Part shown: piece after piece, positions 1-64,000 of the stretch
Layout of the letters: each line of letters starts with the position of its first letter
Position numbering within the stretch: position 1 is the first letter of the stretch
Translations under genes and position numbers: made by a program
Assembly (NCBI GenBank): GCA_020630915.1
Contig: JAHDIF010000003.1
Coordinates: 62,001-126,000 of the forward strand
Source: Dokdonia sp.
GTDB lineage: Bacteria; Bacteroidota; Bacteroidia; Flavobacteriales; Flavobacteriaceae
Length of the DNA: 64,000 bases
Direction: 5' to 3'
The notes under the pieces: model-generated
What the model was told of the DNA's origin: nothing
Database searches by the model: none
Seen by the model: only the letters and a program-made list of their open reading frames with translations

Positions 1-884
1 AACAGACTAAAAGACATGCATTTATTGCCTCGCTTTTACAAATACCGCATTTAATAGTTTGTATTAACAAAATGGATTTGGTAGATTATTCTGAAACTGC
101 GTACCATAAGGTCTTACAGCAGTTTGAAGAGTTTTCTTCTAAGTTGTATGTGAAGGATGTTCGTTTCTTACCCATTAGTGCTTTAAATGGTGATAATGTG
201 GTAAATAGATCAGAAAACATGCCTTGGTTTCAGGGCGCTCCTTTACTACATACGCTAGAGACCATGCATATAAGTAGCGATATTAATAAAATAGATGCAC
301 GTTTTCCTGTACAAACGGTTATTAGACCTCAGAGAGAAGGATTTATAGATTATAGAGGGTATGCAGGAAGGGTTGCAAGTGGCATCTTTAGACCAGGAGA
401 TGAGGTGACTATAATGCCATCGGGTTTTACTTCTGTTATAAAGACCATAGATACTCAAGAAGGAGCATTAAAGGAAGCGTATGCTCCAATGTCTGCTTGT
501 ATTACTCTTACTGATGATATAGATATAAGTAGAGGGGACATGATTGTAAAAACTAATAATAAGCCAGAATCAACTCAAGAGTTTGATGCGATGCTATGTT
601 GGTTACATAATGCTCCATCTAAACCTCGTGTCAAGTATACGATATTACACACTTCTAATGAACAAAAAGCTATGGTCAAAGAAGTGCTTTATAAGATTGA
701 CATCAATACCTATGCAAGGAATGTAGAGGATAAAGACCTCTCTATGAATGATATTGCCCGTATAAAAGTAAGAACTACAAGACCACTTCTTATAGACGAG
801 TATCGTGATAATCGTATCACGGGTAGTTTTGTATTAATAGACGATGCGACTCACGAAACTGTTGCGGCAGGAATGATTTTGTAA
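1..884 (+). CDS. cysN: Sulfate adenylyltransferase subunit 1 (GTPase), 5' end outside window
   Basis: CysN is the GTPase subunit that, with CysD, makes adenosine 5'-phosphosulfate from sulfate and ATP in the cytoplasm. The reading frame is open to the left edge (first full codon at base 3). The GTPase G4 motif NKMD lies at 66-77, so an ATG at 72 falls inside this motif and is not the start; the N-terminal part with the P-loop is missing. Then follow an EF-Tu-like domain 2 (GYAGRVASGIFRPGDEV), the ISRGDMIV segment typical of CysN, and the C-terminal beta domain ending TGSFVLIDDATHETVAAGMI, a family signature. Its stop overlaps a tiny ORF that leads into a sulfotransferase gene, which fits a supply of activated sulfate for sulfation. 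Identification is secure; only length and start are unknown. Confidence 0.95.
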   Translation, partial: QTKRHAFIASLLQIPHLIVCINKMDLVDYSETAYHKVLQQFEEFSSKLYVKDVRFLPISALNGDNVVNRSENMPWFQGAPLLHTLETMHISSDINKIDARFPVQTVIRPQREGFIDYRGYAGRVASGIFRPGDEVTIMPSGFTSVIKTIDTQEGALKEAYAPMSACITLTDDIDISRGDMIVKTNNKPESTQEFDAMLCWLHNAPSKPRVKYTILHTSNEQKAMVKEVLYKIDINTYARNVEDKDLSMNDIARIKVRTTRPLLIDEYRDNRITGSFVLIDDATHETVAAGMIL

Positions 885-943
885 TGGATTTGGAAGTAAT
901 TGAACTTGGAATAATTGAAGAATTAATTAATGAACTAAATTAA
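884..943 (+). CDS. Possible 19-residue ORF bridging cysN and sulfotransferase
   Basis: An ATG overlaps the cysN stop as TAATG, and the frame runs 19 codons to a TAA that directly abuts the ATG of the next gene at 944. The peptide would be MDLEVIELGIIEELINELN, acidic and able to form an amphipathic helix. The exact fit to the gap suggests translational coupling, in which ribosomes read through the spacer to reach the next start. It could equally be chance in AT-rich DNA. No homologue is recognised. Confidence 0.25.
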   Translation: MDLEVIELGIIEELINELN

Positions 944-1672
944 ATGTTTAAAAAGAAAACTAAGAAATTAATAAATACAACGCCTATTTTTGTGATTGGA
1001 ACGGGCCGATCTGGCACTCATTTATTAGGTAGAACATTTTTATCTAATAAGGACTGTAAAGTCCTTATCGAAGATCCTATGTTTTTCAAAGATGTAACTA
1101 AAATAGCAACAGGACAGAGAAAAAGGAGACATTTCAAAAAAGTATTAAAAAACTATAGGAATTTATTTGTTAGTACTAAAGAGAAGTATGTTTTAGAAAA
1201 AACTCATCCAAATATTTGGTTTGTTGAGGACTTACTAGAAGCTTTTCCTAATGCGAAGTTTATAGGTATTAAAAGGGATCCATACGCTACCATTTCAAGC
1301 ATGCTTAATCATGGAAATGTGATGAAATGGTATAATGTTCTCCCGCTTAATAAAGAAAATGATTTCTTAGGAATAGACTCTGAAAATATAAACTACTTTA
1401 CGAATCTTTCAATAGAAGCTAAAGCCGCTTTTAGATGGAAATCTCACATTAGACGTCTTAACTATTTAGAAGAAATCTTTCCAAATAATGTAATGGTATT
1501 TGATTATGAAGATTATTTTAATAATAATGAAGAATTAATGAACAAAATATCTTCATTTATAGGTATTTCGGGCGAATTGCACGCTGAAAAAATTAAAAAT
1601 GAAAGTCTAGATAAATGGAAAACCCATTTAACATCAGAGAATATTGAAAACATTAATAATGTAATTAAATAA
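944..1672 (+). CDS. Sulfotransferase family protein (PAPS-dependent)
   Basis: A cytoplasmic-type sulfotransferase predicted to move sulfate from PAPS to a sugar or other acceptor. The 5'-phosphosulfate loop is visible as GTGRSGTHLL at residues 19-28, and the 3'-phosphate-binding segment as RDPYATISSM at about 111-120 with the usual Arg and Ser. The length of 242 residues is slightly short for the family (often 250-300). The frame stays open after the TAA at 1670-1672 and runs to another TAA at 1763-1765, just before the flippase gene, so a C-terminal tail may have been lost or be read through. Position between cysN and a polysaccharide cluster supports a role in decorating the surface glycan. 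The acceptor cannot be told from sequence. Confidence 0.85.
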   Translation: MFKKKTKKLINTTPIFVIGTGRSGTHLLGRTFLSNKDCKVLIEDPMFFKDVTKIATGQRKRRHFKKVLKNYRNLFVSTKEKYVLEKTHPNIWFVEDLLEAFPNAKFIGIKRDPYATISSMLNHGNVMKWYNVLPLNKENDFLGIDSENINYFTNLSIEAKAAFRWKSHIRRLNYLEEIFPNNVMVFDYEDYFNNNEELMNKISSFIGISGELHAEKIKNESLDKWKTHLTSENIENINNVIK

Positions 1673-1766
1673 TTGCATTTACAATTAGTTTTTGAGACAA
1701 GACAAGTAGGAAATATAAATTTTTCTAAAATATTGAAGTCTAAGTACCCTAGATTAGGAACGTAAT

Positions 1767-3221
1767 ATGAGCTATACAACTGAGGCAATTAGAGGTTTTT
1801 CTTGGACATTTTTGGAAAGTTTTTTATCAAAGATACTGACGTTTGGTATATCTATAGTTTTGGCTAGATTATTACTACCGGAAGATTATGGAATTTTAGG
1901 TTCAATGTATTTTTTTATCGGATTAGGTACTATTCTAATTGATGCTGGACTAACACAATCTTTGATAAAGGATCAAAGAACTAGTGAAAAAGAATTTTCG
2001 ACAGTTTTCTTTTTTAATTTGGCGTTGAGTGTTTTATTGTATGTTATTCTTTTCGTTTCGGCACCGTTAATATCTGAATTTTATGAAATTACCATTTTAA
2101 AATCAGTTATAAGGATTTATGGGTTAACCTTTTTAATTAAGGCCTTTTATAATATTCATAATACGATTTTGATTAAAAAAATGAATTTCAAAAAACTAAT
2201 GTATGTAAATCTCATTGCTAACATAATAAGTGGAATAGTATCAATTGTTTTAGCTTATAGAGGTTTTGGTGTTTGGAGTTTGGTATGGGGTGCAATCGCA
2301 TTGTCGACATCAATACTTGCGCTGCATTGGTTCACTTCTTCTTGGAGGCCAATTTTAGTTTTTGATAAAGAATCCTTAAAAAAACACTTCTCTTTTGGTG
2401 CCAAGATTACCTTATCAGGAATCCTTAACATAGGTACGAGTAATTTATACTATTTGATTATTGTGAAATATTTTACAATAGAACAAACCGGCTATTTTCA
2501 AAAAGCTGAAAACATTAAAAATTTACCAGTTCAAAACTTTACTAACATTATAAATAAAGTGGCATTTCCTCTTTTTTCAAAGATGAAGGAGGACCCAGAA
2601 AAATTAACCAGCGCATACAAAAGGCTTATCCGTTTAGTTCTTTTTATAATGGTAATAGTTATGGTTATTTTAATAGGGCTCTCCGAGGATATTTTTATTA
2701 TACTTTTTACTGAAAAATGGTTAATTGCAGCAAAGTATTTCAAAATTATAGCTTGTACTACTGTTTTAATACCTGTTCAATCGTATTTTACAAGTATTTT
2801 GAAGGTATACGGAAAAAGTGAAACGATATTAAAAAGGACTATGTTTATCAATATAATAATTATCATATTAACAATAATAGGTGCTTATTTTGGACTTAAT
2901 TATTTGCTATGGTCTTATGCCTTAGGAATTTTTATAAAATTCTTGCTTTTCTCTGGGGCTGCTTCTGCACTTATGAATTATGATTTTAGAAGTCAACTAA
3001 AAGACTTTTTGCCGATACTATGCCTTGGTTTTGTAGTTTATTTGACACTGACATATTTTGAAACCATTCTGGAAATAAATATCATATTTAAAGTTGGTAT
3101 ACTATCAGTTTTAGCAGGTGTTCAATATTTCTTATTGGCATATATTTTTAAATTATCTTCTTATAAAGAAATAGTAACTCTAATAAATAAAAGAATTAAT
3201 GTTGAAAATAAAAGAGATTAA
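1767..3221 (+). CDS. Polysaccharide flippase, Wzx/MOP superfamily
   Basis: An inner-membrane protein of 484 residues with about 12 to 14 hydrophobic segments, starting with the family pattern of an amphipathic N-terminus, SFLSKILTFGISIVLARLL, then LPEDYGILG. Proteins of this MOP/MATE-like group carry undecaprenyl-linked repeat units across the inner membrane. The 3' end overlaps the next gene by 23 bases, so the two are probably translated together. It is the only flippase seen in the window, so it is the best candidate for exporting the units made by the glycosyltransferases downstream. Assignment to the superfamily is firm; the transported substrate is inferred from context. Confidence 0.88.
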   Translation: MSYTTEAIRGFSWTFLESFLSKILTFGISIVLARLLLPEDYGILGSMYFFIGLGTILIDAGLTQSLIKDQRTSEKEFSTVFFFNLALSVLLYVILFVSAPLISEFYEITILKSVIRIYGLTFLIKAFYNIHNTILIKKMNFKKLMYVNLIANIISGIVSIVLAYRGFGVWSLVWGAIALSTSILALHWFTSSWRPILVFDKESLKKHFSFGAKITLSGILNIGTSNLYYLIIVKYFTIEQTGYFQKAENIKNLPVQNFTNIINKVAFPLFSKMKEDPEKLTSAYKRLIRLVLFIMVIVMVILIGLSEDIFIILFTEKWLIAAKYFKIIACTTVLIPVQSYFTSILKVYGKSETILKRTMFINIIIIILTIIGAYFGLNYLLWSYALGIFIKFLLFSGAASALMNYDFRSQLKDFLPILCLGFVVYLTLTYFETILEINIIFKVGILSVLAGVQYFLLAYIFKLSSYKEIVTLINKRINVENKRD

Positions 3222-4107
3222 TAATTATGCTAAATATTTATTTACCAATTTGAAATTTAAGATTTGGGCAAAGAAATATATTATCATACAAGGATTCCCT
3301 GAAAGTACTAATTTCGGTGATGCAATTAATATATTCATGGTTGAATATTTATCAGAAAAATCTGTTTTGAATGCGAATTATCTTAATAAAGAAAAGCTCA
3401 AAACATTTACAATTTATTCTGTGATAGGTAGCATAATTACGGTAATAGAAAAAGGAAGTGTTATTTGGGGATCGGGTTTAATCATCGACGAAGAGGATAG
3501 GGACCTAGGGCCTTTCGATGTAAGGGCAGTACGAGGACCTAAAACTAGAAACGCTCTTTTAAAAAGAAATGTTGATTGTCCTGAGGTTTATGGAGATCCC
3601 GCTCTTCTATTACCATATATTTACAATCCTAATGTAACGCCTCAATATAAATTTGGTATAATTCCTCATTATGTTGATAAAAAAAGTGGCTGGATTGAGA
3701 AAGTATCTAAAATGAGTGATGTTTTAATTATTGATATCGAAACAGGAAATGAATATGAAAAGATAATTAAACAACTATTAATGTGTGAACAAATTATTAG
3801 CAGTTCTCTTCATGGGATTATAATAGCTTACGCTTATAAAATTCCATTCCGACACGTGAAATTTTCAGATAAAATCATGGGTGGTAATTTTAAATTCGAT
3901 GATTTTATGTTATCTGTTAATTTAAAACCAACAGCACCTTTAAATATTGACAATAAGACCGATTTCCAGGATGTGTTTGACCCTAACTTTTTTATAAATG
4001 AATTTGGTTCATATAATCCTAATCATTTAATAGAAGCTTGCCCTTTTATTAGCGATGATAAAAGAAATCAGCTTCAATCTAGACTTAACGAAAGTATTTT
4101 AGAATAA
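3199..4107 (+). CDS. Polysaccharide pyruvyl transferase family protein (first of two)
   Basis: A 302-residue protein of the pyruvyl-transferase family (CsaB/WcaK-like), which puts pyruvate ketals from phosphoenolpyruvate on sugars. Visible family features are ESTNFGDAIN near the N-terminus, VIWGSGLI, VRGPKTRNALL, VYGDPALLLP, and SSSLHGIIIAYAY near the C-terminus, where the His is part of the conserved SxHG-type motif. It starts inside the end of the flippase gene and is followed after 31 bases by a second member of the family. It is somewhat shorter than the second copy. Some members of this family have other transferase activities, so pyruvylation is likely but not proven. Confidence 0.85.
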   Translation: MLKIKEINNYAKYLFTNLKFKIWAKKYIIIQGFPESTNFGDAINIFMVEYLSEKSVLNANYLNKEKLKTFTIYSVIGSIITVIEKGSVIWGSGLIIDEEDRDLGPFDVRAVRGPKTRNALLKRNVDCPEVYGDPALLLPYIYNPNVTPQYKFGIIPHYVDKKSGWIEKVSKMSDVLIIDIETGNEYEKIIKQLLMCEQIISSSLHGIIIAYAYKIPFRHVKFSDKIMGGNFKFDDFMLSVNLKPTAPLNIDNKTDFQDVFDPNFFINEFGSYNPNHLIEACPFISDDKRNQLQSRLNESILE

Positions 4108-4138
4108 TTATTCTAAATAAAATTATTGAAAACCTCAG

Positions 4139-5242
4139 ATGAGAGTTAAAACGATAACATGCCATGAGGTATATAATCATGGAGCGACCCTACAAGAATA
4201 TGCCTTGTTAAAATATTTGGAAAAACTGGGTCATGAGGCAGAAGCCATTCATTACAAGCCACCCTATTTGAGTGGACACCTAAAACTGTGGACAGTTTCA
4301 AACCCTAAATACAACAACTTTATTTTAAAATGGCCTTATTTATTACTGAAACTTCCAACACGAATAATTAATTTAAAAAGAAAGAGGGCATTTGATAATT
4401 TTTCTAAAAAACATATTCAGGTAGGTGAGTACAGATATTCGAGTAACCAAGAGTTAAAGGATAATCTGCCTAAAGCTGATGCCTATATATGCGGTAGTGA
4501 TCAAATATGGAATTCATATTTCCAGAATGGAAAAGATCCATCATTTTATCTAGATTTTGCCCCAGAAAAAGCTTTAAAAATATCTTATGCAGCGAGTTTT
4601 GCTATAGATGAAATAGAGGATGACCTTAAAGATTTTGTTGGTAAAAGTATTTCTAGACTCAATGCTGTATCTGTGCGAGAAACGTCTGGGTTGAATATAT
4701 TAAAAGGATTAGGAATTTCAAAAGGAGTTCAGGTTTTGGATCCTGTTTTTTTATTAACACCAGATTTTTGGAAGACTAATTTTATAAGAGAAATTAGAGA
4801 AGATTATTTATTTATTTATGATTTTGATAGTAATGTTGAAATAAAAAGATATGCCCAAGAACTTGCAACAAAATATAATCTTCGAATTTATAGTGTCAAT
4901 AAAAATATTGCATATTCTGATAAAAACTTCTGGTTAGAGGGACCCGAAACATTTCTTTCTTTATTATACAATGCTAAGATTGTCTTGACAAATTCATTTC
5001 ATGCGGTTGCATTTTCTGTTATTTTCAGTAAACAATTGTATGTGTTTAATCGAAATGTAAGCATAAACACTAGAATGAGGGACCTATTGGGTCTTGTAGA
5101 TTTAGGCAGTATTCACGAGAATAACCCTAGAGAGTCTTCAAAAATCTCAATTAAGCCAATATCTAACTATGTAGAAGTAAATAAAAAACTACAAACACAT
5201 ATTGACAGGTCTAAGCTATTTATAGAAAAAGCTTTAAGTTAA
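4139..5242 (+). CDS. Polysaccharide pyruvyl transferase family protein (second of two)
   Basis: A 367-residue member of the same family as its upstream neighbour but of a different subgroup. Key segments are NHGATLQEYALLKYL at the N-terminus, ICGSDQIWN in the middle, the VRETSG element, VLDPVFLL, and NSFHAVAFSVIF near the C-terminus. It is cytosolic, with no signal peptide or membrane segment. The stop overlaps the next gene's start by one base (TAATG), so it is co-translated with the glycosyltransferase that follows. Two pyruvyl-transferase-like genes in one cluster suggest two modified sugars, or that one of them has another role. Confidence 0.87.
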   Translation: MRVKTITCHEVYNHGATLQEYALLKYLEKLGHEAEAIHYKPPYLSGHLKLWTVSNPKYNNFILKWPYLLLKLPTRIINLKRKRAFDNFSKKHIQVGEYRYSSNQELKDNLPKADAYICGSDQIWNSYFQNGKDPSFYLDFAPEKALKISYAASFAIDEIEDDLKDFVGKSISRLNAVSVRETSGLNILKGLGISKGVQVLDPVFLLTPDFWKTNFIREIREDYLFIYDFDSNVEIKRYAQELATKYNLRIYSVNKNIAYSDKNFWLEGPETFLSLLYNAKIVLTNSFHAVAFSVIFSKQLYVFNRNVSINTRMRDLLGLVDLGSIHENNPRESSKISIKPISNYVEVNKKLQTHIDRSKLFIEKALS

Positions 5243-6384
5243 TGAAGAAGGTTTTATTTGTGATAGAGTCATTGAGCCATGGAGGTGCTGAAAAAAGTTT
5301 AATAAATTTATTTAGAAACCTGGATGTTACAAATATGAAGGTTGATCTGTTACTTATCAAAAAGGGAGGTGAATTTGAGGGTATGTTACCAGACTATGTG
5401 AATTTAATTTTTTTAGAAAACCTTCTACCTAAGAACCTTTTTTTTAGATATAATAAGAGAATTAAATATTGGATCTTTAGAAGATTTTTTAAAAATTTTC
5501 ATAATGCACAACTTTACTGGAAAGTTTATGGAAAGGAGTTGGTGGATTTCCCTCGGTTTTATGATACGGCTATTGCATATAATCAAGGATTTTCAACATA
5601 TTATGTAGCAAATAAAGTAAATGCTAAGTATAAAGTTGCTTGGGTAAATACAGATTATAAAAAAGCGGGGTATCTTCCAATTTTTGATAGGCCATATTAT
5701 CAAAAAATGTCAAAAGTAATATTTGTTTCAAAAGAAGGGTATGAGTCTTTTAAAAGTGCCTTTGGATTGACTAAAGTTACAGCAGCCACAGGCATTATTC
5801 CAGACATAGTAGATGTAGGTAGTATCTTAAAATCGTCTGATGAGTACTTGCCAAAATTTGATCGTAATACCTTTATTATTGTCACTGTAGGTAGACTTGC
5901 AAAAGCGAAAGGATACGACTTAGCCATTGAAAGCTGTAAAAATTTAATAGATAATGGTGTAAATGTTAAATGGTATGCTATTGGTGACGGAAGTGAACGA
6001 GAGAATCTTCAAAATAAGATAGATTCACTCGGATTGACATCTTTTTTTGTGTTCTTAGGGTATAAGAAAAACCCGTATCCATATATTAAACACTGCAATG
6101 TATATGTGCAACCTTCACGTTTTGAGGGACTAGGACTAAGTGTAATTGAAGCAAAAATATTAAACAAACCTATTGTTTGCACTAATTTTATTACCGTAAA
6201 TTCTCTAATCACTAATGAAACAACAGGTTTGATTGTTGAAATGTCGTCAACTAGTATTTCAAAGGCATTATTGAGGTTATATAAAGATGAAGAGTTACAA
6301 TTAAAATTCATAAATAATTTGTCTATGGAACATGATGATTATTTAGAAAAACCAATTAGATTAATAAATAGTTTGATTAATTAA
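5242..6384 (+). CDS. Glycosyltransferase, GT-B fold, family 4 type
   Basis: A 380-residue retaining glycosyltransferase of GT-B fold. The N-terminal acceptor domain opens with VLFVIESLSHGGAEKSL, the common GGAE turn of this family. The donor domain carries VGRLAKAKGYDLAI and the nucleotide-sugar binding E-x7-E element in SRFEGLGLSVIEAKIL. No membrane segment is visible, so it probably works at the inner face of the inner membrane on an undecaprenyl-linked glycan. Start and previous stop overlap (TAATG). Sugar donor and linkage cannot be read from the sequence. Confidence 0.88.
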   Translation: MKKVLFVIESLSHGGAEKSLINLFRNLDVTNMKVDLLLIKKGGEFEGMLPDYVNLIFLENLLPKNLFFRYNKRIKYWIFRRFFKNFHNAQLYWKVYGKELVDFPRFYDTAIAYNQGFSTYYVANKVNAKYKVAWVNTDYKKAGYLPIFDRPYYQKMSKVIFVSKEGYESFKSAFGLTKVTAATGIIPDIVDVGSILKSSDEYLPKFDRNTFIIVTVGRLAKAKGYDLAIESCKNLIDNGVNVKWYAIGDGSERENLQNKIDSLGLTSFFVFLGYKKNPYPYIKHCNVYVQPSRFEGLGLSVIEAKILNKPIVCTNFITVNSLITNETTGLIVEMSSTSISKALLRLYKDEELQLKFINNLSMEHDDYLEKPIRLINSLIN

Positions 6385-6413
6385 TGATCAGGTATTTGTA
6401 GAAATTAAAAAGT

Positions 6414-7106
6414 ATGATTAGCCATTACCATAAATGTATATTTATTCACATTCCAAAAGCTGCTGGAACAAGTATTGAAACTTTTTTCTTGAATAATTTA
6501 GGTTTAGATTTTGAAGATAAACACGCACTTCTTTTAGGCAAAACAACAAATTTATATTTACCACCTGCTTCAGTTTCACACCTCACTGCTAAACAGATGA
6601 TTAATCAGTTTTATATAAGTAAAGAATTGTTTGAGAATTATTTTAAGTTTTCCTTTGTAAGGAACCCTATTGATAGACTTTATTCTAGTTACAAATATTT
6701 AGGCTATGCAAAAGTAATTTCATTCGACACTTTCATTTTACAAGAATTGCCGCGACTTTTCAAACGTAAGTTTAAAATGTATTTTTTACAAACACAAACG
6801 TCATTTATTTATAATGATGAAAACAAATTAATGGTGGACTATGTCGGGAAACTCGAAAGTATCAATAAAGACTTTTCTGTAATACAAAAGAGATTAAATC
6901 TTGAGGGTTTAGACTTGCCACATGTAAATAAGTCTGGCTATAAGTATGATAACCTTAGGGGTTTAAAAAAGGTGTTGATTAACCCTAGACTACTATTCAG
7001 ACTCAATTTTGGAAAAAAAAATAAAACATATTCCTCCAAAGCTTTGAAAGTTATAAAACACTATTATGAGGAGGACTTTATTAATTTCAATTATAATATT
7101 GACTAA
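6414..7106 (+). CDS. Sulfotransferase family 2 domain protein
   Basis: A 230-residue protein of the carbohydrate sulfotransferase type (Sulfotransfer_2). The 5'-phosphosulfate loop is HIPKAAGTSIE at residues 13-23, and the 3'-phosphate site is FVRNPIDRLYSSY at about 82-94, both as in chondroitin or heparan-type sulfotransferases. It differs clearly from the sulfotransferase at 944, so the locus holds two unrelated sulfotransferase subfamilies. The next gene starts directly after its TAA. With cysN at the start of the cluster, this argues that the exported polysaccharide carries sulfate. Confidence 0.85.
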   Translation: MISHYHKCIFIHIPKAAGTSIETFFLNNLGLDFEDKHALLLGKTTNLYLPPASVSHLTAKQMINQFYISKELFENYFKFSFVRNPIDRLYSSYKYLGYAKVISFDTFILQELPRLFKRKFKMYFLQTQTSFIYNDENKLMVDYVGKLESINKDFSVIQKRLNLEGLDLPHVNKSGYKYDNLRGLKKVLINPRLLFRLNFGKKNKTYSSKALKVIKHYYEEDFINFNYNID

Positions 7107-8186
7107 ATGCACATAGTATTTATTGTAAATAGTATATACGAAAGTGGAGGATTGGAACGTGTAATAGCCGAAAGAACAAAACTATTAATAGATCAGTATG
7201 ATTATAACATTAGTATTGTATCCTTAGAATTGGAGAAAAAAAAGAAATTTTATGATTTTCATCCAAAAATCAATTTTCACGAAGTAAAAGATGATTCAAA
7301 TATAAGTTGGCTCAATAAAAGAAAAAAAATTATAGAATGTTTGAAAAAAATAGAACCGGACATCATTACAGTTTGTGATGATGGATTAAAGGGATTGTTT
7401 TTTCCGTTTTTTTATGGTTTTTTTAGAAATGTTATTTATGAACGGCACGCTTCAAAGAGTATTTTTTTTAAAAAAGACTCTATTATTAATACTCTAAAAT
7501 TTTGGTTTATCTCATTACTAGCAGATTTGGGAAGCATATTGTATAACAAAGTAGTTGTGCTTACGGAGTCAAATAAAAAAGAATGGCGTTTTGCTAATAC
7601 TACGGTAATACCCAATTTTATTTCAAATTTTCCTGAGAATAAGTCAAACCTAAATATCAAACGAGTAATGGCTGTAGGAGGGCATAGTTACTCTAAAGGG
7701 TTTGACAGACTCTTATTGATATGGAAAGAAGTGATTGTTAATAACCCGGAGTGGGAGCTCCATATTTTTGGTAGAATAAAAAACCAAAATATTATCAATC
7801 TATGCAAATCATTAAATTTGGAAAAGAGCGTTTTTTTTCATTTACCAACAAAGAATATAATGAAGGAATATTTAGACTCATCTATTTATGCCATGACGTC
7901 AAGATCTGAAGGTTTTGGGATGGTTTTGATAGAAGCTATGTCGTGTGGTGTTCCATGTATTTCATTTGATTGTCCAAGCGGTCCTAGAGAAATTATCAAA
8001 CATAATTTAGATGGCTATCTTATTAAAGAAGGTGACTTAAAGAGTTATACTGAGCATTTATCAAAGCTTATTAATAATTTCCAATTGAGACAAAAAATGG
8101 GAGATCAAAGTAGAAAGAATGTTGGAAAATACAGACAAGACGTCGTAATTGCTCATTGGGTAAATTTGTATAATCAAATAGCGTGA
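7107..8186 (+). CDS. Glycosyltransferase family 4 (first of a tandem pair)
   Basis: A 359-residue GT-B enzyme. The N-terminal turn is ESGGLERVIAER, and the donor-site segment TSRSEGFGMVLIEAMSCG contains the E-x7-E element, followed by ISFDCPSGPREII, characteristic of this GT4 subgroup. It aligns along its length with the next gene, so the two look like a tandem duplication that has diverged. The coding sequence holds T8 runs at 7462-7469 (followed by A6) and 7831-7838, which could slip. Its end overlaps the GTG start of the next gene. Substrate unknown. Confidence 0.88.
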   Translation: MHIVFIVNSIYESGGLERVIAERTKLLIDQYDYNISIVSLELEKKKKFYDFHPKINFHEVKDDSNISWLNKRKKIIECLKKIEPDIITVCDDGLKGLFFPFFYGFFRNVIYERHASKSIFFKKDSIINTLKFWFISLLADLGSILYNKVVVLTESNKKEWRFANTTVIPNFISNFPENKSNLNIKRVMAVGGHSYSKGFDRLLLIWKEVIVNNPEWELHIFGRIKNQNIINLCKSLNLEKSVFFHLPTKNIMKEYLDSSIYAMTSRSEGFGMVLIEAMSCGVPCISFDCPSGPREIIKHNLDGYLIKEGDLKSYTEHLSKLINNFQLRQKMGDQSRKNVGKYRQDVVIAHWVNLYNQIA

Positions 8187-9298
8187 AAATTTTATTTACA
8201 ACAGATCAGATTTATTTAAATGGGGGGATTGAAAAAGTTCTTTCCATTAAGGCCAATTTTCTTATCCAAGAGTATGGCTATAATATTTCAATAGTTACGA
8301 CCGAGCAAAAAAGTAATCCTCCTTGTTACAATTTGAGCGATAAAATACAACTCCTTGATATTGGAGTAAATTATAAGAGAAACAAAAGTTATTTTCATCC
8401 TTCAAATATTGCAAAAACATATAAACATTATAGAAGATTAAAAGACGTTATAAAACAGTTAGACCCAGATGTTATTATAGTAATTAATTATTCTTTTGAT
8501 TTCTTTTTAATGCCATTTTTGAAAGGAAAAATCCCATTAATTAAGGAATATCATGGGTCTCGATTTAGATATCATGATACTAGAAAAACAAAGAATTTAT
8601 ACCATCAATTGCGTTACAAATTTAATGATTACACAGAGAAGAGGTATGATAAAATAGTTGTGCTTAATGAATCTGAAGTAGGTTTTTTCAAGTCTAATAA
8701 TATCATTGTAATTGCGAACCCGACAAATAGCACATCCCACAAGGCCCCATTAACAAATAAAAAGGCAATTGCTATGGGAAGAATTGCCCCGGTGAAAGGG
8801 TTTGAAAAATTGATTGATGTTTGGGGTAAAGTAGTGGAAAAATACCCCGACTGGCAGCTTGATATATATGGACAAGATTATAACGGGACAAAAAATGAAT
8901 TGATTGATAAAATCAAAAGTTTAAAATTACAGAATCATATTTTTTTTAAGGGCATAACAAAGGATTCTTTAAGTACAATGACTAATTATAGTTTATATCT
9001 TATGACTTCAAAAACGGAGTGTTTTCCTATGGTGCTTTTGGAATCAATGAGTGTGGGGTTACCTATTATTTCGTTTGACTGTCCTACAGGTCCAAGGCAC
9101 ATGATAACTCCGGAAGTGGGACTATTAGTCGAATCGAGTGATATAAATGCTTTTGCAGCAGCCGTTGTTAAGCTAATAGATCAGAAAAGTGTAAGACAGA
9201 AAATGGGAGAAAATTGTAAAGTTTCAGTTTTGCAATATTCAGATCATAGAATAATGAGCAAATGGCATCAATTGTTTAATTCCCTTGTAGATGTTTGA
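8183..9298 (+). CDS. Glycosyltransferase family 4 (second of a tandem pair), GTG start
   Basis: A 371-residue GT-B glycosyltransferase beginning with GTG at 8183, overlapping the previous stop in GTGA. The start is supported because MKILFTTDQIYLNGGIEKVL is the normal first strand and GG turn. The donor region reads MGRIAPVKGFEKL, then TSKTECFPMVLLESMSVG (E-x7-E) and ISFDCPTGPRHMI. It is a clear paralogue of the gene before it, sharing the same motif order, so they may add two sugars of the same kind or related sugars. It overlaps the EpsG-like gene by 8 bases. Confidence 0.88.
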   Translation: MKILFTTDQIYLNGGIEKVLSIKANFLIQEYGYNISIVTTEQKSNPPCYNLSDKIQLLDIGVNYKRNKSYFHPSNIAKTYKHYRRLKDVIKQLDPDVIIVINYSFDFFLMPFLKGKIPLIKEYHGSRFRYHDTRKTKNLYHQLRYKFNDYTEKRYDKIVVLNESEVGFFKSNNIIVIANPTNSTSHKAPLTNKKAIAMGRIAPVKGFEKLIDVWGKVVEKYPDWQLDIYGQDYNGTKNELIDKIKSLKLQNHIFFKGITKDSLSTMTNYSLYLMTSKTECFPMVLLESMSVGLPIISFDCPTGPRHMITPEVGLLVESSDINAFAAAVVKLIDQKSVRQKMGENCKVSVLQYSDHRIMSKWHQLFNSLVDV

Positions 9299-10373
9299 TT
9301 TTATACCTGAACAAACCTATTCCATAACCTACCTATATATCTCAGGGGTAATTGTTTTATTTACAGTTTTAAATAGTCTCATTGTGCCACTTGAATCAGA
9401 GAAAAACCTTAGTTTTTTTAAGTTTATGGGTATTATTCTATTGGTTTTTGTGCTTGCGTATCTTGGGTTTAGACCTATAAGTTGGGTCTTTGGTGATATG
9501 CGTATTTATGAGAATAGATATATTTATTATGCAAATGGAGGGGAAGTAGCTGCCAATAAGGATGTGGGTTTTGCACTTTTCATGAAAGTACTTTCTTTTG
9601 CGTTCTCAGTAAAAACGTTTTTTTTTATCTGTGCATTTTTTTATATATATCCACTATATCGCTCAAGTAAAAAATGGTTCAATAATTATTGGTATTATGC
9701 CTTTCTAATGGCGGTTATTTCGTTTTCATTTTGGCCTTATGGGTCTAATGGTATCCGAAATGGTTTAGCTACATCAGTATTTGTTTTGGCATTGGCAAAT
9801 GAAAATAAAAAGGTATATGCCTATTCCTTATTTGTAATTAGTTTTTTATGTCATGCAAGTCTATTACTGCCAATTGCCTGTTTTTTTGTAGCAAATATGT
9901 ATAAGGATACCAAATTGTATTTCAGAATTTGGCTTTTAGCAATACCTTTATCTTTGGTTTCAGGTGGGTTTTGGGAAGGATTTATTGGAGGCCTTGGATT
10001 TGATGATAGGTTATCCTATTTAACAGATTATACCTATCAAGATTCATTTGCATATACTGGTTTTAGGTGGGATTTTTTAATTTATAGTGGCTTAGGAGTA
10101 CTTTCGGGTTGGTATTTTATTTTTAAGAAAGGATATGAGTCGAGAACTTATTCTCTATTGCTTATTACATACTTACTCTCAAATTCATTCTGGATTTTAG
10201 TGATTCGGGCTTCTTTCTCAAATAGGTTTGCCTATTTATCTTGGTTTTTGTTACCTTTTGTAATTATATACCCATTAGTAGATAAAAAAATATTTAAAAA
10301 CCAAAATAGTATTACGGGGGTAATAATATTTACTTATTTCATCATAACATTTATTCTTACTAGTCTTTTTTAA
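9291..10373 (+). CDS. EpsG-like polysaccharide polymerase (Wzy role)
   Basis: A very hydrophobic 360-residue protein with about ten membrane segments. Features of the EpsG family are the early segment LAYLGFRPISWVFGDMRIYE, the later WPYGSNGIRNGLATSVFVLA containing the NGIRNGLA motif, and FLCHASLLLPIACFF. EpsG-like proteins take the place of Wzy, joining repeat units at the outer face of the inner membrane. It is the only polymerase candidate in the locus, which with the flippase at 1767 makes a Wzx/Wzy-type pathway likely. Overlaps both neighbours by a few bases. Confidence 0.82.
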   Translation: MFDFIPEQTYSITYLYISGVIVLFTVLNSLIVPLESEKNLSFFKFMGIILLVFVLAYLGFRPISWVFGDMRIYENRYIYYANGGEVAANKDVGFALFMKVLSFAFSVKTFFFICAFFYIYPLYRSSKKWFNNYWYYAFLMAVISFSFWPYGSNGIRNGLATSVFVLALANENKKVYAYSLFVISFLCHASLLLPIACFFVANMYKDTKLYFRIWLLAIPLSLVSGGFWEGFIGGLGFDDRLSYLTDYTYQDSFAYTGFRWDFLIYSGLGVLSGWYFIFKKGYESRTYSLLLITYLLSNSFWILVIRASFSNRFAYLSWFLLPFVIIYPLVDKKIFKNQNSITGVIIFTYFIITFILTSLF

Positions 10374-11251
10374 TGGAATCAATTACAGTTTTTACTCCTA
10401 CTTATAATAGAGCATATTGTTTACATCAATTGTACGAAAGTTTGTGCAGACAATCTTCAAGTGATTTTTGTTGGCTCATAATTGACGATGGTTCTACTGA
10501 TAATACAAATGAATTGATCAATGATTGGATTGAGGAAGACAAAATTAAGATCATTTATCATCATAAAACTAATGGTGGGATGCATACAGGGTATAATGTG
10601 GCATATTCTTTAATTGAGACAGAGTTAAATGTATGTATTGATTCTGATGATTACTTGACAGACGACGCTATTGAATGTATTCTGTCTACTTGGAGGGAGA
10701 AAGGCTCAAATAAGTATGCGGGTATAGTAGGGCTAGATGCCACTAATGATGGTATTGTACTTGGTGAAAATATTCCCGAAGGGCTTGAAGAGTCTACACT
10801 TGAGGATTTATATCATAAATACAAAGTTAGGGGTGATAAAAAATTAGTATATCGAACGGAGATTGTGAAACAGTTTGATAAATATCCTAGTTACCCCGGA
10901 GAAAACTTAGTCCCTTTAGGTTCCTTATACCTTCAGATTGATAAACAGTATCCATTATTATGTTTAAACAAAGTATTGTGTATTGTGGAGTATATGGAGG
11001 ATGGATCTACTAGAAATATCTTTAGACAATATAGAAAAAGCCCTAGGGGGTTTAGATATGCAAGACAAATAAATCTAAAACATTCTAACTATTGGAAAGT
11101 AAAGTTTAATAGTGTAGTACATTATATTTCTCATTGTTTACAGCTTAAAGATTATAAGGCTATTCTGAAAAACCCTTATCCAATTTTAACACTATTCTTA
11201 ATGCCTGCAGGAGTACTGCTAAATTGGTATGTTATATCTAAATCAAAATAG
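10373..11251 (+). CDS. Glycosyltransferase family 2, GT-A fold
   Basis: A 292-residue inverting glycosyltransferase. It opens with ITVFTPTYNRAYCL, has the nucleotide-binding IIDDGSTDNT and the metal-binding region NVCIDSDDYLTDDAI with its DxD-like element. The C-terminus has a hydrophobic stretch near PILTLFLMPAGVLL that may touch the membrane. Its ATG overlaps the TAA of the polymerase by one base. It is the only GT-A enzyme in the cluster. Donor and acceptor are not known. Confidence 0.9.
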   Translation: MESITVFTPTYNRAYCLHQLYESLCRQSSSDFCWLIIDDGSTDNTNELINDWIEEDKIKIIYHHKTNGGMHTGYNVAYSLIETELNVCIDSDDYLTDDAIECILSTWREKGSNKYAGIVGLDATNDGIVLGENIPEGLEESTLEDLYHKYKVRGDKKLVYRTEIVKQFDKYPSYPGENLVPLGSLYLQIDKQYPLLCLNKVLCIVEYMEDGSTRNIFRQYRKSPRGFRYARQINLKHSNYWKVKFNSVVHYISHCLQLKDYKAILKNPYPILTLFLMPAGVLLNWYVISKSK

Positions 11252-11266
11252 AGGTTGTTACTAATT

Positions 11267-12373
11267 ATGGCTTCTAAAATGAACATATACATTATTATTA
11301 ACTCCTTGTCAAAGGGAGGTGCCGAACGTATTGCAAGTGATTATGCTCATTTTTTAGCAGAAAAAAATATCAAAACTACTTTTTTGATAACAGATCGCTC
11401 ACCTATAGAGTACAAACTCCCATTAACTTCAGAAGTTAATTTTCTTCCTCTTTCAAAATATTCAAGAACATTTTTTTTTCCACTTATAGTAATTCTTCAA
11501 GGGTTGTTTATAAGGATTAAATATGGTGGTTCTATCAAAGCTATAAGTTTTCTTCATAGAGCTAATTTGGTAAATGGTGTAGCAAAAATTTTTTCAAGTC
11601 GAAAACTGATTATTTCAGAAAGGTCAATATTTAATAGATCCTATTCTGGTTTAAAAAAAATAATAATGAATTTCTTATTGGGATTATTATTTAAAAAAGT
11701 ATCAAAAATTATTGCAATTTCTAGTGTAGTAAAAAAAGAATTAATTGAAGAGTTTTCAATTAAAGAAGAAAAAATTGAAGTAATTTACAACCCCATCAAT
11801 AGTGACAACTTTACCTTTAGTAAATCAAAAAAAACTTTTTTAAGCGATACTACAATACACTTTTGCATTGTTGGAAGACTTGTAGAATCAAAAAGAGTGC
11901 AAATGGGAATTATATTGTTTCTTGAAGTACTAGAAATATTTCCAGACTCTCGCCTTTCTATAGTAGGAGATGGGCCGGAGGCAGAGAATTTAAAAACTTT
12001 TGTGCTTAAAAATGAGAATGCCGATAAAATCACTTTTCTTGGACAAATTAATGATGTACATAATGTACTTAAGAAGTCGGATATGTTGATCTTTACATCG
12101 AGGTATGAATCCTTTGGTAATGTTGCGATAGAAGCTACAAGTGTGGGACTTCCAATAATTTATACTCAAAATTTAGAATCGCTCAATGAAATATATTTCG
12201 GAACAACATTTTTAGCCCTTTCTTTAAATGAGGATATTCTAACTTGGCAAGAAGAAATAAAAAAATTTATGGACCATCTAGAATATGAATCATTTAGGAT
12301 GGAGAGGGAAAATCTATTAATCAAGATTGACAGAGAAAACATTTTCAATAGATATTTAAAATATTGTTCATGA
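11267..12373 (+). CDS. Glycosyltransferase family 4
   Basis: GT-B enzyme of about 368 residues. The frame is open from a TTG at 11255, but the ATG at 11267 (or 11279) is preferred because the first beta strand and GG turn, INSLSKGGAERIASDYA, follow at once; a GAGG at 11251-11254 lies upstream. Donor-site elements are VGRLVESKRVQMG and TSRYESFGNVAIEATSVG. A run of nine T at 11471-11479 lies in the coding sequence. The next gene starts one base after its stop. Substrate unknown. Confidence 0.86.
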   Translation: MASKMNIYIIINSLSKGGAERIASDYAHFLAEKNIKTTFLITDRSPIEYKLPLTSEVNFLPLSKYSRTFFFPLIVILQGLFIRIKYGGSIKAISFLHRANLVNGVAKIFSSRKLIISERSIFNRSYSGLKKIIMNFLLGLLFKKVSKIIAISSVVKKELIEEFSIKEEKIEVIYNPINSDNFTFSKSKKTFLSDTTIHFCIVGRLVESKRVQMGIILFLEVLEIFPDSRLSIVGDGPEAENLKTFVLKNENADKITFLGQINDVHNVLKKSDMLIFTSRYESFGNVAIEATSVGLPIIYTQNLESLNEIYFGTTFLALSLNEDILTWQEEIKKFMDHLEYESFRMERENLLIKIDRENIFNRYLKYCS

Positions 12374-12374
12374 T

Positions 12375-14291
12375 ATGTGTGGAATAGCAGGATATATAAA
12401 TAAAGGTTTACTCAATAATGATGTAGTCATCAGTAAAATGACTCAAAAAATACACCATAGAGGACCTGATTCAAGCGGGAGTTGGGAAGATGTATCAAGT
12501 ACTATAGTAATGGGACATACAAGATTGTCCATTCTTGATCTGTCATCATCTGGAAGTCAACCTATGGAGTCTCACTCTGGCCGTTATATAATTGTGTTTA
12601 ATGGCGAAATATATAACAACAGCACACTAAAGAAAAAATTAGAAACAGAAGCGCTAATTAGTTGGAGGGGTCATAGTGATACTGAAATTTTTCTTGAAGC
12701 TATTGAAAAGCTAGGCGTAGAAGAAACGCTAGCTTTAAGTAACGGTATGTTTGCCTTTGCGTTATGGGATAAAGAATCTAGAAATCTGCTATTAGCTAGA
12801 GATAGAATGGGGGAAAAGCCTTTATATTATGGGACTGTAAATGATCATTTTGTTTTCAGTTCAGATCTGGCTGCCATAGAAGCTTTTCCTGGTTTTCAAA
12901 ATAAAATAAATAAGAACGCTCTTGCTTTATATTTAAGACATAGTGCTATTCCTGCTCCTTATTCTATTTACGAAGGAATAAAAAAATTATCTCCAGGGTC
13001 ATTTATTACATTAACTGAGAATCAATTTAACAATCCTGAAGTTCTTTATTATGATATAAAAGAATTATATAATAACGAGCCTTTTGAGCTTAATGACAAA
13101 GAGGCAATCCAGAAACTAAACAATTTGATTTCAAATGCGGTTGCTCTTCAAATGCAAGCAGATGTTCCTACAGGCGCATTTCTTTCTGGTGGAATAGATT
13201 CCTCTACAATAGCAGCAATAATGCAAAATCAATCATCAAGTTCGATAAGCACATTTTCAATTGGATTTGATGTAAAAAAATACAACGAAGCCGAGCATGC
13301 TAGAAAAGTTGCTAAACATCTAAATACAAATCATCATGATTTGTATGTTACAGAAAAAGAAGTTCTAGATGTTATTCCTAGTTTGCCCTCTATATACAGT
13401 GAGCCTTTTTCTGACTCTTCACAAATACCCACATATTTAGTCTCAAAAATTGCTAAGGAAAAAGTAACAGTTTGTCTTACAGGGGACGCTGGTGATGAGC
13501 TCTTTTGCGGATATTCCAGATATCAACTAGCTAGTAATTCTTGGAATAGAATCTCAAAAATCCCACTACCTTTAAGGAAAGCTGCTAAAGAATTATTAAA
13601 GGTAACTCCTGACGCCTTGTTAAAACCCATATTAGGTAGTAAAGGAACATCAACGACTAATAAATTAGATAAGTTGTATAAAGCATTGGACGTAATTGAT
13701 TCAAAAAGTAGATTAGAATTTTACTCGAGAGCCTTTTTGAGTCATAATGAGTATGCCTCTAGTATAGTACTGGGAAGTCATGTACCTCTTACAGTTTATA
13801 ATTCTAATTTGACAGATTTAGACTTAGGAAGCTATTATTCAGAAATGATGTTGCTAGATTTATTGTCCTATCTTCCTACGGATAACCTGGCAAAGGTAGA
13901 TAGAGCAAGTATGGCAGTTTCTTTGGAAACGCGTGTTCCTCTCTTAGATAAAAATATAATTGATTTTGCCGTAAACCTCCCAATAGATTTTAAACTTAGA
14001 AATGGTGTTGATAAATGGATTTTAAAACAAGTATTATATGACTATGTTCCAAAGGATTTAATAGAAAGGCCTAAAATGGGTTTTGCAGTTCCATTAAATG
14101 ATTGGATAAAAGGTCCTTTAAAAGAATGGGGGGCAGACCTTTTGGCTCCTGATTTATTAAAGGATCAAGCTATATTTGATTGGAAACTAGTACAAAAAAT
14201 GTGGCTTGAACATCACAGTGGTAAAAGAAATTGGCAATATCAACTATGGGACCTTATGAATTTTCAATCTTGGTATTTTTCTAGACGATGA
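12375..14291 (+). CDS. asnB: Asparagine synthase (glutamine-hydrolysing)-like amidotransferase
   Basis: A 638-residue class II glutamine amidotransferase joined to an ATP-pyrophosphatase synthase domain. The N-terminal MCGIAGYINKG gives the nucleophile Cys2, followed by HRGPDSSG, FNGEIYN and the ARDRMGEKPLYY element. The synthase domain carries the PP-loop FLSGGIDSSTIAA and LTGDAGDELFCGY. Length and motifs are complete. The family includes real asparagine synthetases and relatives that amidate the carboxyl group of uronic acids in O-antigens. The place within a glycosyltransferase operon favours sugar amidation, but the sequence does not decide. It overlaps the next gene by 4 bases (ATGA). 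Confidence 0.9.
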   Translation: MCGIAGYINKGLLNNDVVISKMTQKIHHRGPDSSGSWEDVSSTIVMGHTRLSILDLSSSGSQPMESHSGRYIIVFNGEIYNNSTLKKKLETEALISWRGHSDTEIFLEAIEKLGVEETLALSNGMFAFALWDKESRNLLLARDRMGEKPLYYGTVNDHFVFSSDLAAIEAFPGFQNKINKNALALYLRHSAIPAPYSIYEGIKKLSPGSFITLTENQFNNPEVLYYDIKELYNNEPFELNDKEAIQKLNNLISNAVALQMQADVPTGAFLSGGIDSSTIAAIMQNQSSSSISTFSIGFDVKKYNEAEHARKVAKHLNTNHHDLYVTEKEVLDVIPSLPSIYSEPFSDSSQIPTYLVSKIAKEKVTVCLTGDAGDELFCGYSRYQLASNSWNRISKIPLPLRKAAKELLKVTPDALLKPILGSKGTSTTNKLDKLYKALDVIDSKSRLEFYSRAFLSHNEYASSIVLGSHVPLTVYNSNLTDLDLGSYYSEMMLLDLLSYLPTDNLAKVDRASMAVSLETRVPLLDKNIIDFAVNLPIDFKLRNGVDKWILKQVLYDYVPKDLIERPKMGFAVPLNDWIKGPLKEWGADLLAPDLLKDQAIFDWKLVQKMWLEHHSGKRNWQYQLWDLMNFQSWYFSRR

Positions 14292-15436
14292 AAAAACAAA
14301 AGTTGATTAGGATCACAACTGTCCCCATTTCCTTAGATAAACTTTTAGAGGGTCAGTTAACCTTTATGAAAGATTACTATCAAGTGATCGCAGTTTCTTC
14401 TCAAGAACAACAGTTAAAGAGAGTAGCTCAAAAACAAGGGGTTCCCTACTTTCACCTTAATTTAACGAGAAAAATAACACCACTAGCAGACATTAAAGCG
14501 GTTTATAAGCTTTATAGATTTCTAAAAAAAGAGCACCCCTATATCGTTCACACACACACACCCAAGGCCGGTATTGTGGGTATGCTAGCTTCGCGATTTG
14601 CGGGTGTTCCATATCGGCTACATACCGTTGCTGGATTGCCTTTGCTAGAAGCAAGTGGGTTTAAAAGGATAGTATTAGATATTGTAGAAAAACTAACTTA
14701 TTATTGTGCAACGCACGTATATCCCAATGCACTGGGTCTTAAAAAAATTATTGAAGAGTTACAATTCACAAAACCTACCAAACTTAAAGTTATAGGGAAA
14801 GGTTCTTCCAATGGAATAGACACTTCATATTTTTCACAAAGTGTTAGTCCAAAATTGAAACTGGATGACCCAAATATTTTTGGAATTTCTAAGACCGATT
14901 TTACGTTTATATTAGTAGGTAGGTTGGTAGGGGACAAGGGTGTTAATGAATTAGTTAGGGCTTTTACTAAGGTGCATAAAGTGCACAGTCATGCCTCATT
15001 ATTATTAGTAGGCCCTTTAGAAGAAGAGCTCGATCCTCTTTTGCCAGAAACGCTTGGTTTTATAAAAGCACACTCTAAAATTTATACAACAGGGTATGTA
15101 GATGATGTTAGGCCTTATTTTGCTTTCGCGAAAGCACTAGTATTCCCTTCCTACAGAGAGGGGTTTCCTAATGTTGTTCTACAAGCTGGCGCTATGGGAT
15201 TACCGTCCATAGTATCTGATATTAATGGATGTAATGAAATTATTACAAATAATCACAATGGGTTGATTGTTCCTGTAAAAGACGTTAAGAGCTTAGAAAT
15301 GGCAATGCTTACCCTTATTACAAATAATGATATTTACGAAAAATTGAAAAGCAATGCTCGATTAGAAATAACTAGTAGTTATGAACGTAGGGATATGTGG
15401 CGAGCACTTTTAGAGGAATATCAATCCCTTAGTTAA
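14288..15436 (+). CDS. Glycosyltransferase family 4, close to the initiating-sugar genes
   Basis: A 382-residue GT-B enzyme with the start KLIRITTVPISLDKLLEGQL and the segment HTHTPKAGIVGMLASRFAG, which mark a Bacteroidota GT4 subgroup usually found next to a PglC-like transferase. Donor-site elements are LVGRLVGDKGVNELVRAF and PSYREGFPNVVLQAGAMG. It may add the second sugar to the undecaprenyl-linked first sugar, judging only from its place before the PglC-like gene. The coding sequence contains one exact copy of the palindrome GCTTTCGCGAAAGC at 15122-15135, read as AFAKA. Confidence 0.88.
   Translation: MKKQKLIRITTVPISLDKLLEGQLTFMKDYYQVIAVSSQEQQLKRVAQKQGVPYFHLNLTRKITPLADIKAVYKLYRFLKKEHPYIVHTHTPKAGIVGMLASRFAGVPYRLHTVAGLPLLEASGFKRIVLDIVEKLTYYCATHVYPNALGLKKIIEELQFTKPTKLKVIGKGSSNGIDTSYFSQSVSPKLKLDDPNIFGISKTDFTFILVGRLVGDKGVNELVRAFTKVHKVHSHASLLLVGPLEEELDPLLPETLGFIKAHSKIYTTGYVDDVRPYFAFAKALVFPSYREGFPNVVLQAGAMGLPSIVSDINGCNEIITNNHNGLIVPVKDVKSLEMAMLTLITNNDIYEKLKSNARLEITSSYERRDMWRALLEEYQSLS
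15122..15135. repeat. Palindrome GCTTTCGCGAAAGC, copy 1
   Basis: Exact 14-base palindrome within the glycosyltransferase gene at 14288, read as AFAKA. One of five exact copies in the window. Confidence 0.9.
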
Positions 15437-15472
15437 GAGATAAATTGTATCGTATTGAAAATAAAGAGTATA

Positions 15473-16075
15473 ATGTTCTATAAAATTTTTTTTAAACCAT
15501 TATTAGATGTTATTTGTGCCTGTTTAGGCCTATTGATATTAGCTCCCCTATTTATTGTCTTAACTGTGATATTAACTTTTGCAAATGGAGGAAAGCCATT
15601 CTATACTCAGACAAGAACAGGTATCCATGATAGGTTATTTAAAATTATTAAGTTCCGGTCAATGAATGATAAGTGTGATTTAGAAGGGAAACTGTTATCA
15701 GATGAAATACGTTTGACTTCTGTGGGTAAATTTATAAGAAAAACATCATTAGATGAGTTACCTCAACTTTTAAATGTTGTAAAAGGCGACATGAGTTTTA
15801 TCGGACCAAGACCTCTCTTGCCCGAATATCTCACATTATACTCAAAAGAACAACGTAAGCGCGGTACCGTCAAGCCAGGTATTTCTGGATGGGCCCAAAT
15901 TAATGGTCGTAATGCCATAAGCTGGGAGAAAAAATTTGAACTAGATGTATGGTATGTCCATAATCAGTCATTACTTTTGGATTTATCAATACTTTTTAAA
16001 ACGATTAAAAAGGTATTTGTTTCAGAAGGTATATCTCAGGAAGGGGAAGCCACAACAACTAGATTTAAAGGGTAA
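15473..16075 (+). CDS. PglC-like phosphoglycosyl transferase (initiating sugar transferase)
   Basis: A monotopic phosphoglycosyl transferase of about 200 residues, which moves a phospho-sugar from a UDP-sugar onto undecaprenyl phosphate in the inner membrane. The frame is open from TTG 15455, but ATG 15473 fits the family start (MFYKIFFKPLLDVICACLGL), where the re-entrant membrane helix follows directly. The catalytic Asp-Glu pair lies in TSLDELPQLLNVVKGD; other family blocks are FIGPRPLLPEYL and KPGISGWAQINGRN. The C-terminal EGISQEGEATT is typical of the small PglC type rather than of long WbaP or WcaJ proteins. The acetyltransferase gene starts one base after its stop. Confidence 0.88.
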   Translation: MFYKIFFKPLLDVICACLGLLILAPLFIVLTVILTFANGGKPFYTQTRTGIHDRLFKIIKFRSMNDKCDLEGKLLSDEIRLTSVGKFIRKTSLDELPQLLNVVKGDMSFIGPRPLLPEYLTLYSKEQRKRGTVKPGISGWAQINGRNAISWEKKFELDVWYVHNQSLLLDLSILFKTIKKVFVSEGISQEGEATTTRFKG

Positions 16076-16076
16076 T

Positions 16077-16670
16077 ATGGTTATATACGGAGCAAGCGGA
16101 CATGGTAAAGTACTTAAAGCGATAGCTTCAAGTAATGATATAAAAACAAAGGCATTTGTAGATGATAATTGTAAAGGAGATATTTATTTAGGTATACCTG
16201 TTCGTCCTCTTACCAAGGATGATAAAATAATGGTAGGAATAGGGAATAATTCTATAAGGAAGAAGATTGCTACTATCTATAAAAAACAATGGCATACTGC
16301 CTTAATACATAATAAGGCAATTGTTTCTTTAGAAGGTGTTGTGGGTTTAGGAACAGCTATTATGGCAGGGGTTATAATAAATGAAGCAGCTTCTATAGGA
16401 AGTCACTGTATACTAAACACAGGCGCACTTATTGAACACGATTGCATTATTGAAGATTATGCGCATGTCTCTCCTAATGTAACTTTAAGTGGTGGGGTTA
16501 TAGTTGGTGAAGGAGCCCACGTTGGAGCGGGTGCTGTTGTGATTCCGGGTATAACCATAGGGAAATGGTCAGTAGTAGGCGCTGGAGCTGTTGTAATTCG
16601 AGATGTGCCAGATTATGCAGTCGTAGTAGGTAATCCAGCCCGTGTTATAAAGTTTGTAAAAGGTGATTAA
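16077..16670 (+). CDS. PglD/NeuD-like sugar O/N-acetyltransferase
   Basis: A 197-residue protein. The open frame extends upstream into the previous gene, but the ATG at 16077 is right because MVIYGASGHGKVLKAIA is the family's N-terminal Rossmann-like UDP-sugar binding domain. It is followed by a left-handed beta helix of hexapeptide repeats (IGSHCILNTGALIEHDCIIED, then IVGEGAHVGAGAVVIPGITIG). The EHD and AHVSPN segments hold the His residues used for catalysis in PglD. In bacillosamine synthesis PglD acetylates the 4-amino group made by the PglE aminotransferase, and such a gene lies 546 bases downstream. It overlaps the next gene by 8 bases. Confidence 0.88.
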   Translation: MVIYGASGHGKVLKAIASSNDIKTKAFVDDNCKGDIYLGIPVRPLTKDDKIMVGIGNNSIRKKIATIYKKQWHTALIHNKAIVSLEGVVGLGTAIMAGVIINEAASIGSHCILNTGALIEHDCIIEDYAHVSPNVTLSGGVIVGEGAHVGAGAVVIPGITIGKWSVVGAGAVVIRDVPDYAVVVGNPARVIKFVKGD

Positions 16671-17214
16671 ACCTACCTTTGATATTATTTTTGCTGTATT
16701 GTTTTCAATACTCTTGATTCCATTGTGGCTTACTATATGGCTTATCCCATCCTTATCAATTTTTAGACAACGTAGAGTCGGAAAGCAAGGAAAATTGTTC
16801 ACTATATATAAATTGAAAACGATGAAAGATGGAAAGGTGACAAAACTAGGTGCTTTTTTACGAAGGACTAAGATTGATGAGTTGCCTCAACTTTATAATA
16901 TTATTATAGGTGATATGGCGTTTGTAGGCCCGCGACCAGACATTCCGGGATATTATGACAAACTTTTAGGAGAAGATAAAAAAGTTTTACAACTTAAGCC
17001 AGGAATAACGAGCCTTGCAGCATTGAAGTATATACGTGAAGAAGAACTATTAGTAAATAGGGAAGATCCCAAAAAATATAACGATACCGTGATTTTTCCC
17101 GATAAAGTACAAATGAATCTAGATTATCTAAAAAAAAAGAGTGTTTGGTATGATCTCTATATTATGTGTCTTACACTAAAGGCTATATTTGTAAAAAATA
17201 ATTTTACAAAATAA
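16663..17214 (+). CDS. Second sugar transferase (phosphoglycosyl transferase), GTG start
   Basis: A 183-residue member of the bacterial sugar-transferase family, starting with GTG at 16663 inside the end of the acetyltransferase gene. It has the N-terminal membrane helix (IIFAVLFSILLIPLWLTIWL), RQRRVGKQGKLFTIYKLKTM, the catalytic KIDELPQLYNIIIGDMAF, VGPRPDIPGY and KPGITSLAAL. It differs from the copy at 15473 and lacks the EGISxEGEA tail. Two initiating transferases 0.6 kb apart are more than one pathway needs; one may start a second glycan or use a different sugar. The length is within the range of minimal enzymes, so it is not clearly truncated. Confidence 0.85.
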   Translation: MIKPTFDIIFAVLFSILLIPLWLTIWLIPSLSIFRQRRVGKQGKLFTIYKLKTMKDGKVTKLGAFLRRTKIDELPQLYNIIIGDMAFVGPRPDIPGYYDKLLGEDKKVLQLKPGITSLAALKYIREEELLVNREDPKKYNDTVIFPDKVQMNLDYLKKKSVWYDLYIMCLTLKAIFVKNNFTK

Positions 17215-17216
17215 TA

Positions 17217-18356
17217 ATGGCCTCTACCAAGAAAATATGGCTTTCTTCTCCTCATATGGGAGGTGCCGAACAATCTTATGTTCAAGAAGCATTTGATACT
17301 AATTGGGTTGCACCATTAGGGCCTAATGTAAATGGTTTTGAAGAGACACTAGAAGAGTATCTTACTGAAGGCTCCAAAGTAGCAGCTGTTAGCAGTGGTA
17401 CGGCAGCAATACATTTAGGACTTATTCTTCTTGGTGTCCAAAGAAATGACATTGTATTATGTCAGAGTTTTACATTTTCAGCATCTGCTAATCCCATCTT
17501 ATATCAGGGTGCAACACCCGTTTTTGTAGATAGTGAAGAGACTACCTGGAATATCTGCCCTATACATTTAGAGAATGCCATTAAAGCATGTATTTCAAAA
17601 GGCAAAAAACCGAAAGCTATTATTGCTGTTCATTTGTATGGAATGCCTTATCAAGTAGATGCCGTTCAAGAAATTTCTCAAAAATATGATATCCCTGTTT
17701 TAGAAGATAGTGCAGAGGCATTGGGTAGTAGTTATAAAGAAAGGAAATGTGGTACTTTCGGAGATATTAGCATCCTCTCTTTTAATGGGAACAAAATCAT
17801 TACTACCTCTGGTGGTGGGGCACTTGTTTCGAGGTCTCAGAGAATAAAAGAAAGGGCAATATTTATTGCAACTCAAGCCAGAGATGATGCTCCGCATTAT
17901 GAGCACAGCCATATAGGTCACAATTATAGAATGAGTAATATATGTGCAGGAATAGGGAGAGGACAAATGGAGGTACTAGATGATCATGTAAAGCTGCGTA
18001 GAGAGATGAATAGTTTTTACGCTACACTTTTTCAAGATATAAAAGGCGTAAAGGTCTTTAAAGAACCCAGCTTGGACTTTTATAGTAATCATTGGTTATC
18101 TGCCATTACGGTTCATCCAGAGCAGACTAATGGTATTACTAGAGAAGATGTGAGGCACGCTTTCGCGAAAGCCAACATCGAATCACGACCGTTGTGGAAA
18201 CCTATGCATCTTCAGCCTATTTTTAAAGATGCACTTTTTTATGGGAAAAACGTTTCTGAAAAATTGTTCGAAACAGGACTTTGTTTGCCATCTGGATCTA
18301 ATCTCACTAATCAAGATAGAGAACACATAAAAGGAGTTGTACAGTCACTTTTTTAG
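17217..18356 (+). CDS. PglE-like sugar aminotransferase (DegT/DnrJ/EryC1/StrS family)
   Basis: A 379-residue PLP enzyme. The PLP-binding Lys lies in SFNGNKIITTSGGG; other family parts are VSSGTAAIHLGL near residues 58-69, LEDSAEALGSSY, and HIGHNYRMSNICAGIGRGQ. Such enzymes turn a 4-keto sugar nucleotide into the 4-amino sugar with glutamate as amino donor. With the PglD-like gene upstream and the PglF-like dehydratase at 23858, it completes a UDP-diacetamido-trideoxyhexose route. It holds one copy of GCTTTCGCGAAAGC at 18159-18172, read as AFAKA. It is the last gene before a promoter-like gap and the export genes. Confidence 0.9.
   Translation: MASTKKIWLSSPHMGGAEQSYVQEAFDTNWVAPLGPNVNGFEETLEEYLTEGSKVAAVSSGTAAIHLGLILLGVQRNDIVLCQSFTFSASANPILYQGATPVFVDSEETTWNICPIHLENAIKACISKGKKPKAIIAVHLYGMPYQVDAVQEISQKYDIPVLEDSAEALGSSYKERKCGTFGDISILSFNGNKIITTSGGGALVSRSQRIKERAIFIATQARDDAPHYEHSHIGHNYRMSNICAGIGRGQMEVLDDHVKLRREMNSFYATLFQDIKGVKVFKEPSLDFYSNHWLSAITVHPEQTNGITREDVRHAFAKANIESRPLWKPMHLQPIFKDALFYGKNVSEKLFETGLCLPSGSNLTNQDREHIKGVVQSLF
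18159..18172. repeat. Palindrome GCTTTCGCGAAAGC, copy 2
   Basis: Exact copy within the aminotransferase gene, read as AFAKA in the segment RHAFAKANI. Confidence 0.9.
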
Positions 18357-18405
18357 GACATTGATATTATTTATAAACTTGACTAGTGGGTTGATTTCCA
18401 TTTAG

Positions 18406-18413
18406 TATTTTTG
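18406..18413 (+). promoter_or_regulatory. Possible Bacteroidota -7 promoter element before the export operon
   Basis: TATTTTTG matches the TAnnTTTG consensus of the main Bacteroidota sigma factor and lies 14 bases before the ATG at 18428, in a 71-base gap between the aminotransferase gene and the export genes. No good TTTG -33 box is at the expected distance (a TTG at 18379-18381 is a little too far), and the short leader is a weakness, so support is partial. Confidence 0.3.
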
Positions 18414-18427
18414 CCAAAATAGAACAA

Positions 18428-19183
18428 ATGAAAATTTTAATTAATTTATTAAGATCTTTAGTAGTACTAGTATTACTTATATCCAACTTTTCTTGTGCTT
18501 CCAAGAAAGATGTTTTACTGTTTCAAGACATAGAGACTATAAATCAGTTCGACTATAGCATAAAAGAATTAGTTTTAAAAAATGGAGATTTGCTGGATAT
18601 CAAGGTATTTCCCCTAAATAGTGAAATTACAGCCCCTTTTAATAATCTTAATCAGGATAGAGATTCAGAATTACCTGTTGGTTATCTTATATCTGCTATG
18701 GGAACCATAGATTTTCCTTTAATAGGAACAATCCAACTTAAGGGCAAGACAAAGAGTGAAGCAGTCGCAATACTTACCGAAAAGCTAAAGGATTATATTA
18801 AAGATCCTGTAATACAACTTAATGTTAAGAACTTTTCAATTTCAGTTTTGGGAGAAGTTAATAACCCTGGAAATTTTGTTATCAACGATGAAAATGCGAC
18901 AGTGCTAGAAGCATTGGGACTAGCTGGGGACATGACTATTTTTGGAAATAGAAAATCGGTTCAAGTTATAAGAGAATCAGATGGAAAACGAGCATATGGA
19001 GAATTAGATTTCACATCTATAGATGTCGTTAATTCGCCATTTTTTAATTTGGAACAGGGAGATGTTATCATAGTTGCACCTAATGGAGCTCAGATACAGA
19101 GTTCTGCCGTAAATAGAAATGCATCCATATTAATTTCTCTTGTTGGCCTTGCAATATCAGTGATTACAGTAGTTTCAAGATAA
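18428..19183 (+). CDS. Polysaccharide export lipoprotein, Wza-like (Poly_export/SLBB)
   Basis: A 251-residue outer-membrane export protein. The N-terminus is a lipoprotein signal with the lipobox ISNFSC, giving lipidated Cys23. The Poly_export domain follows (LVLKNGDLLDIKVF, LPVGYLISAMGTIDFPLIG), then an SLBB domain (ISVLGEVNNPGNFVI, TVLEALGLAGD) and a C-terminal hydrophobic helix (ASILISLVGLAISVITVV), as in Bacteroidota homologues. Such proteins form the outer-membrane channel for capsule export together with the Wzc-like protein encoded 10 bases downstream. Confidence 0.92.
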   Translation: MKILINLLRSLVVLVLLISNFSCASKKDVLLFQDIETINQFDYSIKELVLKNGDLLDIKVFPLNSEITAPFNNLNQDRDSELPVGYLISAMGTIDFPLIGTIQLKGKTKSEAVAILTEKLKDYIKDPVIQLNVKNFSISVLGEVNNPGNFVINDENATVLEALGLAGDMTIFGNRKSVQVIRESDGKRAYGELDFTSIDVVNSPFFNLEQGDVIIVAPNGAQIQSSAVNRNASILISLVGLAISVITVVSR

Positions 19184-19193
19184 TATACAAATA

Positions 19194-21581
19194 ATGAACG
19201 ACCTTAAATTAAATGATAAAAAAGAAGATTTTAACCTAAAAGAACTTGTAATTCGTTATTTAAGGTATTGGCCCTGGTTTGTCGTTTCTACAATAATCTT
19301 CTGTAGTTTGTCTTATTTGTATTTGAGGTATACAGATTATACCTATTTAACCAAGGCATCGATACTTATTAAAGACGATGGTAATAGTTCGCTTTCAGAA
19401 CTGGCGGCATTTGGTGATTTGGGCATAGTAGGAGGTGGACTTAGTAAATCTGCCTTTGAGAACGAAATAGAAATTTTAAAATCAAGAAAAATTTTATCTC
19501 AAGTTGTAGATATTTTAAATCTTAGGGTTAGAAGTTTCAAGGAAGGGAAGATAAAAACTGTGGAAATATTCGAAAATGTCCCGTACTCGATAAACGTATT
19601 GAACGATCCATTACAAGAAAAGTCATTTCAATTTTATATTAAGATCCTTTCTGATTCCAAGTTTGAAATTAAAGAATCCAAAGAAGCCAGTTATAAGGAA
19701 TTTGGTTTTGGTGAACAGATAGGTTTAAAAAAGGCAGAGGTTATAATTATTCCCAAACCTGAATTAATAAATGCTTTGGATATCAATGAAGGTGGAGAGT
19801 ATTTAGTTAAGATTTTAAAGAGGGAAAGCGCAACAAATATGCTCAAAGGCTCTTTAAATATACAAACTGCAAATAAAAACAGTAGTATTATTAATATTTC
19901 GTCTGTAACTGCAAATATGGATAAAGCAGAGGCTACATTGAATACCCTTATTGATGTATACAATAATGATGCTATTAATGATAGAAATTTAGTGGCCCAA
20001 AACACTGCTAATTTTATTGATAATAGGCTTAGTTTAATCACTGTAGAATTAGATTCTGTTGAATTAAGTAAAGTTAGATTTAATCAGGAGAATAGAATAG
20101 TTGATATAGCAGCAGAAAGTCAAATAAATCTCGGAATCTATAATCAATTATACGGAGAGAGATCAATTTTGAGTGCACAAAATCAAATTCTTGAAGATGT
20201 TAAGTTAATTGTAGATTCTCAAGTGTTAACCGATCTAATTCCAGTTAATTTAGGTTTTAGCAGCGATGATGTATCCAGTAACATCGCAGATTATAATAAT
20301 TTGGTAATTAACCGTAATAGACTTTTGGAAACCTCAACAGAAAAAAATCCAGTTGTTGAGTCTTTGAAGCAACAATTATTAGTGCTTAAAAGTAATATTA
20401 GTGCTAGTTTAGAAAATGTCTCTAAGTCTAATAAAATAAAAAATGCAGATTTACTTAAAAGAGAAAGTACTGTTGCAAAAAAATTGACCAAAGTGCCAAG
20501 TATAGAGAAGTCTACAAGAGCTATTGAGAGACAACAAGGAATAAAGGAGGCGCTTTATCTTTATCTTCTCCAGAAAAGGGAGGAAACGGCAATCTCTTTA
20601 GCGGTGACAGCGCCTAAAGCAAAAGTGGTGGAATTAGCCTACAGTAATAAGGCGCCTGTGGGACCCAAGCCATTATTGTTTTATGCGGCATCTATCTTCT
20701 TTGGGGTTTTAATTCCTTTAGTTATTGTTTATCTAATCTTTTTATTTGATACTAAAATTCATAATCGTGTAGATGTAGAAAAAGAGTTTCCTTCATTGTC
20801 TATCTTAGGAGAGATACCTTTACTTGACTCCAAAGAAGATGATGTAATTGCCATTAACGACAGGTCTGTGCTCTCCGAAGCCTTTAGAATTCTTAGAACT
20901 AATTTGAGCTATTTTACCCAGAATAATGATAAGAATCGTGCAAATGTCACTTTTGTTACTTCAACTATTAAAGGTGAAGGGAAAACTTTTGTTGCATATA
21001 ATTTAGCACTTACTCTTGCCAGTACAGGAAAATCTGTTGTTCTTATAGGTGCAGATATTAGAAATCCACAGATACATCGATATATAGATAAAGATATATT
21101 GCACGTGGGGCTCTCAGAATACTTATTTTATGAGGAGGTATCAATCGAAGAGATTACCAACAGGTCTGATTTGGGTGACCATAAAGTAGATATCATTTTA
21201 TCGGGAAGAATCCCCCCTAATCCTGCTGAGTTACTAATGAATGGCAGATTTAGCAAGCTTATAGACGTTTGTAAAGAGAAATATGATCACGTAATTGTGG
21301 ATACCGCTCCTACATTATTGGTTACAGATACGCTATTAATTAGTCAAGAGGCAGATACTACTGTTTATGTGAGTAGAGCCCAGTATACAGACAAAAAACT
21401 ATTGCAATATCCTAATGAATTGAATCGTGATGGGAAATTGAAGAACATTGCTTTCGTTATTAACGGTATTAAGTTAACAAATTTTGGTTATGGAAGTAAA
21501 TATGGTTACGGCTACGGATACGGGCAGGAAAAGCCATCGTTAATGAAAAGAATTATGAGTAAAATAGGACTGAATAATTAA
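19194..21581 (+). CDS. Wzc-like tyrosine autokinase for polysaccharide export
   Basis: A 795-residue inner-membrane protein. Order: a Wzz-type N-terminal domain with one membrane helix at about 29-48, a long periplasmic coiled-coil part, the second helix near LLFYAASIFFGVLIPLVIVY, and a cytoplasmic BY-kinase domain. That domain has Walker A STIKGEGKTFVAYNLA, Walker A' VVLIGADIRNPQ and Walker B HVIVDTAPTLLVTD. The tail is tyrosine rich (YGSKYGYGYGYG), as needed for autophosphorylation. It controls chain length and drives export with the Wza-like protein. Its 3' end overlaps by 4 bases the convergent gene for a matching phosphatase. Confidence 0.93.
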   Translation: MNDLKLNDKKEDFNLKELVIRYLRYWPWFVVSTIIFCSLSYLYLRYTDYTYLTKASILIKDDGNSSLSELAAFGDLGIVGGGLSKSAFENEIEILKSRKILSQVVDILNLRVRSFKEGKIKTVEIFENVPYSINVLNDPLQEKSFQFYIKILSDSKFEIKESKEASYKEFGFGEQIGLKKAEVIIIPKPELINALDINEGGEYLVKILKRESATNMLKGSLNIQTANKNSSIINISSVTANMDKAEATLNTLIDVYNNDAINDRNLVAQNTANFIDNRLSLITVELDSVELSKVRFNQENRIVDIAAESQINLGIYNQLYGERSILSAQNQILEDVKLIVDSQVLTDLIPVNLGFSSDDVSSNIADYNNLVINRNRLLETSTEKNPVVESLKQQLLVLKSNISASLENVSKSNKIKNADLLKRESTVAKKLTKVPSIEKSTRAIERQQGIKEALYLYLLQKREETAISLAVTAPKAKVVELAYSNKAPVGPKPLLFYAASIFFGVLIPLVIVYLIFLFDTKIHNRVDVEKEFPSLSILGEIPLLDSKEDDVIAINDRSVLSEAFRILRTNLSYFTQNNDKNRANVTFVTSTIKGEGKTFVAYNLALTLASTGKSVVLIGADIRNPQIHRYIDKDILHVGLSEYLFYEEVSIEEITNRSDLGDHKVDIILSGRIPPNPAELLMNGRFSKLIDVCKEKYDHVIVDTAPTLLVTDTLLISQEADTTVYVSRAQYTDKKLLQYPNELNRDGKLKNIAFVINGIKLTNFGYGSKYGYGYGYGQEKPSLMKRIMSKIGLNN

Positions 21582-22309
21582 TCTGAAAATGAATATTTTG
21601 TATTTTCAATAATTTTTTCCAGTGGAGGTAACAATGTTTTTGTGACTTTTATGTCAGAAAATTTGTCTAAATGAGTCATTTTATGAGTGTCAATACCAAT
21701 AAAATCATAAGCATTTTTTTGTAACAAATTGTTACAAGCGCGCATTGTTTGCTCGCCATAATGACCACTTAATGATAGGGCATTTAATTGAAGTAAACAG
21801 CCCTTATTCTTCAAATCGTTGAAAATATCCAAATTTTGATGAAAATAGGCATAACGTTCTGGATGGGCCATTATAGGAATATACCCTTGTGCTCCAATTT
21901 GAAAAATTAAATCAAAAAGATTATTTGGGGGTTGGAAATAAGACATTTCTATAAGAACATATTTTTTATAAAGGGGGATGATCTTTTTCTCCTTCAATAT
22001 AGTTATGAATCCATCATCTAACATATACTCCGAAGAATAAGTTAATTGTATATTCAATATATCCAATGGAATAGATTGATATGAATTCTTAATGGTCTCT
22101 AAAGTATTGTCATAAATCCCATACATTGTGTGTGGCGTGCCAATGACTAGAGGACATCCCATTTCCTCATACCTTTTTAGTAATTCTAAGCTGTTTTGGA
22201 TATTTTTTGATCCATCATCTAATCCAGGAAGCACGTGAGAATGTATTTCTGGGGTACTTGCCCATAAATCTCTTAAGAACGTCCTTCTTTTTTTGAAATA
22301 GGTAAACAT
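21578..22309 (-). CDS. CpsB/YwqE-type tyrosine-protein phosphatase (PHP domain)
   Basis: A PHP-superfamily metal-dependent phosphatase of about 243 residues expected to remove phosphate from the Wzc-like kinase. Metal-binding motifs are EIHSHVLPGLDDGS, GTPHTM, the Glu of EMSYF, MAHPERY and GIDTHK. The frame is open to 22360, but the ATG at 22309 (MFTYFKKRRTFLRDLW) fits the usual family start and is preferred. The gene is on the opposite strand, converging on the kinase gene with a 4-base overlap and diverging from the Wzi-like gene. Confidence 0.88.
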   Translation of the reverse strand: MFTYFKKRRTFLRDLWASTPEIHSHVLPGLDDGSKNIQNSLELLKRYEEMGCPLVIGTPHTMYGIYDNTLETIKNSYQSIPLDILNIQLTYSSEYMLDDGFITILKEKKIIPLYKKYVLIEMSYFQPPNNLFDLIFQIGAQGYIPIMAHPERYAYFHQNLDIFNDLKNKGCLLQLNALSLSGHYGEQTMRACNNLLQKNAYDFIGIDTHKMTHLDKFSDIKVTKTLLPPLEKIIENTKYSFSD

Positions 22310-22362
22310 AGTATAAGGGTTAAAATAATATTCATTTATATTTACTTGCCTAAAATACAATT

Positions 22363-23718
22363 ATGAAAGTTAAACTCACTTATTTATTTACATGTTTGAT
22401 AGGTTTTAGCGTTTTATCTCAGGAGTCAATTCAAATAAGTGGAGAGTTCAATTCAAGAGCCTTTATGGCTAGTAGTGAGAATCCATTCTGGTTTTATACT
22501 AATACTAACGGTTCGAACTCAAATGACACAAGTATAGGTTTATCTGCATTTGCTTTGGCAGACTATTACAATAAGAGTGGAAATAATAAGTTGTTTTCTG
22601 TTGGAGCGGGATTCTATGCTAGAGATGGATTTACCCGAAAATTCGAAAGAAGTGAATTGTTTGTTGAGCATACCAATAAATGGTTTGAAGTTGTTCTTGG
22701 GGCTAAAAATGTAGATGAGATAAAGTACGGATTGTCATCAATAAATGGAAATATTTTGTTTACTGGAAATACAAGGGCTATACCAGGAATTCTCATTTCT
22801 AATACCAAAAAAATTAATCTATCTAATTGGTTGGCTGTAAAAGGATCAATTGGACACTATAGACTTAATGATAATAGAATGACTATAAGAACTAATATAC
22901 ATTATAAATCACTGGATCTGTTATGGCAGTTTTCACCCACTATGACTTTGAAGACAGGGCTCCAGCATTACGTTCAGTGGGGAGGAATATCACAGGATGG
23001 TATAGAATATCCTAATAATTTTAATGCATTTAAAGAGGTGTTTTTAGGTAAGTCTTCTAGTGAATCAGATAATCCAAACGAAACGTTAAACGCTCTTGGG
23101 AATCATATTGGGTCCTATCAAGCCACTTTCACGAAGTTTATTGACAGTAATCAAGAGGTTGAAGTATATCATCAAAGTATTTTTGAAGATCGATCGGGAA
23201 GAGAATTGAACAATTTTCCTGACGGTATTTGGGGAATGTCTTATACAAATAAAAATTCTAAATGGTTGAGGAGTATTTTGTACGAATATGTTCAAACTGT
23301 TTCTCAAAGTGGCAGGCCAGATCCAACAAACACAACATTTGGTCAACAAAGTGGAGGAGACAATTATTTTTCCAATTCCATTTACCGTTCTGGATGGACT
23401 TACGAAGGGGTTATTATTGGTTTACCATTTATTAATCCAATCGATTCCGACAGTAATCCTAAAAATAATCGGGTTTATGTTCATCACCTGGGTGTCTATG
23501 CAACTCATGAATTTTTTGATGTCAAAGCGAAATTATCCTTAGTAAAGAATTTAGGAACCTACGGAGCGCCAATACAGCCTCGAGAGAATTTAATTTATTC
23601 TTCATTAAATATTTCTTATAACAATGAGAAGTTTGGGATTTTAAACTTGATGATAGGTGGCGATTTTGGCAATAGGAATCTTTTTGGAATTGGATTAGGA
23701 TATTCACTTCATCTATGA
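22363..23718 (+). CDS. Capsule assembly Wzi-like outer-membrane protein
   Basis: A 451-residue protein with an N-terminal signal peptide ending near FSVLSQ. The body alternates short polar and aromatic strands typical of an outer-membrane barrel, ending with LFGIGLGYSLHL, an aromatic/hydrophobic last strand. The segment SSENPFWFYTNTNGSN resembles the start of Bacteroidota Wzi family proteins, which help to anchor or assemble the capsule at the cell surface. Position between the Wzc/phosphatase pair and the PglF-like gene supports this. Sequence similarity in this family is low, so the family call is good but not certain. Confidence 0.75.
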   Translation: MKVKLTYLFTCLIGFSVLSQESIQISGEFNSRAFMASSENPFWFYTNTNGSNSNDTSIGLSAFALADYYNKSGNNKLFSVGAGFYARDGFTRKFERSELFVEHTNKWFEVVLGAKNVDEIKYGLSSINGNILFTGNTRAIPGILISNTKKINLSNWLAVKGSIGHYRLNDNRMTIRTNIHYKSLDLLWQFSPTMTLKTGLQHYVQWGGISQDGIEYPNNFNAFKEVFLGKSSSESDNPNETLNALGNHIGSYQATFTKFIDSNQEVEVYHQSIFEDRSGRELNNFPDGIWGMSYTNKNSKWLRSILYEYVQTVSQSGRPDPTNTTFGQQSGGDNYFSNSIYRSGWTYEGVIIGLPFINPIDSDSNPKNNRVYVHHLGVYATHEFFDVKAKLSLVKNLGTYGAPIQPRENLIYSSLNISYNNEKFGILNLMIGGDFGNRNLFGIGLGYSLHL

Positions 23719-23857
23719 GGTCATTTTCAAAAAAATATAATTTGATTTCTAACATAATAATAATTGAAAAATATTTGTATTTATGGGTCTTGATTAGATG
23801 TTGTAATAATCCCAAAGAAAGAATTATCTTTACCTAGAGTACCCGTAAAATTTTGGA

Positions 23858-25864
23858 ATGATAACAAAATTATTAAAGGCAATTAATAGTTTATTTTCTG
23901 AGGAAAATAAATTGAACATTCTTAATATTAATTATTTGCCTAGATGGGCTGTTCTTTTTATTGATACTTTTTTGGTATGTATTTCTCTGGCCTTAGCCTA
24001 TTTATTGCTTAGTGATGTTAATATTAAACCTTTAGATACATTTTCTCTTGGGCAACAAGTAGGACTCGTTATAGGCATAAATTTCATATTCCTACTAGTA
24101 TTTAAAACATACGCAGGTTTAATAAGGCATTCTTCTTTTATGGATGCCTTGAAATTGGTTTTTGCCTGCCTATCAACACTCATAGTTCTTTTATTGATTA
24201 ATGTGGGTTATGAATTAGTTAATAATGATAAAATATTTCTTACAACAGGTCTAATACTTTTCAGCTTTATTTCTTTTGTTAGCCTTTTTTTATTTCGATT
24301 AGTGATCAAGCAATTGTATGAATCTTTTAAGGTTGCTCAAATGGATGAGGAAATTATTAGGGCAGTGATTGTAGGAAAGGATGATAGTGCTATTTCTATT
24401 GCAGCTGCGCTAGATATTGAGCACCCCCAGCGTTTTATTGTTCAGGGTTTTGTTTCTAAAGGCCAAAATAAGAGTTTAAGAATTTTGGATAAACCAGTAA
24501 TTGAACTTACAAAAGGAGTTGATTTTATCGTTCAAAAATTGAATGCAAGCGCTATAATATTTGCAGGAAATACTCTTAACGCAGAAGAAAGGTACACACT
24601 AGTTGAGCAGTGTCTTGAAAACAATATAAAGGTATTTAATTCACCAGTGGTAATTAATTGGAGTGAAAAGACAACTGTTACAGATCAACTTAAGAGTTTG
24701 CAAATAGAAGATCTGTTAGACAGAGATCCTATAAAGCTCAATGATAAAATAAAGGAGCGAAAATTACAAGGAAGAAACGTCCTTGTTACTGGCGGTGCGG
24801 GCTCTATAGGAAGCGAGATCGCTAGGCAAGTGGCGTCCTATGCTCCTAATAAATTAATAATATTAGATCAAGCTGAGTCCCCTACACATGCATTAAAACT
24901 CGAGCTTTTGGCAAAATTTCCTGATTTAGATTTTGAATTTACCATCTGTGATGTTGCAAATAGGAACCGTCTTCGTGTATTGTTTGATACTTTTAAAATA
25001 GATGTGATATACCACGCCGCAGCATACAAGCACGTTCCCTTAATGGAGGATAATCCGTCAGAAGCAATTTTGACAAATATTTACGGAACTAAAAACCTTG
25101 CAGATATTGCCGTGAAATATAAAGTTGGGCATTTTGTAATGGTGAGTACTGATAAAGCTGTAAATCCCAGTAATGTGATGGGAGCGACAAAGAGAGCTGC
25201 GGAAATGTACGTACAATCAAAATATTTTGACCAATTAAATAAGAAAAAGAAAAGAGCCACTAAATTTATTACAACACGTTTCGGTAATGTATTAGGCTCT
25301 AATGGATCTGTAGTTCCTTTATTTAAAAAACAAATTGAGTCTGGTGGGCCGGTAACAATAACTCACCCAGATATTATAAGGTATTTTATGACCATTCCTG
25401 AAGCTTGTCAATTAGTATTGGAGGCAGGAGCAATGGGAAAAGGAGGGGAGATATTTATTTTTGATATGGGAGAACCTGTAAAAATTATGGATCTTGCTGA
25501 GAAGATGATAATATTGGCAGGTCATAAGGTAAATGAAGATATTGAGATAAAGATTACAGGCTTGCGTCCAGGTGAAAAACTTTATGAGGAGCTTTTAAAT
25601 GACAAAAGTAGAACCCTTCCAACACATCATGAAAAAATCATGATTAGTGAAGATATTGTTAATGACTACAATCAGGTTGATCAGTATGTGTCAGATATTG
25701 TTAAGGCGGCTATTAATAATAATAACACTATAAGTGTAGCTAAGCTCAAGGCACTAATACCAGAGTTTAAAAGTAATAATTCTGAATATGAAATACTGGA
25801 TGTAGATATTCATCAATCCCAAACTATATCGAATAAACAAAGTGAATATTTTAAGAAGATATAG
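23858..25864 (+). CDS. PglF/FlaA1-type NDP-sugar 4,6-dehydratase with membrane anchor
   Basis: A 668-residue protein with four N-terminal membrane helices (about 25-155), a CoA-binding-like Rossmann region, and a C-terminal extended SDR domain. The NAD-binding motif is VLVTGGAGSIGSEIARQV at about 309-326; the catalytic region is MVSTDKAVNPSNVMGATKRA with the Met-Lys form of the active site typical of this subfamily. It converts UDP-GlcNAc to the 4-keto-6-deoxy sugar, the first step of the route continued by the aminotransferase at 17217 and acetyltransferase at 16077. It stands last in the cluster, before a 515-base gap. Confidence 0.9.
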   Translation: MITKLLKAINSLFSEENKLNILNINYLPRWAVLFIDTFLVCISLALAYLLLSDVNIKPLDTFSLGQQVGLVIGINFIFLLVFKTYAGLIRHSSFMDALKLVFACLSTLIVLLLINVGYELVNNDKIFLTTGLILFSFISFVSLFLFRLVIKQLYESFKVAQMDEEIIRAVIVGKDDSAISIAAALDIEHPQRFIVQGFVSKGQNKSLRILDKPVIELTKGVDFIVQKLNASAIIFAGNTLNAEERYTLVEQCLENNIKVFNSPVVINWSEKTTVTDQLKSLQIEDLLDRDPIKLNDKIKERKLQGRNVLVTGGAGSIGSEIARQVASYAPNKLIILDQAESPTHALKLELLAKFPDLDFEFTICDVANRNRLRVLFDTFKIDVIYHAAAYKHVPLMEDNPSEAILTNIYGTKNLADIAVKYKVGHFVMVSTDKAVNPSNVMGATKRAAEMYVQSKYFDQLNKKKKRATKFITTRFGNVLGSNGSVVPLFKKQIESGGPVTITHPDIIRYFMTIPEACQLVLEAGAMGKGGEIFIFDMGEPVKIMDLAEKMIILAGHKVNEDIEIKITGLRPGEKLYEELLNDKSRTLPTHHEKIMISEDIVNDYNQVDQYVSDIVKAAINNNNTISVAKLKALIPEFKSNNSEYEILDVDIHQSQTISNKQSEYFKKI

Positions 25865-26014
25865 TCTGAAGAACTTTTATTTTTGGTCGATTGGTCGTCT
25901 ATCCTTAAACTCTTTCATAGATTGCTCATTTCACTCGATTTTTTGCAACATTAATAAGGAAGATTAAAGTACTTTATAAGACAATGTATCACATAATAGG
26001 TGGTTACTTTAGAA

Positions 26015-26029
26015 CTACTTCCCAATACA
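26015..26029 (+). repeat. Left copy of 15-bp direct repeat flanking the island
   Basis: CTACTTCCCAATACA occurs here and again in the same orientation at 51185-51199. Both copies are in gene-free gaps and bracket about 25 kb of accessory genes. Similar placement of GTAC-containing short repeats 42-45 bases downstream of each copy suggests the two sites are related, for instance as attachment sites. Confidence 0.5.
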
Positions 26030-26070
26030 GAAATATAAAAGTGTTTATTTATAGTACTTAGGGGGGTATA

Positions 26071-26100
26071 GGGTACAATTTAGGTACAAGGGGTTACAAA
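26071..26100 (+). repeat. GGTACAA-like tandem repeats, left site
   Basis: GGGTACAA at 26071-26078, AGGTACAA at 26082-26089 and the variant GGGTTACAA at 26091-26099 repeat in 10-11 base steps, one turn of the helix, so a protein could bind side by side. The steps lie 42 bases after the 15-bp repeat at 26015. They could be recombinase arm sites or operators; no regulator is nearby to test this. Confidence 0.4.
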
Positions 26101-26379
26101 AATTGGTATTTTGTATTGGTAAAGATTCAGTTTTTTAAAGTCACCTATGTTTTAGCTATAATTTATATTATCTAATCTAATTTTTTACCAATAACTATTA
26201 CTGTATATTTTTTTTAGTAATACGTGTTCTTGTTTTGGTGTGCCAATATAACTAAATATGAGGCGTCTAATTATGGATTGATAACTTCCATTGATGTATT
26301 CAAAAGTTCTGTTTATCAGTTAGCTATTTTTTTATTGTTAAATTATTTAACATCTTTACGATAATCTATTTCTGTGTTA

Positions 26380-26784
26380 ATGAAACGAAAATACATCTAT
26401 GTAGTCGCAATCATTGGATTATATTTTTTCCAGAGTTGCGGACCTGCGCATAATTCTGTCCCAAAAGTAAATAGTAATGCTAGTAATTATTTTATTGTTG
26501 AAGATAAAATTAGTTCCACCCCCAGATATATAAACGGAACGGATTTATTCTTTATTTACAAAGAAAATTACAACGACCAAGACACTCAATTAGATTATAA
26601 AATTTATGATCAAAAGAGGGTTGTGGTGCAATCTTCTCTTTCAGTGCCTATAACAATAAAATATGGTCTTAATAAATTGCAACTCCCTTTAACTGGTTTA
26701 TTATCTAATACAGGGATTTATGTGTTGGAGATAACGGACGAAAAAAATCAAAAAAAATTCATCACTTTCTTAAAGAGCGTATAA
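26380..26784 (+). CDS. Small lipoprotein of unknown function
   Basis: About 134 residues, starting at ATG 26380 (a GTG at 26374 is in frame but leaves an odd N-terminus). It has a lipoprotein signal, KRKYIYVVAIIGLYFFQSC, with lipidated Cys20. The rest looks like a small beta-sandwich: ISSTPRYINGTDLFFIYKEN, then strands around VVVQSSLSVPITIKYG and GIYVLEITDEKNQKKFITFL. No family is recognised. It is the first gene of the SpvB/Rhs operon and its stop directly abuts the ATG of the 2089-residue protein, so it may help to anchor that protein at the membrane (inference). Confidence 0.65.
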   Translation: MKRKYIYVVAIIGLYFFQSCGPAHNSVPKVNSNASNYFIVEDKISSTPRYINGTDLFFIYKENYNDQDTQLDYKIYDQKRVVVQSSLSVPITIKYGLNKLQLPLTGLLSNTGIYVLEITDEKNQKKFITFLKSV

Positions 26785-29700
26785 ATGAATAAAGTATCGC
26801 TAATTTTTCTTTTTAGTCTTTTAGGACTTTCTTATATACATAGTCAGACTACGGGTCCTACGCAACCTGAAGCTAGTTCATTCACACCCATTGGGAGTGA
26901 TGATATGGTGAATCTATACACGGGAGATTTTAACTATAACATACCCTTAATGGTGATTCCTGGACCAGATGGGGGTTATCCCATTAATCTAGCATATAAT
27001 AGTAATGTGGGTATGGATCAAGCTGCAAGTTGGGTGGGTCTAGGTTGGAATTTAAACACAGGAGCTATACAACGCAATTTAAGAGGTTTACCAGACGATT
27101 TTAAAGGGGATGAGATTAAGAAGACGACCTATATAAAGCCTAGTAGAACAATTAGTTTTACCTATACGCCTAAAGCTTTTAACAAGGAATTCCTAGGAGC
27201 TAGCCTTAAGGAAGGATTTCCTATTTCTACGTCTTACGGTTTATATTATAATAATTATTCAGGTTTTGGAATAAATACTTCGTTATCGGGTATAAAGACT
27301 AGTCTAACAAAGAACAAAAGTGGTGATGCCCTTAATCTTGGACTTAATTTAAAATTTGGTAACCAAGAAGGCATTTCTTTGAGCCCTAAACTTAGTTATG
27401 ATTACTTTACTGGCACAAAAAATGATATAATTGTTAATGGATTAAAACATTCAACAGCTTTAGGATTTAATCTTAATTCGAAACAGGGTTTTTCTGATCT
27501 TAATCTTAGTCACAAGGCTAAAAAACAAGAAGGACTAGGTACTTTAGGCGCCGCTCTTGTTAGTTCCGTATCTGGATCAGATATTAAACCGAACGTTTCA
27601 AGTACCAATTCTTCAAAATGGGGCTCTATCTCATTCGCTTCTGCAGCACCATTGCAATCACTCTCTCACAAAAGAACCACACTAACCACTAATTTTTCAT
27701 TTGCCTATGATCCGAAGAAAAAATCAATAGTAAAAACAGATGAGGTTCAAGAAATTTTTGGTAGCTATATGAGTTCTTGGATAGATTCCAATGAAAAATC
27801 TACCAAAAGCTTTGGAGCAATGTATATGACAGCTAAAGAAAATGGGTCATTAACAGATTTTTATCGTGAAAATGGGAATGGGATTACAAAAAAAAATATG
27901 ATTACTCCAGTTTCCATTCTTACTTATGATGTTTTTAGTATTCAAGGACACGGCGTAGGAGGAAGCTTTCGAGCTTATCAAAATTCTATAGGGCGATTTT
28001 CTGATCCAGAGATCAAATCTACCACAACTAACACAGAAGTAGGTATTGAGGCAGGTTTTCCTCTTGATTTTCCATCTCCTCCTCCTCCCATTAAAATCGG
28101 TTTAGATCTAGGTGCAGGTTATGGAAAATCTTATTCTGGACCTTGGAAAGAAGCTTACCGCTATTTAGAGCCCCTTAATGATTTGAGATTTAAGGAATCC
28201 TCAGTTGAAAAACCACTCTATGAACCTTTCTATTTTAAAATGATAGGGGAGTCTGCTCCAATGTCTCAAAAGTATTGGGAAGACATGCAAAAGGAAACGC
28301 CTATTGCTTTTAATATCAATCGAAAGTATGATTGGGAAAGTTTTGAGGCTAAAGCAAAAGCGTTTAGGGAATATAATAGGACGAGTAAAACATTTTTAGG
28401 ATCACACAAAGATGATCGTACTGTGAGAAGTCAGCATATAGAATATTTCACAAAAGATGATCTAAGCGGCAGTTACTTGGTAGACCATATTGTTAATATG
28501 GATACTAATACATTGAATGCTATTGATTATAATCTTGGGAAAGAGCACCATATCAATGGAGTTTCTGTATTAAAAACGAATGGTGTCCGGTATAATTATT
28601 TCCTACCAGCCTACAATCATACTACAGAAAAAGTCTCCTTTTCTGTTGAGGGTGTTCCATTAAATCAAAATCCAAAAGTAATTACAGATGCAGATGTTAC
28701 GGGCAGTTTATCAAATTATGAAAAAGTATTTAATGGCGCAGGAGAAGATCATTATTACTCAAAAGAGGTAATACCAGCCTATGCACATACCTATTTTATT
28801 ACATCTATTCTCTCTCAGGATTATATAGATGTAGATGATAATGGCCCTACAGAAAATGATTTGGGCACTTACGTGAAATTTAACTACGAGAAAGTTCCAA
28901 ATTATGAATGGCGTTTTCCGTTTGCAGGGGCTTATTATTCAAAGGGGTATCAATCTAATCCTGGTGATGATAAAGCTTCCTATCAAAGAGGAACAAAGGA
29001 TTTATATTATGTAAATTCAATAGAGACAAAAACGCATATCGCTGTGTTCAAGGCCAATGATAGCAAACTTCAAGGTGTTAATGGCAAGAAACAAAAAGAA
29101 CTTAAGCTCGTTGCCTTGTTCAGTAAGAATGATCCTAATTATACAGAAGGATTCTATTATTCAGGAACTTCTTGGCCTAACCCAATACAACAAGTCCATC
29201 TAGATCAAAATTATCATTTACGAAAAAATACACCTAACTCAACTTCTGGCTACACACCGGCGTTAGACTCATTACACTTTACCTATTACAATTCTTCTAA
29301 TGGTGAAAACTCGAAATATGCATTTAAATATGGTACAGATCCAAATTATGAAGATCACCAGCAGGATCGATGGGGTGCGTATCATAAACCTCCTACCGTA
29401 GAAGTACATGAAAATCCTTATACGTATCAACAAGAATCTTATGCAAACAGAGACGCAGAGGCCTCTGCTTGGTTATTAGATGAAATTGAAATACCCTCCA
29501 AAGGAAAAATTGATATTGACTATGAGAAAGATGACTACGCCTATGTACAAGATAAAAAGGCAACCAGCTATATTGAATTAATTGGAACGGGAGATACTCG
29601 AGACGCTATAGATGGTTGGGAGCTTAAAAATGAGGACTCTTTTCTTTTCTTTAAAACTCCGTTTACTCTTGATCCAGATCCAATAAAGGGAGATAATCAG

Positions 29701-32700
29701 GTAAAGAAAATGATAAAAGGTCTAAAATACCTTCGGTTTAGGAGTTATGTTGACCTAAAATATAGTCCTGATCTAGTGACTAATGTTAAGGCTGCCGACT
29801 ATGTTGAAGGTTATGCTGAAATTCAAAGTGCTGGAATGCTCGACGCAAATACGGGCTACGTGCAGATCAAACCAATCAAACCTAAAACAGGTTCTCCTTT
29901 AATGAATCCTATTAGACTAGCTGCCTTACAATACATCCGTAAATCAAGACCTGATTTAAGTAAAAGTTATGATCTCAATAATCCCGTGCCTGTTGTAATG
30001 AACTATATACCGGATATGCTTAATGAAGCCAGTGTGATTTTAGCTGGTTATTATAAAACGTCTATTGCCAAGGGATGGGCCAAAGAATTGAATACGGATA
30101 AGCCCTCGTTTATACGCTTAGTAATGCCTAGACAAAAATTTGGCGGTGGGTCTCGTGTACGTCAAATTACAATGTCAAGTAACGATCGCAATAATAGAAT
30201 ATATGGGCAAACCTATTCATATGATTTAGAAGATGGCACATCTTCTGGAGTAGCCGAGTTTGAACCGATACTAGGAATAGAAGAAAATGTATTTACACAG
30301 CCAGTTTGGTATAAGACGGAAAAGAATGGACACGAAATTATTTTTTCTAATGAAAAGTCATTTTTAGAAGAGCCTGTTGGAGCTGGATTATATCCAAGTG
30401 CAAATGTGGGTTATAGTAGAGTAGAGATAAGAAACCTTGAAGAAACGGACATTACGCTAGCGCAATCAGGTATCAATGTAAGTGAATTTTATACAGCCAA
30501 AGATTTTCCTACCAAGGTGACTCGAAGCGGAGCATTATTTGCGCCGTATTGGGCTCCAGTATACATTCCCTTTATTGGAAAGCAGAAAACTAAAAACTAT
30601 GGATTCTCTATGGGGCATTCATTCACACTTAATAATTCTATTTATGGGAGACCTAAATCTGTAGCGACTTATCCGTATACAACAAATAATGAGTTGGGTG
30701 AACCTATTCAAAAGAGTGTTTATACATACAGAACAAATCCCGATGATCATAAACAACTGGATAATTTTGTACCCACACTCAAGAAAGAAGGAGAAATAGA
30801 AGATGTCCATCTAGGTAAGGAAGTAGATTTCTATATAGATGAGATAGAATCTAATACACAGCATATAGACTTGGGCTCTCAGATTAACATGAATATTCAA
30901 TATCCTGCATTCTTGCCTTCTTGGTTCCCGAAAATTAATACAAGTAGAGAAGGTACTAGATATTTAAGTACTACAAAGATCACTTATAACCAACCCATAT
31001 TAGAGAGTATCTCACAATACAAGGATGGGGCAGAAGTAAAAACTAGCAACCTTTATTACGATTATGAAACAGGAGAGCCTATTATTACTTCTGTAACTAA
31101 TGAATGGAACCAACCGGTATATACCTATAATTTCCCTGCGCACTGGAGCTATGATGCAATGAAAGGAGCTTATAAAAACTATAGATCTAGGATTTATTTG
31201 GCCTCTAATCCTCCTAATTCTGGGAGATATTCTTTAAAAGATAGAAGTAATAGTCTTCTAGGTGTCAATGTTGAAGAGGTATTCCAACCTGGAGATGTAT
31301 TAATACGTGATTCTTCACAACAACTATTTTATGTAGATGATTTAAACACTAATATAAACACGATTGGTCTCAAGCAAAGAAATGGACAAAGTGCTAATTT
31401 TGTAGCTGATAGTTTGACAATTATAAAATCTGGCTATAAAAACTTACAATCCACCAAGAAAGGTAAGATTGTAAGCTTGGAAGATTTGTCTATAATAGAT
31501 TTATATACAACTCAACAAGCTACCCAGAGTCAAGCTATTTCTGCTATTCTTGCAGCTTATAATACTAGTCGTCCTGTTTTTTCTTCAAAAATATTGGGAA
31601 GTGTTACTCTTGGAACATATAATAGCAGTGACGTTTTAGGCCCAATGAATATTCCAGAATGCAATTCAGAAATCGAATATTCTATTGGCTATAGTTACCA
31701 AAAAGCAACAGGAAATCTAACGTTCAACTTTGGAAGTGCTGTTAGTTCAGAGTGTTCAATTACTGCTCAAAATATTACACTACCAGATGATACAGATTTT
31801 TCTAATTTTAGATTTGTTGATAGTAGTTATGAAGCTTTGTCCCAAACTGTTAAAATGATTTATGTTCAGTCAGGACACCTTCTTAATGGACAAGTTTTTA
31901 GTTTCACTCTTCAAAATCTAGTTGACTGTTTTATCTGCAATCAAAGAGAACCTATTACAGTTCTCCACGCGGATGCTACAGAATTCTCAGACCAATGGAA
32001 TTTTAATTATAATGAACTTTCTTCTCAAACGGTTAATACTTTAGGAACAACATTATCAAATATTGCAGCAGATCCAAGTAAAGGAAATCACTATGCTTAT
32101 GGTATCAGAGGGATTTGGAGACCTAAACGAACCTCTGCCTATCTAATTGATCGTAAGCAAACAGGCGTAAATGGTAGTGGTCTGCAGATTGATAAGGATG
32201 GAGAGTATGATACTTTTTACCCTTTCGATTGGACTCAGCCCATAAACTATAATGAAAGGTATAACTGGCGTTGGGTTAATGAAGTGACTAAATACAATGT
32301 TAATGGATCTTCTAAAGAAGGGCGTAATCGTTTAGACATACACGCCGCTTCTCTATTTGGATATGAGAACCACTTGGTAACTGCATCAGCCTCAAATTCT
32401 AAAACTACAGATATTGCTTTTGATAGTTTTGAAGATTATCAACTTGATCAATATAATTACATTATTGGTTCAGCTCACGGTAATTTTAATTTTACAGGTA
32501 ATATTGCGCTAGGCAAACAGGGACATACGGGCTCCCATAGTTTGTATGCTGACAATAGTTATAATCACAGAGTAGATTATAATAATCTCGACACGAACTA
32601 TTTCATTCCAGAAAGAGGTAAGAAATATGTCATCAGTGCCTGGACTAAAAACAGTGATATCCCAGATAATGCGATTATACATATAAAAATAAACGGCGCG

Positions 32701-33054
32701 ACTATTATAAATTCTTTTGATGTTGCTTTGTCTAACCAATTTATTGATGGGTGGAAACAGATTTCCGGAGTGTTTGAAATTCCATTATCCGCCACAACAG
32801 CTGAAATTATTTTCTCAGATAAAAATGACGATCGAGGGTCCTCTTATGACGATATCCGAATCCAGCCATTCAATTCAGGTATGGAAACTTATGTGTACGA
32901 CCCTACTAATTATAGATTACTTGCGACACTAAGTAATCAGAATTATGCCACCTTCTATAATTACGATGAGGAAGGTAACCTTACGCAGACTAAAGTAGAA
33001 ACGGAGAGAGGCATTAAAACGATTTCTTCGAACCAAAATAATATCAAAAAGTAA
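26785..33054 (+). CDS. Giant exported SpvB/Rhs-like protein (2089 residues)
   Basis: A signal peptide ends near HSQ at about residue 21. Residues 28-115 carry the N-terminal block common to Bacteroidota SpvB/Rhs relatives (SDDMVNLYTGDFNYNIPL, MDQAASWVGLGWNLNTGAI). A long beta-rich middle has no recognised catalytic motif. A jelly-roll carbohydrate-binding-like domain lies at about 1879-2028 (ending SYDDIRIQPF), followed by YD-type repeats (YVYDPTNYRLLATL, FYNYDEEGNLTQTKVETERG) at the end. There is no Rhs core of the HDPRVGRF type, and no type IX C-terminal signal. It is likely a shell or surface protein working with the Rhs proteins encoded downstream. Function is not established. Confidence 0.8.
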   Translation: MNKVSLIFLFSLLGLSYIHSQTTGPTQPEASSFTPIGSDDMVNLYTGDFNYNIPLMVIPGPDGGYPINLAYNSNVGMDQAASWVGLGWNLNTGAIQRNLRGLPDDFKGDEIKKTTYIKPSRTISFTYTPKAFNKEFLGASLKEGFPISTSYGLYYNNYSGFGINTSLSGIKTSLTKNKSGDALNLGLNLKFGNQEGISLSPKLSYDYFTGTKNDIIVNGLKHSTALGFNLNSKQGFSDLNLSHKAKKQEGLGTLGAALVSSVSGSDIKPNVSSTNSSKWGSISFASAAPLQSLSHKRTTLTTNFSFAYDPKKKSIVKTDEVQEIFGSYMSSWIDSNEKSTKSFGAMYMTAKENGSLTDFYRENGNGITKKNMITPVSILTYDVFSIQGHGVGGSFRAYQNSIGRFSDPEIKSTTTNTEVGIEAGFPLDFPSPPPPIKIGLDLGAGYGKSYSGPWKEAYRYLEPLNDLRFKESSVEKPLYEPFYFKMIGESAPMSQKYWEDMQKETPIAFNINRKYDWESFEAKAKAFREYNRTSKTFLGSHKDDRTVRSQHIEYFTKDDLSGSYLVDHIVNMDTNTLNAIDYNLGKEHHINGVSVLKTNGVRYNYFLPAYNHTTEKVSFSVEGVPLNQNPKVITDADVTGSLSNYEKVFNGAGEDHYYSKEVIPAYAHTYFITSILSQDYIDVDDNGPTENDLGTYVKFNYEKVPNYEWRFPFAGAYYSKGYQSNPGDDKASYQRGTKDLYYVNSIETKTHIAVFKANDSKLQGVNGKKQKELKLVALFSKNDPNYTEGFYYSGTSWPNPIQQVHLDQNYHLRKNTPNSTSGYTPALDSLHFTYYNSSNGENSKYAFKYGTDPNYEDHQQDRWGAYHKPPTVEVHENPYTYQQESYANRDAEASAWLLDEIEIPSKGKIDIDYEKDDYAYVQDKKATSYIELIGTGDTRDAIDGWELKNEDSFLFFKTPFTLDPDPIKGDNQVKKMIKGLKYLRFRSYVDLKYSPDLVTNVKAADYVEGYAEIQSAGMLDANTGYVQIKPIKPKTGSPLMNPIRLAALQYIRKSRPDLSKSYDLNNPVPVVMNYIPDMLNEASVILAGYYKTSIAKGWAKELNTDKPSFIRLVMPRQKFGGGSRVRQITMSSNDRNNRIYGQTYSYDLEDGTSSGVAEFEPILGIEENVFTQPVWYKTEKNGHEIIFSNEKSFLEEPVGAGLYPSANVGYSRVEIRNLEETDITLAQSGINVSEFYTAKDFPTKVTRSGALFAPYWAPVYIPFIGKQKTKNYGFSMGHSFTLNNSIYGRPKSVATYPYTTNNELGEPIQKSVYTYRTNPDDHKQLDNFVPTLKKEGEIEDVHLGKEVDFYIDEIESNTQHIDLGSQINMNIQYPAFLPSWFPKINTSREGTRYLSTTKITYNQPILESISQYKDGAEVKTSNLYYDYETGEPIITSVTNEWNQPVYTYNFPAHWSYDAMKGAYKNYRSRIYLASNPPNSGRYSLKDRSNSLLGVNVEEVFQPGDVLIRDSSQQLFYVDDLNTNINTIGLKQRNGQSANFVADSLTIIKSGYKNLQSTKKGKIVSLEDLSIIDLYTTQQATQSQAISAILAAYNTSRPVFSSKILGSVTLGTYNSSDVLGPMNIPECNSEIEYSIGYSYQKATGNLTFNFGSAVSSECSITAQNITLPDDTDFSNFRFVDSSYEALSQTVKMIYVQSGHLLNGQVFSFTLQNLVDCFICNQREPITVLHADATEFSDQWNFNYNELSSQTVNTLGTTLSNIAADPSKGNHYAYGIRGIWRPKRTSAYLIDRKQTGVNGSGLQIDKDGEYDTFYPFDWTQPINYNERYNWRWVNEVTKYNVNGSSKEGRNRLDIHAASLFGYENHLVTASASNSKTTDIAFDSFEDYQLDQYNYIIGSAHGNFNFTGNIALGKQGHTGSHSLYADNSYNHRVDYNNLDTNYFIPERGKKYVISAWTKNSDIPDNAIIHIKINGATIINSFDVALSNQFIDGWKQISGVFEIPLSATTAEIIFSDKNDDRGSSYDDIRIQPFNSGMETYVYDPTNYRLLATLSNQNYATFYNYDEEGNLTQTKVETERGIKTISSNQNNIKK

Positions 33055-33056
33055 TC

Positions 33057-33743
33057 ATGAGGGCTTTTTACATAACCATATTGTTTTTGAGCACATTCGT
33101 TGTGAGTAGGTCACAGGTGCCGCAAGAAGATACTATATCCTTTCTTTTAAAAGTACAGCAAGTATATGCAGATGCCACTGCTTTTGATATGACAATAGTC
33201 TTAGAACAAGTCGAATCAGACAATCAAAAAATAACCCAAAACTACAGGTCAATTAGAAGCGGTAACCAATTTTATATTGAAACTCCGGTTCTAACCTCTG
33301 TGATTGATCAAGAACACACACTTTTAATTGATAAAGTACAGAAGGAAATACAGCTCAGTAATTCTGTCGAGCAAAATAGCGACCTTTCAGCATTATCTAA
33401 GGTAATTCCGAACAGTCAAGAATTAAAGAATCAGATTACTAAGGTAGAAGAAACCCCAGAAGAGTTGCGGATTAGTTTTAAGGATCCAAATGGATATTAT
33501 GATGAAGTGTATTATGCTTTCGCGAAAGCAAACTATCAACTAAGATCTGTACGATATCTTAATAATAGTATTGAAAATGGAGAGATTTCAGAAATTAAAC
33601 TGAAATATTCAGAAAATCATATTTGCAACGAAGTAGATTCGTCTTTATTCAGTATTGCTCCATATGTAGAGAATATGGGATCGAATTGGGTACTCACAGA
33701 GGCCTACAAGGAGTATTCATTAATAAACAGTTTACTACCATGA
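33057..33743 (+). CDS. Periplasmic LolA-like protein of unknown function
   Basis: A 228-residue protein with a signal peptide ending near VSRSQ. The pattern after that, FLLKVQQVYADATAFDMTIV, an antiparallel sheet (NYRSIRSGNQFYIETP, HTLLIDKVQKEIQL) and a closing KLKYSENHICNEVDSSLFSI, recalls the LolA/LppX half-barrel that holds lipids or lipoproteins. The similarity is by pattern only and weak. It lies between the two giant exported proteins and overlaps the second by 4 bases (ATGA), so a chaperone-like role for them is an inference. It contains one GCTTTCGCGAAAGC palindrome at 33516-33529. Confidence 0.55.
   Translation: MRAFYITILFLSTFVVSRSQVPQEDTISFLLKVQQVYADATAFDMTIVLEQVESDNQKITQNYRSIRSGNQFYIETPVLTSVIDQEHTLLIDKVQKEIQLSNSVEQNSDLSALSKVIPNSQELKNQITKVEETPEELRISFKDPNGYYDEVYYAFAKANYQLRSVRYLNNSIENGEISEIKLKYSENHICNEVDSSLFSIAPYVENMGSNWVLTEAYKEYSLINSLLP
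33516..33529. repeat. Palindrome GCTTTCGCGAAAGC, copy 3
   Basis: Exact copy within the LolA-like gene, read as AFAKA. This shows the palindrome is also present inside the accessory island. Confidence 0.9.
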
Positions 33744-36700
33744 GAAATATTATACTATTCTTTGTGCTTCTGTTTTTACAAGGATTATCCAGTAGTGCCC
33801 AAGAGGTTTTTATAGATGGCGCTTTTGGTACTACTATCCAAGCTGGAACAAACCTTACAGTAGAAGATCAGTATCAACAATGTCGTGTAGCAACAAATTG
33901 CCCATACGATTTTGAATTAGAGAGTACGCGATTATATACTAAGTTATATTTTGATGAGTCTCTAAGAAATTATTATGCTACAGATTGGAAAGTAACTATT
34001 GACTATAGCATTGCGTTCTATCAGAATTATAGCAGTACAAGCTCAACGAACACATCGCATACATTAGAAATTGATTATCATCCCACTGAAAATTATAAGG
34101 ATATAGATGCTTTTATACACAGTTTACCTGCGGGTTTTTATACCAAAGCAGATGTCGCTATAAACACAGTAACCATTACAGATAGGAATGGATCGCCAAC
34201 CACGGTTATGACCACCTTACCAGACTATATTCATTTTGATGTGCATCTCGAGGTAAATAGAGTATATACATTAGATGTGAACAGAAAACCTAGAGTCAAC
34301 ACATTTAATAGTACTACAGGAATAAATACTGTAAACAATACGTTTACTATTTCTTGGGACTTTCTTTCAGGAGCACATGAATATGATGTAGAGTGGCTTT
34401 TTGTAAATATGGGGAATAGCCCGCAAACAGATGAATTCTATCTCGATTTTAAGAATGCCACAAGAGTTACCACGCAGCAACACTTTTATGATATATCACT
34501 AGCATATCCTAGAGGTTTTATTATTTGGCGAGTACGAGGTGTAGGTCTAGAGAAATCTGATCCCGCAAGTCTTGTTTTTGATAAACGAGTAGAAGGAGTG
34601 TGGTCATTTAACAGTAAGGGGTATTACAAACAAAATGGGGTAGATCTCGTACCTACTTCGGGTAATACATCAGGTAATAGTAGATATTCCAATCATAATT
34701 TCTTTTGGCCTGGATTAGAACAAGATAAAAACTGGCAATATAATGTGGTGTATGCAGAAGATGGCAAACGCAAAGAAGTAATCAATTTTTATGATGATAT
34801 ATTAAAACCAGAGCAAACAGTAACGATTTTAAATACAGATCAAACAGCAGTTGTAGCCCAACCCGTCTACGATTTTGTAGGCCGAAATAGCCTTCAAGTA
34901 TTGCCTGCACCTCAAGAAAGTCAGGGTATGCGTCATTATGATGCCTTGCACAAAGATAATTCTGGTAACAATTATTATTATCCCCATTTTGACACAGACA
35001 ATCTGGTGAATATGCCGAAACCATTGGGTTCTCAAAGCAACAAAGGTGCTGGCTATTATTATTCTGATCAAAACACAAACCCTATTGGTATTAATGGACA
35101 GTACACCCCAGACGCAAAGGGATATCCTTTTTCTAGAACAATTTATAAAAATGATGGCTCAGGTAGGGTTAAAGCTGTTAGCGGTGTAGGTAAAGAATAC
35201 TTTAGCAATGGAGGGCAACTTACCCATGAAACAAAATTTTTATACGGCTCTCCATTTCAAGAAGAGCTTACCATGCTTTTTGGAAACAATGTAGGCTTTG
35301 CGAAATATTATGAAAAAACAGTCGCCATTGATGCAAATGGTCAAGCCAGTGCTTCTGTAAAAGATTTATCTGGAAGGGTTATTATGACTTCATTAGTAGG
35401 AGAAGCTCCAGAGAATCTAAAAAATATAGATACAAAACCTACCAACCCTATTACACTCAATGTAAATCTTAATCGTCTCAATACCCTTACAGATGATGCA
35501 CTCACGGTAAATAAAGTATTGCTGGCTACAGGAAGCACTATGTATAATTTCCAGTATAGCCTTACTCCAGAACTTTTTAATAATTGTGGGGTAGATACTT
35601 CTTGTGTATATGATCTAGAAATTTACCTTAAAGATGATTATGGACAAAAACAACCTATTGTTTTTAGTGGCGCAACAGTAAGCGAGATCAGCTTAACAAA
35701 AGTGACAGACGTTGCGAGCATCTCCTTTAGTGCTCAGGTAGCAGTAGGTTCCTATCAACTCATTAAAAAGCTTACACTTAATGAAGCTCATCTAAACGAT
35801 GCCGTTCAAGATTGGATAGATAGCCAGATGTGTTATGAACCTCGTAAAATAGACCCTATCGAGAGTTGCAATCCCAATTGTGAAGAGTTATGTAAAGAAT
35901 CGTATTGGAGTGTCCCAGACGCTACCACAGGCATCCATTATTACCTGGCCTTAGACGATGGCAGACATGTGGCAGAATTAAATAATGGGTCTTTAGTAAC
36001 CATTATAGATCAGACAGCTTATAACGCAGTTCTTGCTGAAATAGCTACCTGCCAAGCAGCGTGTGAAGCCTATGACCCAACAGAGCCTCCTTTGAGTGAT
36101 TGCGAGTTTCAATATGAATTGCTCAAACAAGATATGTCGCCAGGAGGACAGTATTTTGATAATATTGCAGAACGTGATGATGCCAGAGGTAATGCAAATT
36201 CTAGTTATGATAAAAATGGTTGGTTGAAAAATAATGCAGATCAGACTGTGAAAACCTGTTTACAAGAAAAGATGGGCATTAGACAGTATGCCACCAATAC
36301 TGATGATTTCTGGAATGAGGTACGCGATAATTGGCAAGATGAATATGTAGATATAACCATAAAAATGCATCCAGAATGGTGTGCTTTTGAAAAACTGTGT
36401 GGGGCTTCGTGGAGTTGTAGTTGGAATGATCTTGGTGTTAATAGTACGTTTAATATGGATCCTACAGCGGCTTTTGTCACAGATCAGGCTACTATAGATG
36501 GTTATTTATCAAAAACAGATTGGGGATCAATATCGGCTCAAGCAAAGTTAGAAGCGCCAGCAAGTCTTCATTCAGAATTAGAGCCTTCAAAACTTAAAGA
36601 GAGAGGTCAAAAATTTTATGAAGAGCTTTTAAAATATAGACATGTAAAGCAACAGTGCTCTGGATTACATTTACAGTCTCCAGCAGAAGACGCACTCACA

Positions 36701-39529
36701 GCGGAGGGCTTCGCCATACGATACCCGTACAATGAGATTTTTGAAGATTTTGATCCAGACGATCCTGAGGCTTATCAAGACAAACTGGAAGAAGAAAACT
36801 GCAAACGAGCAGCAGACCAAGTGGCAGATCAATTTGTACAACGCCTTAAAAATAATTGTGACGTATTAACAAGCAGGCAAGAACAGGAACTTTGGCAATT
36901 TATTCACGACACCTACCTCAAAGATTGTCAAGATCCAAGCACGACGGTAAATCTTAATGACGCAATACGAGACTATATATCCTGCACCTCAATGCTACCA
37001 GAAGGATGTTTTGTAGATGCCTTACCAGAACAAACAGAGGAGTCCTGCGAGTGTAAAAATATTAACGACTTTGTCGTAGGAGTAATACAAAGCGTTACAC
37101 CTACAAAGACGTATCTCGATATTGTAAGCGACGTACGTTTTGGTAGTAATCAAGAGGTGCAGGATGCACTAGAGGCTGTACTGTATCCAGATGATCTTAG
37201 CCTTAAAGGAGATTTTGCAGCCTGGTACAAGGAGTGTAATACCGCTCCCCATTATTCTTGGACAGGAGGAGGGCCTAAGCCACCGGCAGTTTTAGCAGCG
37301 TACTTCTCATGTGAGGATGAAGAAGAACCAGAAGACCCAATAGACACAGATAAAGAATGTGCAGAAGTTTTTAACGCAATGGCTCAGGCCGTTGCAAATC
37401 TCGAATTTGAACAACTTATGCGTCAAAAGGCAGCTGAGTATAAGCAAGCTTATGTCTCCCATTGTTTGGCAAAAGCCTATAATGGCAATGAGCAATTTAC
37501 GCTAGATTATCTTTATAACGAGTATCACTACACTTTATACTATTATGATCAAGCAGGAGATCTTGTAGCAACTGTTCCTCCAGAGGGCGTGTACCAGCAA
37601 GATGCATTAGACGCAACACGAGTAGTTCATGATAGTCGTATCACAGATCAAACTACACTCGATGCAGCAAATCGATATCTAGAAAACCCTGATACAAACC
37701 CTTTTGTGAATACCAAACATCTAATGATTACGAACTACCGGTATAATTCTTTACAGAACGTGGTACGACAGAACACACCAGATGGCAACGATTCTCATTT
37801 TTATTACGATGCCTTGGGAAGGCTTGTAGTTTCTCAAAATGCAGAACAAGTAGCAAGAGATGCTTATAGTTACTTGAGTTATGACCTTTTAGGGCGCACT
37901 ATAGAGGCTGGAGAGCTTATAAGCACGACGGCAATGAATAAGGCTATCGCAGAAGATATTACAGATTACAACAACCCTACGGGTGCAAATGCCTTATTAA
38001 ACTGGTTGGATGGTAAAAAACGCAATGAGCGAACTCTTACTTTTTACGATCAAGTAAACCCATCTATCACAGGACCATCACATCCAGCTTTTGAGCAACA
38101 AAATTTCTTGCGTAATCGCATAGGAGCTGTAGTATATGACCAAGAGGGAGACTCCTATGATGCTGCGCCTGGGGCGACTAATAGAGAACGTCCAGTTGGT
38201 TATGATGCTTTGACGCATTATGACTATGATGTACTAGGCAATGTGGAGACCCTTTGGCAAGAAAATAGAGCTATACCTATAACAGCACATCAAGTAAAAC
38301 GTTTTGATTATACCTATGATCTTGTAAGTGGTAATGTAAACACCGTGTCTTATCAAAAAGAAAAACAAGACCAGATGTTATACCGCTATCGCTATGATGC
38401 AGATAATAGGCTTACGGAAGCACACAGTAGTACTAATGGTTTATTGTGGGATACAGACGCTAGGTATTTCTATTATGCACACGGACCTCTTGCACGTGAA
38501 GAAATAGGGGATAAGCACGTCTTTGCAAATGATATGATCTATGATATACGGGGTTGGATTACCGCTCAAAACAGCTCTATGACAGTGGCAGATCGTGATG
38601 CGGGTAAAGACGGAGTGGCTGGAGAACTCAATGAAAATTTTGGAAGAGATCCTTTTGCCTATTCACTACATTATTTCAAAGACCATTATCAACCTATTAG
38701 TACTGTTGTGAGTGGAGTTCTTGCCAGCGACTTTAGTAGTATTAATAGTACAGCGTTCATTACTACGGCAGATACCAAGCCCCTGTACAATGGTAATATT
38801 TCTATGATGGTGACAAGTATGAAGGATATTACACAGCAGCCTATTAATGTAATGGCAAATGCCTATACCTATGACCAATTGAATCGCATCAAGAGTTACA
38901 AACCATTTTGGGATACAACTAGTGGGAACAACCCGCTTGCGCGAAATGACTTCGCAAACGTATCAAACAATGGCGATTATAATAGTAGCTATGTCTTTGA
39001 CGGCAACGGAAATATAGAACAACTCTATCGCAATGGAGTAGGCGCTTCTCAAGCGATGGATAAGTTATCCTACAACTATAACTACAATGCTGTAGGAGCA
39101 AAAATAAATAACCAACTTTTTCACGTAGATGATCCCGTAGGCAAGGTTGGGAATGACCTAGACGATCAAAATGCGGGCAATTATGTGTACGACAATATAG
39201 GAAGACTCGTTACCGATGTTTCTGAAAACATTAGTATGAACTGGAACGTAAGCAATAAAGTACGATCAATTACCAGACCTGCAGGAATTGATGCGGCAGA
39301 CCTAGAGTTTAGGTATGGCCCAATGGGTAACCGTATTTATAAAACTGTAGTGGAGAAAGATGCACTAGGCAACCCGCAGCCTCCTAAAAGCACTTGGTAT
39401 GTACTAGATGCTAGTGGTAACCCTATTGCCTTTTATGAATTAGAAAACGGTGTATTGACCCTTAAAGATTTTGTGCTCTATGGCAATAAACGCTTAGGAA
39501 CGTTTACGCAAGATAAAACTATGCAATAG
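33740..39529 (+). CDS. Exported Rhs/YD-repeat shell protein lacking its tip (1929 residues)
   Basis: The start is the ATG at 33740, just after the LolA-like gene's last codons; an upstream in-frame extension lacks a signal peptide and is rejected. A signal peptide ends near SSSAQ. Residues up to about 320 are beta-rich with a fibronectin-like part (NTFTISWDFLSGAHEYDVEW). A cysteine-rich middle (CNPNCEELC, CEDEEEPEDP) follows. From about residue 1220 come YD repeats (YRYNSLQNVVRQNTPDG, FYYDALGRLVVSQ, YDYDVLGNVETL). The chain stops right after FVLYGNKRLGTFTQDKTMQ, the point where ordinary Rhs proteins go on to the HLGNV...SDRK core. That core is in the next two genes instead. Confidence 0.85.
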   Translation: MRNIILFFVLLFLQGLSSSAQEVFIDGAFGTTIQAGTNLTVEDQYQQCRVATNCPYDFELESTRLYTKLYFDESLRNYYATDWKVTIDYSIAFYQNYSSTSSTNTSHTLEIDYHPTENYKDIDAFIHSLPAGFYTKADVAINTVTITDRNGSPTTVMTTLPDYIHFDVHLEVNRVYTLDVNRKPRVNTFNSTTGINTVNNTFTISWDFLSGAHEYDVEWLFVNMGNSPQTDEFYLDFKNATRVTTQQHFYDISLAYPRGFIIWRVRGVGLEKSDPASLVFDKRVEGVWSFNSKGYYKQNGVDLVPTSGNTSGNSRYSNHNFFWPGLEQDKNWQYNVVYAEDGKRKEVINFYDDILKPEQTVTILNTDQTAVVAQPVYDFVGRNSLQVLPAPQESQGMRHYDALHKDNSGNNYYYPHFDTDNLVNMPKPLGSQSNKGAGYYYSDQNTNPIGINGQYTPDAKGYPFSRTIYKNDGSGRVKAVSGVGKEYFSNGGQLTHETKFLYGSPFQEELTMLFGNNVGFAKYYEKTVAIDANGQASASVKDLSGRVIMTSLVGEAPENLKNIDTKPTNPITLNVNLNRLNTLTDDALTVNKVLLATGSTMYNFQYSLTPELFNNCGVDTSCVYDLEIYLKDDYGQKQPIVFSGATVSEISLTKVTDVASISFSAQVAVGSYQLIKKLTLNEAHLNDAVQDWIDSQMCYEPRKIDPIESCNPNCEELCKESYWSVPDATTGIHYYLALDDGRHVAELNNGSLVTIIDQTAYNAVLAEIATCQAACEAYDPTEPPLSDCEFQYELLKQDMSPGGQYFDNIAERDDARGNANSSYDKNGWLKNNADQTVKTCLQEKMGIRQYATNTDDFWNEVRDNWQDEYVDITIKMHPEWCAFEKLCGASWSCSWNDLGVNSTFNMDPTAAFVTDQATIDGYLSKTDWGSISAQAKLEAPASLHSELEPSKLKERGQKFYEELLKYRHVKQQCSGLHLQSPAEDALTAEGFAIRYPYNEIFEDFDPDDPEAYQDKLEEENCKRAADQVADQFVQRLKNNCDVLTSRQEQELWQFIHDTYLKDCQDPSTTVNLNDAIRDYISCTSMLPEGCFVDALPEQTEESCECKNINDFVVGVIQSVTPTKTYLDIVSDVRFGSNQEVQDALEAVLYPDDLSLKGDFAAWYKECNTAPHYSWTGGGPKPPAVLAAYFSCEDEEEPEDPIDTDKECAEVFNAMAQAVANLEFEQLMRQKAAEYKQAYVSHCLAKAYNGNEQFTLDYLYNEYHYTLYYYDQAGDLVATVPPEGVYQQDALDATRVVHDSRITDQTTLDAANRYLENPDTNPFVNTKHLMITNYRYNSLQNVVRQNTPDGNDSHFYYDALGRLVVSQNAEQVARDAYSYLSYDLLGRTIEAGELISTTAMNKAIAEDITDYNNPTGANALLNWLDGKKRNERTLTFYDQVNPSITGPSHPAFEQQNFLRNRIGAVVYDQEGDSYDAAPGATNRERPVGYDALTHYDYDVLGNVETLWQENRAIPITAHQVKRFDYTYDLVSGNVNTVSYQKEKQDQMLYRYRYDADNRLTEAHSSTNGLLWDTDARYFYYAHGPLAREEIGDKHVFANDMIYDIRGWITAQNSSMTVADRDAGKDGVAGELNENFGRDPFAYSLHYFKDHYQPISTVVSGVLASDFSSINSTAFITTADTKPLYNGNISMMVTSMKDITQQPINVMANAYTYDQLNRIKSYKPFWDTTSGNNPLARNDFANVSNNGDYNSSYVFDGNGNIEQLYRNGVGASQAMDKLSYNYNYNAVGAKINNQLFHVDDPVGKVGNDLDDQNAGNYVYDNIGRLVTDVSENISMNWNVSNKVRSITRPAGIDAADLEFRYGPMGNRIYKTVVEKDALGNPQPPKSTWYVLDASGNPIAFYELENGVLTLKDFVLYGNKRLGTFTQDKTMQ

Positions 39530-40743
39530 TGAATAACTCTCATTACATATCGCTTATACTACTATTGCTAGTGCTCATAGCGAAACATGGGTATGCACAA
39601 TCTAGCACGCGCGTGGTTGGTTATAAAAACTTTGAAGTAAGTAATCATTTAAACAACGTGAGTGAAGTCACAACAGATCGTAAACTGGCTGTTGCAACTA
39701 CTTCTATGATTGCCTACAATGATACAGACATACTAAGCAATACAGATTATTATCCTTATGGGATGCAACAAGTAGATCGCTCTCAGTCTGATGATTATAA
39801 ATATGGTTTTCAAGGACAAGAAATGGACGATGCCATAAAAGGAAAAGGTAATAGTGTGAATTATAAATACCGTATGCACGATCCTAGAGTTGGGCGGTTT
39901 TTTGCTGTGGATCCTTTATACAACAAGTACCCTTACAATAGTCAATATGCTTTTAGTGAGAATAATGTCATAAATGCTATTGAGTTAGAAGGTTTGGAAA
40001 AATATGTCAGAATAGAATATAAAATTGGGTCAAGGATAGTTGCAGTGGAATACACCAAAGTCGAAAATGATAATATTAGAAATTACTTTAAAACAATTAA
40101 TATCACTAATACTACAAACAATTTCAGACAATTAAAAGGTATTCTTGACAATAGCCCTAATCCCGATTATCAAAGTGATTTGGGTGGTGGAGGAAATGGC
40201 TGGATTATTTCTAAAAGAAAAAATGTGGACTCGACTGGCTTTTATTCAAAAAGAGGAATAGACCTTAATAAAAAGGCTGGAAGATTAGTAAATGCTTTTA
40301 TTAAAGACTCAGTAAATAGTTCTGTAAAATCTTATAGTTCTGAGACTAGTAGTAATGGGAGTCATTTAATAGCATCAAGCTTGCTCGCTCAAATTAGATT
40401 TCAAAGAGATATTTTCGCACTTCCATTAGCTGACTTGCAAAACAATGAATATTTGAATGAAATATTAAACTATGCCCAAACTCTTGAGAACTTAAATAAT
40501 CCAAATTTAACTTATACTATAGATATAACGGGGATGGCCAGTCAAATAAATAAGACAACTCAAGGAGGAAATGCACAACTTTCAATTAATAGAGCAAATT
40601 TTATTCGTCAGTATTTTATAAACAACGGGATACCTGCGAATCGATTAAACGCAACAGGGGTTAGTACTTCCAGGAATACTGGTAATAATGCAAACGATAG
40701 ACGAGTAGAAGTAAAACTGAATTTAAACATAAGAAGTCAGTAA
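39529..40743 (+). CDS. Exported Rhs core protein with OmpA-like C-terminus (tip 1)
   Basis: A 404-residue protein starting at GTG 39529, overlapping the shell gene's TAG by one base. It has its own signal peptide (to about GYAQ, residue 24). Residues 25-157 are an Rhs core: [74 protein letters not shown]. The rest is variable; its end resembles an OmpA C-terminal peptidoglycan-binding domain ([18 protein letters not shown], then RLNATGVS and DRRVEVKL), with the usual Arg. No toxin catalytic motif is recognised and no obvious immunity gene follows. The core is duplicated in the next gene. Confidence 0.8.
39601..39999 (+). repeat. Duplicated Rhs-core cassette, copy 1
   Basis: The coding sequence for the Rhs core of tip 1 is clearly related at DNA and protein level to 40812-41204 in tip 2. 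Near-identical runs encode [18 protein letters not shown] in both. Similarity ends sharply after EGLE, where the variable C-termini begin. This is the expected layout for tip exchange by recombination in the core. Confidence 0.75.
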
Positions 40744-40748
40744 ATATT

Positions 40749-41882
40749 ATGAAAGTGAAAATAATCATTGTTCTATATCTTTTCTTGTTAGTAGATTATG
40801 TTGCAAGTCAAACACGAACTATTGGCAACAAATCATTTGAAATCTCAAACCACTTAAACAATATTACAGAGGTAACCAGTGATAGAAAAGTATCTAGTAA
40901 TACAGGACCAACAATTGCGTATCAAGAAACAGATATCATAAGTCATAATGATTATTACCCCTATGGCACGCAACAAGAAGATCGATCACAATCTGATAAC
41001 TATACACACGGTTTCCAAGGTCAAGAAAAAGATAACGAGGTAAAAGGAGTAGGGAACAGCATCAATTATAAATATAGGATGCACGACCCTAGAGTAGGGC
41101 GGTTTTTTGCGGTAGATCCTTTATATCAAAAATACCCTAATAATAGTCAATATGCGTTTAGTGAGAATAGGCTTGTTGATGGCATTGAGTTCGAGGGTTT
41201 AGAGTTTACTAAAAGATTACCATCTGGAAAATATATAGGAACTTGTTCTTCCGATTTAAAAGAGCAGAAAGTAACAATTTCTCCTTCTAATTTCTTTAAA
41301 AAAACTACCAGTAAGGAAATGATGATGTCATCTAGGAATAAGTTAATAGCAGATATAGCATTCCGAGGAAAAGGAATGTCATTTATGGACAATTTTATAA
41401 AATCAAGAAGTTTTACAACTTATGAAATGTCTACTACAACTGAATTAATTGAAGGAGAAAGATATCTCATTACTCAAATAATTGAGAAAAGCTTAGTAGT
41501 GAGTTATGGAGAGGCTGGAACGATTAATGAATCTGACATAGTTTCAATTGACAACGTAATTACTATTAGTTTAAAGACGAAACAGAAAATTATCAAAGAA
41601 AATACTAATGGAAGCTATGAATTGTCAACTGAAGATGTAGATTTCAATGTTGAATCTGATGCCCCCAAAGCTCAAAATATAAATTTTAAAGATCAAATTG
41701 ACGCATTGAATATTGTGAAAGCACGCGTGGGTAATGAAAATGCTGAAAAGTTAATTAAAGACAAGGCATATAATTCCAATTGGGGTAATAGGCAAAATAA
41801 AAAGATCATTAAAAACATTAATAAAATGGTGGATGATGCTACAAAAAATACAGGAGAAAAGATAAACCCTATTAAATTTTGA
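40749..41882 (+). CDS. Exported Rhs core protein with unknown C-terminus (tip 2)
   Basis: A 377-residue protein with a signal peptide ending near YVASQ (about residue 21). Residues 22-152 repeat the Rhs core of the previous protein ([58 protein letters not shown]). The C-terminal 225 residues are unrelated to tip 1: a mixed region followed by a lysine- and asparagine-rich end ([20 protein letters not shown]). No enzyme motif is visible. It could be a toxin or binding domain. The next gene codes for a barrel-like protein, not a typical immunity protein. Confidence 0.78.
40812..41204 (+). repeat. Duplicated Rhs-core cassette, copy 2
   Basis: Second copy of the Rhs core, in tip 2, in direct orientation about 1.2 kb after copy 1. 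Signal peptides before the cores differ in sequence and C-termini after the cores are unrelated, so only the core has been kept alike. Confidence 0.75.
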
Positions 41883-41884
41883 CA

Positions 41885-43111
41885 ATGAAATATGTGATAT
41901 TCTTTTTCTTTATAGTAGAAAGTTTTATTTGTAATTCACAGGAAAATTTGCAACTCCTCTCAGAGTTTCATTTGGCAAACCCTATAGAGAACGCTTCTAA
42001 TGCAAGCCTTAATCTAGACAACGGTTTTGGAGCAGGATTACATATAGATAAACTCAATATTTGGGGGCCACTAGGGTTAGGAGGCTATGCTGCGTACCAA
42101 AAAAATGATATCAATTTTGAGACTAATTTTCCAGATCTGGTGAGTGATCCTATGTTTGGCGCACAACTATTGGAAGAAGGAAGTAGCTTCCAGTGGAGTA
42201 GTGTCCAGCTTGCCATAGGGCCAGTCCTATCACTTGATCTTGATAAAGAAGATAAAGTAAGCTTTCAAGTCTTTTCTAAAATAGGCCTCGCCAATGTATC
42301 CTATGCAAACTATAGTTATACAGCAGCCTATGATGATCCTGCGCTTAATGATATTACACTTTTTGAGACTATTACGGCTCCAGAAGATGAAATAGGCATC
42401 AATCTTACATGGGTAAGTGGTGCGCATCTTAATTATATGTTTTCTAAAAGTGTAGGGATTAGTCTTGGTGGTAATTTTAGTATTATTGAAGGCGTTACTC
42501 ACAGATACAGAAGCCTTGACGCTACGTTTGAAGAAGGAGGTGAGCCTAATATACTTTATGAAACTGCTATTTCTAGCACTACTTCTAATATATTACAGCG
42601 CTGCCGTATTAAAAACATTAACGGTACCGTCGGTATTATTGTGCAACTGGGAGGCATCCCAGTAAACGAACCAGAAGAGGAAGAAGAAATCTTAGGAGAG
42701 GAACAACCAGAAAATGAAGAAGATGCTTATGTATGTGAGCCACTCTTATATAGAGCACCCGGCTATAATGAACCCATAATACTTACTAAAAATCCTGCCG
42801 TAGTATTTGAATGGTTTGACACCAATACTCGCGAACTTAAAAAAGACAAGCAATATCAATTACAGCTCTTTACAAAAACCGGGGACTCCTATACGCCAGT
42901 CCATACAGAGATATTAAAGGGTACAACAAAATCTAGGGTGAATATGAGAAATATACCCCCTCCACAGGACTATGCAATGTACTGGCAAATTGTTCCTGCT
43001 AGCGGTAATGCCACCATATGTGCACAACCACGAAAAATGATGAAGATGCTTGTATTTAGAAATCAAGCGGAGGCAGATGAGAAACTACCAGAATGTTTAA
43101 TAGGAGGATAG
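41885..43111 (+). CDS. Outer-membrane barrel-like protein with C-terminal beta domain
   Basis: About 408 residues, starting at ATG 41885 (a TTG at 41879 overlaps the previous stop but is less likely). A signal peptide ends near CNSQ. The first 260 residues look like an eight- to ten-stranded barrel (GFGAGLHIDKLNIWGPLGLG, ISLGGNFSIIEG, NINGTVGIIVQLG). An acidic linker (PEEEEEILGEEQ) follows, then a cysteine-containing beta-sandwich (YVCEPLLYRAPGY to ATICAQPRKMMKMLVFRN). Family not recognised. Being part of the Rhs operon, it may be an outer-membrane docking protein for the exported Rhs proteins; that is inference. Confidence 0.6.
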   Translation: MKYVIFFFFIVESFICNSQENLQLLSEFHLANPIENASNASLNLDNGFGAGLHIDKLNIWGPLGLGGYAAYQKNDINFETNFPDLVSDPMFGAQLLEEGSSFQWSSVQLAIGPVLSLDLDKEDKVSFQVFSKIGLANVSYANYSYTAAYDDPALNDITLFETITAPEDEIGINLTWVSGAHLNYMFSKSVGISLGGNFSIIEGVTHRYRSLDATFEEGGEPNILYETAISSTTSNILQRCRIKNINGTVGIIVQLGGIPVNEPEEEEEILGEEQPENEEDAYVCEPLLYRAPGYNEPIILTKNPAVVFEWFDTNTRELKKDKQYQLQLFTKTGDSYTPVHTEILKGTTKSRVNMRNIPPPQDYAMYWQIVPASGNATICAQPRKMMKMLVFRNQAEADEKLPECLIGG

Positions 43112-43178
43112 GCGCAGTCGAGAAGTATCTAGAGCGTAACCTAATAAATATGCGACACACTTAATAAAAGAAATTACC

Positions 43179-44261
43179 ATGAAAAAATACATATACATAC
43201 TAAGCATATGTCTCCTAGCACTTTTGAGTTGTGAAGACTGCTGTGAAGATCTAGAAGTCATTACAGAAGATCCTGTAGGTGGTGATGATATGCCTCCTCC
43301 AGATATCTGTGAGGGAGATTTCTATTACGGTAGCCTTACAGAGGAGCCAACCACAGGTCAACGTTTTCTTACTTTTGAAACCTTTAGCCAACCTTTGACA
43401 GACCCTTTAGGAAGAACTGATATTGAGGTGCAAAATATTAATTTATTTAATGAATTTTATTCACCATCTTTTGGAACCTATGATCAAGACAATGATCGTT
43501 ATGCCTTCTTTTATTTATTAGACGATAGCGATGCCCCTAACACGCTCTATCTTGCAGATACGAATACAACAAATACGACAGCAATACAAACATCTCAAGA
43601 TCAAGCAGCTCCTGTTTTCCTAAATGGGAATTTATACACCATTAATTTACAAACAGAAATACCTAATGTAGATTTTGAAATCTTACAACTCGATCAAACT
43701 ACCGGAAACGCCACGCAAATTGCTTCTAGTTTTGCTACGGTAGATGGTGAATTTTTTAATGCTTCTATATCATCTGCGACAAATGGAATTGATACTATTT
43801 ACTTCTTAGGGGTCAAAACCTTAGTAAGTTATAATGTCCTATCAAATACGGTACAAGTACAAGACATTAATATACCGTATGATGCAGATATACAAACGGC
43901 CCTTTCTGGTATAGAATATCGCTTTACAACAAATGAACTCATTGCGATCCATCATAAAATTAATAGCCCCACAGCTATTGAAGAGTTGGTGTCTATTGAT
44001 ACCACGTCTGGAGAGGTAACACCGATTATAAATATTGAGTCAAACCTTAGCGAGGCCAATAATGGGAGCATTGAGTTTTTAACAAATAGCACAGCGTATT
44101 CTTCTTGTGAGGACACTTACTATGTTACAGAAATTGTGGATCCTGAAACGAGTGATTCTCCTAATAGCTTTTTGATTGCCATAGACCTAGTAAATAATAC
44201 ACTTTCAGAAATACAAACCCCAGACTTTTTATATGGACTAACAATTAATGATGATAACTAA
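43179..44261 (+). CDS. Lipoprotein of unknown function, possibly beta-propeller-like
   Basis: A 360-residue lipoprotein with lipobox LLSC and lipidated Cys18, followed by acidic residues (CEDCCEDLEVITED), as in surface-exposed Bacteroidota lipoproteins. The body has repeated beta segments of the form seen in propellers (RYAFFYLLDDSDAPNTLYLA, APVFLNGNLYTINLQ, DTIYFLGVKTLVSYNV, TNELIAIHHK). No family is recognised. It follows the barrel gene after a 67-base gap and precedes two more small lipoproteins. Confidence 0.65.
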   Translation: MKKYIYILSICLLALLSCEDCCEDLEVITEDPVGGDDMPPPDICEGDFYYGSLTEEPTTGQRFLTFETFSQPLTDPLGRTDIEVQNINLFNEFYSPSFGTYDQDNDRYAFFYLLDDSDAPNTLYLADTNTTNTTAIQTSQDQAAPVFLNGNLYTINLQTEIPNVDFEILQLDQTTGNATQIASSFATVDGEFFNASISSATNGIDTIYFLGVKTLVSYNVLSNTVQVQDINIPYDADIQTALSGIEYRFTTNELIAIHHKINSPTAIEELVSIDTTSGEVTPIINIESNLSEANNGSIEFLTNSTAYSSCEDTYYVTEIVDPETSDSPNSFLIAIDLVNNTLSEIQTPDFLYGLTINDDN

Positions 44262-44272
44262 ACACAATAGTA

Positions 44273-44719
44273 ATGAATAATAAAACACAAGCATTTTTCG
44301 CAGTATTAACCGTATTAATTATTTTAATTTCCTGTAGTAATGATGACGATAACAATCCTCAAACTTGCAATAATCAAGGACTAGCTTACGAATTGAATGC
44401 AAATGGAACCATCATACTCGCTCCAGAGGCTAATCTCACTACAGATCTCTTTCCTAATCAGTCTACGGGAGTTGTTGAGATATTTGGAAACGATTCTAAT
44501 GGAGACTTTATAGTATTTACAACAGATGTGATTACTTTAAACGCGATGGGAACGGGAGATTTGATTATAGGTGGTATGCCCAATGACACAGTAAATGTTA
44601 CCTGTATTGCAACAGATAATGTTGTGGGAGGCCTTATGCGTTTTGAGCTCTCGGGCAACTATAATAACGCGCCAATAGATGGCGAATATTGTGTAACTAT
44701 CGATAGTGTAAACCCCTAA
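44273..44719 (+). CDS. Small lipoprotein, unknown function
   Basis: A 148-residue lipoprotein with lipobox ILISC (Cys21) and the post-cysteine sequence CSNDDDNN, an acidic stretch common in outer-membrane lipoproteins of this group. The rest is a small, probably all-beta domain with two further cysteine positions (PQTCNNQG, VTCIATDN) and a terminal GEYCVTID, so a disulfide is possible. No family is recognised. It starts 11 bases after its upstream neighbour. Confidence 0.65.
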   Translation: MNNKTQAFFAVLTVLIILISCSNDDDNNPQTCNNQGLAYELNANGTIILAPEANLTTDLFPNQSTGVVEIFGNDSNGDFIVFTTDVITLNAMGTGDLIIGGMPNDTVNVTCIATDNVVGGLMRFELSGNYNNAPIDGEYCVTIDSVNP

Positions 44720-44729
44720 TATACATCTT

Positions 44730-45113
44730 ATGAGAAATATGAGTTATTTTATCGCTTGTCTATTTTTATTGTTATTAACTTCCTGCAATAATGACGACGA
44801 CATAGCGCAAGATGATAATCTTGAAGGACAAGGCCAGTCCCTTTTAGCATTTTATGTCTTCGGAGAATTAGACTGTGGAGAAATCTCAATAGCTGTAACC
44901 GGTCTAGAAACTAAAACAATGGACGGACAAGAACGACCTATGGGGTTTGTAGATTGTCAGGACACAAGTCCCTCTGTAGTACAATGGAACGATATTCCTA
45001 GCGGCACGTATAACTATACGGCAACGTGCCAAGGATTTACTTGGACAGGAACAAGAAGTTTAGGTAATGGTACTTGTAGTTACCTTGCTTTAACAGCAGG
45101 AAGTGCAGATTAG
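44730..45113 (+). CDS. Small lipoprotein, unknown function
   Basis: A 127-residue lipoprotein with lipobox LLTSC (Cys19) followed by CNNDDD. An in-frame ATG at 44739 is a possible alternative start. The body has ELDCGEISIAVTG, FVDCQDTSP and YTATCQGFTW, that is four or five cysteines likely paired in the periplasm or outside, and a beta-sandwich pattern. It ends the + strand operon and is followed by a 130-base gap to a convergent operon. Function unknown. Confidence 0.65.
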   Translation: MRNMSYFIACLFLLLLTSCNNDDDIAQDDNLEGQGQSLLAFYVFGELDCGEISIAVTGLETKTMDGQERPMGFVDCQDTSPSVVQWNDIPSGTYNYTATCQGFTWTGTRSLGNGTCSYLALTAGSAD

Positions 45114-45243
45114 ATAAAATTAATCATAGCTTAATTGCGACCTTAAGGTAATAACAACTTTTTTTGGTGAGACAAATTTTGCATTGAAAACTTTTTCATA
45201 TGTTCTAATTGCATCAAGTTTTTTTCTGCAGCACAAAATTATA

Positions 45244-47808
45244 TCATTGAATTAGCATAAAACCAGCCCAAAAGTATGGTTCAAATGATTCACTCATTAT
45301 TTTTTGTGTTTTAGTAAAAGCTAACTGAGCATCTTTTGATTGTATTAACTCTTGATAAAAAATACTCATAAATAATTGAGTTTCTTGATCAGGTATCTTC
45401 CATAGGCTGACCAATAGTTGTTGCACTCCTGCAACTTTAAACGCCCTCTGCAGTCCATAGACCCCTTCTAAATTTATTGTTTGGCCAAGACCTGTTTCAC
45501 AGGCAGAAAGGACTAATAAGTCTACATTACTTAAATCAAGAATGGAAGCTTCCATTGCAGTTAATATGCTATTTTGTGATTCATTGGGTGCAAATATTAA
45601 GCCTGAATTCATTAGAGGGTCAATGGAATTTTTAAAGTTTTTAGAAGATTCTCTTTGTAACGGATTGTCAAATACTTTCTTTTCGAATGTCACCAGGCTC
45701 GTTTTGTCACCAGAAAAGAATCCGTGTGTCGCTAAATGAATAATGCTCGATTTTGTGTAACTTTTAAATGAGTCTTTGGTGGCTTCTTTACTAGTGTATA
45801 GACTTACATCACAACTGTCTGTTGATAATAAGAAAGAGGATATTTTCTCAATCTCAGTTTTAGTACCAGGTAAATAAGGCCAGTCGTTATTATACTTAAT
45901 TCCTCCATATAAAGCTGCACTTTTTAATTCTACTTTTGATGAATATTCTTTGAGTCTGGAAGTTGATGTTAATCGAACTATATTAACATTATTCCGAGAG
46001 GATGAGTTTAAATGAAAAAGTGATGAAATTGGGATAGTATTAAGTATTCCAGATGAGCTTATAAATATCTGTTTTGTATTCGGTTGATCTTGTAAAATAG
46101 TTTCAAATAAGGAAGAAAGTGGATTCCAGTCCTTTAAAAGATTATTTATTGAATTGGCAGATTTCTGGTTCATCTGCAAAGCACTCAAATCCCTTTCTTT
46201 TCCTAGTATTTTGAGTTTAGGAAATTCTTTATTAGGTGTTAAAATAAGAGCTGCATAAATGATGTCTGATTTCCAATTATCACCGTCAAAATCCTTAAAA
46301 TTTATTATTTCAATTGCAACTTCATCATCACTTAGCAAACTCTGAATCTGCTTCCAATCTATAATCTTGTCGTTAATATTTATGTTTAGGCTATCTAGAG
46401 TTCTAGCAATTTTCTTTTCTAGGGTATTCGTGTTTTGTTTCAATCTACCAATCTCAACAGTTTCTAAATATTCATTTTTATCGTATAACTTGACTATTGA
46501 TTCATTGGTACTTATCAATTCAGTATAATATTTTTTTAAATTTTCGTTGTTTTGCTGTCTTATGGTTTTTTTAGTATTTCTAGATGCGTCTAGTAAAAGA
46601 TTTTTCCGAAAAAGTATATTGTTGTAAAGCTCCTGTGTGAGTTTATTGTCGTCATTGGAGAATTTTGAGACATACGATGCAAAAACATCAAACGACGTTT
46701 CAAACTTTAGATTGAAAATTAATTTTTCGGCGTCAGAAAGAAAGCTCATTTTTTCGTTCATTGCTCCCCTAATTGAATTCTGTACTTGAATTAAATATTC
46801 TAATGCTAATTGGGTTTGATCAATTTGCCAATATGAAAGAGCTAAATTCTCCGCAACTATAGCATAATTTATGCTATTAAGTCCATGGTTGCGTCGCTCG
46901 AGCGTTAATGATTTTGTTAGATAATCTATAGCCCTTTTATGATTTCCTAGTTTTCTACAAGATTCTGCGAGATTGTTTAATGTTGAGCTTAATTTATAGT
47001 AGTTAAATGATTTTCGACTTTTGTAATAAGAGTATAACTGCTCGTATATCATTAAAGCATCCTGATATTCAGACGAATAAAAATAGATATCGGCTAGGCT
47101 TTCATTAAATGCTAATGATTTATTTAATGGATATTTAAATTGTATTTTTTTTGCTATAGGAATAATTTCCGATAGTAATTTTATTCCTTCCTCCTTCCTA
47201 TTATCTTTCAAGTAAATAAGAGCTAGATTCTTAGAACCAACAACATAGTCTATATCCTTACCGAATCTTTTTTTAGCGAAATTTATTGTTTCAATAAGAA
47301 TTTTTTCAGCCTTTTTGAATTGATTTAGGGAATTGTAAAATGCACCAGCTTTTCCTAAATAAGAATAGTATGTAGTGTTCTCAGGACTGACAACGACCTT
47401 TAATTCTTTAACACCAAGGTCAAAAAAGTTCTCGGCATTTTTATTGTCTCCTCTGCGTGCAAGTAATTCCCCGAGTATAAAAATTGACGCAATATAGGCT
47501 TGAGAATTGTTCGTCTTAATTTGGTGGGATATCTCAACAAATTTTTCTAAATAGTCTATGGCTATGTCAACATTACTTAATCTGACATTTGTAAATCCGG
47601 CAATAAAATATAATTGAGCAGTTCTTTCGTCAAGTTTACCGTAAAGTTTAATGCTCAATGGGATTAATGCACCTACTTTTTCATTTGCTTTTTTGTATTC
47701 TTGAGATTGGAATAGCGAATTGATGTCCTTTACTTTCTTTGAATATTCATATTCTTGTGCCAGAACAAAACTTGGTATTAGTAATAAAAGGAAAAATTTA
47801 GTCATCAC
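45244..47808 (-). CDS. Exported TPR-CHAT protein (caspase-like peptidase)
   Basis: An 854-residue protein with a signal peptide ending near FVLAQ. Residues 20-400 are TPR-like helical repeats (DYLTKSLTLERRNHG, VAENLALSYWQIDQTQLALEYL). The C-terminal CHAT domain shows both catalytic parts: His695 in IIHLATHGFFSG and Cys770 in LLVLSACETGLG, followed by VYGLQRAFKVAGVQQLLVSLW. CHAT proteins are caspase/separase-like cysteine proteases, usually with TPR for target binding. The signal peptide places it in the periplasm or at the surface. It is last in a three-gene operon after FecR-like and CHASE2 proteins, overlapping the FecR-like gene by 11 bases. Confidence 0.88.
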   Translation of the reverse strand: MMTKFFLLLLIPSFVLAQEYEYSKKVKDINSLFQSQEYKKANEKVGALIPLSIKLYGKLDERTAQLYFIAGFTNVRLSNVDIAIDYLEKFVEISHQIKTNNSQAYIASIFILGELLARRGDNKNAENFFDLGVKELKVVVSPENTTYYSYLGKAGAFYNSLNQFKKAEKILIETINFAKKRFGKDIDYVVGSKNLALIYLKDNRKEEGIKLLSEIIPIAKKIQFKYPLNKSLAFNESLADIYFYSSEYQDALMIYEQLYSYYKSRKSFNYYKLSSTLNNLAESCRKLGNHKRAIDYLTKSLTLERRNHGLNSINYAIVAENLALSYWQIDQTQLALEYLIQVQNSIRGAMNEKMSFLSDAEKLIFNLKFETSFDVFASYVSKFSNDDNKLTQELYNNILFRKNLLLDASRNTKKTIRQQNNENLKKYYTELISTNESIVKLYDKNEYLETVEIGRLKQNTNTLEKKIARTLDSLNININDKIIDWKQIQSLLSDDEVAIEIINFKDFDGDNWKSDIIYAALILTPNKEFPKLKILGKERDLSALQMNQKSANSINNLLKDWNPLSSLFETILQDQPNTKQIFISSSGILNTIPISSLFHLNSSSRNNVNIVRLTSTSRLKEYSSKVELKSAALYGGIKYNNDWPYLPGTKTEIEKISSFLLSTDSCDVSLYTSKEATKDSFKSYTKSSIIHLATHGFFSGDKTSLVTFEKKVFDNPLQRESSKNFKNSIDPLMNSGLIFAPNESQNSILTAMEASILDLSNVDLLVLSACETGLGQTINLEGVYGLQRAFKVAGVQQLLVSLWKIPDQETQLFMSIFYQELIQSKDAQLAFTKTQKIMSESFEPYFWAGFMLIQ

Positions 47809-48610
47809 TGAATATTGACGTTATTATATCATCTAAATTAACTCCAAATCCAGGATATCTAAACCTTATAAATTCCATAACAAATTCCTTTTTCAGATTT
47901 TTAGGAATATGGACATCCTCAAAATATTGAAAAAAATTAGCTTTTACCTCTTTACCAGTAATAAATAGGAATTTGATGTTTGAAAATTTTAATGAATTAT
48001 AATTCGTGCTCTTCTTGTATTCAACAAGATTTACACTATAATTTTGACTTGAAATTACACCATGCTTTTTCGTAGTAAAAATGCTAGAATCAAAAAATAA
48101 ATCTCCATCTTGATGTTTTAATATTTTATTTATTTCATTTCCTTTATGATCATAGGATGCATAAATAAAATGAGTCGTACTAAATTTGATATCTGTATTG
48201 TTAGTTCTTAGTTTGAGAGTGTCAACAACTAATATTGACATATTATTATTAAGATAACTAAAACTCGATAAAGACTTCTTTTCTTCCGATCGAGATGCTA
48301 GGTCATCTGTATAGGTAAAATAATCTTTAAGAGTTTTAGCATTAGATTCTCTGTAGCATTTTTCAATTATCAATCTAATTCTTAACGGGTTGTTTAAACG
48401 AACTTGAACATATGAATTTGGTTTATCGAAATTAAAGTCTTCATCGGACTTGACTTTGTCACCTACGCTTAGCGGTTTTGAGCCGCAAAAAACTTTACCC
48501 TTAATTCTCGATATTGTCCAGATCTCTTGTCCAAATGTTGGACTAGAACATAAAATTGGAAGAAAGAAAATAAGAGATATTTTCAAAAATTTAAGTGGCG
48601 TGCTCTTCAT
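47798..48610 (-). CDS. Exported FecR-like protein
   Basis: A 270-residue protein with a signal peptide ending near PTFGQ. The next segment, ISRIKGKVFCGSKPLSVGDKV, has the pattern of the start of a FecR domain (VxGxV, then LxVGDxV). The rest (NSYVQVRLNNPLRIRLII, a serine/lysine-rich part and a mixed C-terminus) is not recognised. FecR domains commonly act outside the cytoplasm in signal transfer. It overlaps the CHASE2-like gene by 20 bases and the CHAT gene by 11 bases, so all three are almost certainly one transcript. The FecR call rests on a short match. Confidence 0.55.
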   Translation of the reverse strand: MKSTPLKFLKISLIFFLPILCSSPTFGQEIWTISRIKGKVFCGSKPLSVGDKVKSDEDFNFDKPNSYVQVRLNNPLRIRLIIEKCYRESNAKTLKDYFTYTDDLASRSEEKKSLSSFSYLNNNMSILVVDTLKLRTNNTDIKFSTTHFIYASYDHKGNEINKILKHQDGDLFFDSSIFTTKKHGVISSQNYSVNLVEYKKSTNYNSLKFSNIKFLFITGKEVKANFFQYFEDVHIPKNLKKEFVMEFIRFRYPGFGVNLDDIITSIFSDD

Positions 48611-49877
48611 ATACTTTAATGAATATTGTTTTTAAATATATTAAAATGCTGAATACGATTGTAGTGCTTAGTATTTCTATATGAATATCATATACTAAAT
48701 AATAGAAGAGACTTACAAAATATAATAGAAAGCCAATTTTAAAAAAGTCAGCAAAAATAAAACTAATGAGCGGGTTGATTGAGTACTTCGATAGGATTTT
48801 GAAAACCTTCGTTGTCTTAACCAATTTATAAATTTTTTCAGACATTTTTTTGTCAAAATCAAAAAAGAAGTATGACACTATGAAGAAGAAAATTAAATAT
48901 AGTGATATAAGAAATGTAAGTGTTATTTTATGATCTGCGTTAAGTAAAGCAAGATAAGAATTGAAGATAATGATGATCCCTGGTATTTTTCCAAACTCAG
49001 TAGGATGTAGATCTTGGTCATTGAAATCCCCTATAAGAACTATCTTATTTTTTGTTAGTTCAACAATATCCTTTTGAGCTAATTTGTTAAAATTTTCCTT
49101 TAAGTCGAAATAGTTAAAATCTAATTGAGCATTATACTTAGGAAAAGGCTTTATTCTTTGATTTAAAATAATTGAATTCCAGGAGATTGCATTATTGTCA
49201 GTAAAATATAATATTCTCTTTCTAATTATGTGATCATTAAGATCCTTATACATTTGAGCAGCTATACTTGGAAATCCTGTGTCATTAATTAGGCTAAATT
49301 TGGTGAATCTATTCGTATAAATGCTCTTATTGAATGAGGCATAGCCAAACTTAACAGGCCATTTGTCTTGATTATGAACTTTAGATGTCTGGGTTGTAGG
49401 AATTAATAGCGGACTACTGAGTTGCATCGCTTCACGTAATATAGCATCATTGGGGGTTTTATAAATTGAATCAAGATTGATATCAAGTAAAATATACTTA
49501 GGGCTTTTACCCATCAAAACTAATGCCTTAGCAATTTCCGCTCGATCTGTAACGGCTATGTTACCATTTTCAATATGTAGATTTGGATCATAACTTGTAA
49601 TTAATTCTTTTGAGTGAGAAACATTTATGCAAACAATTGAATCTTTGTACTCATCATAAAAATTTTTATTCTTTTCAAAATTTTTGAAATAGTAAGCAGT
49701 CTTAGCCAATAATTCTTCTTCTGCCTGAGAAGCTATCGGGTTTAGAGACAAATTATAATTTAGTATAAGTAGTATAGAAGGAATAATGATAGAACAAATT
49801 AATAGAATAATTCGCTTTCTGAGTTTAGATCGTCGTTGCTTCTTTCGTTTCTTACTTTTGCCCTTACTTTTGGTCAT
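48591..49877 (-). CDS. CHASE2-domain membrane protein without cytoplasmic output domain
   Basis: A 428-residue protein. A very basic N-terminus (KSKGKSKKRKKQRRSKLRKR) precedes a membrane helix at about 24-44. An external domain of about 270 residues follows, with CHASE2-like parts: DSIVCINVSH, YILLDINLDS, NKIVLIGDFNDQDLHPTEFG and IPGIIIIFNSYLALL. Three more membrane helices come after it (ITLTFLISLYLIFFFIVSYF, KIGFLLYFVSLFYYL, STTIVFSILIYLKTIF). CHASE2 is an external sensor usually joined to kinases or cyclases, but here no output domain follows. The partner may be the FecR-like and CHAT proteins made from the same transcript. Confidence 0.7.
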   Translation of the reverse strand: MTKSKGKSKKRKKQRRSKLRKRIILLICSIIIPSILLILNYNLSLNPIASQAEEELLAKTAYYFKNFEKNKNFYDEYKDSIVCINVSHSKELITSYDPNLHIENGNIAVTDRAEIAKALVLMGKSPKYILLDINLDSIYKTPNDAILREAMQLSSPLLIPTTQTSKVHNQDKWPVKFGYASFNKSIYTNRFTKFSLINDTGFPSIAAQMYKDLNDHIIRKRILYFTDNNAISWNSIILNQRIKPFPKYNAQLDFNYFDLKENFNKLAQKDIVELTKNKIVLIGDFNDQDLHPTEFGKIPGIIIIFNSYLALLNADHKITLTFLISLYLIFFFIVSYFFFDFDKKMSEKIYKLVKTTKVFKILSKYSINPLISFIFADFFKIGFLLYFVSLFYYLVYDIHIEILSTTIVFSILIYLKTIFIKVYEEHAT

Positions 49878-49989
49878 TTGTTGTTATATTATTTATAATG
49901 CTGCGCTCTTAACATTGTATGCTTTGACAAAGTAAACACCTACTATTGTATTTTTTAGTTATTGAGCATTGGTTATTTAAAGAAATTAT

Positions 49990-50994
49990 CTACTGTGCCT
50001 TCTCCAAAATATGTATAAACTCTAAAGTTTTGTTTGCTGTGTGGTTTCTATTTTCAGTTTTATCAGCCTTGAACCTTTGATATTCTTTAATAGCGACATC
50101 GTATTGACCATATTTTGACATAATCTGCTTTAATTCTTGTGAGGACATCAGACCTTCATTATTGTAACTTAAAAAGATGTATTTAAAGTTGGCATGTTTA
50201 ATTAGTTCTTCAAACTCTTCACTTACAAATGCGCGACTACAATATTTGGACCTTTTATATTCTCTCAAGTCAGTTTTTCCTTTAGGTTTAAAAGAATCAT
50301 ATTTGGCAATGGTGTTTAAAATATGATAATTTGAACCATATTGTCTAGAATTATATGGCGGGTCTAGATATAAAATATCTCCTTCAATTCTCTTGATGAG
50401 TTCGTTACTGTCCTCATTAAATACGCGGTGTGAATTAATCGTTGTTAAAAATGTTGCGGGCTTGTATTCTAATTCTTTTTGTGCTGATTTCTTTAGTTTC
50501 TTTAAATATGCTCCATAAACAGAAGCAGTATTTGCTACTTTATCAGCACTTTCAATTAAACTTGTTAAAAGAAAGAAGTAAACATCATCTGAAATCTGTT
50601 TTTCAGTTTTAAGTTCGAGTATTTTAGTTCGAATTCCATCAATTAGTAGTCCATTTCTATCAGAGAAATACTGTCTGTCAGTTTTCCCTCCCTTACAGTA
50701 ATTGTTATAAATAAATCCATCCTCGCGTTCAAGAGATTTCAATTCTTCTATATAGTAATCGCCTTTTTCGAGTAGCTTATGATTACCAATGTAATTTCTA
50801 TTTAAGACGTAGCTGTAATATTCAAAATCATTACTTATTACCTCTCTGACATCAATCTTGAAGCTTCTGCCTACTATTCCCGTTCCTGCAAATAAGTCGC
50901 AAAATACTTTTTCAGATAAATTTTTTCCGACGACATCTTGTACAGTTCTTTTTATGAAACTTGACAGTTTATTCTTGGAACCTATATAGTTCAT
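49990..50994 (-). CDS. D12-class DNA N6-adenine methyltransferase, solitary
   Basis: A 334-residue methylase of the Dam/D12 type. The SAM-binding motif I is CDLFAGTGIVGRSF and the catalytic motif IV is LYLDPPYNSRQYG. The frame is open to 51024, but ATG 50994 (MNYIGSKNKLSSFIKR) matches the family start, with the NYIGSK element that binds SAM. No restriction endonuclease gene is adjacent. It sits at the right edge of the accessory island, next to the 15-bp repeat. It might protect the element or alter gene expression. Recognition sequence not predictable. Confidence 0.88.
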   Translation of the reverse strand: MNYIGSKNKLSSFIKRTVQDVVGKNLSEKVFCDLFAGTGIVGRSFKIDVREVISNDFEYYSYVLNRNYIGNHKLLEKGDYYIEELKSLEREDGFIYNNYCKGGKTDRQYFSDRNGLLIDGIRTKILELKTEKQISDDVYFFLLTSLIESADKVANTASVYGAYLKKLKKSAQKELEYKPATFLTTINSHRVFNEDSNELIKRIEGDILYLDPPYNSRQYGSNYHILNTIAKYDSFKPKGKTDLREYKRSKYCSRAFVSEEFEELIKHANFKYIFLSYNNEGLMSSQELKQIMSKYGQYDVAIKEYQRFKADKTENRNHTANKTLEFIHILEKAQ

Positions 50995-51184
50995 TATTAT
51001 TCTAGTTGTGATATTAATAGTCACTAAACAGTCAGAACGGACTGAGTAAAATGTATTGTATTGTCGACGATAATGTTTCTAAACTGACTTATACCGTGTC
51101 CTCTTAAATAAATTCTTACTTCATCATTATAACTATTTGATATATAATGCAATAGTTTATTGTAGTTTAGTATATTTTACGATG

Positions 51185-51199
51185 CTACTTCCCAATACA
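51185..51199 (+). repeat. Right copy of 15-bp direct repeat flanking the island
   Basis: Identical to 26015-26029 and in the same orientation. Seven of the bases further right (ATTTATA at 51210-51216) also recur near the left copy. The surroundings otherwise differ, as expected for two recombination sites rather than a recent duplication. Confidence 0.5.
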
Positions 51200-51243
51200 A
51201 TATGTGTCATTTATAGATGCAATAGGTGATGAGGAAGGATGAA

Positions 51244-51262
51244 GTGTACTAAAGGTGTACTA
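51244..51262 (+). repeat. GTGTACTA tandem repeat, right site
   Basis: Two identical 8-base units start at 51244 and 51255, one helical turn apart and 45 bases after the 15-bp repeat. The left site has GGTACAA units in matching position and spacing. The shared layout is the main reason to treat the two gaps as related sites. Confidence 0.4.
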
Positions 51263-51386
51263 GTTTGTTTTCTTTTCTCTATTTTTAATAAGCTTAGATT
51301 GAAAAAAGGAAAGTTTTATAAATAAATATATGCATTATATAGCGTACGACGTTTATAAAGGCACTATTTAAAAATTTGACGTATTC

Positions 51387-52517
51387 TCACTTCAACACAT
51401 TCCCCAACTCAAACATTGGTAAATACATTGAAATAAGGATTACAGCAACTAAAACCCCAACAATAAGAATAATAACCGGTTCTAGTAGAGTAGAGAACAT
51501 TTTAGACTTACGTATGACCTCTGTATTATATTGCTCCTTGAGTTTGTCAAAAACGTACTCAGTTTGATTTGTTTCTTCAGCCACGCGCACTAAAGCTATC
51601 ATTTTTGCATCAAAGAAAGATTGAGCTTCAAGACTTTTACTTAGGCTAGTACCTTTCTGCATGTCTTTTTCAACAGAATCTAGCACAATTTTTAAGGGAG
51701 AAAAAGAAATCATCTCCTTTGCTAAGTGAATGCTCTGTGGAATAGAGACTTTGGAATTAACCAATAAAGAAACCGCTTGTGTAAACCTGGCAATATTGGA
51801 AGTTTTTATAAACGACCCAATTAGGGGCATTTTTAACAGCAATCGATCTTTCAGGTTACGATATGCGACTTGTTTATTGAGGAAAGGTTGTAAGATTCCA
51901 AATAAGATCAGAATTCCTAAAATTATCCACCCATAGGATCCTAACCATTCTGATACGGACATGACAATTTCAGTTATTCTTGGAAGATCTACGTTATTTT
52001 GATTAAACACATCCTTGAACATTGGTACCACAAATCGTAACATAAAGATCACTGCAAGGAAAGCAGTGATCAACACAATTATAGGGTATGTTAATGCGCT
52101 TGTAACATTGCGGCGCTGTTCATTTTTTCTGGTGTAAAAATCTGCAAGAGAACCTGTCACTTTTTCTAAAGAGCCACTTTCTTCTCCTATTCTAACAGAG
52201 TGAGACTCATAAACTGTAAATTTCTTATCAGCTCTTAAAATGTCTGAAAAAGTACTACCTGCAACAATTTTGGCACTCAGTTCTTCAAAAAAGGAAGCAT
52301 CCTCTTTCTTTTTTTGAGAAGTTGCTATAAGAGACAAGGCATCTTTTAGACGTATTCCCGAAGTAAGTAGGACACTTAATTCTGTATAAAATTGTTCTTT
52401 CTTCTTGGAATTAAATGCACTACCAAAAAGACGAATTTCTTTTTTAAGAAGATCATCTACATTGGAACTCTCTTTAGGAGGAGCTTTCACTTTGGTTTTT
52501 CCAACTTTTAATCCCAT
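51387..52517 (-). CDS. gspF: Type II secretion/type IV pilus inner-membrane platform protein
   Basis: A 376-residue GspF/PilC protein, the inner-membrane platform of the pseudopilus assembly machine. Two copies of the T2SSF domain are visible: QFYTELSVLLTSGIRLKDAL to SVRIGEESGSLEKVTGSLAD, then ARFTQAVSLLVNSKVSIPQSI to ALVRVAEETNQTEYVFDKL. Membrane helices lie after each (VLITAFLAVIFMLRFVVPMF; PVIILIVGVLVAVILISMYLPMF). It is the last gene of the 13-gene operon and overlaps the preceding pseudopilin gene by 10 bases. Confidence 0.93.
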   Translation of the reverse strand: MGLKVGKTKVKAPPKESSNVDDLLKKEIRLFGSAFNSKKKEQFYTELSVLLTSGIRLKDALSLIATSQKKKEDASFFEELSAKIVAGSTFSDILRADKKFTVYESHSVRIGEESGSLEKVTGSLADFYTRKNEQRRNVTSALTYPIIVLITAFLAVIFMLRFVVPMFKDVFNQNNVDLPRITEIVMSVSEWLGSYGWIILGILILFGILQPFLNKQVAYRNLKDRLLLKMPLIGSFIKTSNIARFTQAVSLLVNSKVSIPQSIHLAKEMISFSPLKIVLDSVEKDMQKGTSLSKSLEAQSFFDAKMIALVRVAEETNQTEYVFDKLKEQYNTEVIRKSKMFSTLLEPVIILIVGVLVAVILISMYLPMFELGNVLK

Positions 52518-52984
52518 TGAGAAGTCATATTAGTTAGCGCATCCGTTTCTCTAGACACAAATATAAGGGCTTTCATTCCTCCTTTGTCGGAGATAAGTTT
52601 AAGACCATCAATAGGGCCAGATAAAACAGGTTCTCCCTTCTGAAATATGTTAGACTGAGAAATTCCTACAGCGATTGTATCTGTATTACGAATTATGGCT
52701 GTAGCATCCCATTGATATATAATGGTTTGTTCTGGTTTGGTAATAATTAGCTGGTCTTCGTTAGGATTCCAAATAATGGTTTGTGAACTATTAAAATCAA
52801 TGGAGAGACGTTGCTTCAGTTTCAAAACCTCAGATTTATATATGTAGCTATCTTTCATAGCATTATACTGCTTCATGATTAGTGTAAGTACCGAAAAGGC
52901 AATACCAACAACAATTGCTGTAATCACAAGGACTATTAGCACCTCACTTAATGTAAAAGCTGGTATTTTTTTATTGCTGTTCAT
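52508..52984 (-). CDS. Minor pseudopilin (GspJ-like)
   Basis: A 158-residue prepilin-like protein. The short leader NSNKKIPA is followed by FTLSEVLIVLVITAIVVGIA, with Phe at +1 and Glu at +5 after the cleavage site, so it is a proper substrate for a prepilin peptidase. The globular part contains SSQTIIWNPNEDQLIITKPEQ and has the size of minor pseudopilins. The GspJ label rests on position after the GspI-like gene and before gspF, not on sequence. It overlaps both neighbours. Confidence 0.8.
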   Translation of the reverse strand: MNSNKKIPAFTLSEVLIVLVITAIVVGIAFSVLTLIMKQYNAMKDSYIYKSEVLKLKQRLSIDFNSSQTIIWNPNEDQLIITKPEQTIIYQWDATAIIRNTDTIAVGISQSNIFQKGEPVLSGPIDGLKLISDKGGMKALIFVSRETDALTNMTSQWD

Positions 52985-53312
52985 TGATGGATTCTATCGT
53001 AATCACTTTAGTTGTTTTCTTGTGCTTTCCTTCAATTACTAGATAGGATATTTGCGTTCGAGATTCTTTCTCTAGTGTAATGGTATATTCTTTATAATCT
53101 TCTGCATACGGAAGTTGTATTTGTTTATTGTTATAGAAATACTGCAACTCTTCCATTCTATTTTGTACTCCAAAGGTGTCATTGTACACCACATTCTTAA
53201 ATGTCTTGTTTAGTATAAGACTAGAAACTACAAAAACTATAATAATAATACTTGTAGCAACGAGTGTTTCCATTAGCGTAGATGCCTTTAATTTTCTTTT
53301 CAAAACACCCAT
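52971..53312 (-). CDS. Minor pseudopilin (GspI-like)
   Basis: A 113-residue prepilin-like protein with leader GVLKRKLKA then STLMETLVATSIIIIVFVVS, where Glu is at +5 and Ser replaces the usual Phe at +1. The short globular part (EELQYFYNNKQIQLPYAEDY) matches small GspI-type pseudopilins, which cap the pseudopilus with GspJ and GspK. It overlaps its upstream neighbour by 13 bases and its downstream neighbour by 14. The type assignment is by size and order. Confidence 0.75.
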   Translation of the reverse strand: MGVLKRKLKASTLMETLVATSIIIIVFVVSSLILNKTFKNVVYNDTFGVQNRMEELQYFYNNKQIQLPYAEDYKEYTITLEKESRTQISYLVIEGKHKKTTKVITIESINEQQ

Positions 53313-54577
53313 TGCGCAATACTTTTATCGGAGTTGGACGTACTAAAACCACTGTGATTTTCGGACAATTGAGAAGAATTAATCACCGCATCAAATAAAT
53401 GATTCTTATATACAGACCCTTTTACTCTTGCGGCTAGCTCATTAGCATATACAGAGCCTTTTACAGTTCCAAAAAGCTCCACCCATTCATCGCTATATAC
53501 TTCCCCCATTATGGTTGAACCTTTTTCTATACTAATTTTAGGGACTCTTACATTTTCTTGATTCGTGCTAAGATGAACTACACTTCCCTCAATAAAAACA
53601 CCTTCTTTTAATACAATTCCTTGATTTTCACTTGAGTTGGTTTGCTGGCTATGCCCATTTTCCACTAAAAACAAAGCGCTAGGATATGAAAGCTTTGCGT
53701 TAGTTTCTAGCGTTATGCTTTTCGATGCAATTGCTTGAACATTGATAGAAGCATCTTCTTCAATAATAATATGAGGCGCTATGAGAATGATGTTTTTTGC
53801 TTTCGCGAAAGCAGAAATCCGTATCAAACTATCTGACTTTATGATAAAATTATTTGAAATGGATTGGTCCGTTAGATTGATAATCCCTTTATAATAGACC
53901 CATTTAGGGGATTCCAAAAAGGTATGTTTCATTTCATTTGGATCAAGAGCAACCAACTCTTGTTCTTTAAGAAAAGCACTATTGTAAAGTAAGTTTTCTA
54001 AGTATTGTGTTTTATCTGCATCGAATGCTGGTTTCTTAGAAGCCGTTTTACTCACATTGCCATATATAAGTTGACTTCCTTGATAGTAATTCCCAGCGAT
54101 ATTTCCAGCTTTTACTCCTTGAGTAGGAAGTATAACATTGCCTGTAATCCTTGTTCGTCCTGCGACTACTAGTGGTGTATTCGAGTCTTCCAAATACAAG
54201 GATAATCTATTTAAAGAGTCCAGACTTCCTCCTAACATAGCCACCTGCGTATGTTTGAAATTCTTAACACTACCTTGACTAATGACTTTGTCAAAAATAC
54301 CCCAGTGAGTTTTTTTAATAATCACTGATTCTTCCATCCCATTAGGCTCAAAGGACAGCGAAATACTGTCTTGGTAAGGAAAGTCATAATGTTTTGCGTA
54401 CGTGATCCCAGTTTTAGAAAGTGCAATAGCACGTCCAGAAAATTCTAATTGCTTGGAAAACTTTAATTGAATATGCGTTAAAAGAATAAAAGCACCTAGG
54501 ATTAATGCTATAACCACACTTATTAATATGGAAAACTGTAATGCTCCTGCTTTTATTTTGTCTGATACCCCTAGCAT
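53300..54577 (-). CDS. GspK-like pseudopilin-related protein with beta-helix body
   Basis: A 425-residue protein with a prepilin-like start: SDKIKAGA then LQFSILISVVIALILGAF, lacking Glu at +5, as known for GspK tip pseudopilins. The rest does not look like GspK: it is built from short repeated beta turns (ITGNVILPTQGVKAGNIAG; IISLETNA-like stretches; GSTIMGEVYSDEWVELFGTV, KGSVYANELAARVKGSVYK) resembling a bactofilin or polymer-forming beta helix. It may be an enlarged pseudopilus tip. It has one GCTTTCGCGAAAGC palindrome at 53799-53812, read as AFAKA. Its ATG overlaps the previous stop by one base. Confidence 0.6.
   Translation of the reverse strand: MLGVSDKIKAGALQFSILISVVIALILGAFILLTHIQLKFSKQLEFSGRAIALSKTGITYAKHYDFPYQDSISLSFEPNGMEESVIIKKTHWGIFDKVISQGSVKNFKHTQVAMLGGSLDSLNRLSLYLEDSNTPLVVAGRTRITGNVILPTQGVKAGNIAGNYYQGSQLIYGNVSKTASKKPAFDADKTQYLENLLYNSAFLKEQELVALDPNEMKHTFLESPKWVYYKGIINLTDQSISNNFIIKSDSLIRISAFAKAKNIILIAPHIIIEEDASINVQAIASKSITLETNAKLSYPSALFLVENGHSQQTNSSENQGIVLKEGVFIEGSVVHLSTNQENVRVPKISIEKGSTIMGEVYSDEWVELFGTVKGSVYANELAARVKGSVYKNHLFDAVINSSQLSENHSGFSTSNSDKSIAQWVF
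53799..53812. repeat. Palindrome GCTTTCGCGAAAGC, copy 4
   Basis: Exact copy within the GspK-like gene on the - strand, read as AFAKA. Confidence 0.9.
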
Positions 54578-55050
54578 TAATTGGTGATTTTGAACTTCTT
54601 TATAGCTCCTTTATAAGACACTTTAAGCTCTTTGGGATCTCCAGAAATAATGGTTACACTATCTACTGTTTTCCCTTCTCGTATGATATATTCTTGACCA
54701 TTTACGGCTAATGAAACTACTTTTTTGTTCGAATCAGTATCAGAAACGAGACCTTTGTATTGCACAGTAGGGTAGTACTCCGGAGTTTTCTGAACTTTTA
54801 CAGGTTTAGAACTCGTTTTTTTAGGAGTCCTAGCAGTTGGAAGTTTCCCTAGAAAAGGATCACGATGATTATTGGCAATGGCAAAATCCTCTTTTACCTC
54901 ATAGTTTTTAGGAGTAAAATTGCCTAAGGTATTAGTAAGCAAAATAGTGTCGGTATCATTAGAACGTAACTTAAAAAAAAGAACGATACTAGCGCTATAT
55001 AGTAATATCACGAAGACTAACAAATATTTATTATTTATTTTTAAGTCCAT
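54577..55050 (-). CDS. PilP/GspC-like periplasmic connector
   Basis: A 157-residue protein with one N-terminal membrane helix (NKYLLVFVILLYSASIVLFF), then ANNHRDPFLGKLP, whose DPF element is typical of PilP/GspC linkers, a basic proline/lysine-rich linker, and a small beta domain (VQYKGLVSDTDSNKKVVSLA, YIIREGKTVDSVTIISGD) of the HR/PilP type. This domain normally binds the secretin N0 domain and ties it to the inner-membrane complex. Its stop is shared with the start of the next gene. Identification by pattern and context. Confidence 0.7.
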   Translation of the reverse strand: MDLKINNKYLLVFVILLYSASIVLFFKLRSNDTDTILLTNTLGNFTPKNYEVKEDFAIANNHRDPFLGKLPTARTPKKTSSKPVKVQKTPEYYPTVQYKGLVSDTDSNKKVVSLAVNGQEYIIREGKTVDSVTIISGDPKELKVSYKGAIKKFKITN

Positions 55051-55053
55051 CTG

Positions 55054-55713
55054 CTAAAGAATTGTGAGAGATCTACTTGAATATGGGGAATTTTCTTGAT
55101 CATTTTCTGCACGCACGGACCATTGGAAATTCCCAGACATTAGATCTAGGGTTATCTCCGTTTCTGTAACCGATTGCTCAGTTACCACAGAATTATCTGT
55201 AGTATTGGTAATTATTATACGATACTGAGTAGCCATTTCTAAAGCTTCCCAAGAGAAAGTTATTGAAGTCTCTGATGTTTCTATGTTATCTTCAGGAGAT
55301 AATAAGGTGATCACTTGATCAGAAAGCGGTATTTGGGAACTGAAAACTTCTAAATTCTGAGTGGCGTACGCTGTTTGGAAATTTGTATTTACTCCTCTTA
55401 TACGCCATTGATAAAGCGAAGGACCTAACGATGTGGTAAGGTTTCTAAAGGATTGTATAGAATCGCCTATGATGGTGTCAAGAACTACTTGATTTGCTTC
55501 TGAAAATGTAGGTGTAGCTACCTGCAATTGATATTGATCTGCAAATTCTAATTCTGACCAAGAAAAGGTAATAGGACCTTCTTCTAAAGATGCATTATTT
55601 ATAGGTGCAATTACCTCTATTATATCTTCAGTGATATCAGGAACACTAATGATTTCCTCACAACTTACTACTAAAAGCAGCAATAACAAACAACTATATA
55701 TTCTATGTTTCAT
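55054..55713 (-). CDS. Lipoprotein with two fibronectin-like domains
   Basis: A 219-residue lipoprotein with lipobox LVVSC (Cys18). Two tandem beta domains follow with the same pattern: NASLEEGPITFSWSELEFAD QYQLQVA, and NIETSETSITFSWEALEMAT QYRIIIT, each ending with a Trp-Arg strand (YQWRIRGVN, FQWSVRAEN). This is the layout of FN3-like modules. It lies inside the secretion operon and may serve as an outer-membrane pilotin-like or surface part of the machine, or as a binding protein; no direct evidence for either. Confidence 0.65.
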   Translation of the reverse strand: MKHRIYSCLLLLLLVVSCEEIISVPDITEDIIEVIAPINNASLEEGPITFSWSELEFADQYQLQVATPTFSEANQVVLDTIIGDSIQSFRNLTTSLGPSLYQWRIRGVNTNFQTAYATQNLEVFSSQIPLSDQVITLLSPEDNIETSETSITFSWEALEMATQYRIIITNTTDNSVVTEQSVTETEITLDLMSGNFQWSVRAENDQENSPYSSRSLTIL

Positions 55714-55724
55714 AGATTGGATTC

Positions 55725-56429
55725 TTAATAATCCACCAACTTTTTTATGGTGGTTAGGTTTTTAACTTTTCTTTCTAGTGGTCTCTTGCAGTGCTTTCCA
55801 TCCTCTACCAGATCCATAACAGCAATTTGGTTGCGGTCATCTTTGCCATAGCAGAAATAGGAAACTTGGTAATCAAAAACACTTAAAGTACTAAAAGAAG
55901 CTCTTCCAACTTCTTTATTCTCGCTGTTGTAGGCTACCAAGAAGGGTTCTTTATTTGATGCTATTTCTAGGAAAACGGTCTTTCCCAAAAGCTCTTTAGC
56001 CATTCCAGAGGTACAGTGTATTTTTGTAACCACCGCAGATTTTTTAGACTGCTGGATATAATTTTTCAAACTTATGTTCTCATCTAAGGCTCTAGCATAA
56101 GCAATATCGTCTATAAGTTCTATTTCTAAATAGGTTTGTAAAGTATTGGATTCTGCAGCACCAGTATCTTCCCATTTTTTAAAACGTGTAAGTGCTGAAC
56201 CTTGAAGCTTCTTCTCAATAACAGCGACTTGCAATTTTGAAACTTGATTGGGCGTGCCTTTGGTTTCAATATTATTTTTGAGAAATCCCTCTTTTGTAAC
56301 AATCTGTCCCAAGCTTATGGGTAGACTTTTATCTTTTTCTAGGCGTAGTTGTTGTAAACTGTTACAACTGCAGAGACTAAGGATGAATCCTAGTGTGATG
56401 ATGCTAAGTATGGGTTGTTTTTTAATCAT
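55725..56429 (-). CDS. Lipoprotein of unknown function in the secretion operon
   Basis: A 234-residue protein with a lipoprotein signal (ILSIITLGFILSLCSC, lipidated Cys20 or Cys22). The body has a segment QVAVIEKKLQGSALTRFKKW, an EIELIDDIAYARALDENISL helix-like region and a Cys-containing end (VSYFCYGKDDRNQIAVMDLV, GKHCKRPL). No family is recognised. It is 4 bases from the PilO-like gene and 11 bases from the FN3-like lipoprotein gene, so it is part of the operon. A pilotin role is possible but not shown. Confidence 0.6.
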   Translation of the reverse strand: MIKKQPILSIITLGFILSLCSCNSLQQLRLEKDKSLPISLGQIVTKEGFLKNNIETKGTPNQVSKLQVAVIEKKLQGSALTRFKKWEDTGAAESNTLQTYLEIELIDDIAYARALDENISLKNYIQQSKKSAVVTKIHCTSGMAKELLGKTVFLEIASNKEPFLVAYNSENKEVGRASFSTLSVFDYQVSYFCYGKDDRNQIAVMDLVEDGKHCKRPLERKVKNLTTIKKLVDY

Positions 56430-56433
56430 AGTC

Positions 56434-56946
56434 TTACTGTACTAATTGTAAAATAAAATGCCCTTCAAGGCTTTTTGATCCATTGCGATAATTGGTCTTT
56501 TTTTCAAAATCTAGAGACGCTATCATTCCAAACTTACTGCGTTGTTCCAATTGATAGGCCAGGCCTAGAATTCCTGCAAAATCTCCAGAAACACTAAATG
56601 CATACGAATAGGTATTCTTGTCTTTTTCCTGAAAAGTATGAGGCTCTTTAAAAGATAGCACCTTTATTGTATGATCCTTTGCATAGCGGTCAATGGTTTG
56701 CAATAAATTATTCTGCAAAGAGGTCTCCGTAATTTGATAGTGCTTCAATAAAGAATCATAGTGAACTTCTTTTTGCTCCAGTGCTTTTAATCTTTGCGGA
56801 ATATTAGCATTGAGACGTTCGCTGTTTTTAAGTCGAGTATAATTATTTTTAAGAGCCACTGTTTCTGATATAGCAAGAAAATACCCTAGAACTAACATTC
56901 CTAAAAATCCAAGAACCAACACCTTATTTTTTTGCTGTATCGTCAT
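56434..56946 (-). CDS. PilO/GspM-like inner-membrane protein
   Basis: A 170-residue bitopic protein: one membrane helix near the start (KVLVLGFLGMLVLGYFLAIS), a coiled coil (KNNYTRLKNSERLNANIPQR to LLKHYQITETSLQNNL), and a ferredoxin-like periplasmic domain (IDRYAKDHTIKVLSFKEPHT, YSYAFSVSGDFAGILGLAYQ). This is the PilO/GspM plan. It follows the PilM/N-like gene with no gap, as pilO follows pilN elsewhere. Sequence match is weak, but architecture and position agree. Confidence 0.75.
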   Translation of the reverse strand: MTIQQKNKVLVLGFLGMLVLGYFLAISETVALKNNYTRLKNSERLNANIPQRLKALEQKEVHYDSLLKHYQITETSLQNNLLQTIDRYAKDHTIKVLSFKEPHTFQEKDKNTYSYAFSVSGDFAGILGLAYQLEQRSKFGMIASLDFEKKTNYRNGSKSLEGHFILQLVQ

Positions 56947-58158
56947 CTAACTACCTAAATTTAGTGTGAGTTTAAAGTTTGTGAGACGTCCTCCTTTATC
57001 TAGATCTTTGATCGAAACACCTTGGACAAAGTCCAACTCTTCTAAGGCACTAATCCATTTAGATAGATCAGAGTTTTGAGAAGTGCTTCCAGCCACTTCT
57101 ATGAGGTTGGTTTGTATTGCCAAAGGTTTCTTTTGCTTGATACTTTTACCTAATGGTTGATAGGCAAGACGCTCCAATAAAATAGTGGATGGCATCTTAG
57201 CAATAAGCTGATCAACGAAGTAAGACGAAGAAGAAGATGAAGAGGCAATTACATCCTCAAAAAGTTGTTGCTTTTGATCTACAATAGAATCTTTTTTCTG
57301 TAATAATTCTCGTTGTATAGAATTTGTGTTTCCTAACACTTCCATATTTTCCACTTGCGTGAAATAATGATTGTATATAAAAAAATTAACTAGAAATATG
57401 AGTAGTAATGTGCCAATAGCTACTGGCAGTCCTATGGAATAAAATCGGTGTTGCTTATAAAGTCGCTCTTGCGCTTGAATCGGGTCTGTAGCATCTGTAG
57501 TGATTGCATTGGAATCTATACCAAAGTTTTCTAGGACAATTCCTAAAGTGTTTAGATACCTACCATCTACTTCCATATCCTGAATATGATACGTTTCTAT
57601 GCGATTACCTTCTTCTGATGGAGTTATACTTTCTAATAGACCTTCTCTGTATTCAAATGCTAGAGAATTAGTCCGCAGGGTTTTAGGATCTTCTAGAAAT
57701 GCTTCAAAATGTTTCATAACAGAAACGCCTAATCTCCAATTCCTAATGATGATTCCTTGCTGCTCATAATGCTCAATGAGATCTGCTATGTATTTCTTTC
57801 TACAAATAAATACCAAAGCAGTATCCCTTAACCGTATCACTTCATAGTAAAAATCTTTAGTGTCTAAACCGGGGAATGCTTCATATAGAAGACTAGAATC
57901 ATTAGAACCGCTTGAAACGAGTACCTCTTTAGACAGTACCCGTTCATTATTTACAATAAGCTGTGCGTGTTTAGGGAGCTGCTTTTTATCTTTGATTTCA
58001 TTAAGCGAAGTTACTTCTTGACTATGCAGAATATTAACTTCACCTTTTTTATAACTGGTTAGGAGTACTCTCACGCGTGGATACTCCTTAGAACCCAGAT
58101 GTTCTAGAGCACAATAGGTAGTTCCATAGATGATATTTCGCGTAAGCGTCTCTAACAT
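56947..58158 (-). CDS. PilM/PilN- or GspL-like assembly protein
   Basis: A 403-residue protein. Residues 1 to about 240 are cytoplasmic and resemble the actin-like PilM/GspL fold (NIIYGTTYCALEHLGSKEYP, HAQLIVNNERVLSKEVL, FVCRKKYIADLIEHYEQQGI-type strands). A membrane helix follows at about 247-268 (LPVAIGTLLLIFLVNFFIYN), then a coiled coil with a serine run (IASSSSSSSYFVDQLIAKMP) and a PilN-like periplasmic domain (STILLERLAYQPLG). GspL in T2SS joins PilM and PilN functions in this way. Its ATG overlaps the secretin's stop codon by one base. Confidence 0.72.
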   Translation of the reverse strand: MLETLTRNIIYGTTYCALEHLGSKEYPRVRVLLTSYKKGEVNILHSQEVTSLNEIKDKKQLPKHAQLIVNNERVLSKEVLVSSGSNDSSLLYEAFPGLDTKDFYYEVIRLRDTALVFICRKKYIADLIEHYEQQGIIIRNWRLGVSVMKHFEAFLEDPKTLRTNSLAFEYREGLLESITPSEEGNRIETYHIQDMEVDGRYLNTLGIVLENFGIDSNAITTDATDPIQAQERLYKQHRFYSIGLPVAIGTLLLIFLVNFFIYNHYFTQVENMEVLGNTNSIQRELLQKKDSIVDQKQQLFEDVIASSSSSSSYFVDQLIAKMPSTILLERLAYQPLGKSIKQKKPLAIQTNLIEVAGSTSQNSDLSKWISALEELDFVQGVSIKDLDKGGRLTNFKLTLNLGS

Positions 58159-60329
58159 TATTTTATAACAGTAGGTTTGATTAATACAGTAAGCTTAGAC
58201 TTAGAAGCAGTGCGTACTCGTTTACTAAAGAACCATTTAATGATCGGAATTTTAGCCAGAAACGGCACACCCGAACCACTATTTTCTTTTCGATTCTCTT
58301 CTAGGCCTCCTAAAACTACAATGTCATTGGTTCGTGATCGTATTATGGAGGTAAATTCTCTTGAACTAATTTCTGGAGGACCTGTCTCTGTTATGCGCTC
58401 TCCGCTAAAGGTGGATTGTATGACCTTAATATCCATTGTAACTTCACCATCTTCGGATACAAAAGGGAGTACCTCTAAAGAGAGTTCGGCATCTATTGGA
58501 ACAAAGTTTACACTCTCACTTACTATGGGATTTTGAACCCCAACAAACTGATTCTGGGTAACTTCAAAATAACTGGTTCTCCCATTTGAGAAATAGGCAC
58601 GATGCCCATTAAGGGTTGCGATACGTGGTGAGGAGCGTATTTTAAAATTACCATTGGACTCAGAGGCTCTAATATTTGCAAAGAAATTAGGACCTACTTG
58701 ACCAATGTTAAAGAAACTTGATCCATCAATACGACCTAGAATCTTATTTACAGTATTAGCTCCCAGACTTAGGCTTGTTTCCGGAAATAGGTTTCCTTGT
58801 GTGGTGGTTGGTGCACTCCCAATACCCCAATCAATACCGGCATCTAAGGTGGAGTTTTTGTTTACTTCCAGTATCATTACTTCTACAACAACTACAGGAA
58901 CAGGCTTGTCTATCTGTTTTACAAACTCCTTAAAACGCTTTATATCTGCACTGGCACCGCTTACAATAAAACTATTCAATTCTTTATCAGTAATGATATT
59001 AAGATCTTGCTTTATATCCTCTGGAATAAGTTGTGCTATGCCTGCCACATTTCCATTGGAGTCATTTTGATTACGTCTAGCAGAATTAGAATTATTCTGA
59101 ATGCGACCTTGATTGTTCAACCCATTATTAATATTCCCATTCCCGAATGTATTACCAGTTCCAAAAGCACCACTAGAACGTCCTGCGCTACGTCCAGAGC
59201 GCTGAGGATCTGTCATAATGGCTAGCGAACGAAAACGCATAGGGATCACCTGTGCATCCCTTAAAGTTAACTGCTTGTATGTCCCGAAATAGTATACATC
59301 ATTCTCTTTTTTAAAAGTAAAACGTTCTTTGGGACTCTCTCCAGTTCTGGTATTTTGAGGAGTTCCAGCGTTTGCTTGCGCAGGAGTTCCAGCAAGTGTT
59401 GAATTCTCAAAGATCTTGGAGAGTAATTCATCAAAATTAATGGCGCCAGCCTTCACACTGGCAATACCTGCATTATCTAATGGTGTAGCGGTAAAAATGT
59501 CCAATTCTAACGCATTACCTATGTCATAAATAATATCTGCTATTTGTACATTCTGGATGTCTACGTCTAGCGTTTTGGTTTCTTCATCTACCACTTTAAA
59601 AAAGAAATTGGCTCGCCTAGGTCTAGCAGGACGAGAGGTAGAGGTGCTGGTTGCACCTGCAGAACTATTTGCTGTGGTAGCTATAGCGGGCTCAAACTCA
59701 AAAGAACCATCTTTGGTTTGCGCTACCAGTAGGTTGTTGGAATACGCAATTTTTTCCATAGCAATAGCTACCGGTAACTCTTTAATAAAGGCTGAGATAT
59801 TTTTAGAGGCTAACTCTGGCGTGAAAAAATAGCCTTTGCCTGTTCTTTCTGATAAGAGTTTAAAAGCCTCGGCAATATTGTCATCCTGTAAATCTACTGT
59901 GAGTAAGTCACTTGCTGGATTATAATTTACAAGGATTTTTCTTTCTTCCGGTAGTTCTTCTATTTTTTCAAAAGGGGTGATATACAGAATACTTCCTGTA
60001 AAGTCTATAGTAAGGTCGTAGGTCTTACAGACATATACGAGTACGTCAGAGACCAGGACATCTTTAAAATTATTAATGATTGGGATGGCTTGCAACGAAG
60101 GATCTACATCTATATTGATACTATGAACTTCTGAGATTGCCAGTAAAAACCCAGACAAACTCGCCTGTTGCATAGTGATGTCTAGCTTTTCATCAAGACC
60201 AGACACCTCAATAGCAAGCTCACTTAATTGCGCCTCGAGTTGTTGTATGCGATTCTCGTCGTAGGTCTGTGCTATGGTGAGCAGTGTCACTAGGAAGAAA
60301 ACAAGGGAAAATTGTATTTTTTTAATCAT
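58158..60329 (-). CDS. gspD: Secretin (GspD/PilQ family)
   Basis: A 723-residue outer-membrane secretin. A signal peptide (FFLVTLLTIAQ) is followed by a coiled-coil start, an STN/N0-like domain (LLAISEVHSINIDVDPSLQA), further N domains (LDVDIQNVQIADIIYDIGNA), a Gly/Asn/Ser/Arg-rich loop at about 375-425, an N3-like KH domain (LNIITDKELNSFIVSGA, IKRFKEFVKQID) and the secretin C-domain (VVVVEVMILEVNKNSTLDAG, RSSPRIATLNGHRAYF, EFTSIIRSRTNDIVVLGGLE, VPFLAKIPIIKWFF). All hallmark pieces are present. It forms the gated pore through which the pseudopilus acts. Confidence 0.93.
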   Translation of the reverse strand: MIKKIQFSLVFFLVTLLTIAQTYDENRIQQLEAQLSELAIEVSGLDEKLDITMQQASLSGFLLAISEVHSINIDVDPSLQAIPIINNFKDVLVSDVLVYVCKTYDLTIDFTGSILYITPFEKIEELPEERKILVNYNPASDLLTVDLQDDNIAEAFKLLSERTGKGYFFTPELASKNISAFIKELPVAIAMEKIAYSNNLLVAQTKDGSFEFEPAIATTANSSAGATSTSTSRPARPRRANFFFKVVDEETKTLDVDIQNVQIADIIYDIGNALELDIFTATPLDNAGIASVKAGAINFDELLSKIFENSTLAGTPAQANAGTPQNTRTGESPKERFTFKKENDVYYFGTYKQLTLRDAQVIPMRFRSLAIMTDPQRSGRSAGRSSGAFGTGNTFGNGNINNGLNNQGRIQNNSNSARRNQNDSNGNVAGIAQLIPEDIKQDLNIITDKELNSFIVSGASADIKRFKEFVKQIDKPVPVVVVEVMILEVNKNSTLDAGIDWGIGSAPTTTQGNLFPETSLSLGANTVNKILGRIDGSSFFNIGQVGPNFFANIRASESNGNFKIRSSPRIATLNGHRAYFSNGRTSYFEVTQNQFVGVQNPIVSESVNFVPIDAELSLEVLPFVSEDGEVTMDIKVIQSTFSGERITETGPPEISSREFTSIIRSRTNDIVVLGGLEENRKENSGSGVPFLAKIPIIKWFFSKRVRTASKSKLTVLIKPTVIK

Positions 60330-60334
60330 AAAAT

Positions 60335-61753
60335 TTAATTTACTAGCAGGGAATACACTTCATCCACTGCTGTTTCTCCTTCTAGTACAAGTTGGAGCGC
60401 TTGGTCTGATAAGCGTTGTATTTGATGCGTCTCTAGATAGTTATGTATCTGTAATTCATTATTCTTGATATGAACCGCCAATTCGTTGGTTACAGGGAGT
60501 ACTTCGTAAATAGCTTTCCTACCTATGTATCCCGTTTGATAGCACTGCGTGCAGCCTACGGCTTCAAAATGGGTCTTTAGATTTTTTGGGATACTAAAGT
60601 TATTTGGGAAAGCCTCTTGGTGTGTAGTAACCTCTCGTTTACAGTGCGGGCACAATTTTCTTACGAGCCGTTGGGCAACACTTAGATTGAGCGTGCTGGC
60701 AATAAGGTGAGCAGGAACTCCCATATCTATCAATCTTGATATCGTTGCCCAAGCCGAGTTTGTATGTATGGTAGACAACACAAGATGACCTGTAAGTGCC
60801 GCTCTTATGGCCATATTAGCCGTTTTTACATCGCGTATCTCACCTACCATAATGATATCTGGATCTTGCCGTAAGAAGGTTTTTAATGCCGTTTCAAAAT
60901 CCAATCCTATATCTTCTCGTAGTTGCATTTGCATCACACCTTCTAGCGTGTATTCTATAGGATCTTCTATGGTTAATATTTTGGTCTGTGGTTTATTAAG
61001 GAGTTTGAGCGTAGCGTATAAAGTAGTCGTTTTACCAGACCCTGTAGGTCCAGAAATAAGAACAATGCCATTAGGGTTACGTACACCTTCTTTATAAGCA
61101 AGCAACTCGCTTTCGCGAAAGCCTAATTCTTCTAGTTGAATAGTAGAAGTGTCTTTACTCAAAATACGCAGTACAATACTCTCTCCATCTAGAGTAGGCA
61201 AAGTAGACACACGTATATCAAACTCATCATTGCCTGTTTTTACCGTGATCCTACCATCTTGAGGCAATCTGTTTTGTGAGATATCTAGATGGGCTCTATT
61301 CTTAATTTTATTAATGATCACAGGGTACTCATCCTTGGGTATCATATACTGTTCCTTCAATTTTCCATCTAGTCGCAGGCGTATGCGGCAGCTGTTCTCA
61401 AAAGGCTCAAAATGGATGTCACTACTTCCTATCGCTTTGGCTGTGCGTAAGAGTTGCTCCAGAAAATCATCTGTATAGCTTAATATTTGTTGCTCTTGAT
61501 GGGTTGCTTTTCTAAAGTTGGTAGTAAGATAGCGCTCAAGTTGAGATGTTTCGAGATATAGTACCTGTGCCTCATAACCCAAGTAGACTGATAGCTCTTG
61601 TGCTAAAACTTTTGGACTGGGACTATCTGAATAAAATATAGCTCCCTGCGCCATCTTTTCTTTCGGAACAATACGATGCAAGTATGCCTGAGAAGCACTT
61701 ATCAGTTGCTGTAAGGCTACTGGAATATGATATGAACTGTTGGAAACGGTCAT
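60335..61753 (-). CDS. gspE: Assembly ATPase of the GspE/PilB family
   Basis: A 472-residue ATPase that powers pseudopilus assembly. Walker A is GPTGSGKT at 235-242; the Asp box is TIEDPIEYTLEGVMQMQ; Walker B is RQDPDIIMVGEIRD; the His box is LTGHLVLSTIHTN. The zinc site is two CxxC pairs (LCPHCKREV and GCTQCYQTGYIGRKAIYE). The N-terminal domain is short compared with PilB. It contains one palindrome GCTTTCGCGAAAGC at 61109-61122, here read in another frame as part of GFRESE. Its ATG shares a base with the stop of the peptidase gene. Confidence 0.95.
   Translation of the reverse strand: MTVSNSSYHIPVALQQLISASQAYLHRIVPKEKMAQGAIFYSDSPSPKVLAQELSVYLGYEAQVLYLETSQLERYLTTNFRKATHQEQQILSYTDDFLEQLLRTAKAIGSSDIHFEPFENSCRIRLRLDGKLKEQYMIPKDEYPVIINKIKNRAHLDISQNRLPQDGRITVKTGNDEFDIRVSTLPTLDGESIVLRILSKDTSTIQLEELGFRESELLAYKEGVRNPNGIVLISGPTGSGKTTTLYATLKLLNKPQTKILTIEDPIEYTLEGVMQMQLREDIGLDFETALKTFLRQDPDIIMVGEIRDVKTANMAIRAALTGHLVLSTIHTNSAWATISRLIDMGVPAHLIASTLNLSVAQRLVRKLCPHCKREVTTHQEAFPNNFSIPKNLKTHFEAVGCTQCYQTGYIGRKAIYEVLPVTNELAVHIKNNELQIHNYLETHQIQRLSDQALQLVLEGETAVDEVYSLLVN
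61109..61122. repeat. Palindrome GCTTTCGCGAAAGC, copy 5
   Basis: Exact copy within gspE, read in a different frame as part of GFRESE. A sixth site with one mismatch, GCTTTTGCGAAAGC, lies at 61908-61921 in the peptidase gene, in the third frame (MLSQKR). Confidence 0.9.
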
Positions 61754-62310
61754 TAGTTCACGTATAAATTAGTATAAAACCCCAGCCAATGCACCAACAA
61801 AACACCTGCAAAAAATAAGGCAAGATAGCCTGCAAGGGGTACTGTTTTAGAGAGTTCTATAGACCCATTAGTAGGTGTAAGGTCTTGCTTTACTTGAGTT
61901 TTGGTGCGCTTTTGCGAAAGCATACCCAACCACACCTGATGCAATACAAGAGAAAATACCAGTCCAAAAACCAAAAGCGTGATAAAACTTAGCGTAGAAA
62001 ACCCAAGGGCCAAGGCCACTATAAAAAGAATATCTCCTAAACCAAAAACCTGTAAAAAAGAAACTGAAGGCATCCTGAGTTTGCTATATCCCGCAAGTAC
62101 GCCTAACAGGATAGCGGTAATCCCAAAATTAAACAGAAGACTTATCACAAATTGATACCATCCAACTGTGGTGATATGCAGCACTCCAAAAGTGAGACAT
62201 ATTATGATAAAGAGCCCTAAAAACACACGACGTTCTTTTTGGTCCTGATAAAAAATGGCTAGAAGACTAGCCAGTGCAATTACTTTTAAAAGAATAAATA
62301 CAACTTCCAT
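61753..62310 (-). CDS. Reduced prepilin peptidase (A24 family, catalytic part only)
   Basis: A 185-residue membrane protein with about six helices. The two catalytic Asp of type IV prepilin peptidases are seen: Asp23 in IFYQDQKERRV (usual D-x3-R/K context) and Asp93 in the GLGD motif of VFGLGDILFIVALALGF. The N-terminal methyltransferase-like domain with zinc cysteines found in PilD is absent, as in short archaeal-type enzymes. The end PLAGYLALFFAGVLLVHWLG resembles the family's last helices. It lies right after the major pseudopilin gene, its expected substrate. A single-mismatch palindrome copy is at 61908-61921. Confidence 0.8.
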   Translation of the reverse strand: MEVVFILLKVIALASLLAIFYQDQKERRVFLGLFIIICLTFGVLHITTVGWYQFVISLLFNFGITAILLGVLAGYSKLRMPSVSFLQVFGLGDILFIVALALGFSTLSFITLLVFGLVFSLVLHQVWLGMLSQKRTKTQVKQDLTPTNGSIELSKTVPLAGYLALFFAGVLLVHWLGFYTNLYVN

Positions 62311-62720
62311 TAATCTTTAATGATTTGTTTAGGAATCCCGTTTTCATCTATTTCCCATACGTTATAAATGCCATCTCTATCAAAATCTGTAATGGCAGTT
62401 GCGCGAGCTTTAAAACCTTCATTGCCTGCAACTAGGATTTCATACTCATAATTAGCCGTACCTCCTTGCTGCACCGTTCTTGGAGCCTCAAAGTCTATCT
62501 CACTAAAGTCACTAGAAAATTTAGAAGTGGTGTAACTATAGAGCAATTGCATATTATACACTTGCTTAAGTTGTGTTTGTGCTTCCAGACTTTTTGTTTT
62601 TGAAATAAGAGGCATTAAATAAGGCATTGCTAGTAGGAGCAATATGCCAATAATAGCCAAGGTGATAAGCGTGTCTTGCAAGTTATAAGCAGGAATTTTT
62701 TTTGTTACAATACGTCTCAT
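62310..62720 (-). CDS. gspG: Major pseudopilin (GspG-like) with unusual Asp at +5
   Basis: A 136-residue protein, first gene of the secretion operon. The leader RRIVTKKIPA is followed by YNLQDTLITLAIIGILLLLA. Compared with the usual FTLIE start, +1 is Tyr and +5 is Asp in place of Glu. The globular part has AQTQLKQVYNMQLLYSYTTS and ends with FDRDGIYNVWEIDENGIPKQ, a GspG-like C-terminal acidic stretch that could bind calcium. Being the first and only GspG-size gene, it is the likely shaft subunit. Confidence 0.8.
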   Translation of the reverse strand: MRRIVTKKIPAYNLQDTLITLAIIGILLLLAMPYLMPLISKTKSLEAQTQLKQVYNMQLLYSYTTSKFSSDFSEIDFEAPRTVQQGGTANYEYEILVAGNEGFKARATAITDFDRDGIYNVWEIDENGIPKQIIKD

Positions 62721-62966
62721 ACAGGTGAAAAATTTTATCTTCTAAGATAAGAAAAGAATAGCAAAAATTGTGATTTTAGTGTTGAATAATTGTTGTATAT
62801 ACACCTGAAAATCTTATACTATCAAACTATAAGTTTATAGTAATGTTGCAGTGTAGAGCCTATGTAATTCGGATTTTCCACAACTAGAATTAAATTTTAT
62901 AAAACTGCGACGCATCTGGTATATAGCTCTTTTGCTTATTCTTGACAGCGTTAGTTTGTTGCTCAA

Positions 62967-63587
62967 CTAATTTAAATAATAAATAAACTTAAAATTTAAA
63001 CTTCGATTTCTTACCGTATCAGAAATCAAAACTGTACCGTTCTTAGAAATGTTCTGGACTCCAAAATCATAACCGATGTCTATTGAAAATTCCTTGACAC
63101 TAGCAACAGCACCTATTGTCAATCCCCAATCAAAATCTTGGTAAGCATCTCTTAACTCTATTTCTTCAAACCAGCCAATAGCCTCAAATTTACCACCGAC
63201 TAAATAGCCAAAATAGCTTCCAGCCCTAGCTCCAATTCTTAAATTACTTTTTTCATTTGTTTGGATTAAAAAACTTAAAGGCAATTTAATATAATTTAAT
63301 CTCACATTTTTTTCTATTCTACCCGTAGGTCCCATTTGACTTCCATTTTCACTAAAGCCATTTTGATAATAGGATACCCCTGTCTTTAAAGCAACATTAT
63401 TGGTTAAGTCCATTTTAATATCCATCCCTATATCTAGTCCAAGAACGCCGTTATAGAACTCATCATCCATTCTAGATTCATTTCTATCAAACATTGTAGC
63501 AAGCGTTCCTCCTACATGAAAACCAACTGTTTGTGAAATACAAATATTCACGATTAAAAGACAAAAAAATAATAAAGCTTTATTCAT
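62967..63587 (-). CDS. Small outer-membrane beta-barrel protein (PorT/OMP_b-brl type)
   Basis: A 206-residue protein with a signal peptide ending near NICISQ. Eight amphipathic strands are visible (TVGFHVGGTLATMF, GLDIGMDIKMDLTNNVALKT, LNYIKLPLSFLIQTNEKSNL, LRIGARAGSYFGYLVGGKF, FDWGLTIGAVASVKEFSID) and the chain ends in the aromatic-rich strand SLNFKFIYYLN. This is the common eight-stranded Bacteroidota barrel family. It stands alone on the - strand. Function unknown. Confidence 0.8.
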   Translation of the reverse strand: MNKALLFFCLLIVNICISQTVGFHVGGTLATMFDRNESRMDDEFYNGVLGLDIGMDIKMDLTNNVALKTGVSYYQNGFSENGSQMGPTGRIEKNVRLNYIKLPLSFLIQTNEKSNLRIGARAGSYFGYLVGGKFEAIGWFEEIELRDAYQDFDWGLTIGAVASVKEFSIDIGYDFGVQNISKNGTVLISDTVRNRSLNFKFIYYLN

Positions 63588-63865
63588 ATTAAGGAATTTG
63601 AATATAAATACTAATTTAATTCATAATGATTAAACAAATTCTATATATTTTTTTAAGACGAGGCATTCATATAATCACTTGTTACAAACGAGCAGTAGCT
63701 AGGGGCGCTAAGATTATGGAATTTGTATTTTCTGCTCATAGTAGTATAAAATACAAAAAAACTAGGGTTCTTTTTGTTTGCTTACTCTTGACGGCACTAG
63801 TAAATACTAGCGCTAGCGGGGGTTTTTCCCGATTATTGCCAGCTATTAACTAATATGAGCCGATA

Positions 63866-64000
63866 TTAATACTTTTTAAACGTTAATAAATATCCCTCCT
63901 TTTTTACCTGATAAGAATCGAATATTTTATCTGCACTATACTCATTTTCCCGAAGCAATGGTATTAATTTTGACCTAAGAACAAGTTCATCTTTATTCAA
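63866..64000 (-). CDS. 3' end of an unidentified gene, cut by the window edge
   Basis: A frame of 44 codons is open from the right edge to a TAA at 63866-63868. It reads LNKDELVLRSKLIPLLRENE then YSADKIFDSYQVKKEGYLLT, FKKY. The sequence looks like real protein (charged, amphipathic), and the final KKEGYLLTFKKY could close a Rossmann-like sheet, but it is too short to name. The gene would continue beyond the window. Confidence 0.45.
   Translation of the reverse strand: MNKDELVLRSKLIPLLRENEYSADKIFDSYQVKKEGYLLTFKKY

What the first reader, a model, noticed from the sequence alone, without database searches (positions are those of the whole stretch)
33740..41882. Rhs protein split into a tip-less shell and two separately exported core/tip proteins
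In ordinary Bacteroidota Rhs proteins the chain runs from the LYGNKRLG-type segment straight into HLGNVL...SDRK, the HDPRVGRF core and a variable tip. Here the 1929-residue shell stops right after LYGNKRLGTF, and the missing part appears twice as independent genes, each with its own signal peptide, its own copy of the core, and a different C-terminus. This suggests a modular system where one shell accepts alternative tips after export, instead of tips made in one chain. The clean break, operon order and absence of frameshift debris argue against simple decay.
Basis: partly seen in the sequence, partly recalled or inferred. Interest (0 to 1): 0.75.

Follow-up and report, generated by a model that had tools for sequence, protein, structure and literature searches.

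The report
Rhs shell with separately exported tips
A giant cage-like bacterial protein that is normally one chain is here encoded as several pieces that each look separately exported, with two different end pieces beside one shell, and the same arrangement in a second genus argues that it is a lasting design and not a broken gene.

Summary
A 1929-aa YD/Rhs shell (33740-39529) stops nine residues after LYGNKRLG. Two following genes (404 and 377 aa) each carry a signal-peptide-like start, an Rhs-associated core and a different tail. The decisive new fact: a second genus of the same family (G329, L135/L203) has the same gene run: lipoprotein, TcB-like partner, LolA3-like protein, shell ending LYGNKRLG..TQ.KTM, two signal-peptide tips, barrel-like protein, lipoprotein. 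The shells are 59% identical and sisters in a tree (100/100). The four tips have four tails without significant pairwise similarity; one ends in an OmpA domain. Among 397 family genomes the barrel gene was found only in the two split carriers. The other short core-bearing genes that I read look like displaced cassettes without a signal peptide (one passes my crude rule). In G329 the TcB-like partner is itself split, its second half with its own signal peptide. So this is a conserved, derived, multi-gene Rhs system, not decay. That the tips dock into the shell after export is the best inference but untested; whether they are toxins is unknown. New variant of a known kind.

The parts
26374..26784 (+). 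small lipoprotein-like gene (136 aa) opening the gene run; ortholog in G329 (128 aa, 49.6% identical)
   Evidence: 0 of 500 shuffles reach the alignment score
26785..33054 (+). TcB-like YD-repeat partner, 2089 aa, signal-peptide-like start (by eye); one chain here, two genes in G329 (1645 aa + 498 aa with its own signal peptide)
   Evidence: (DUF6531 and CBM_4_9, both under cut-off)
33057..33743 (+). LolA3-like periplasmic protein, 228 aa
   Evidence: NF053579 E 1.9e-17, 63.6 bits, under the curated cut-off of 83; ortholog in G329 (E 2.8e-17, 63 bits)
33740..39529 (+). Rhs/YD-repeat shell without core or tip, 1929 aa, signal-peptide-like start (by eye)
39529..40743 (+). tip 1: signal-peptide-like start + Rhs-associated core + OmpA-domain tail, 404 aa
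40749..41882 (+). tip 2: signal-peptide-like start + Rhs-associated core + tail of unknown kind, 377 aa
   Evidence: structure prediction failed
41879..43111 (+). outer-membrane beta-barrel-like protein with a C-terminal domain, 410 aa (a likelier start is the ATG at 41885); found only in the two split carriers among 397 family genomes at E <= 1e-6
   Evidence: G329 ortholog, PF13505 E 0.0033, under cut-off; 40.0% identical; the window protein itself has no barrel match
43179..44261 (+). lipoprotein-like protein, 360 aa; ortholog in G329 (342 aa, 32.2% identical)
44273..45113 (+). two small lipoprotein-like genes (148 and 127 aa), not seen in the G329 gene run; immunity role possible but untested
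   Evidence: no Pfam match

Best explanation
This is a derived, stably inherited multi-subunit Rhs system. The chain of an ordinary Bacteroidota Rhs protein has been cut at its hypervariable linker between the last shell repeat (LYGxxRLG) and the core (NHLGNV...HDPRVGRF), and the core+tail half has been duplicated and given its own signal peptide. Shell, TcB-like partner and tips are each exported through Sec to the periplasm (inferred from signal-peptide-like starts). There a tip core most likely packs into the open end of the shell, as the covalent C-terminal region does in RhsA, TcC and teneurin, and closes it without a peptide bond (inferred). One shell can thereby carry either of two tails (inferred). 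The LolA3-like protein, the barrel and the lipoproteins would serve folding, outer-membrane passage or anchoring (inferred); the OmpA tail would bind peptidoglycan, in the producer as an anchor or in a target as a Tox-OmpA-type effector (inferred). Shown: the split, its conservation in two genera, sisterhood of the two split shells, tail diversity and gene co-occurrence. Not shown: complex formation, location, activity.
For: Second gene run in another genus with the same order, the same shell end and two signal-peptide tips; codon-position differences of the shells 0.336, 0.234, 0.575 over 1900 codons, as under purifying selection; sister shells 100/100; tip cores 58-74% identical among themselves while the six tail pairs score at or near shuffled sequence; barrel in only the 2 split carriers of 397 family genomes, against 23 of 397 with a shell match; G329 has no Rhs core other than its two tips; the B partner is also split with a new signal peptide in G329 and, separately, on a Bernardetia plasmid; the cut lies in a linker of 14-479 aa (median 153) in 42 one-chain frames.
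Against: Only two genomes carry it. Signal peptides were judged by eye and by a crude rule of mine, not SignalP. No complex could be modelled (shell over the size limit) and both tip models failed (pLDDT 31.5 and 33.6). In solved Rhs structures the closing C-terminal region is described as 14 Rhs repeats (PMC8765631, passage), more than the roughly 135 residues that the tips share, so the cut may run through the closing region and not at its edge. There and in TcC the tail lies inside the cocoon, which is harder to picture for a tip exported on its own. No immunity gene or toxic activity is shown. Cotranscription was not tested.
Confidence: 0.65

Rival explanations
1. The tips are stand-alone periplasmic, peptidoglycan-associated proteins that have borrowed the Rhs core as a domain and never join the shell, which works open or is closed by something else.
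For: One tip has an OmpA domain and one a sub-threshold LysM match (E 0.031; E 0.009 at 18.4 bits, cut-off 20.9); both domains are usual in peptidoglycan-bound proteins of the producer.
Against: The shell lacks what the tips hold, in both genomes. The tip-2 core is 52-64% identical to the cores of the ten best one-chain matches (38-65% over all one-chain matches listed there), so it is still kept as a core. Different tails on one kept core fit an interchangeable end piece.
Confidence: 0.2
2. The tips are ordinary displaced Rhs cassettes, kept as recombination donors, that happened to gain signal peptides.
For: Displaced core+tail cassettes are common in these bacteria.
Against: There is no one-chain Rhs in G329 for them to recombine into; the shell end is the same in two genera; a signal-peptide-like start is seen in 5 rows for the 4 split tips (one tip counted twice) and in 1 of the other 81 rows.
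Confidence: 0.08
3. Recent disruption or sequencing error broke one Rhs gene.
For: Broken Rhs genes do occur: a Hymenobacter plasmid has shell, middle and core pieces without signal peptides and B-like pieces as well.
Against: Both genomes, 59% identical in the shell, have intact signal-peptide tips, two each, and the same shell end.
Confidence: 0.03

Closest known systems
Tc (ABC) toxin TcB-TcC cocoon with several alternative TcC subunits (Yersinia entomophaga YenB + YenC1/C2/C3; PMC11067744, Discussion read)
   Same: A partner half-shell plus alternative C-terminal pieces from separate genes that share one shell; Rhs core; variable tails. Core matches to TcdB2-TccC3 in the PDB are weak (E 0.29-0.43; SGS4 is better, E 0.00019).
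   Different: In Tc each TcC carries part of the shell, core and tail in one chain (from the passages and general knowledge). Here the exchangeable piece is core + tail only, with its own signal peptide. No TcA-like match among the genes scanned.
Displaced ('orphan') Rhs tip cassettes (PMC3482391, passages read)
   Same: Short genes of core + tail with varied tails, often in arrays.
   Different: The cassettes that I read start with leftover shell or linker sequence or at the core, without an export signal; the tips here have signal peptides ending, by eye, about 4-7 residues before the GNKS(Y/F)E-SNHL segment and follow a shell that lacks the core.
One-chain Bacteroidota Rhs gene run: TcB-like + LolA3 + Rhs, e.g. 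L093/G053 and L095/G065
   Same: Same first three gene types in the same order; the middle gene matches LolA3 (185.2 bits in L093, over the cut-off of 83; 75.8 in L095, under it); shells 48% and 40% identical over the last 400 aa.
   Different: The shell frame runs on past LYGxxRLG into the NHLGNV segment and beyond.
Tox-OmpA, a C-terminal OmpA domain in PVC-delivered toxins (PMC3482391, passage read)
   Same: OmpA domain at the extreme C-terminus of an effector-like protein.
   Different: There on PVC-delivered proteins; here on a Rhs core with a signal peptide.

Membership tests
Rhs / polymorphic-toxin proteins | Rhs-associated core (TIGR03696) over the curated cut-off | tested here: met
   Window tips 41.6 and 36.7 bits; G329 tips 37.6 and 42.0; cut-off 32.5
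Rhs / polymorphic-toxin proteins | YD/Rhs repeat shell | tested here: met
   YD_repeat_2x 18.3 bits over cut-off 15.8; RHS_repeat 16.9 under cut-off 22; relatives are annotated Rhs proteins
Rhs / polymorphic-toxin proteins | shell, core and variable tail in one chain | tested here: not met
   shell ends nine residues after LYGNKRLG; core + tail in separate genes
Rhs / polymorphic-toxin proteins | toxic C-terminal domain with cognate immunity gene | tested here: inconclusive
   OmpA tail, sub-threshold LysM, two unknown tails; small lipoproteins after the window genes have no Pfam match
Tc (ABC) toxins | TcB partner with SpvB/TcdB domains | tested here: not met
   no SpvB match at E <= 1 on the 2089-aa partner, only DUF6531 and CBM_4_9 under cut-off and one weaker match
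Tc (ABC) toxins | TcA translocator | not tested
   No TcA-like match among the genes scanned; the genome was not searched for one
Tc (ABC) toxins | core autoprotease with Arg and two catalytic Asp (PMC8765631, PMC9935623 passages) | tested here: inconclusive
   At the second Asp of DPxGL all four split tips have Glu; so do 80 of the other 98 scored cores, against 15 with Asp and 3 with another residue; 29 of 131 cores could not be scored
Displaced Rhs tip cassettes | core + tail without an N-terminal export signal | tested here: not met
   All four tips have a signal-peptide-like start; 1 of the other 81 rows does (crude rule)

The most novel reading that the evidence does not exclude
A reloadable Rhs machine fixed in the cell envelope: the cocoon is put together in the periplasm from three or more separately exported chains (in G329 even the B half is two genes), and the core acts as a detachable plug that presents one of several tails. 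One plug is tied to peptidoglycan by an OmpA domain, and a dedicated outer-membrane barrel holds or releases the assembly. It would be an Rhs class in which tail choice is made by subunit exchange and not by DNA recombination.
Probability: 0.3. Interest if true: 0.78.

Novelty: new variant of a known kind. Interest (0 to 1): 0.58.

Why it matters
In the Rhs and Tc proteins described in the passages I read, the core is joined to the shell by a peptide bond and the tail lies inside the cocoon. A natural system in which core + tail comes in trans would show that the cocoon can be closed by a separate subunit, would make core docking directly testable with purified parts, and would give Bacteroidota a way to vary the tail without recombination. 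Among the titles and abstract starts listed by six searches of the held paper library (lists capped at 10-20 papers, empty) I saw no such arrangement; that library lacks most subscription journals.

Tried and rejected
AlphaFold2 on tip 2 and on the G329 tip 1 with four-row alignments gave pLDDT 31.5 and 33.6; no fold search was run on them. I suspected an OmpA-like tail in the G329 tip 1; Pfam and a whole-genome PF00691 search at E <= 10 do not show it and its alignment to the window OmpA tail is at shuffle level, so it is dropped. The single genome-contig scan used tip 1 and found 40 loci; its peptide patterns differ from the G329 tips, so its silence about other G329-like tips means little. 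Short frames beginning at the NHL segment in other genomes looked like split tips; those fetched and read show leftover shell or linker sequence and no signal peptide. One displaced cassette (L199) passes my signal-peptide rule from a GTG codon but is followed by leftover shell sequence; it is counted. An early note of mine said that the one-chain relative L092 has a LolA3-like gene between B and Rhs; one search shows that it has none, and the report uses L093 and L095 instead. Plasmid hits were fetched in part, 5 of 14 records: L239 and L240 run on past the NHL segment in one CDS, L241 is fragmented, L243 holds shell and core in one CDS, and L242 was fetched but not read. Phages: no barrel match.
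Full report
WHAT IS THERE. On the + strand a close run of genes reads: lipoprotein-like 136 aa (26374-26784), YD-repeat partner 2089 aa (26785-33054), LolA3-like 228 aa (33057-33743), shell 1929 aa (33740-39529), tip 1 404 aa (39529-40743), tip 2 377 aa (40749-41882), barrel-like 410 aa (41879-43111), lipoprotein-like 360 aa (43179-44261) and two small lipoprotein-like genes. Gaps up to 43111 are between -4 and +5 bases, then +67; cotranscription was not tested. The shell ends LKDFVLYGNKRLGTFTQDKTMQ*; its stop codon overlaps the tip-1 GTG by one base, in another frame. Both tips carry an Rhs-associated core over the curated cut-off. Tip 1 ends in an OmpA domain (PF00691 E 3.5e-10; the tail's PDB matches are two OmpA-type domains at E 0.0019 and 0.0031, while its core matches SGS1 and SGS4). 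The tip-2 tail has no Pfam match. The LolA3 match is below its curated cut-off, so 'LolA3-like' is a description.

SIGNAL PEPTIDES. Both tips begin with a hydrophobic segment and an A/S-x-A/S-like end (...HGYAQSS...DYVASQT), followed closely by the segment that in ordinary Rhs proteins reads xYELSNHLGNV...DRK. SignalP was not available. With a crude rule of mine over 86 short core-bearing frames in the loci fetched up to then, 6 rows pass: 5 rows are the four split tips (one counted twice) and 1 is a displaced cassette (L199). Frames that run off the 5' end of a locus were left out of that count.

THE SAME GENE RUN IN A SECOND GENUS. Searching the last 400 residues of the shell in 397 genomes of the family gave 23 genomes at E <= 1e-25. 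One hit, G329, stands apart (61% identical, E 1.8e-137; the next is E 1.3e-71). Its region holds, in the same order, a 128-aa lipoprotein, the B partner, a LolA3-like protein (239 aa), a 1981-aa shell ending LYGNKRLGTNTQNKTMN*, two signal-peptide tips (408 and 406 aa), a 430-aa barrel-like protein and a 342-aa lipoprotein. Identities are: shell 59.2% (1125/1900), barrel 40.0% (161/403), lipoprotein 32.2% (105/326), LolA3-like 29.6% (66/223), and upstream lipoprotein 49.6% (63/127). Codon positions of the shell differ by 0.336, 0.234 and 0.575, as expected under purifying selection. Flanking genes differ: by eye a sensor/regulator pair in G329; CHAT and CHASE2 genes in the window. G329 has only these two Rhs cores in its genome; the window's genome has four, the two tips and two one-chain Rhs proteins. 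Of 7 genomes of the G329 genus only G329 has a shell match at E <= 1e-20.

TAILS AND CORES. Tip cores are more alike within a genome (68.1% and 73.7%) than between genomes (58.5-63.7%), which fits duplication or gene conversion after the lineages parted. Five of six tail pairs score as shuffled sequence (p 0.34-0.76); the G329 pair is borderline (p 0.037, Z 2.2). So there are four tips with four tails: OmpA (window tip 1), unknown (window tip 2), unknown (G329 tip 1) and one with a sub-threshold LysM match (G329 tip 2; E 0.031; 18.4 bits against 20.9). At the second catalytic Asp of the core all four split tips have Glu, as do 80 of the other 98 scored cores, so cleavage cannot be judged.

HOW RARE. 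Genomes searched with the shell query: 99 relatives, 397 of the family, 7 of the G329 genus, 395 of the order and 88 of a second family; sets overlap and handles run G000-G786. Split shells: the window and G329 only. Other matches were checked by script where a locus was given: the 28 other loci, the 23 new loci and the one new locus either read on at least 56 residues past the LYG motif or hold the NHL motif in the same frame; the core itself lay inside the piece held in only part of them. One of them (L127, distant, 32% identical) stops 56 residues after LYG, past the NHL segment, and what follows was not searched for a tip. Four of the 34 matches had no locus and were not read, nor were the weak matches (L083-L090, E above 1e-11). 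Tip-query searches of 99 relatives and 397 family genomes gave further short core genes. Of (cut at E 1e-22) all 12 hits with a short frame and a match starting near the NHL segment were fetched and read: none has a convincing signal-peptide start by eye (the L199 one passes the crude rule), and three (two in G314, one in G204) run off a contig end and cannot be judged fully. Of most such hits were fetched and read, a few in G075 and G033 were not. The barrel gene occurs in 2 of 397 family genomes at E <= 1e-6, both split carriers.

ORIGIN. In a tree of 50 shell ends the two split shells are sisters (100/100) on a stem of 0.88, inside a 15-row group (support 91/87, short of the tool's 95/80 mark; root at midpoint) whose other 13 rows come from other families of the order, while 32 own-family rows group elsewhere (99/99). 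This suggests one origin of the split in the sample and, less surely, transfer of the locus into this family. The cut lies where one-chain relatives have a linker of 14-479 aa, median 153 (42 of 48 one-chain rows had both landmarks; the 14 is the distant L127, the next is 27), a place that plainly tolerates change. The other Rhs half shows the same habit: in G329 the B partner is two genes, 1645 aa and 498 aa, the second with its own signal-peptide-like start, matching window B residues 1-1567 and 1672-2089. A Bernardetia plasmid has B in two genes as well, the second with a signal-peptide-like start, with a one-chain Rhs after it.

THE ORDINARY PLAN. TcB-like gene, LolA3 gene, one-chain Rhs is found in relatives: the middle gene matches LolA3 in all four that I tested (L093 185.2 bits, over the cut-off of 83; L095 75.8, L240 65.1, L239 64.2, under it). 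L092 and L104 have no such gene between B and Rhs. So the TcB-like, LolA3-like and shell genes of the window follow a plan seen in one-chain relatives, and the signal-peptide tips and the barrel are what is added.

MECHANISM. In RhsA, Tc toxins and teneurins the conserved C-terminal region, 14 Rhs repeats, spirals into the cocoon and seals one end (PMC8765631, passages; Rhs core as plug of the shell in SGS1, PMC9935623, passages). The separate tips hold the Rhs core of this region and the shell lacks it. The simplest reading is that a tip core closes the shell without a covalent link after both are exported; the shared tip part (about 135 residues) is shorter than 14 repeats, so the shell may keep part of the closing region. 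YenB shares its shell among three YenC proteins from different genes (PMC11067744, Discussion), so choice of partner by subunit exchange has a precedent, though with another cut. An OmpA domain at the extreme C-terminus has been proposed as a toxin in PVC-delivered proteins (PMC3482391, passage); with a signal peptide it could equally anchor the assembly to the producer's own peptidoglycan. I cannot decide between these.

LIMITS. The paper searches showed no such split in the titles and abstract starts listed. Passages of PMC7073777 (TANFOR toxins of Bacteroidetes) and of PMC3482391 were also seen; no paper was read whole.

Noticed in passing
L010:1216-6767, L028:6589-11008, L099:1863-15795; same layout by eye in L011 and L021: Displaced Rhs tips lie downstream of a pair of tyrosine recombinases (PF00589 in both genes of the pair in the three loci tested), with a third larger gene beside the pair: possible mobile tip cassettes. 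In L099 the tips lie about 7 kb further on.
   Followed up: partly
L091:2306-14397 (G000:C11, just beyond the window end): The window's genome holds two tandem one-chain Rhs genes (1683 and 1694 aa frames) whose shells score identically against the window shell but whose C-termini differ.
   Followed up: partly
L203:2559-9002 (G329) and L244:1476-9257 (Bernardetia plasmid): The TcB-like partner is split in two, the second part with its own signal-peptide-like start, at a comparable place in two distant lineages.
   Followed up: yes
one-chain relatives, e.g. L150, and the cassette in L012: The linker between LYGxxRLG and NHLGNV is hypervariable (14-479 aa) and in some carries DxDGDGIGD-like repeats (named from memory as thrombospondin type 3).
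   Followed up: partly
L241:5078-13570 (Hymenobacter plasmid): Rhs and B-like genes in several fragments without signal peptides before shell and core pieces: what real debris looks like.
   Followed up: partly
window 45244-51024 and 22363-25864: Flanks: TPR-CHAT, CHASE2 and a D12 DNA methyltransferase after the gene run; Wzi-like capsule assembly and Polysacc_synt_2 genes before it.
   Followed up: no
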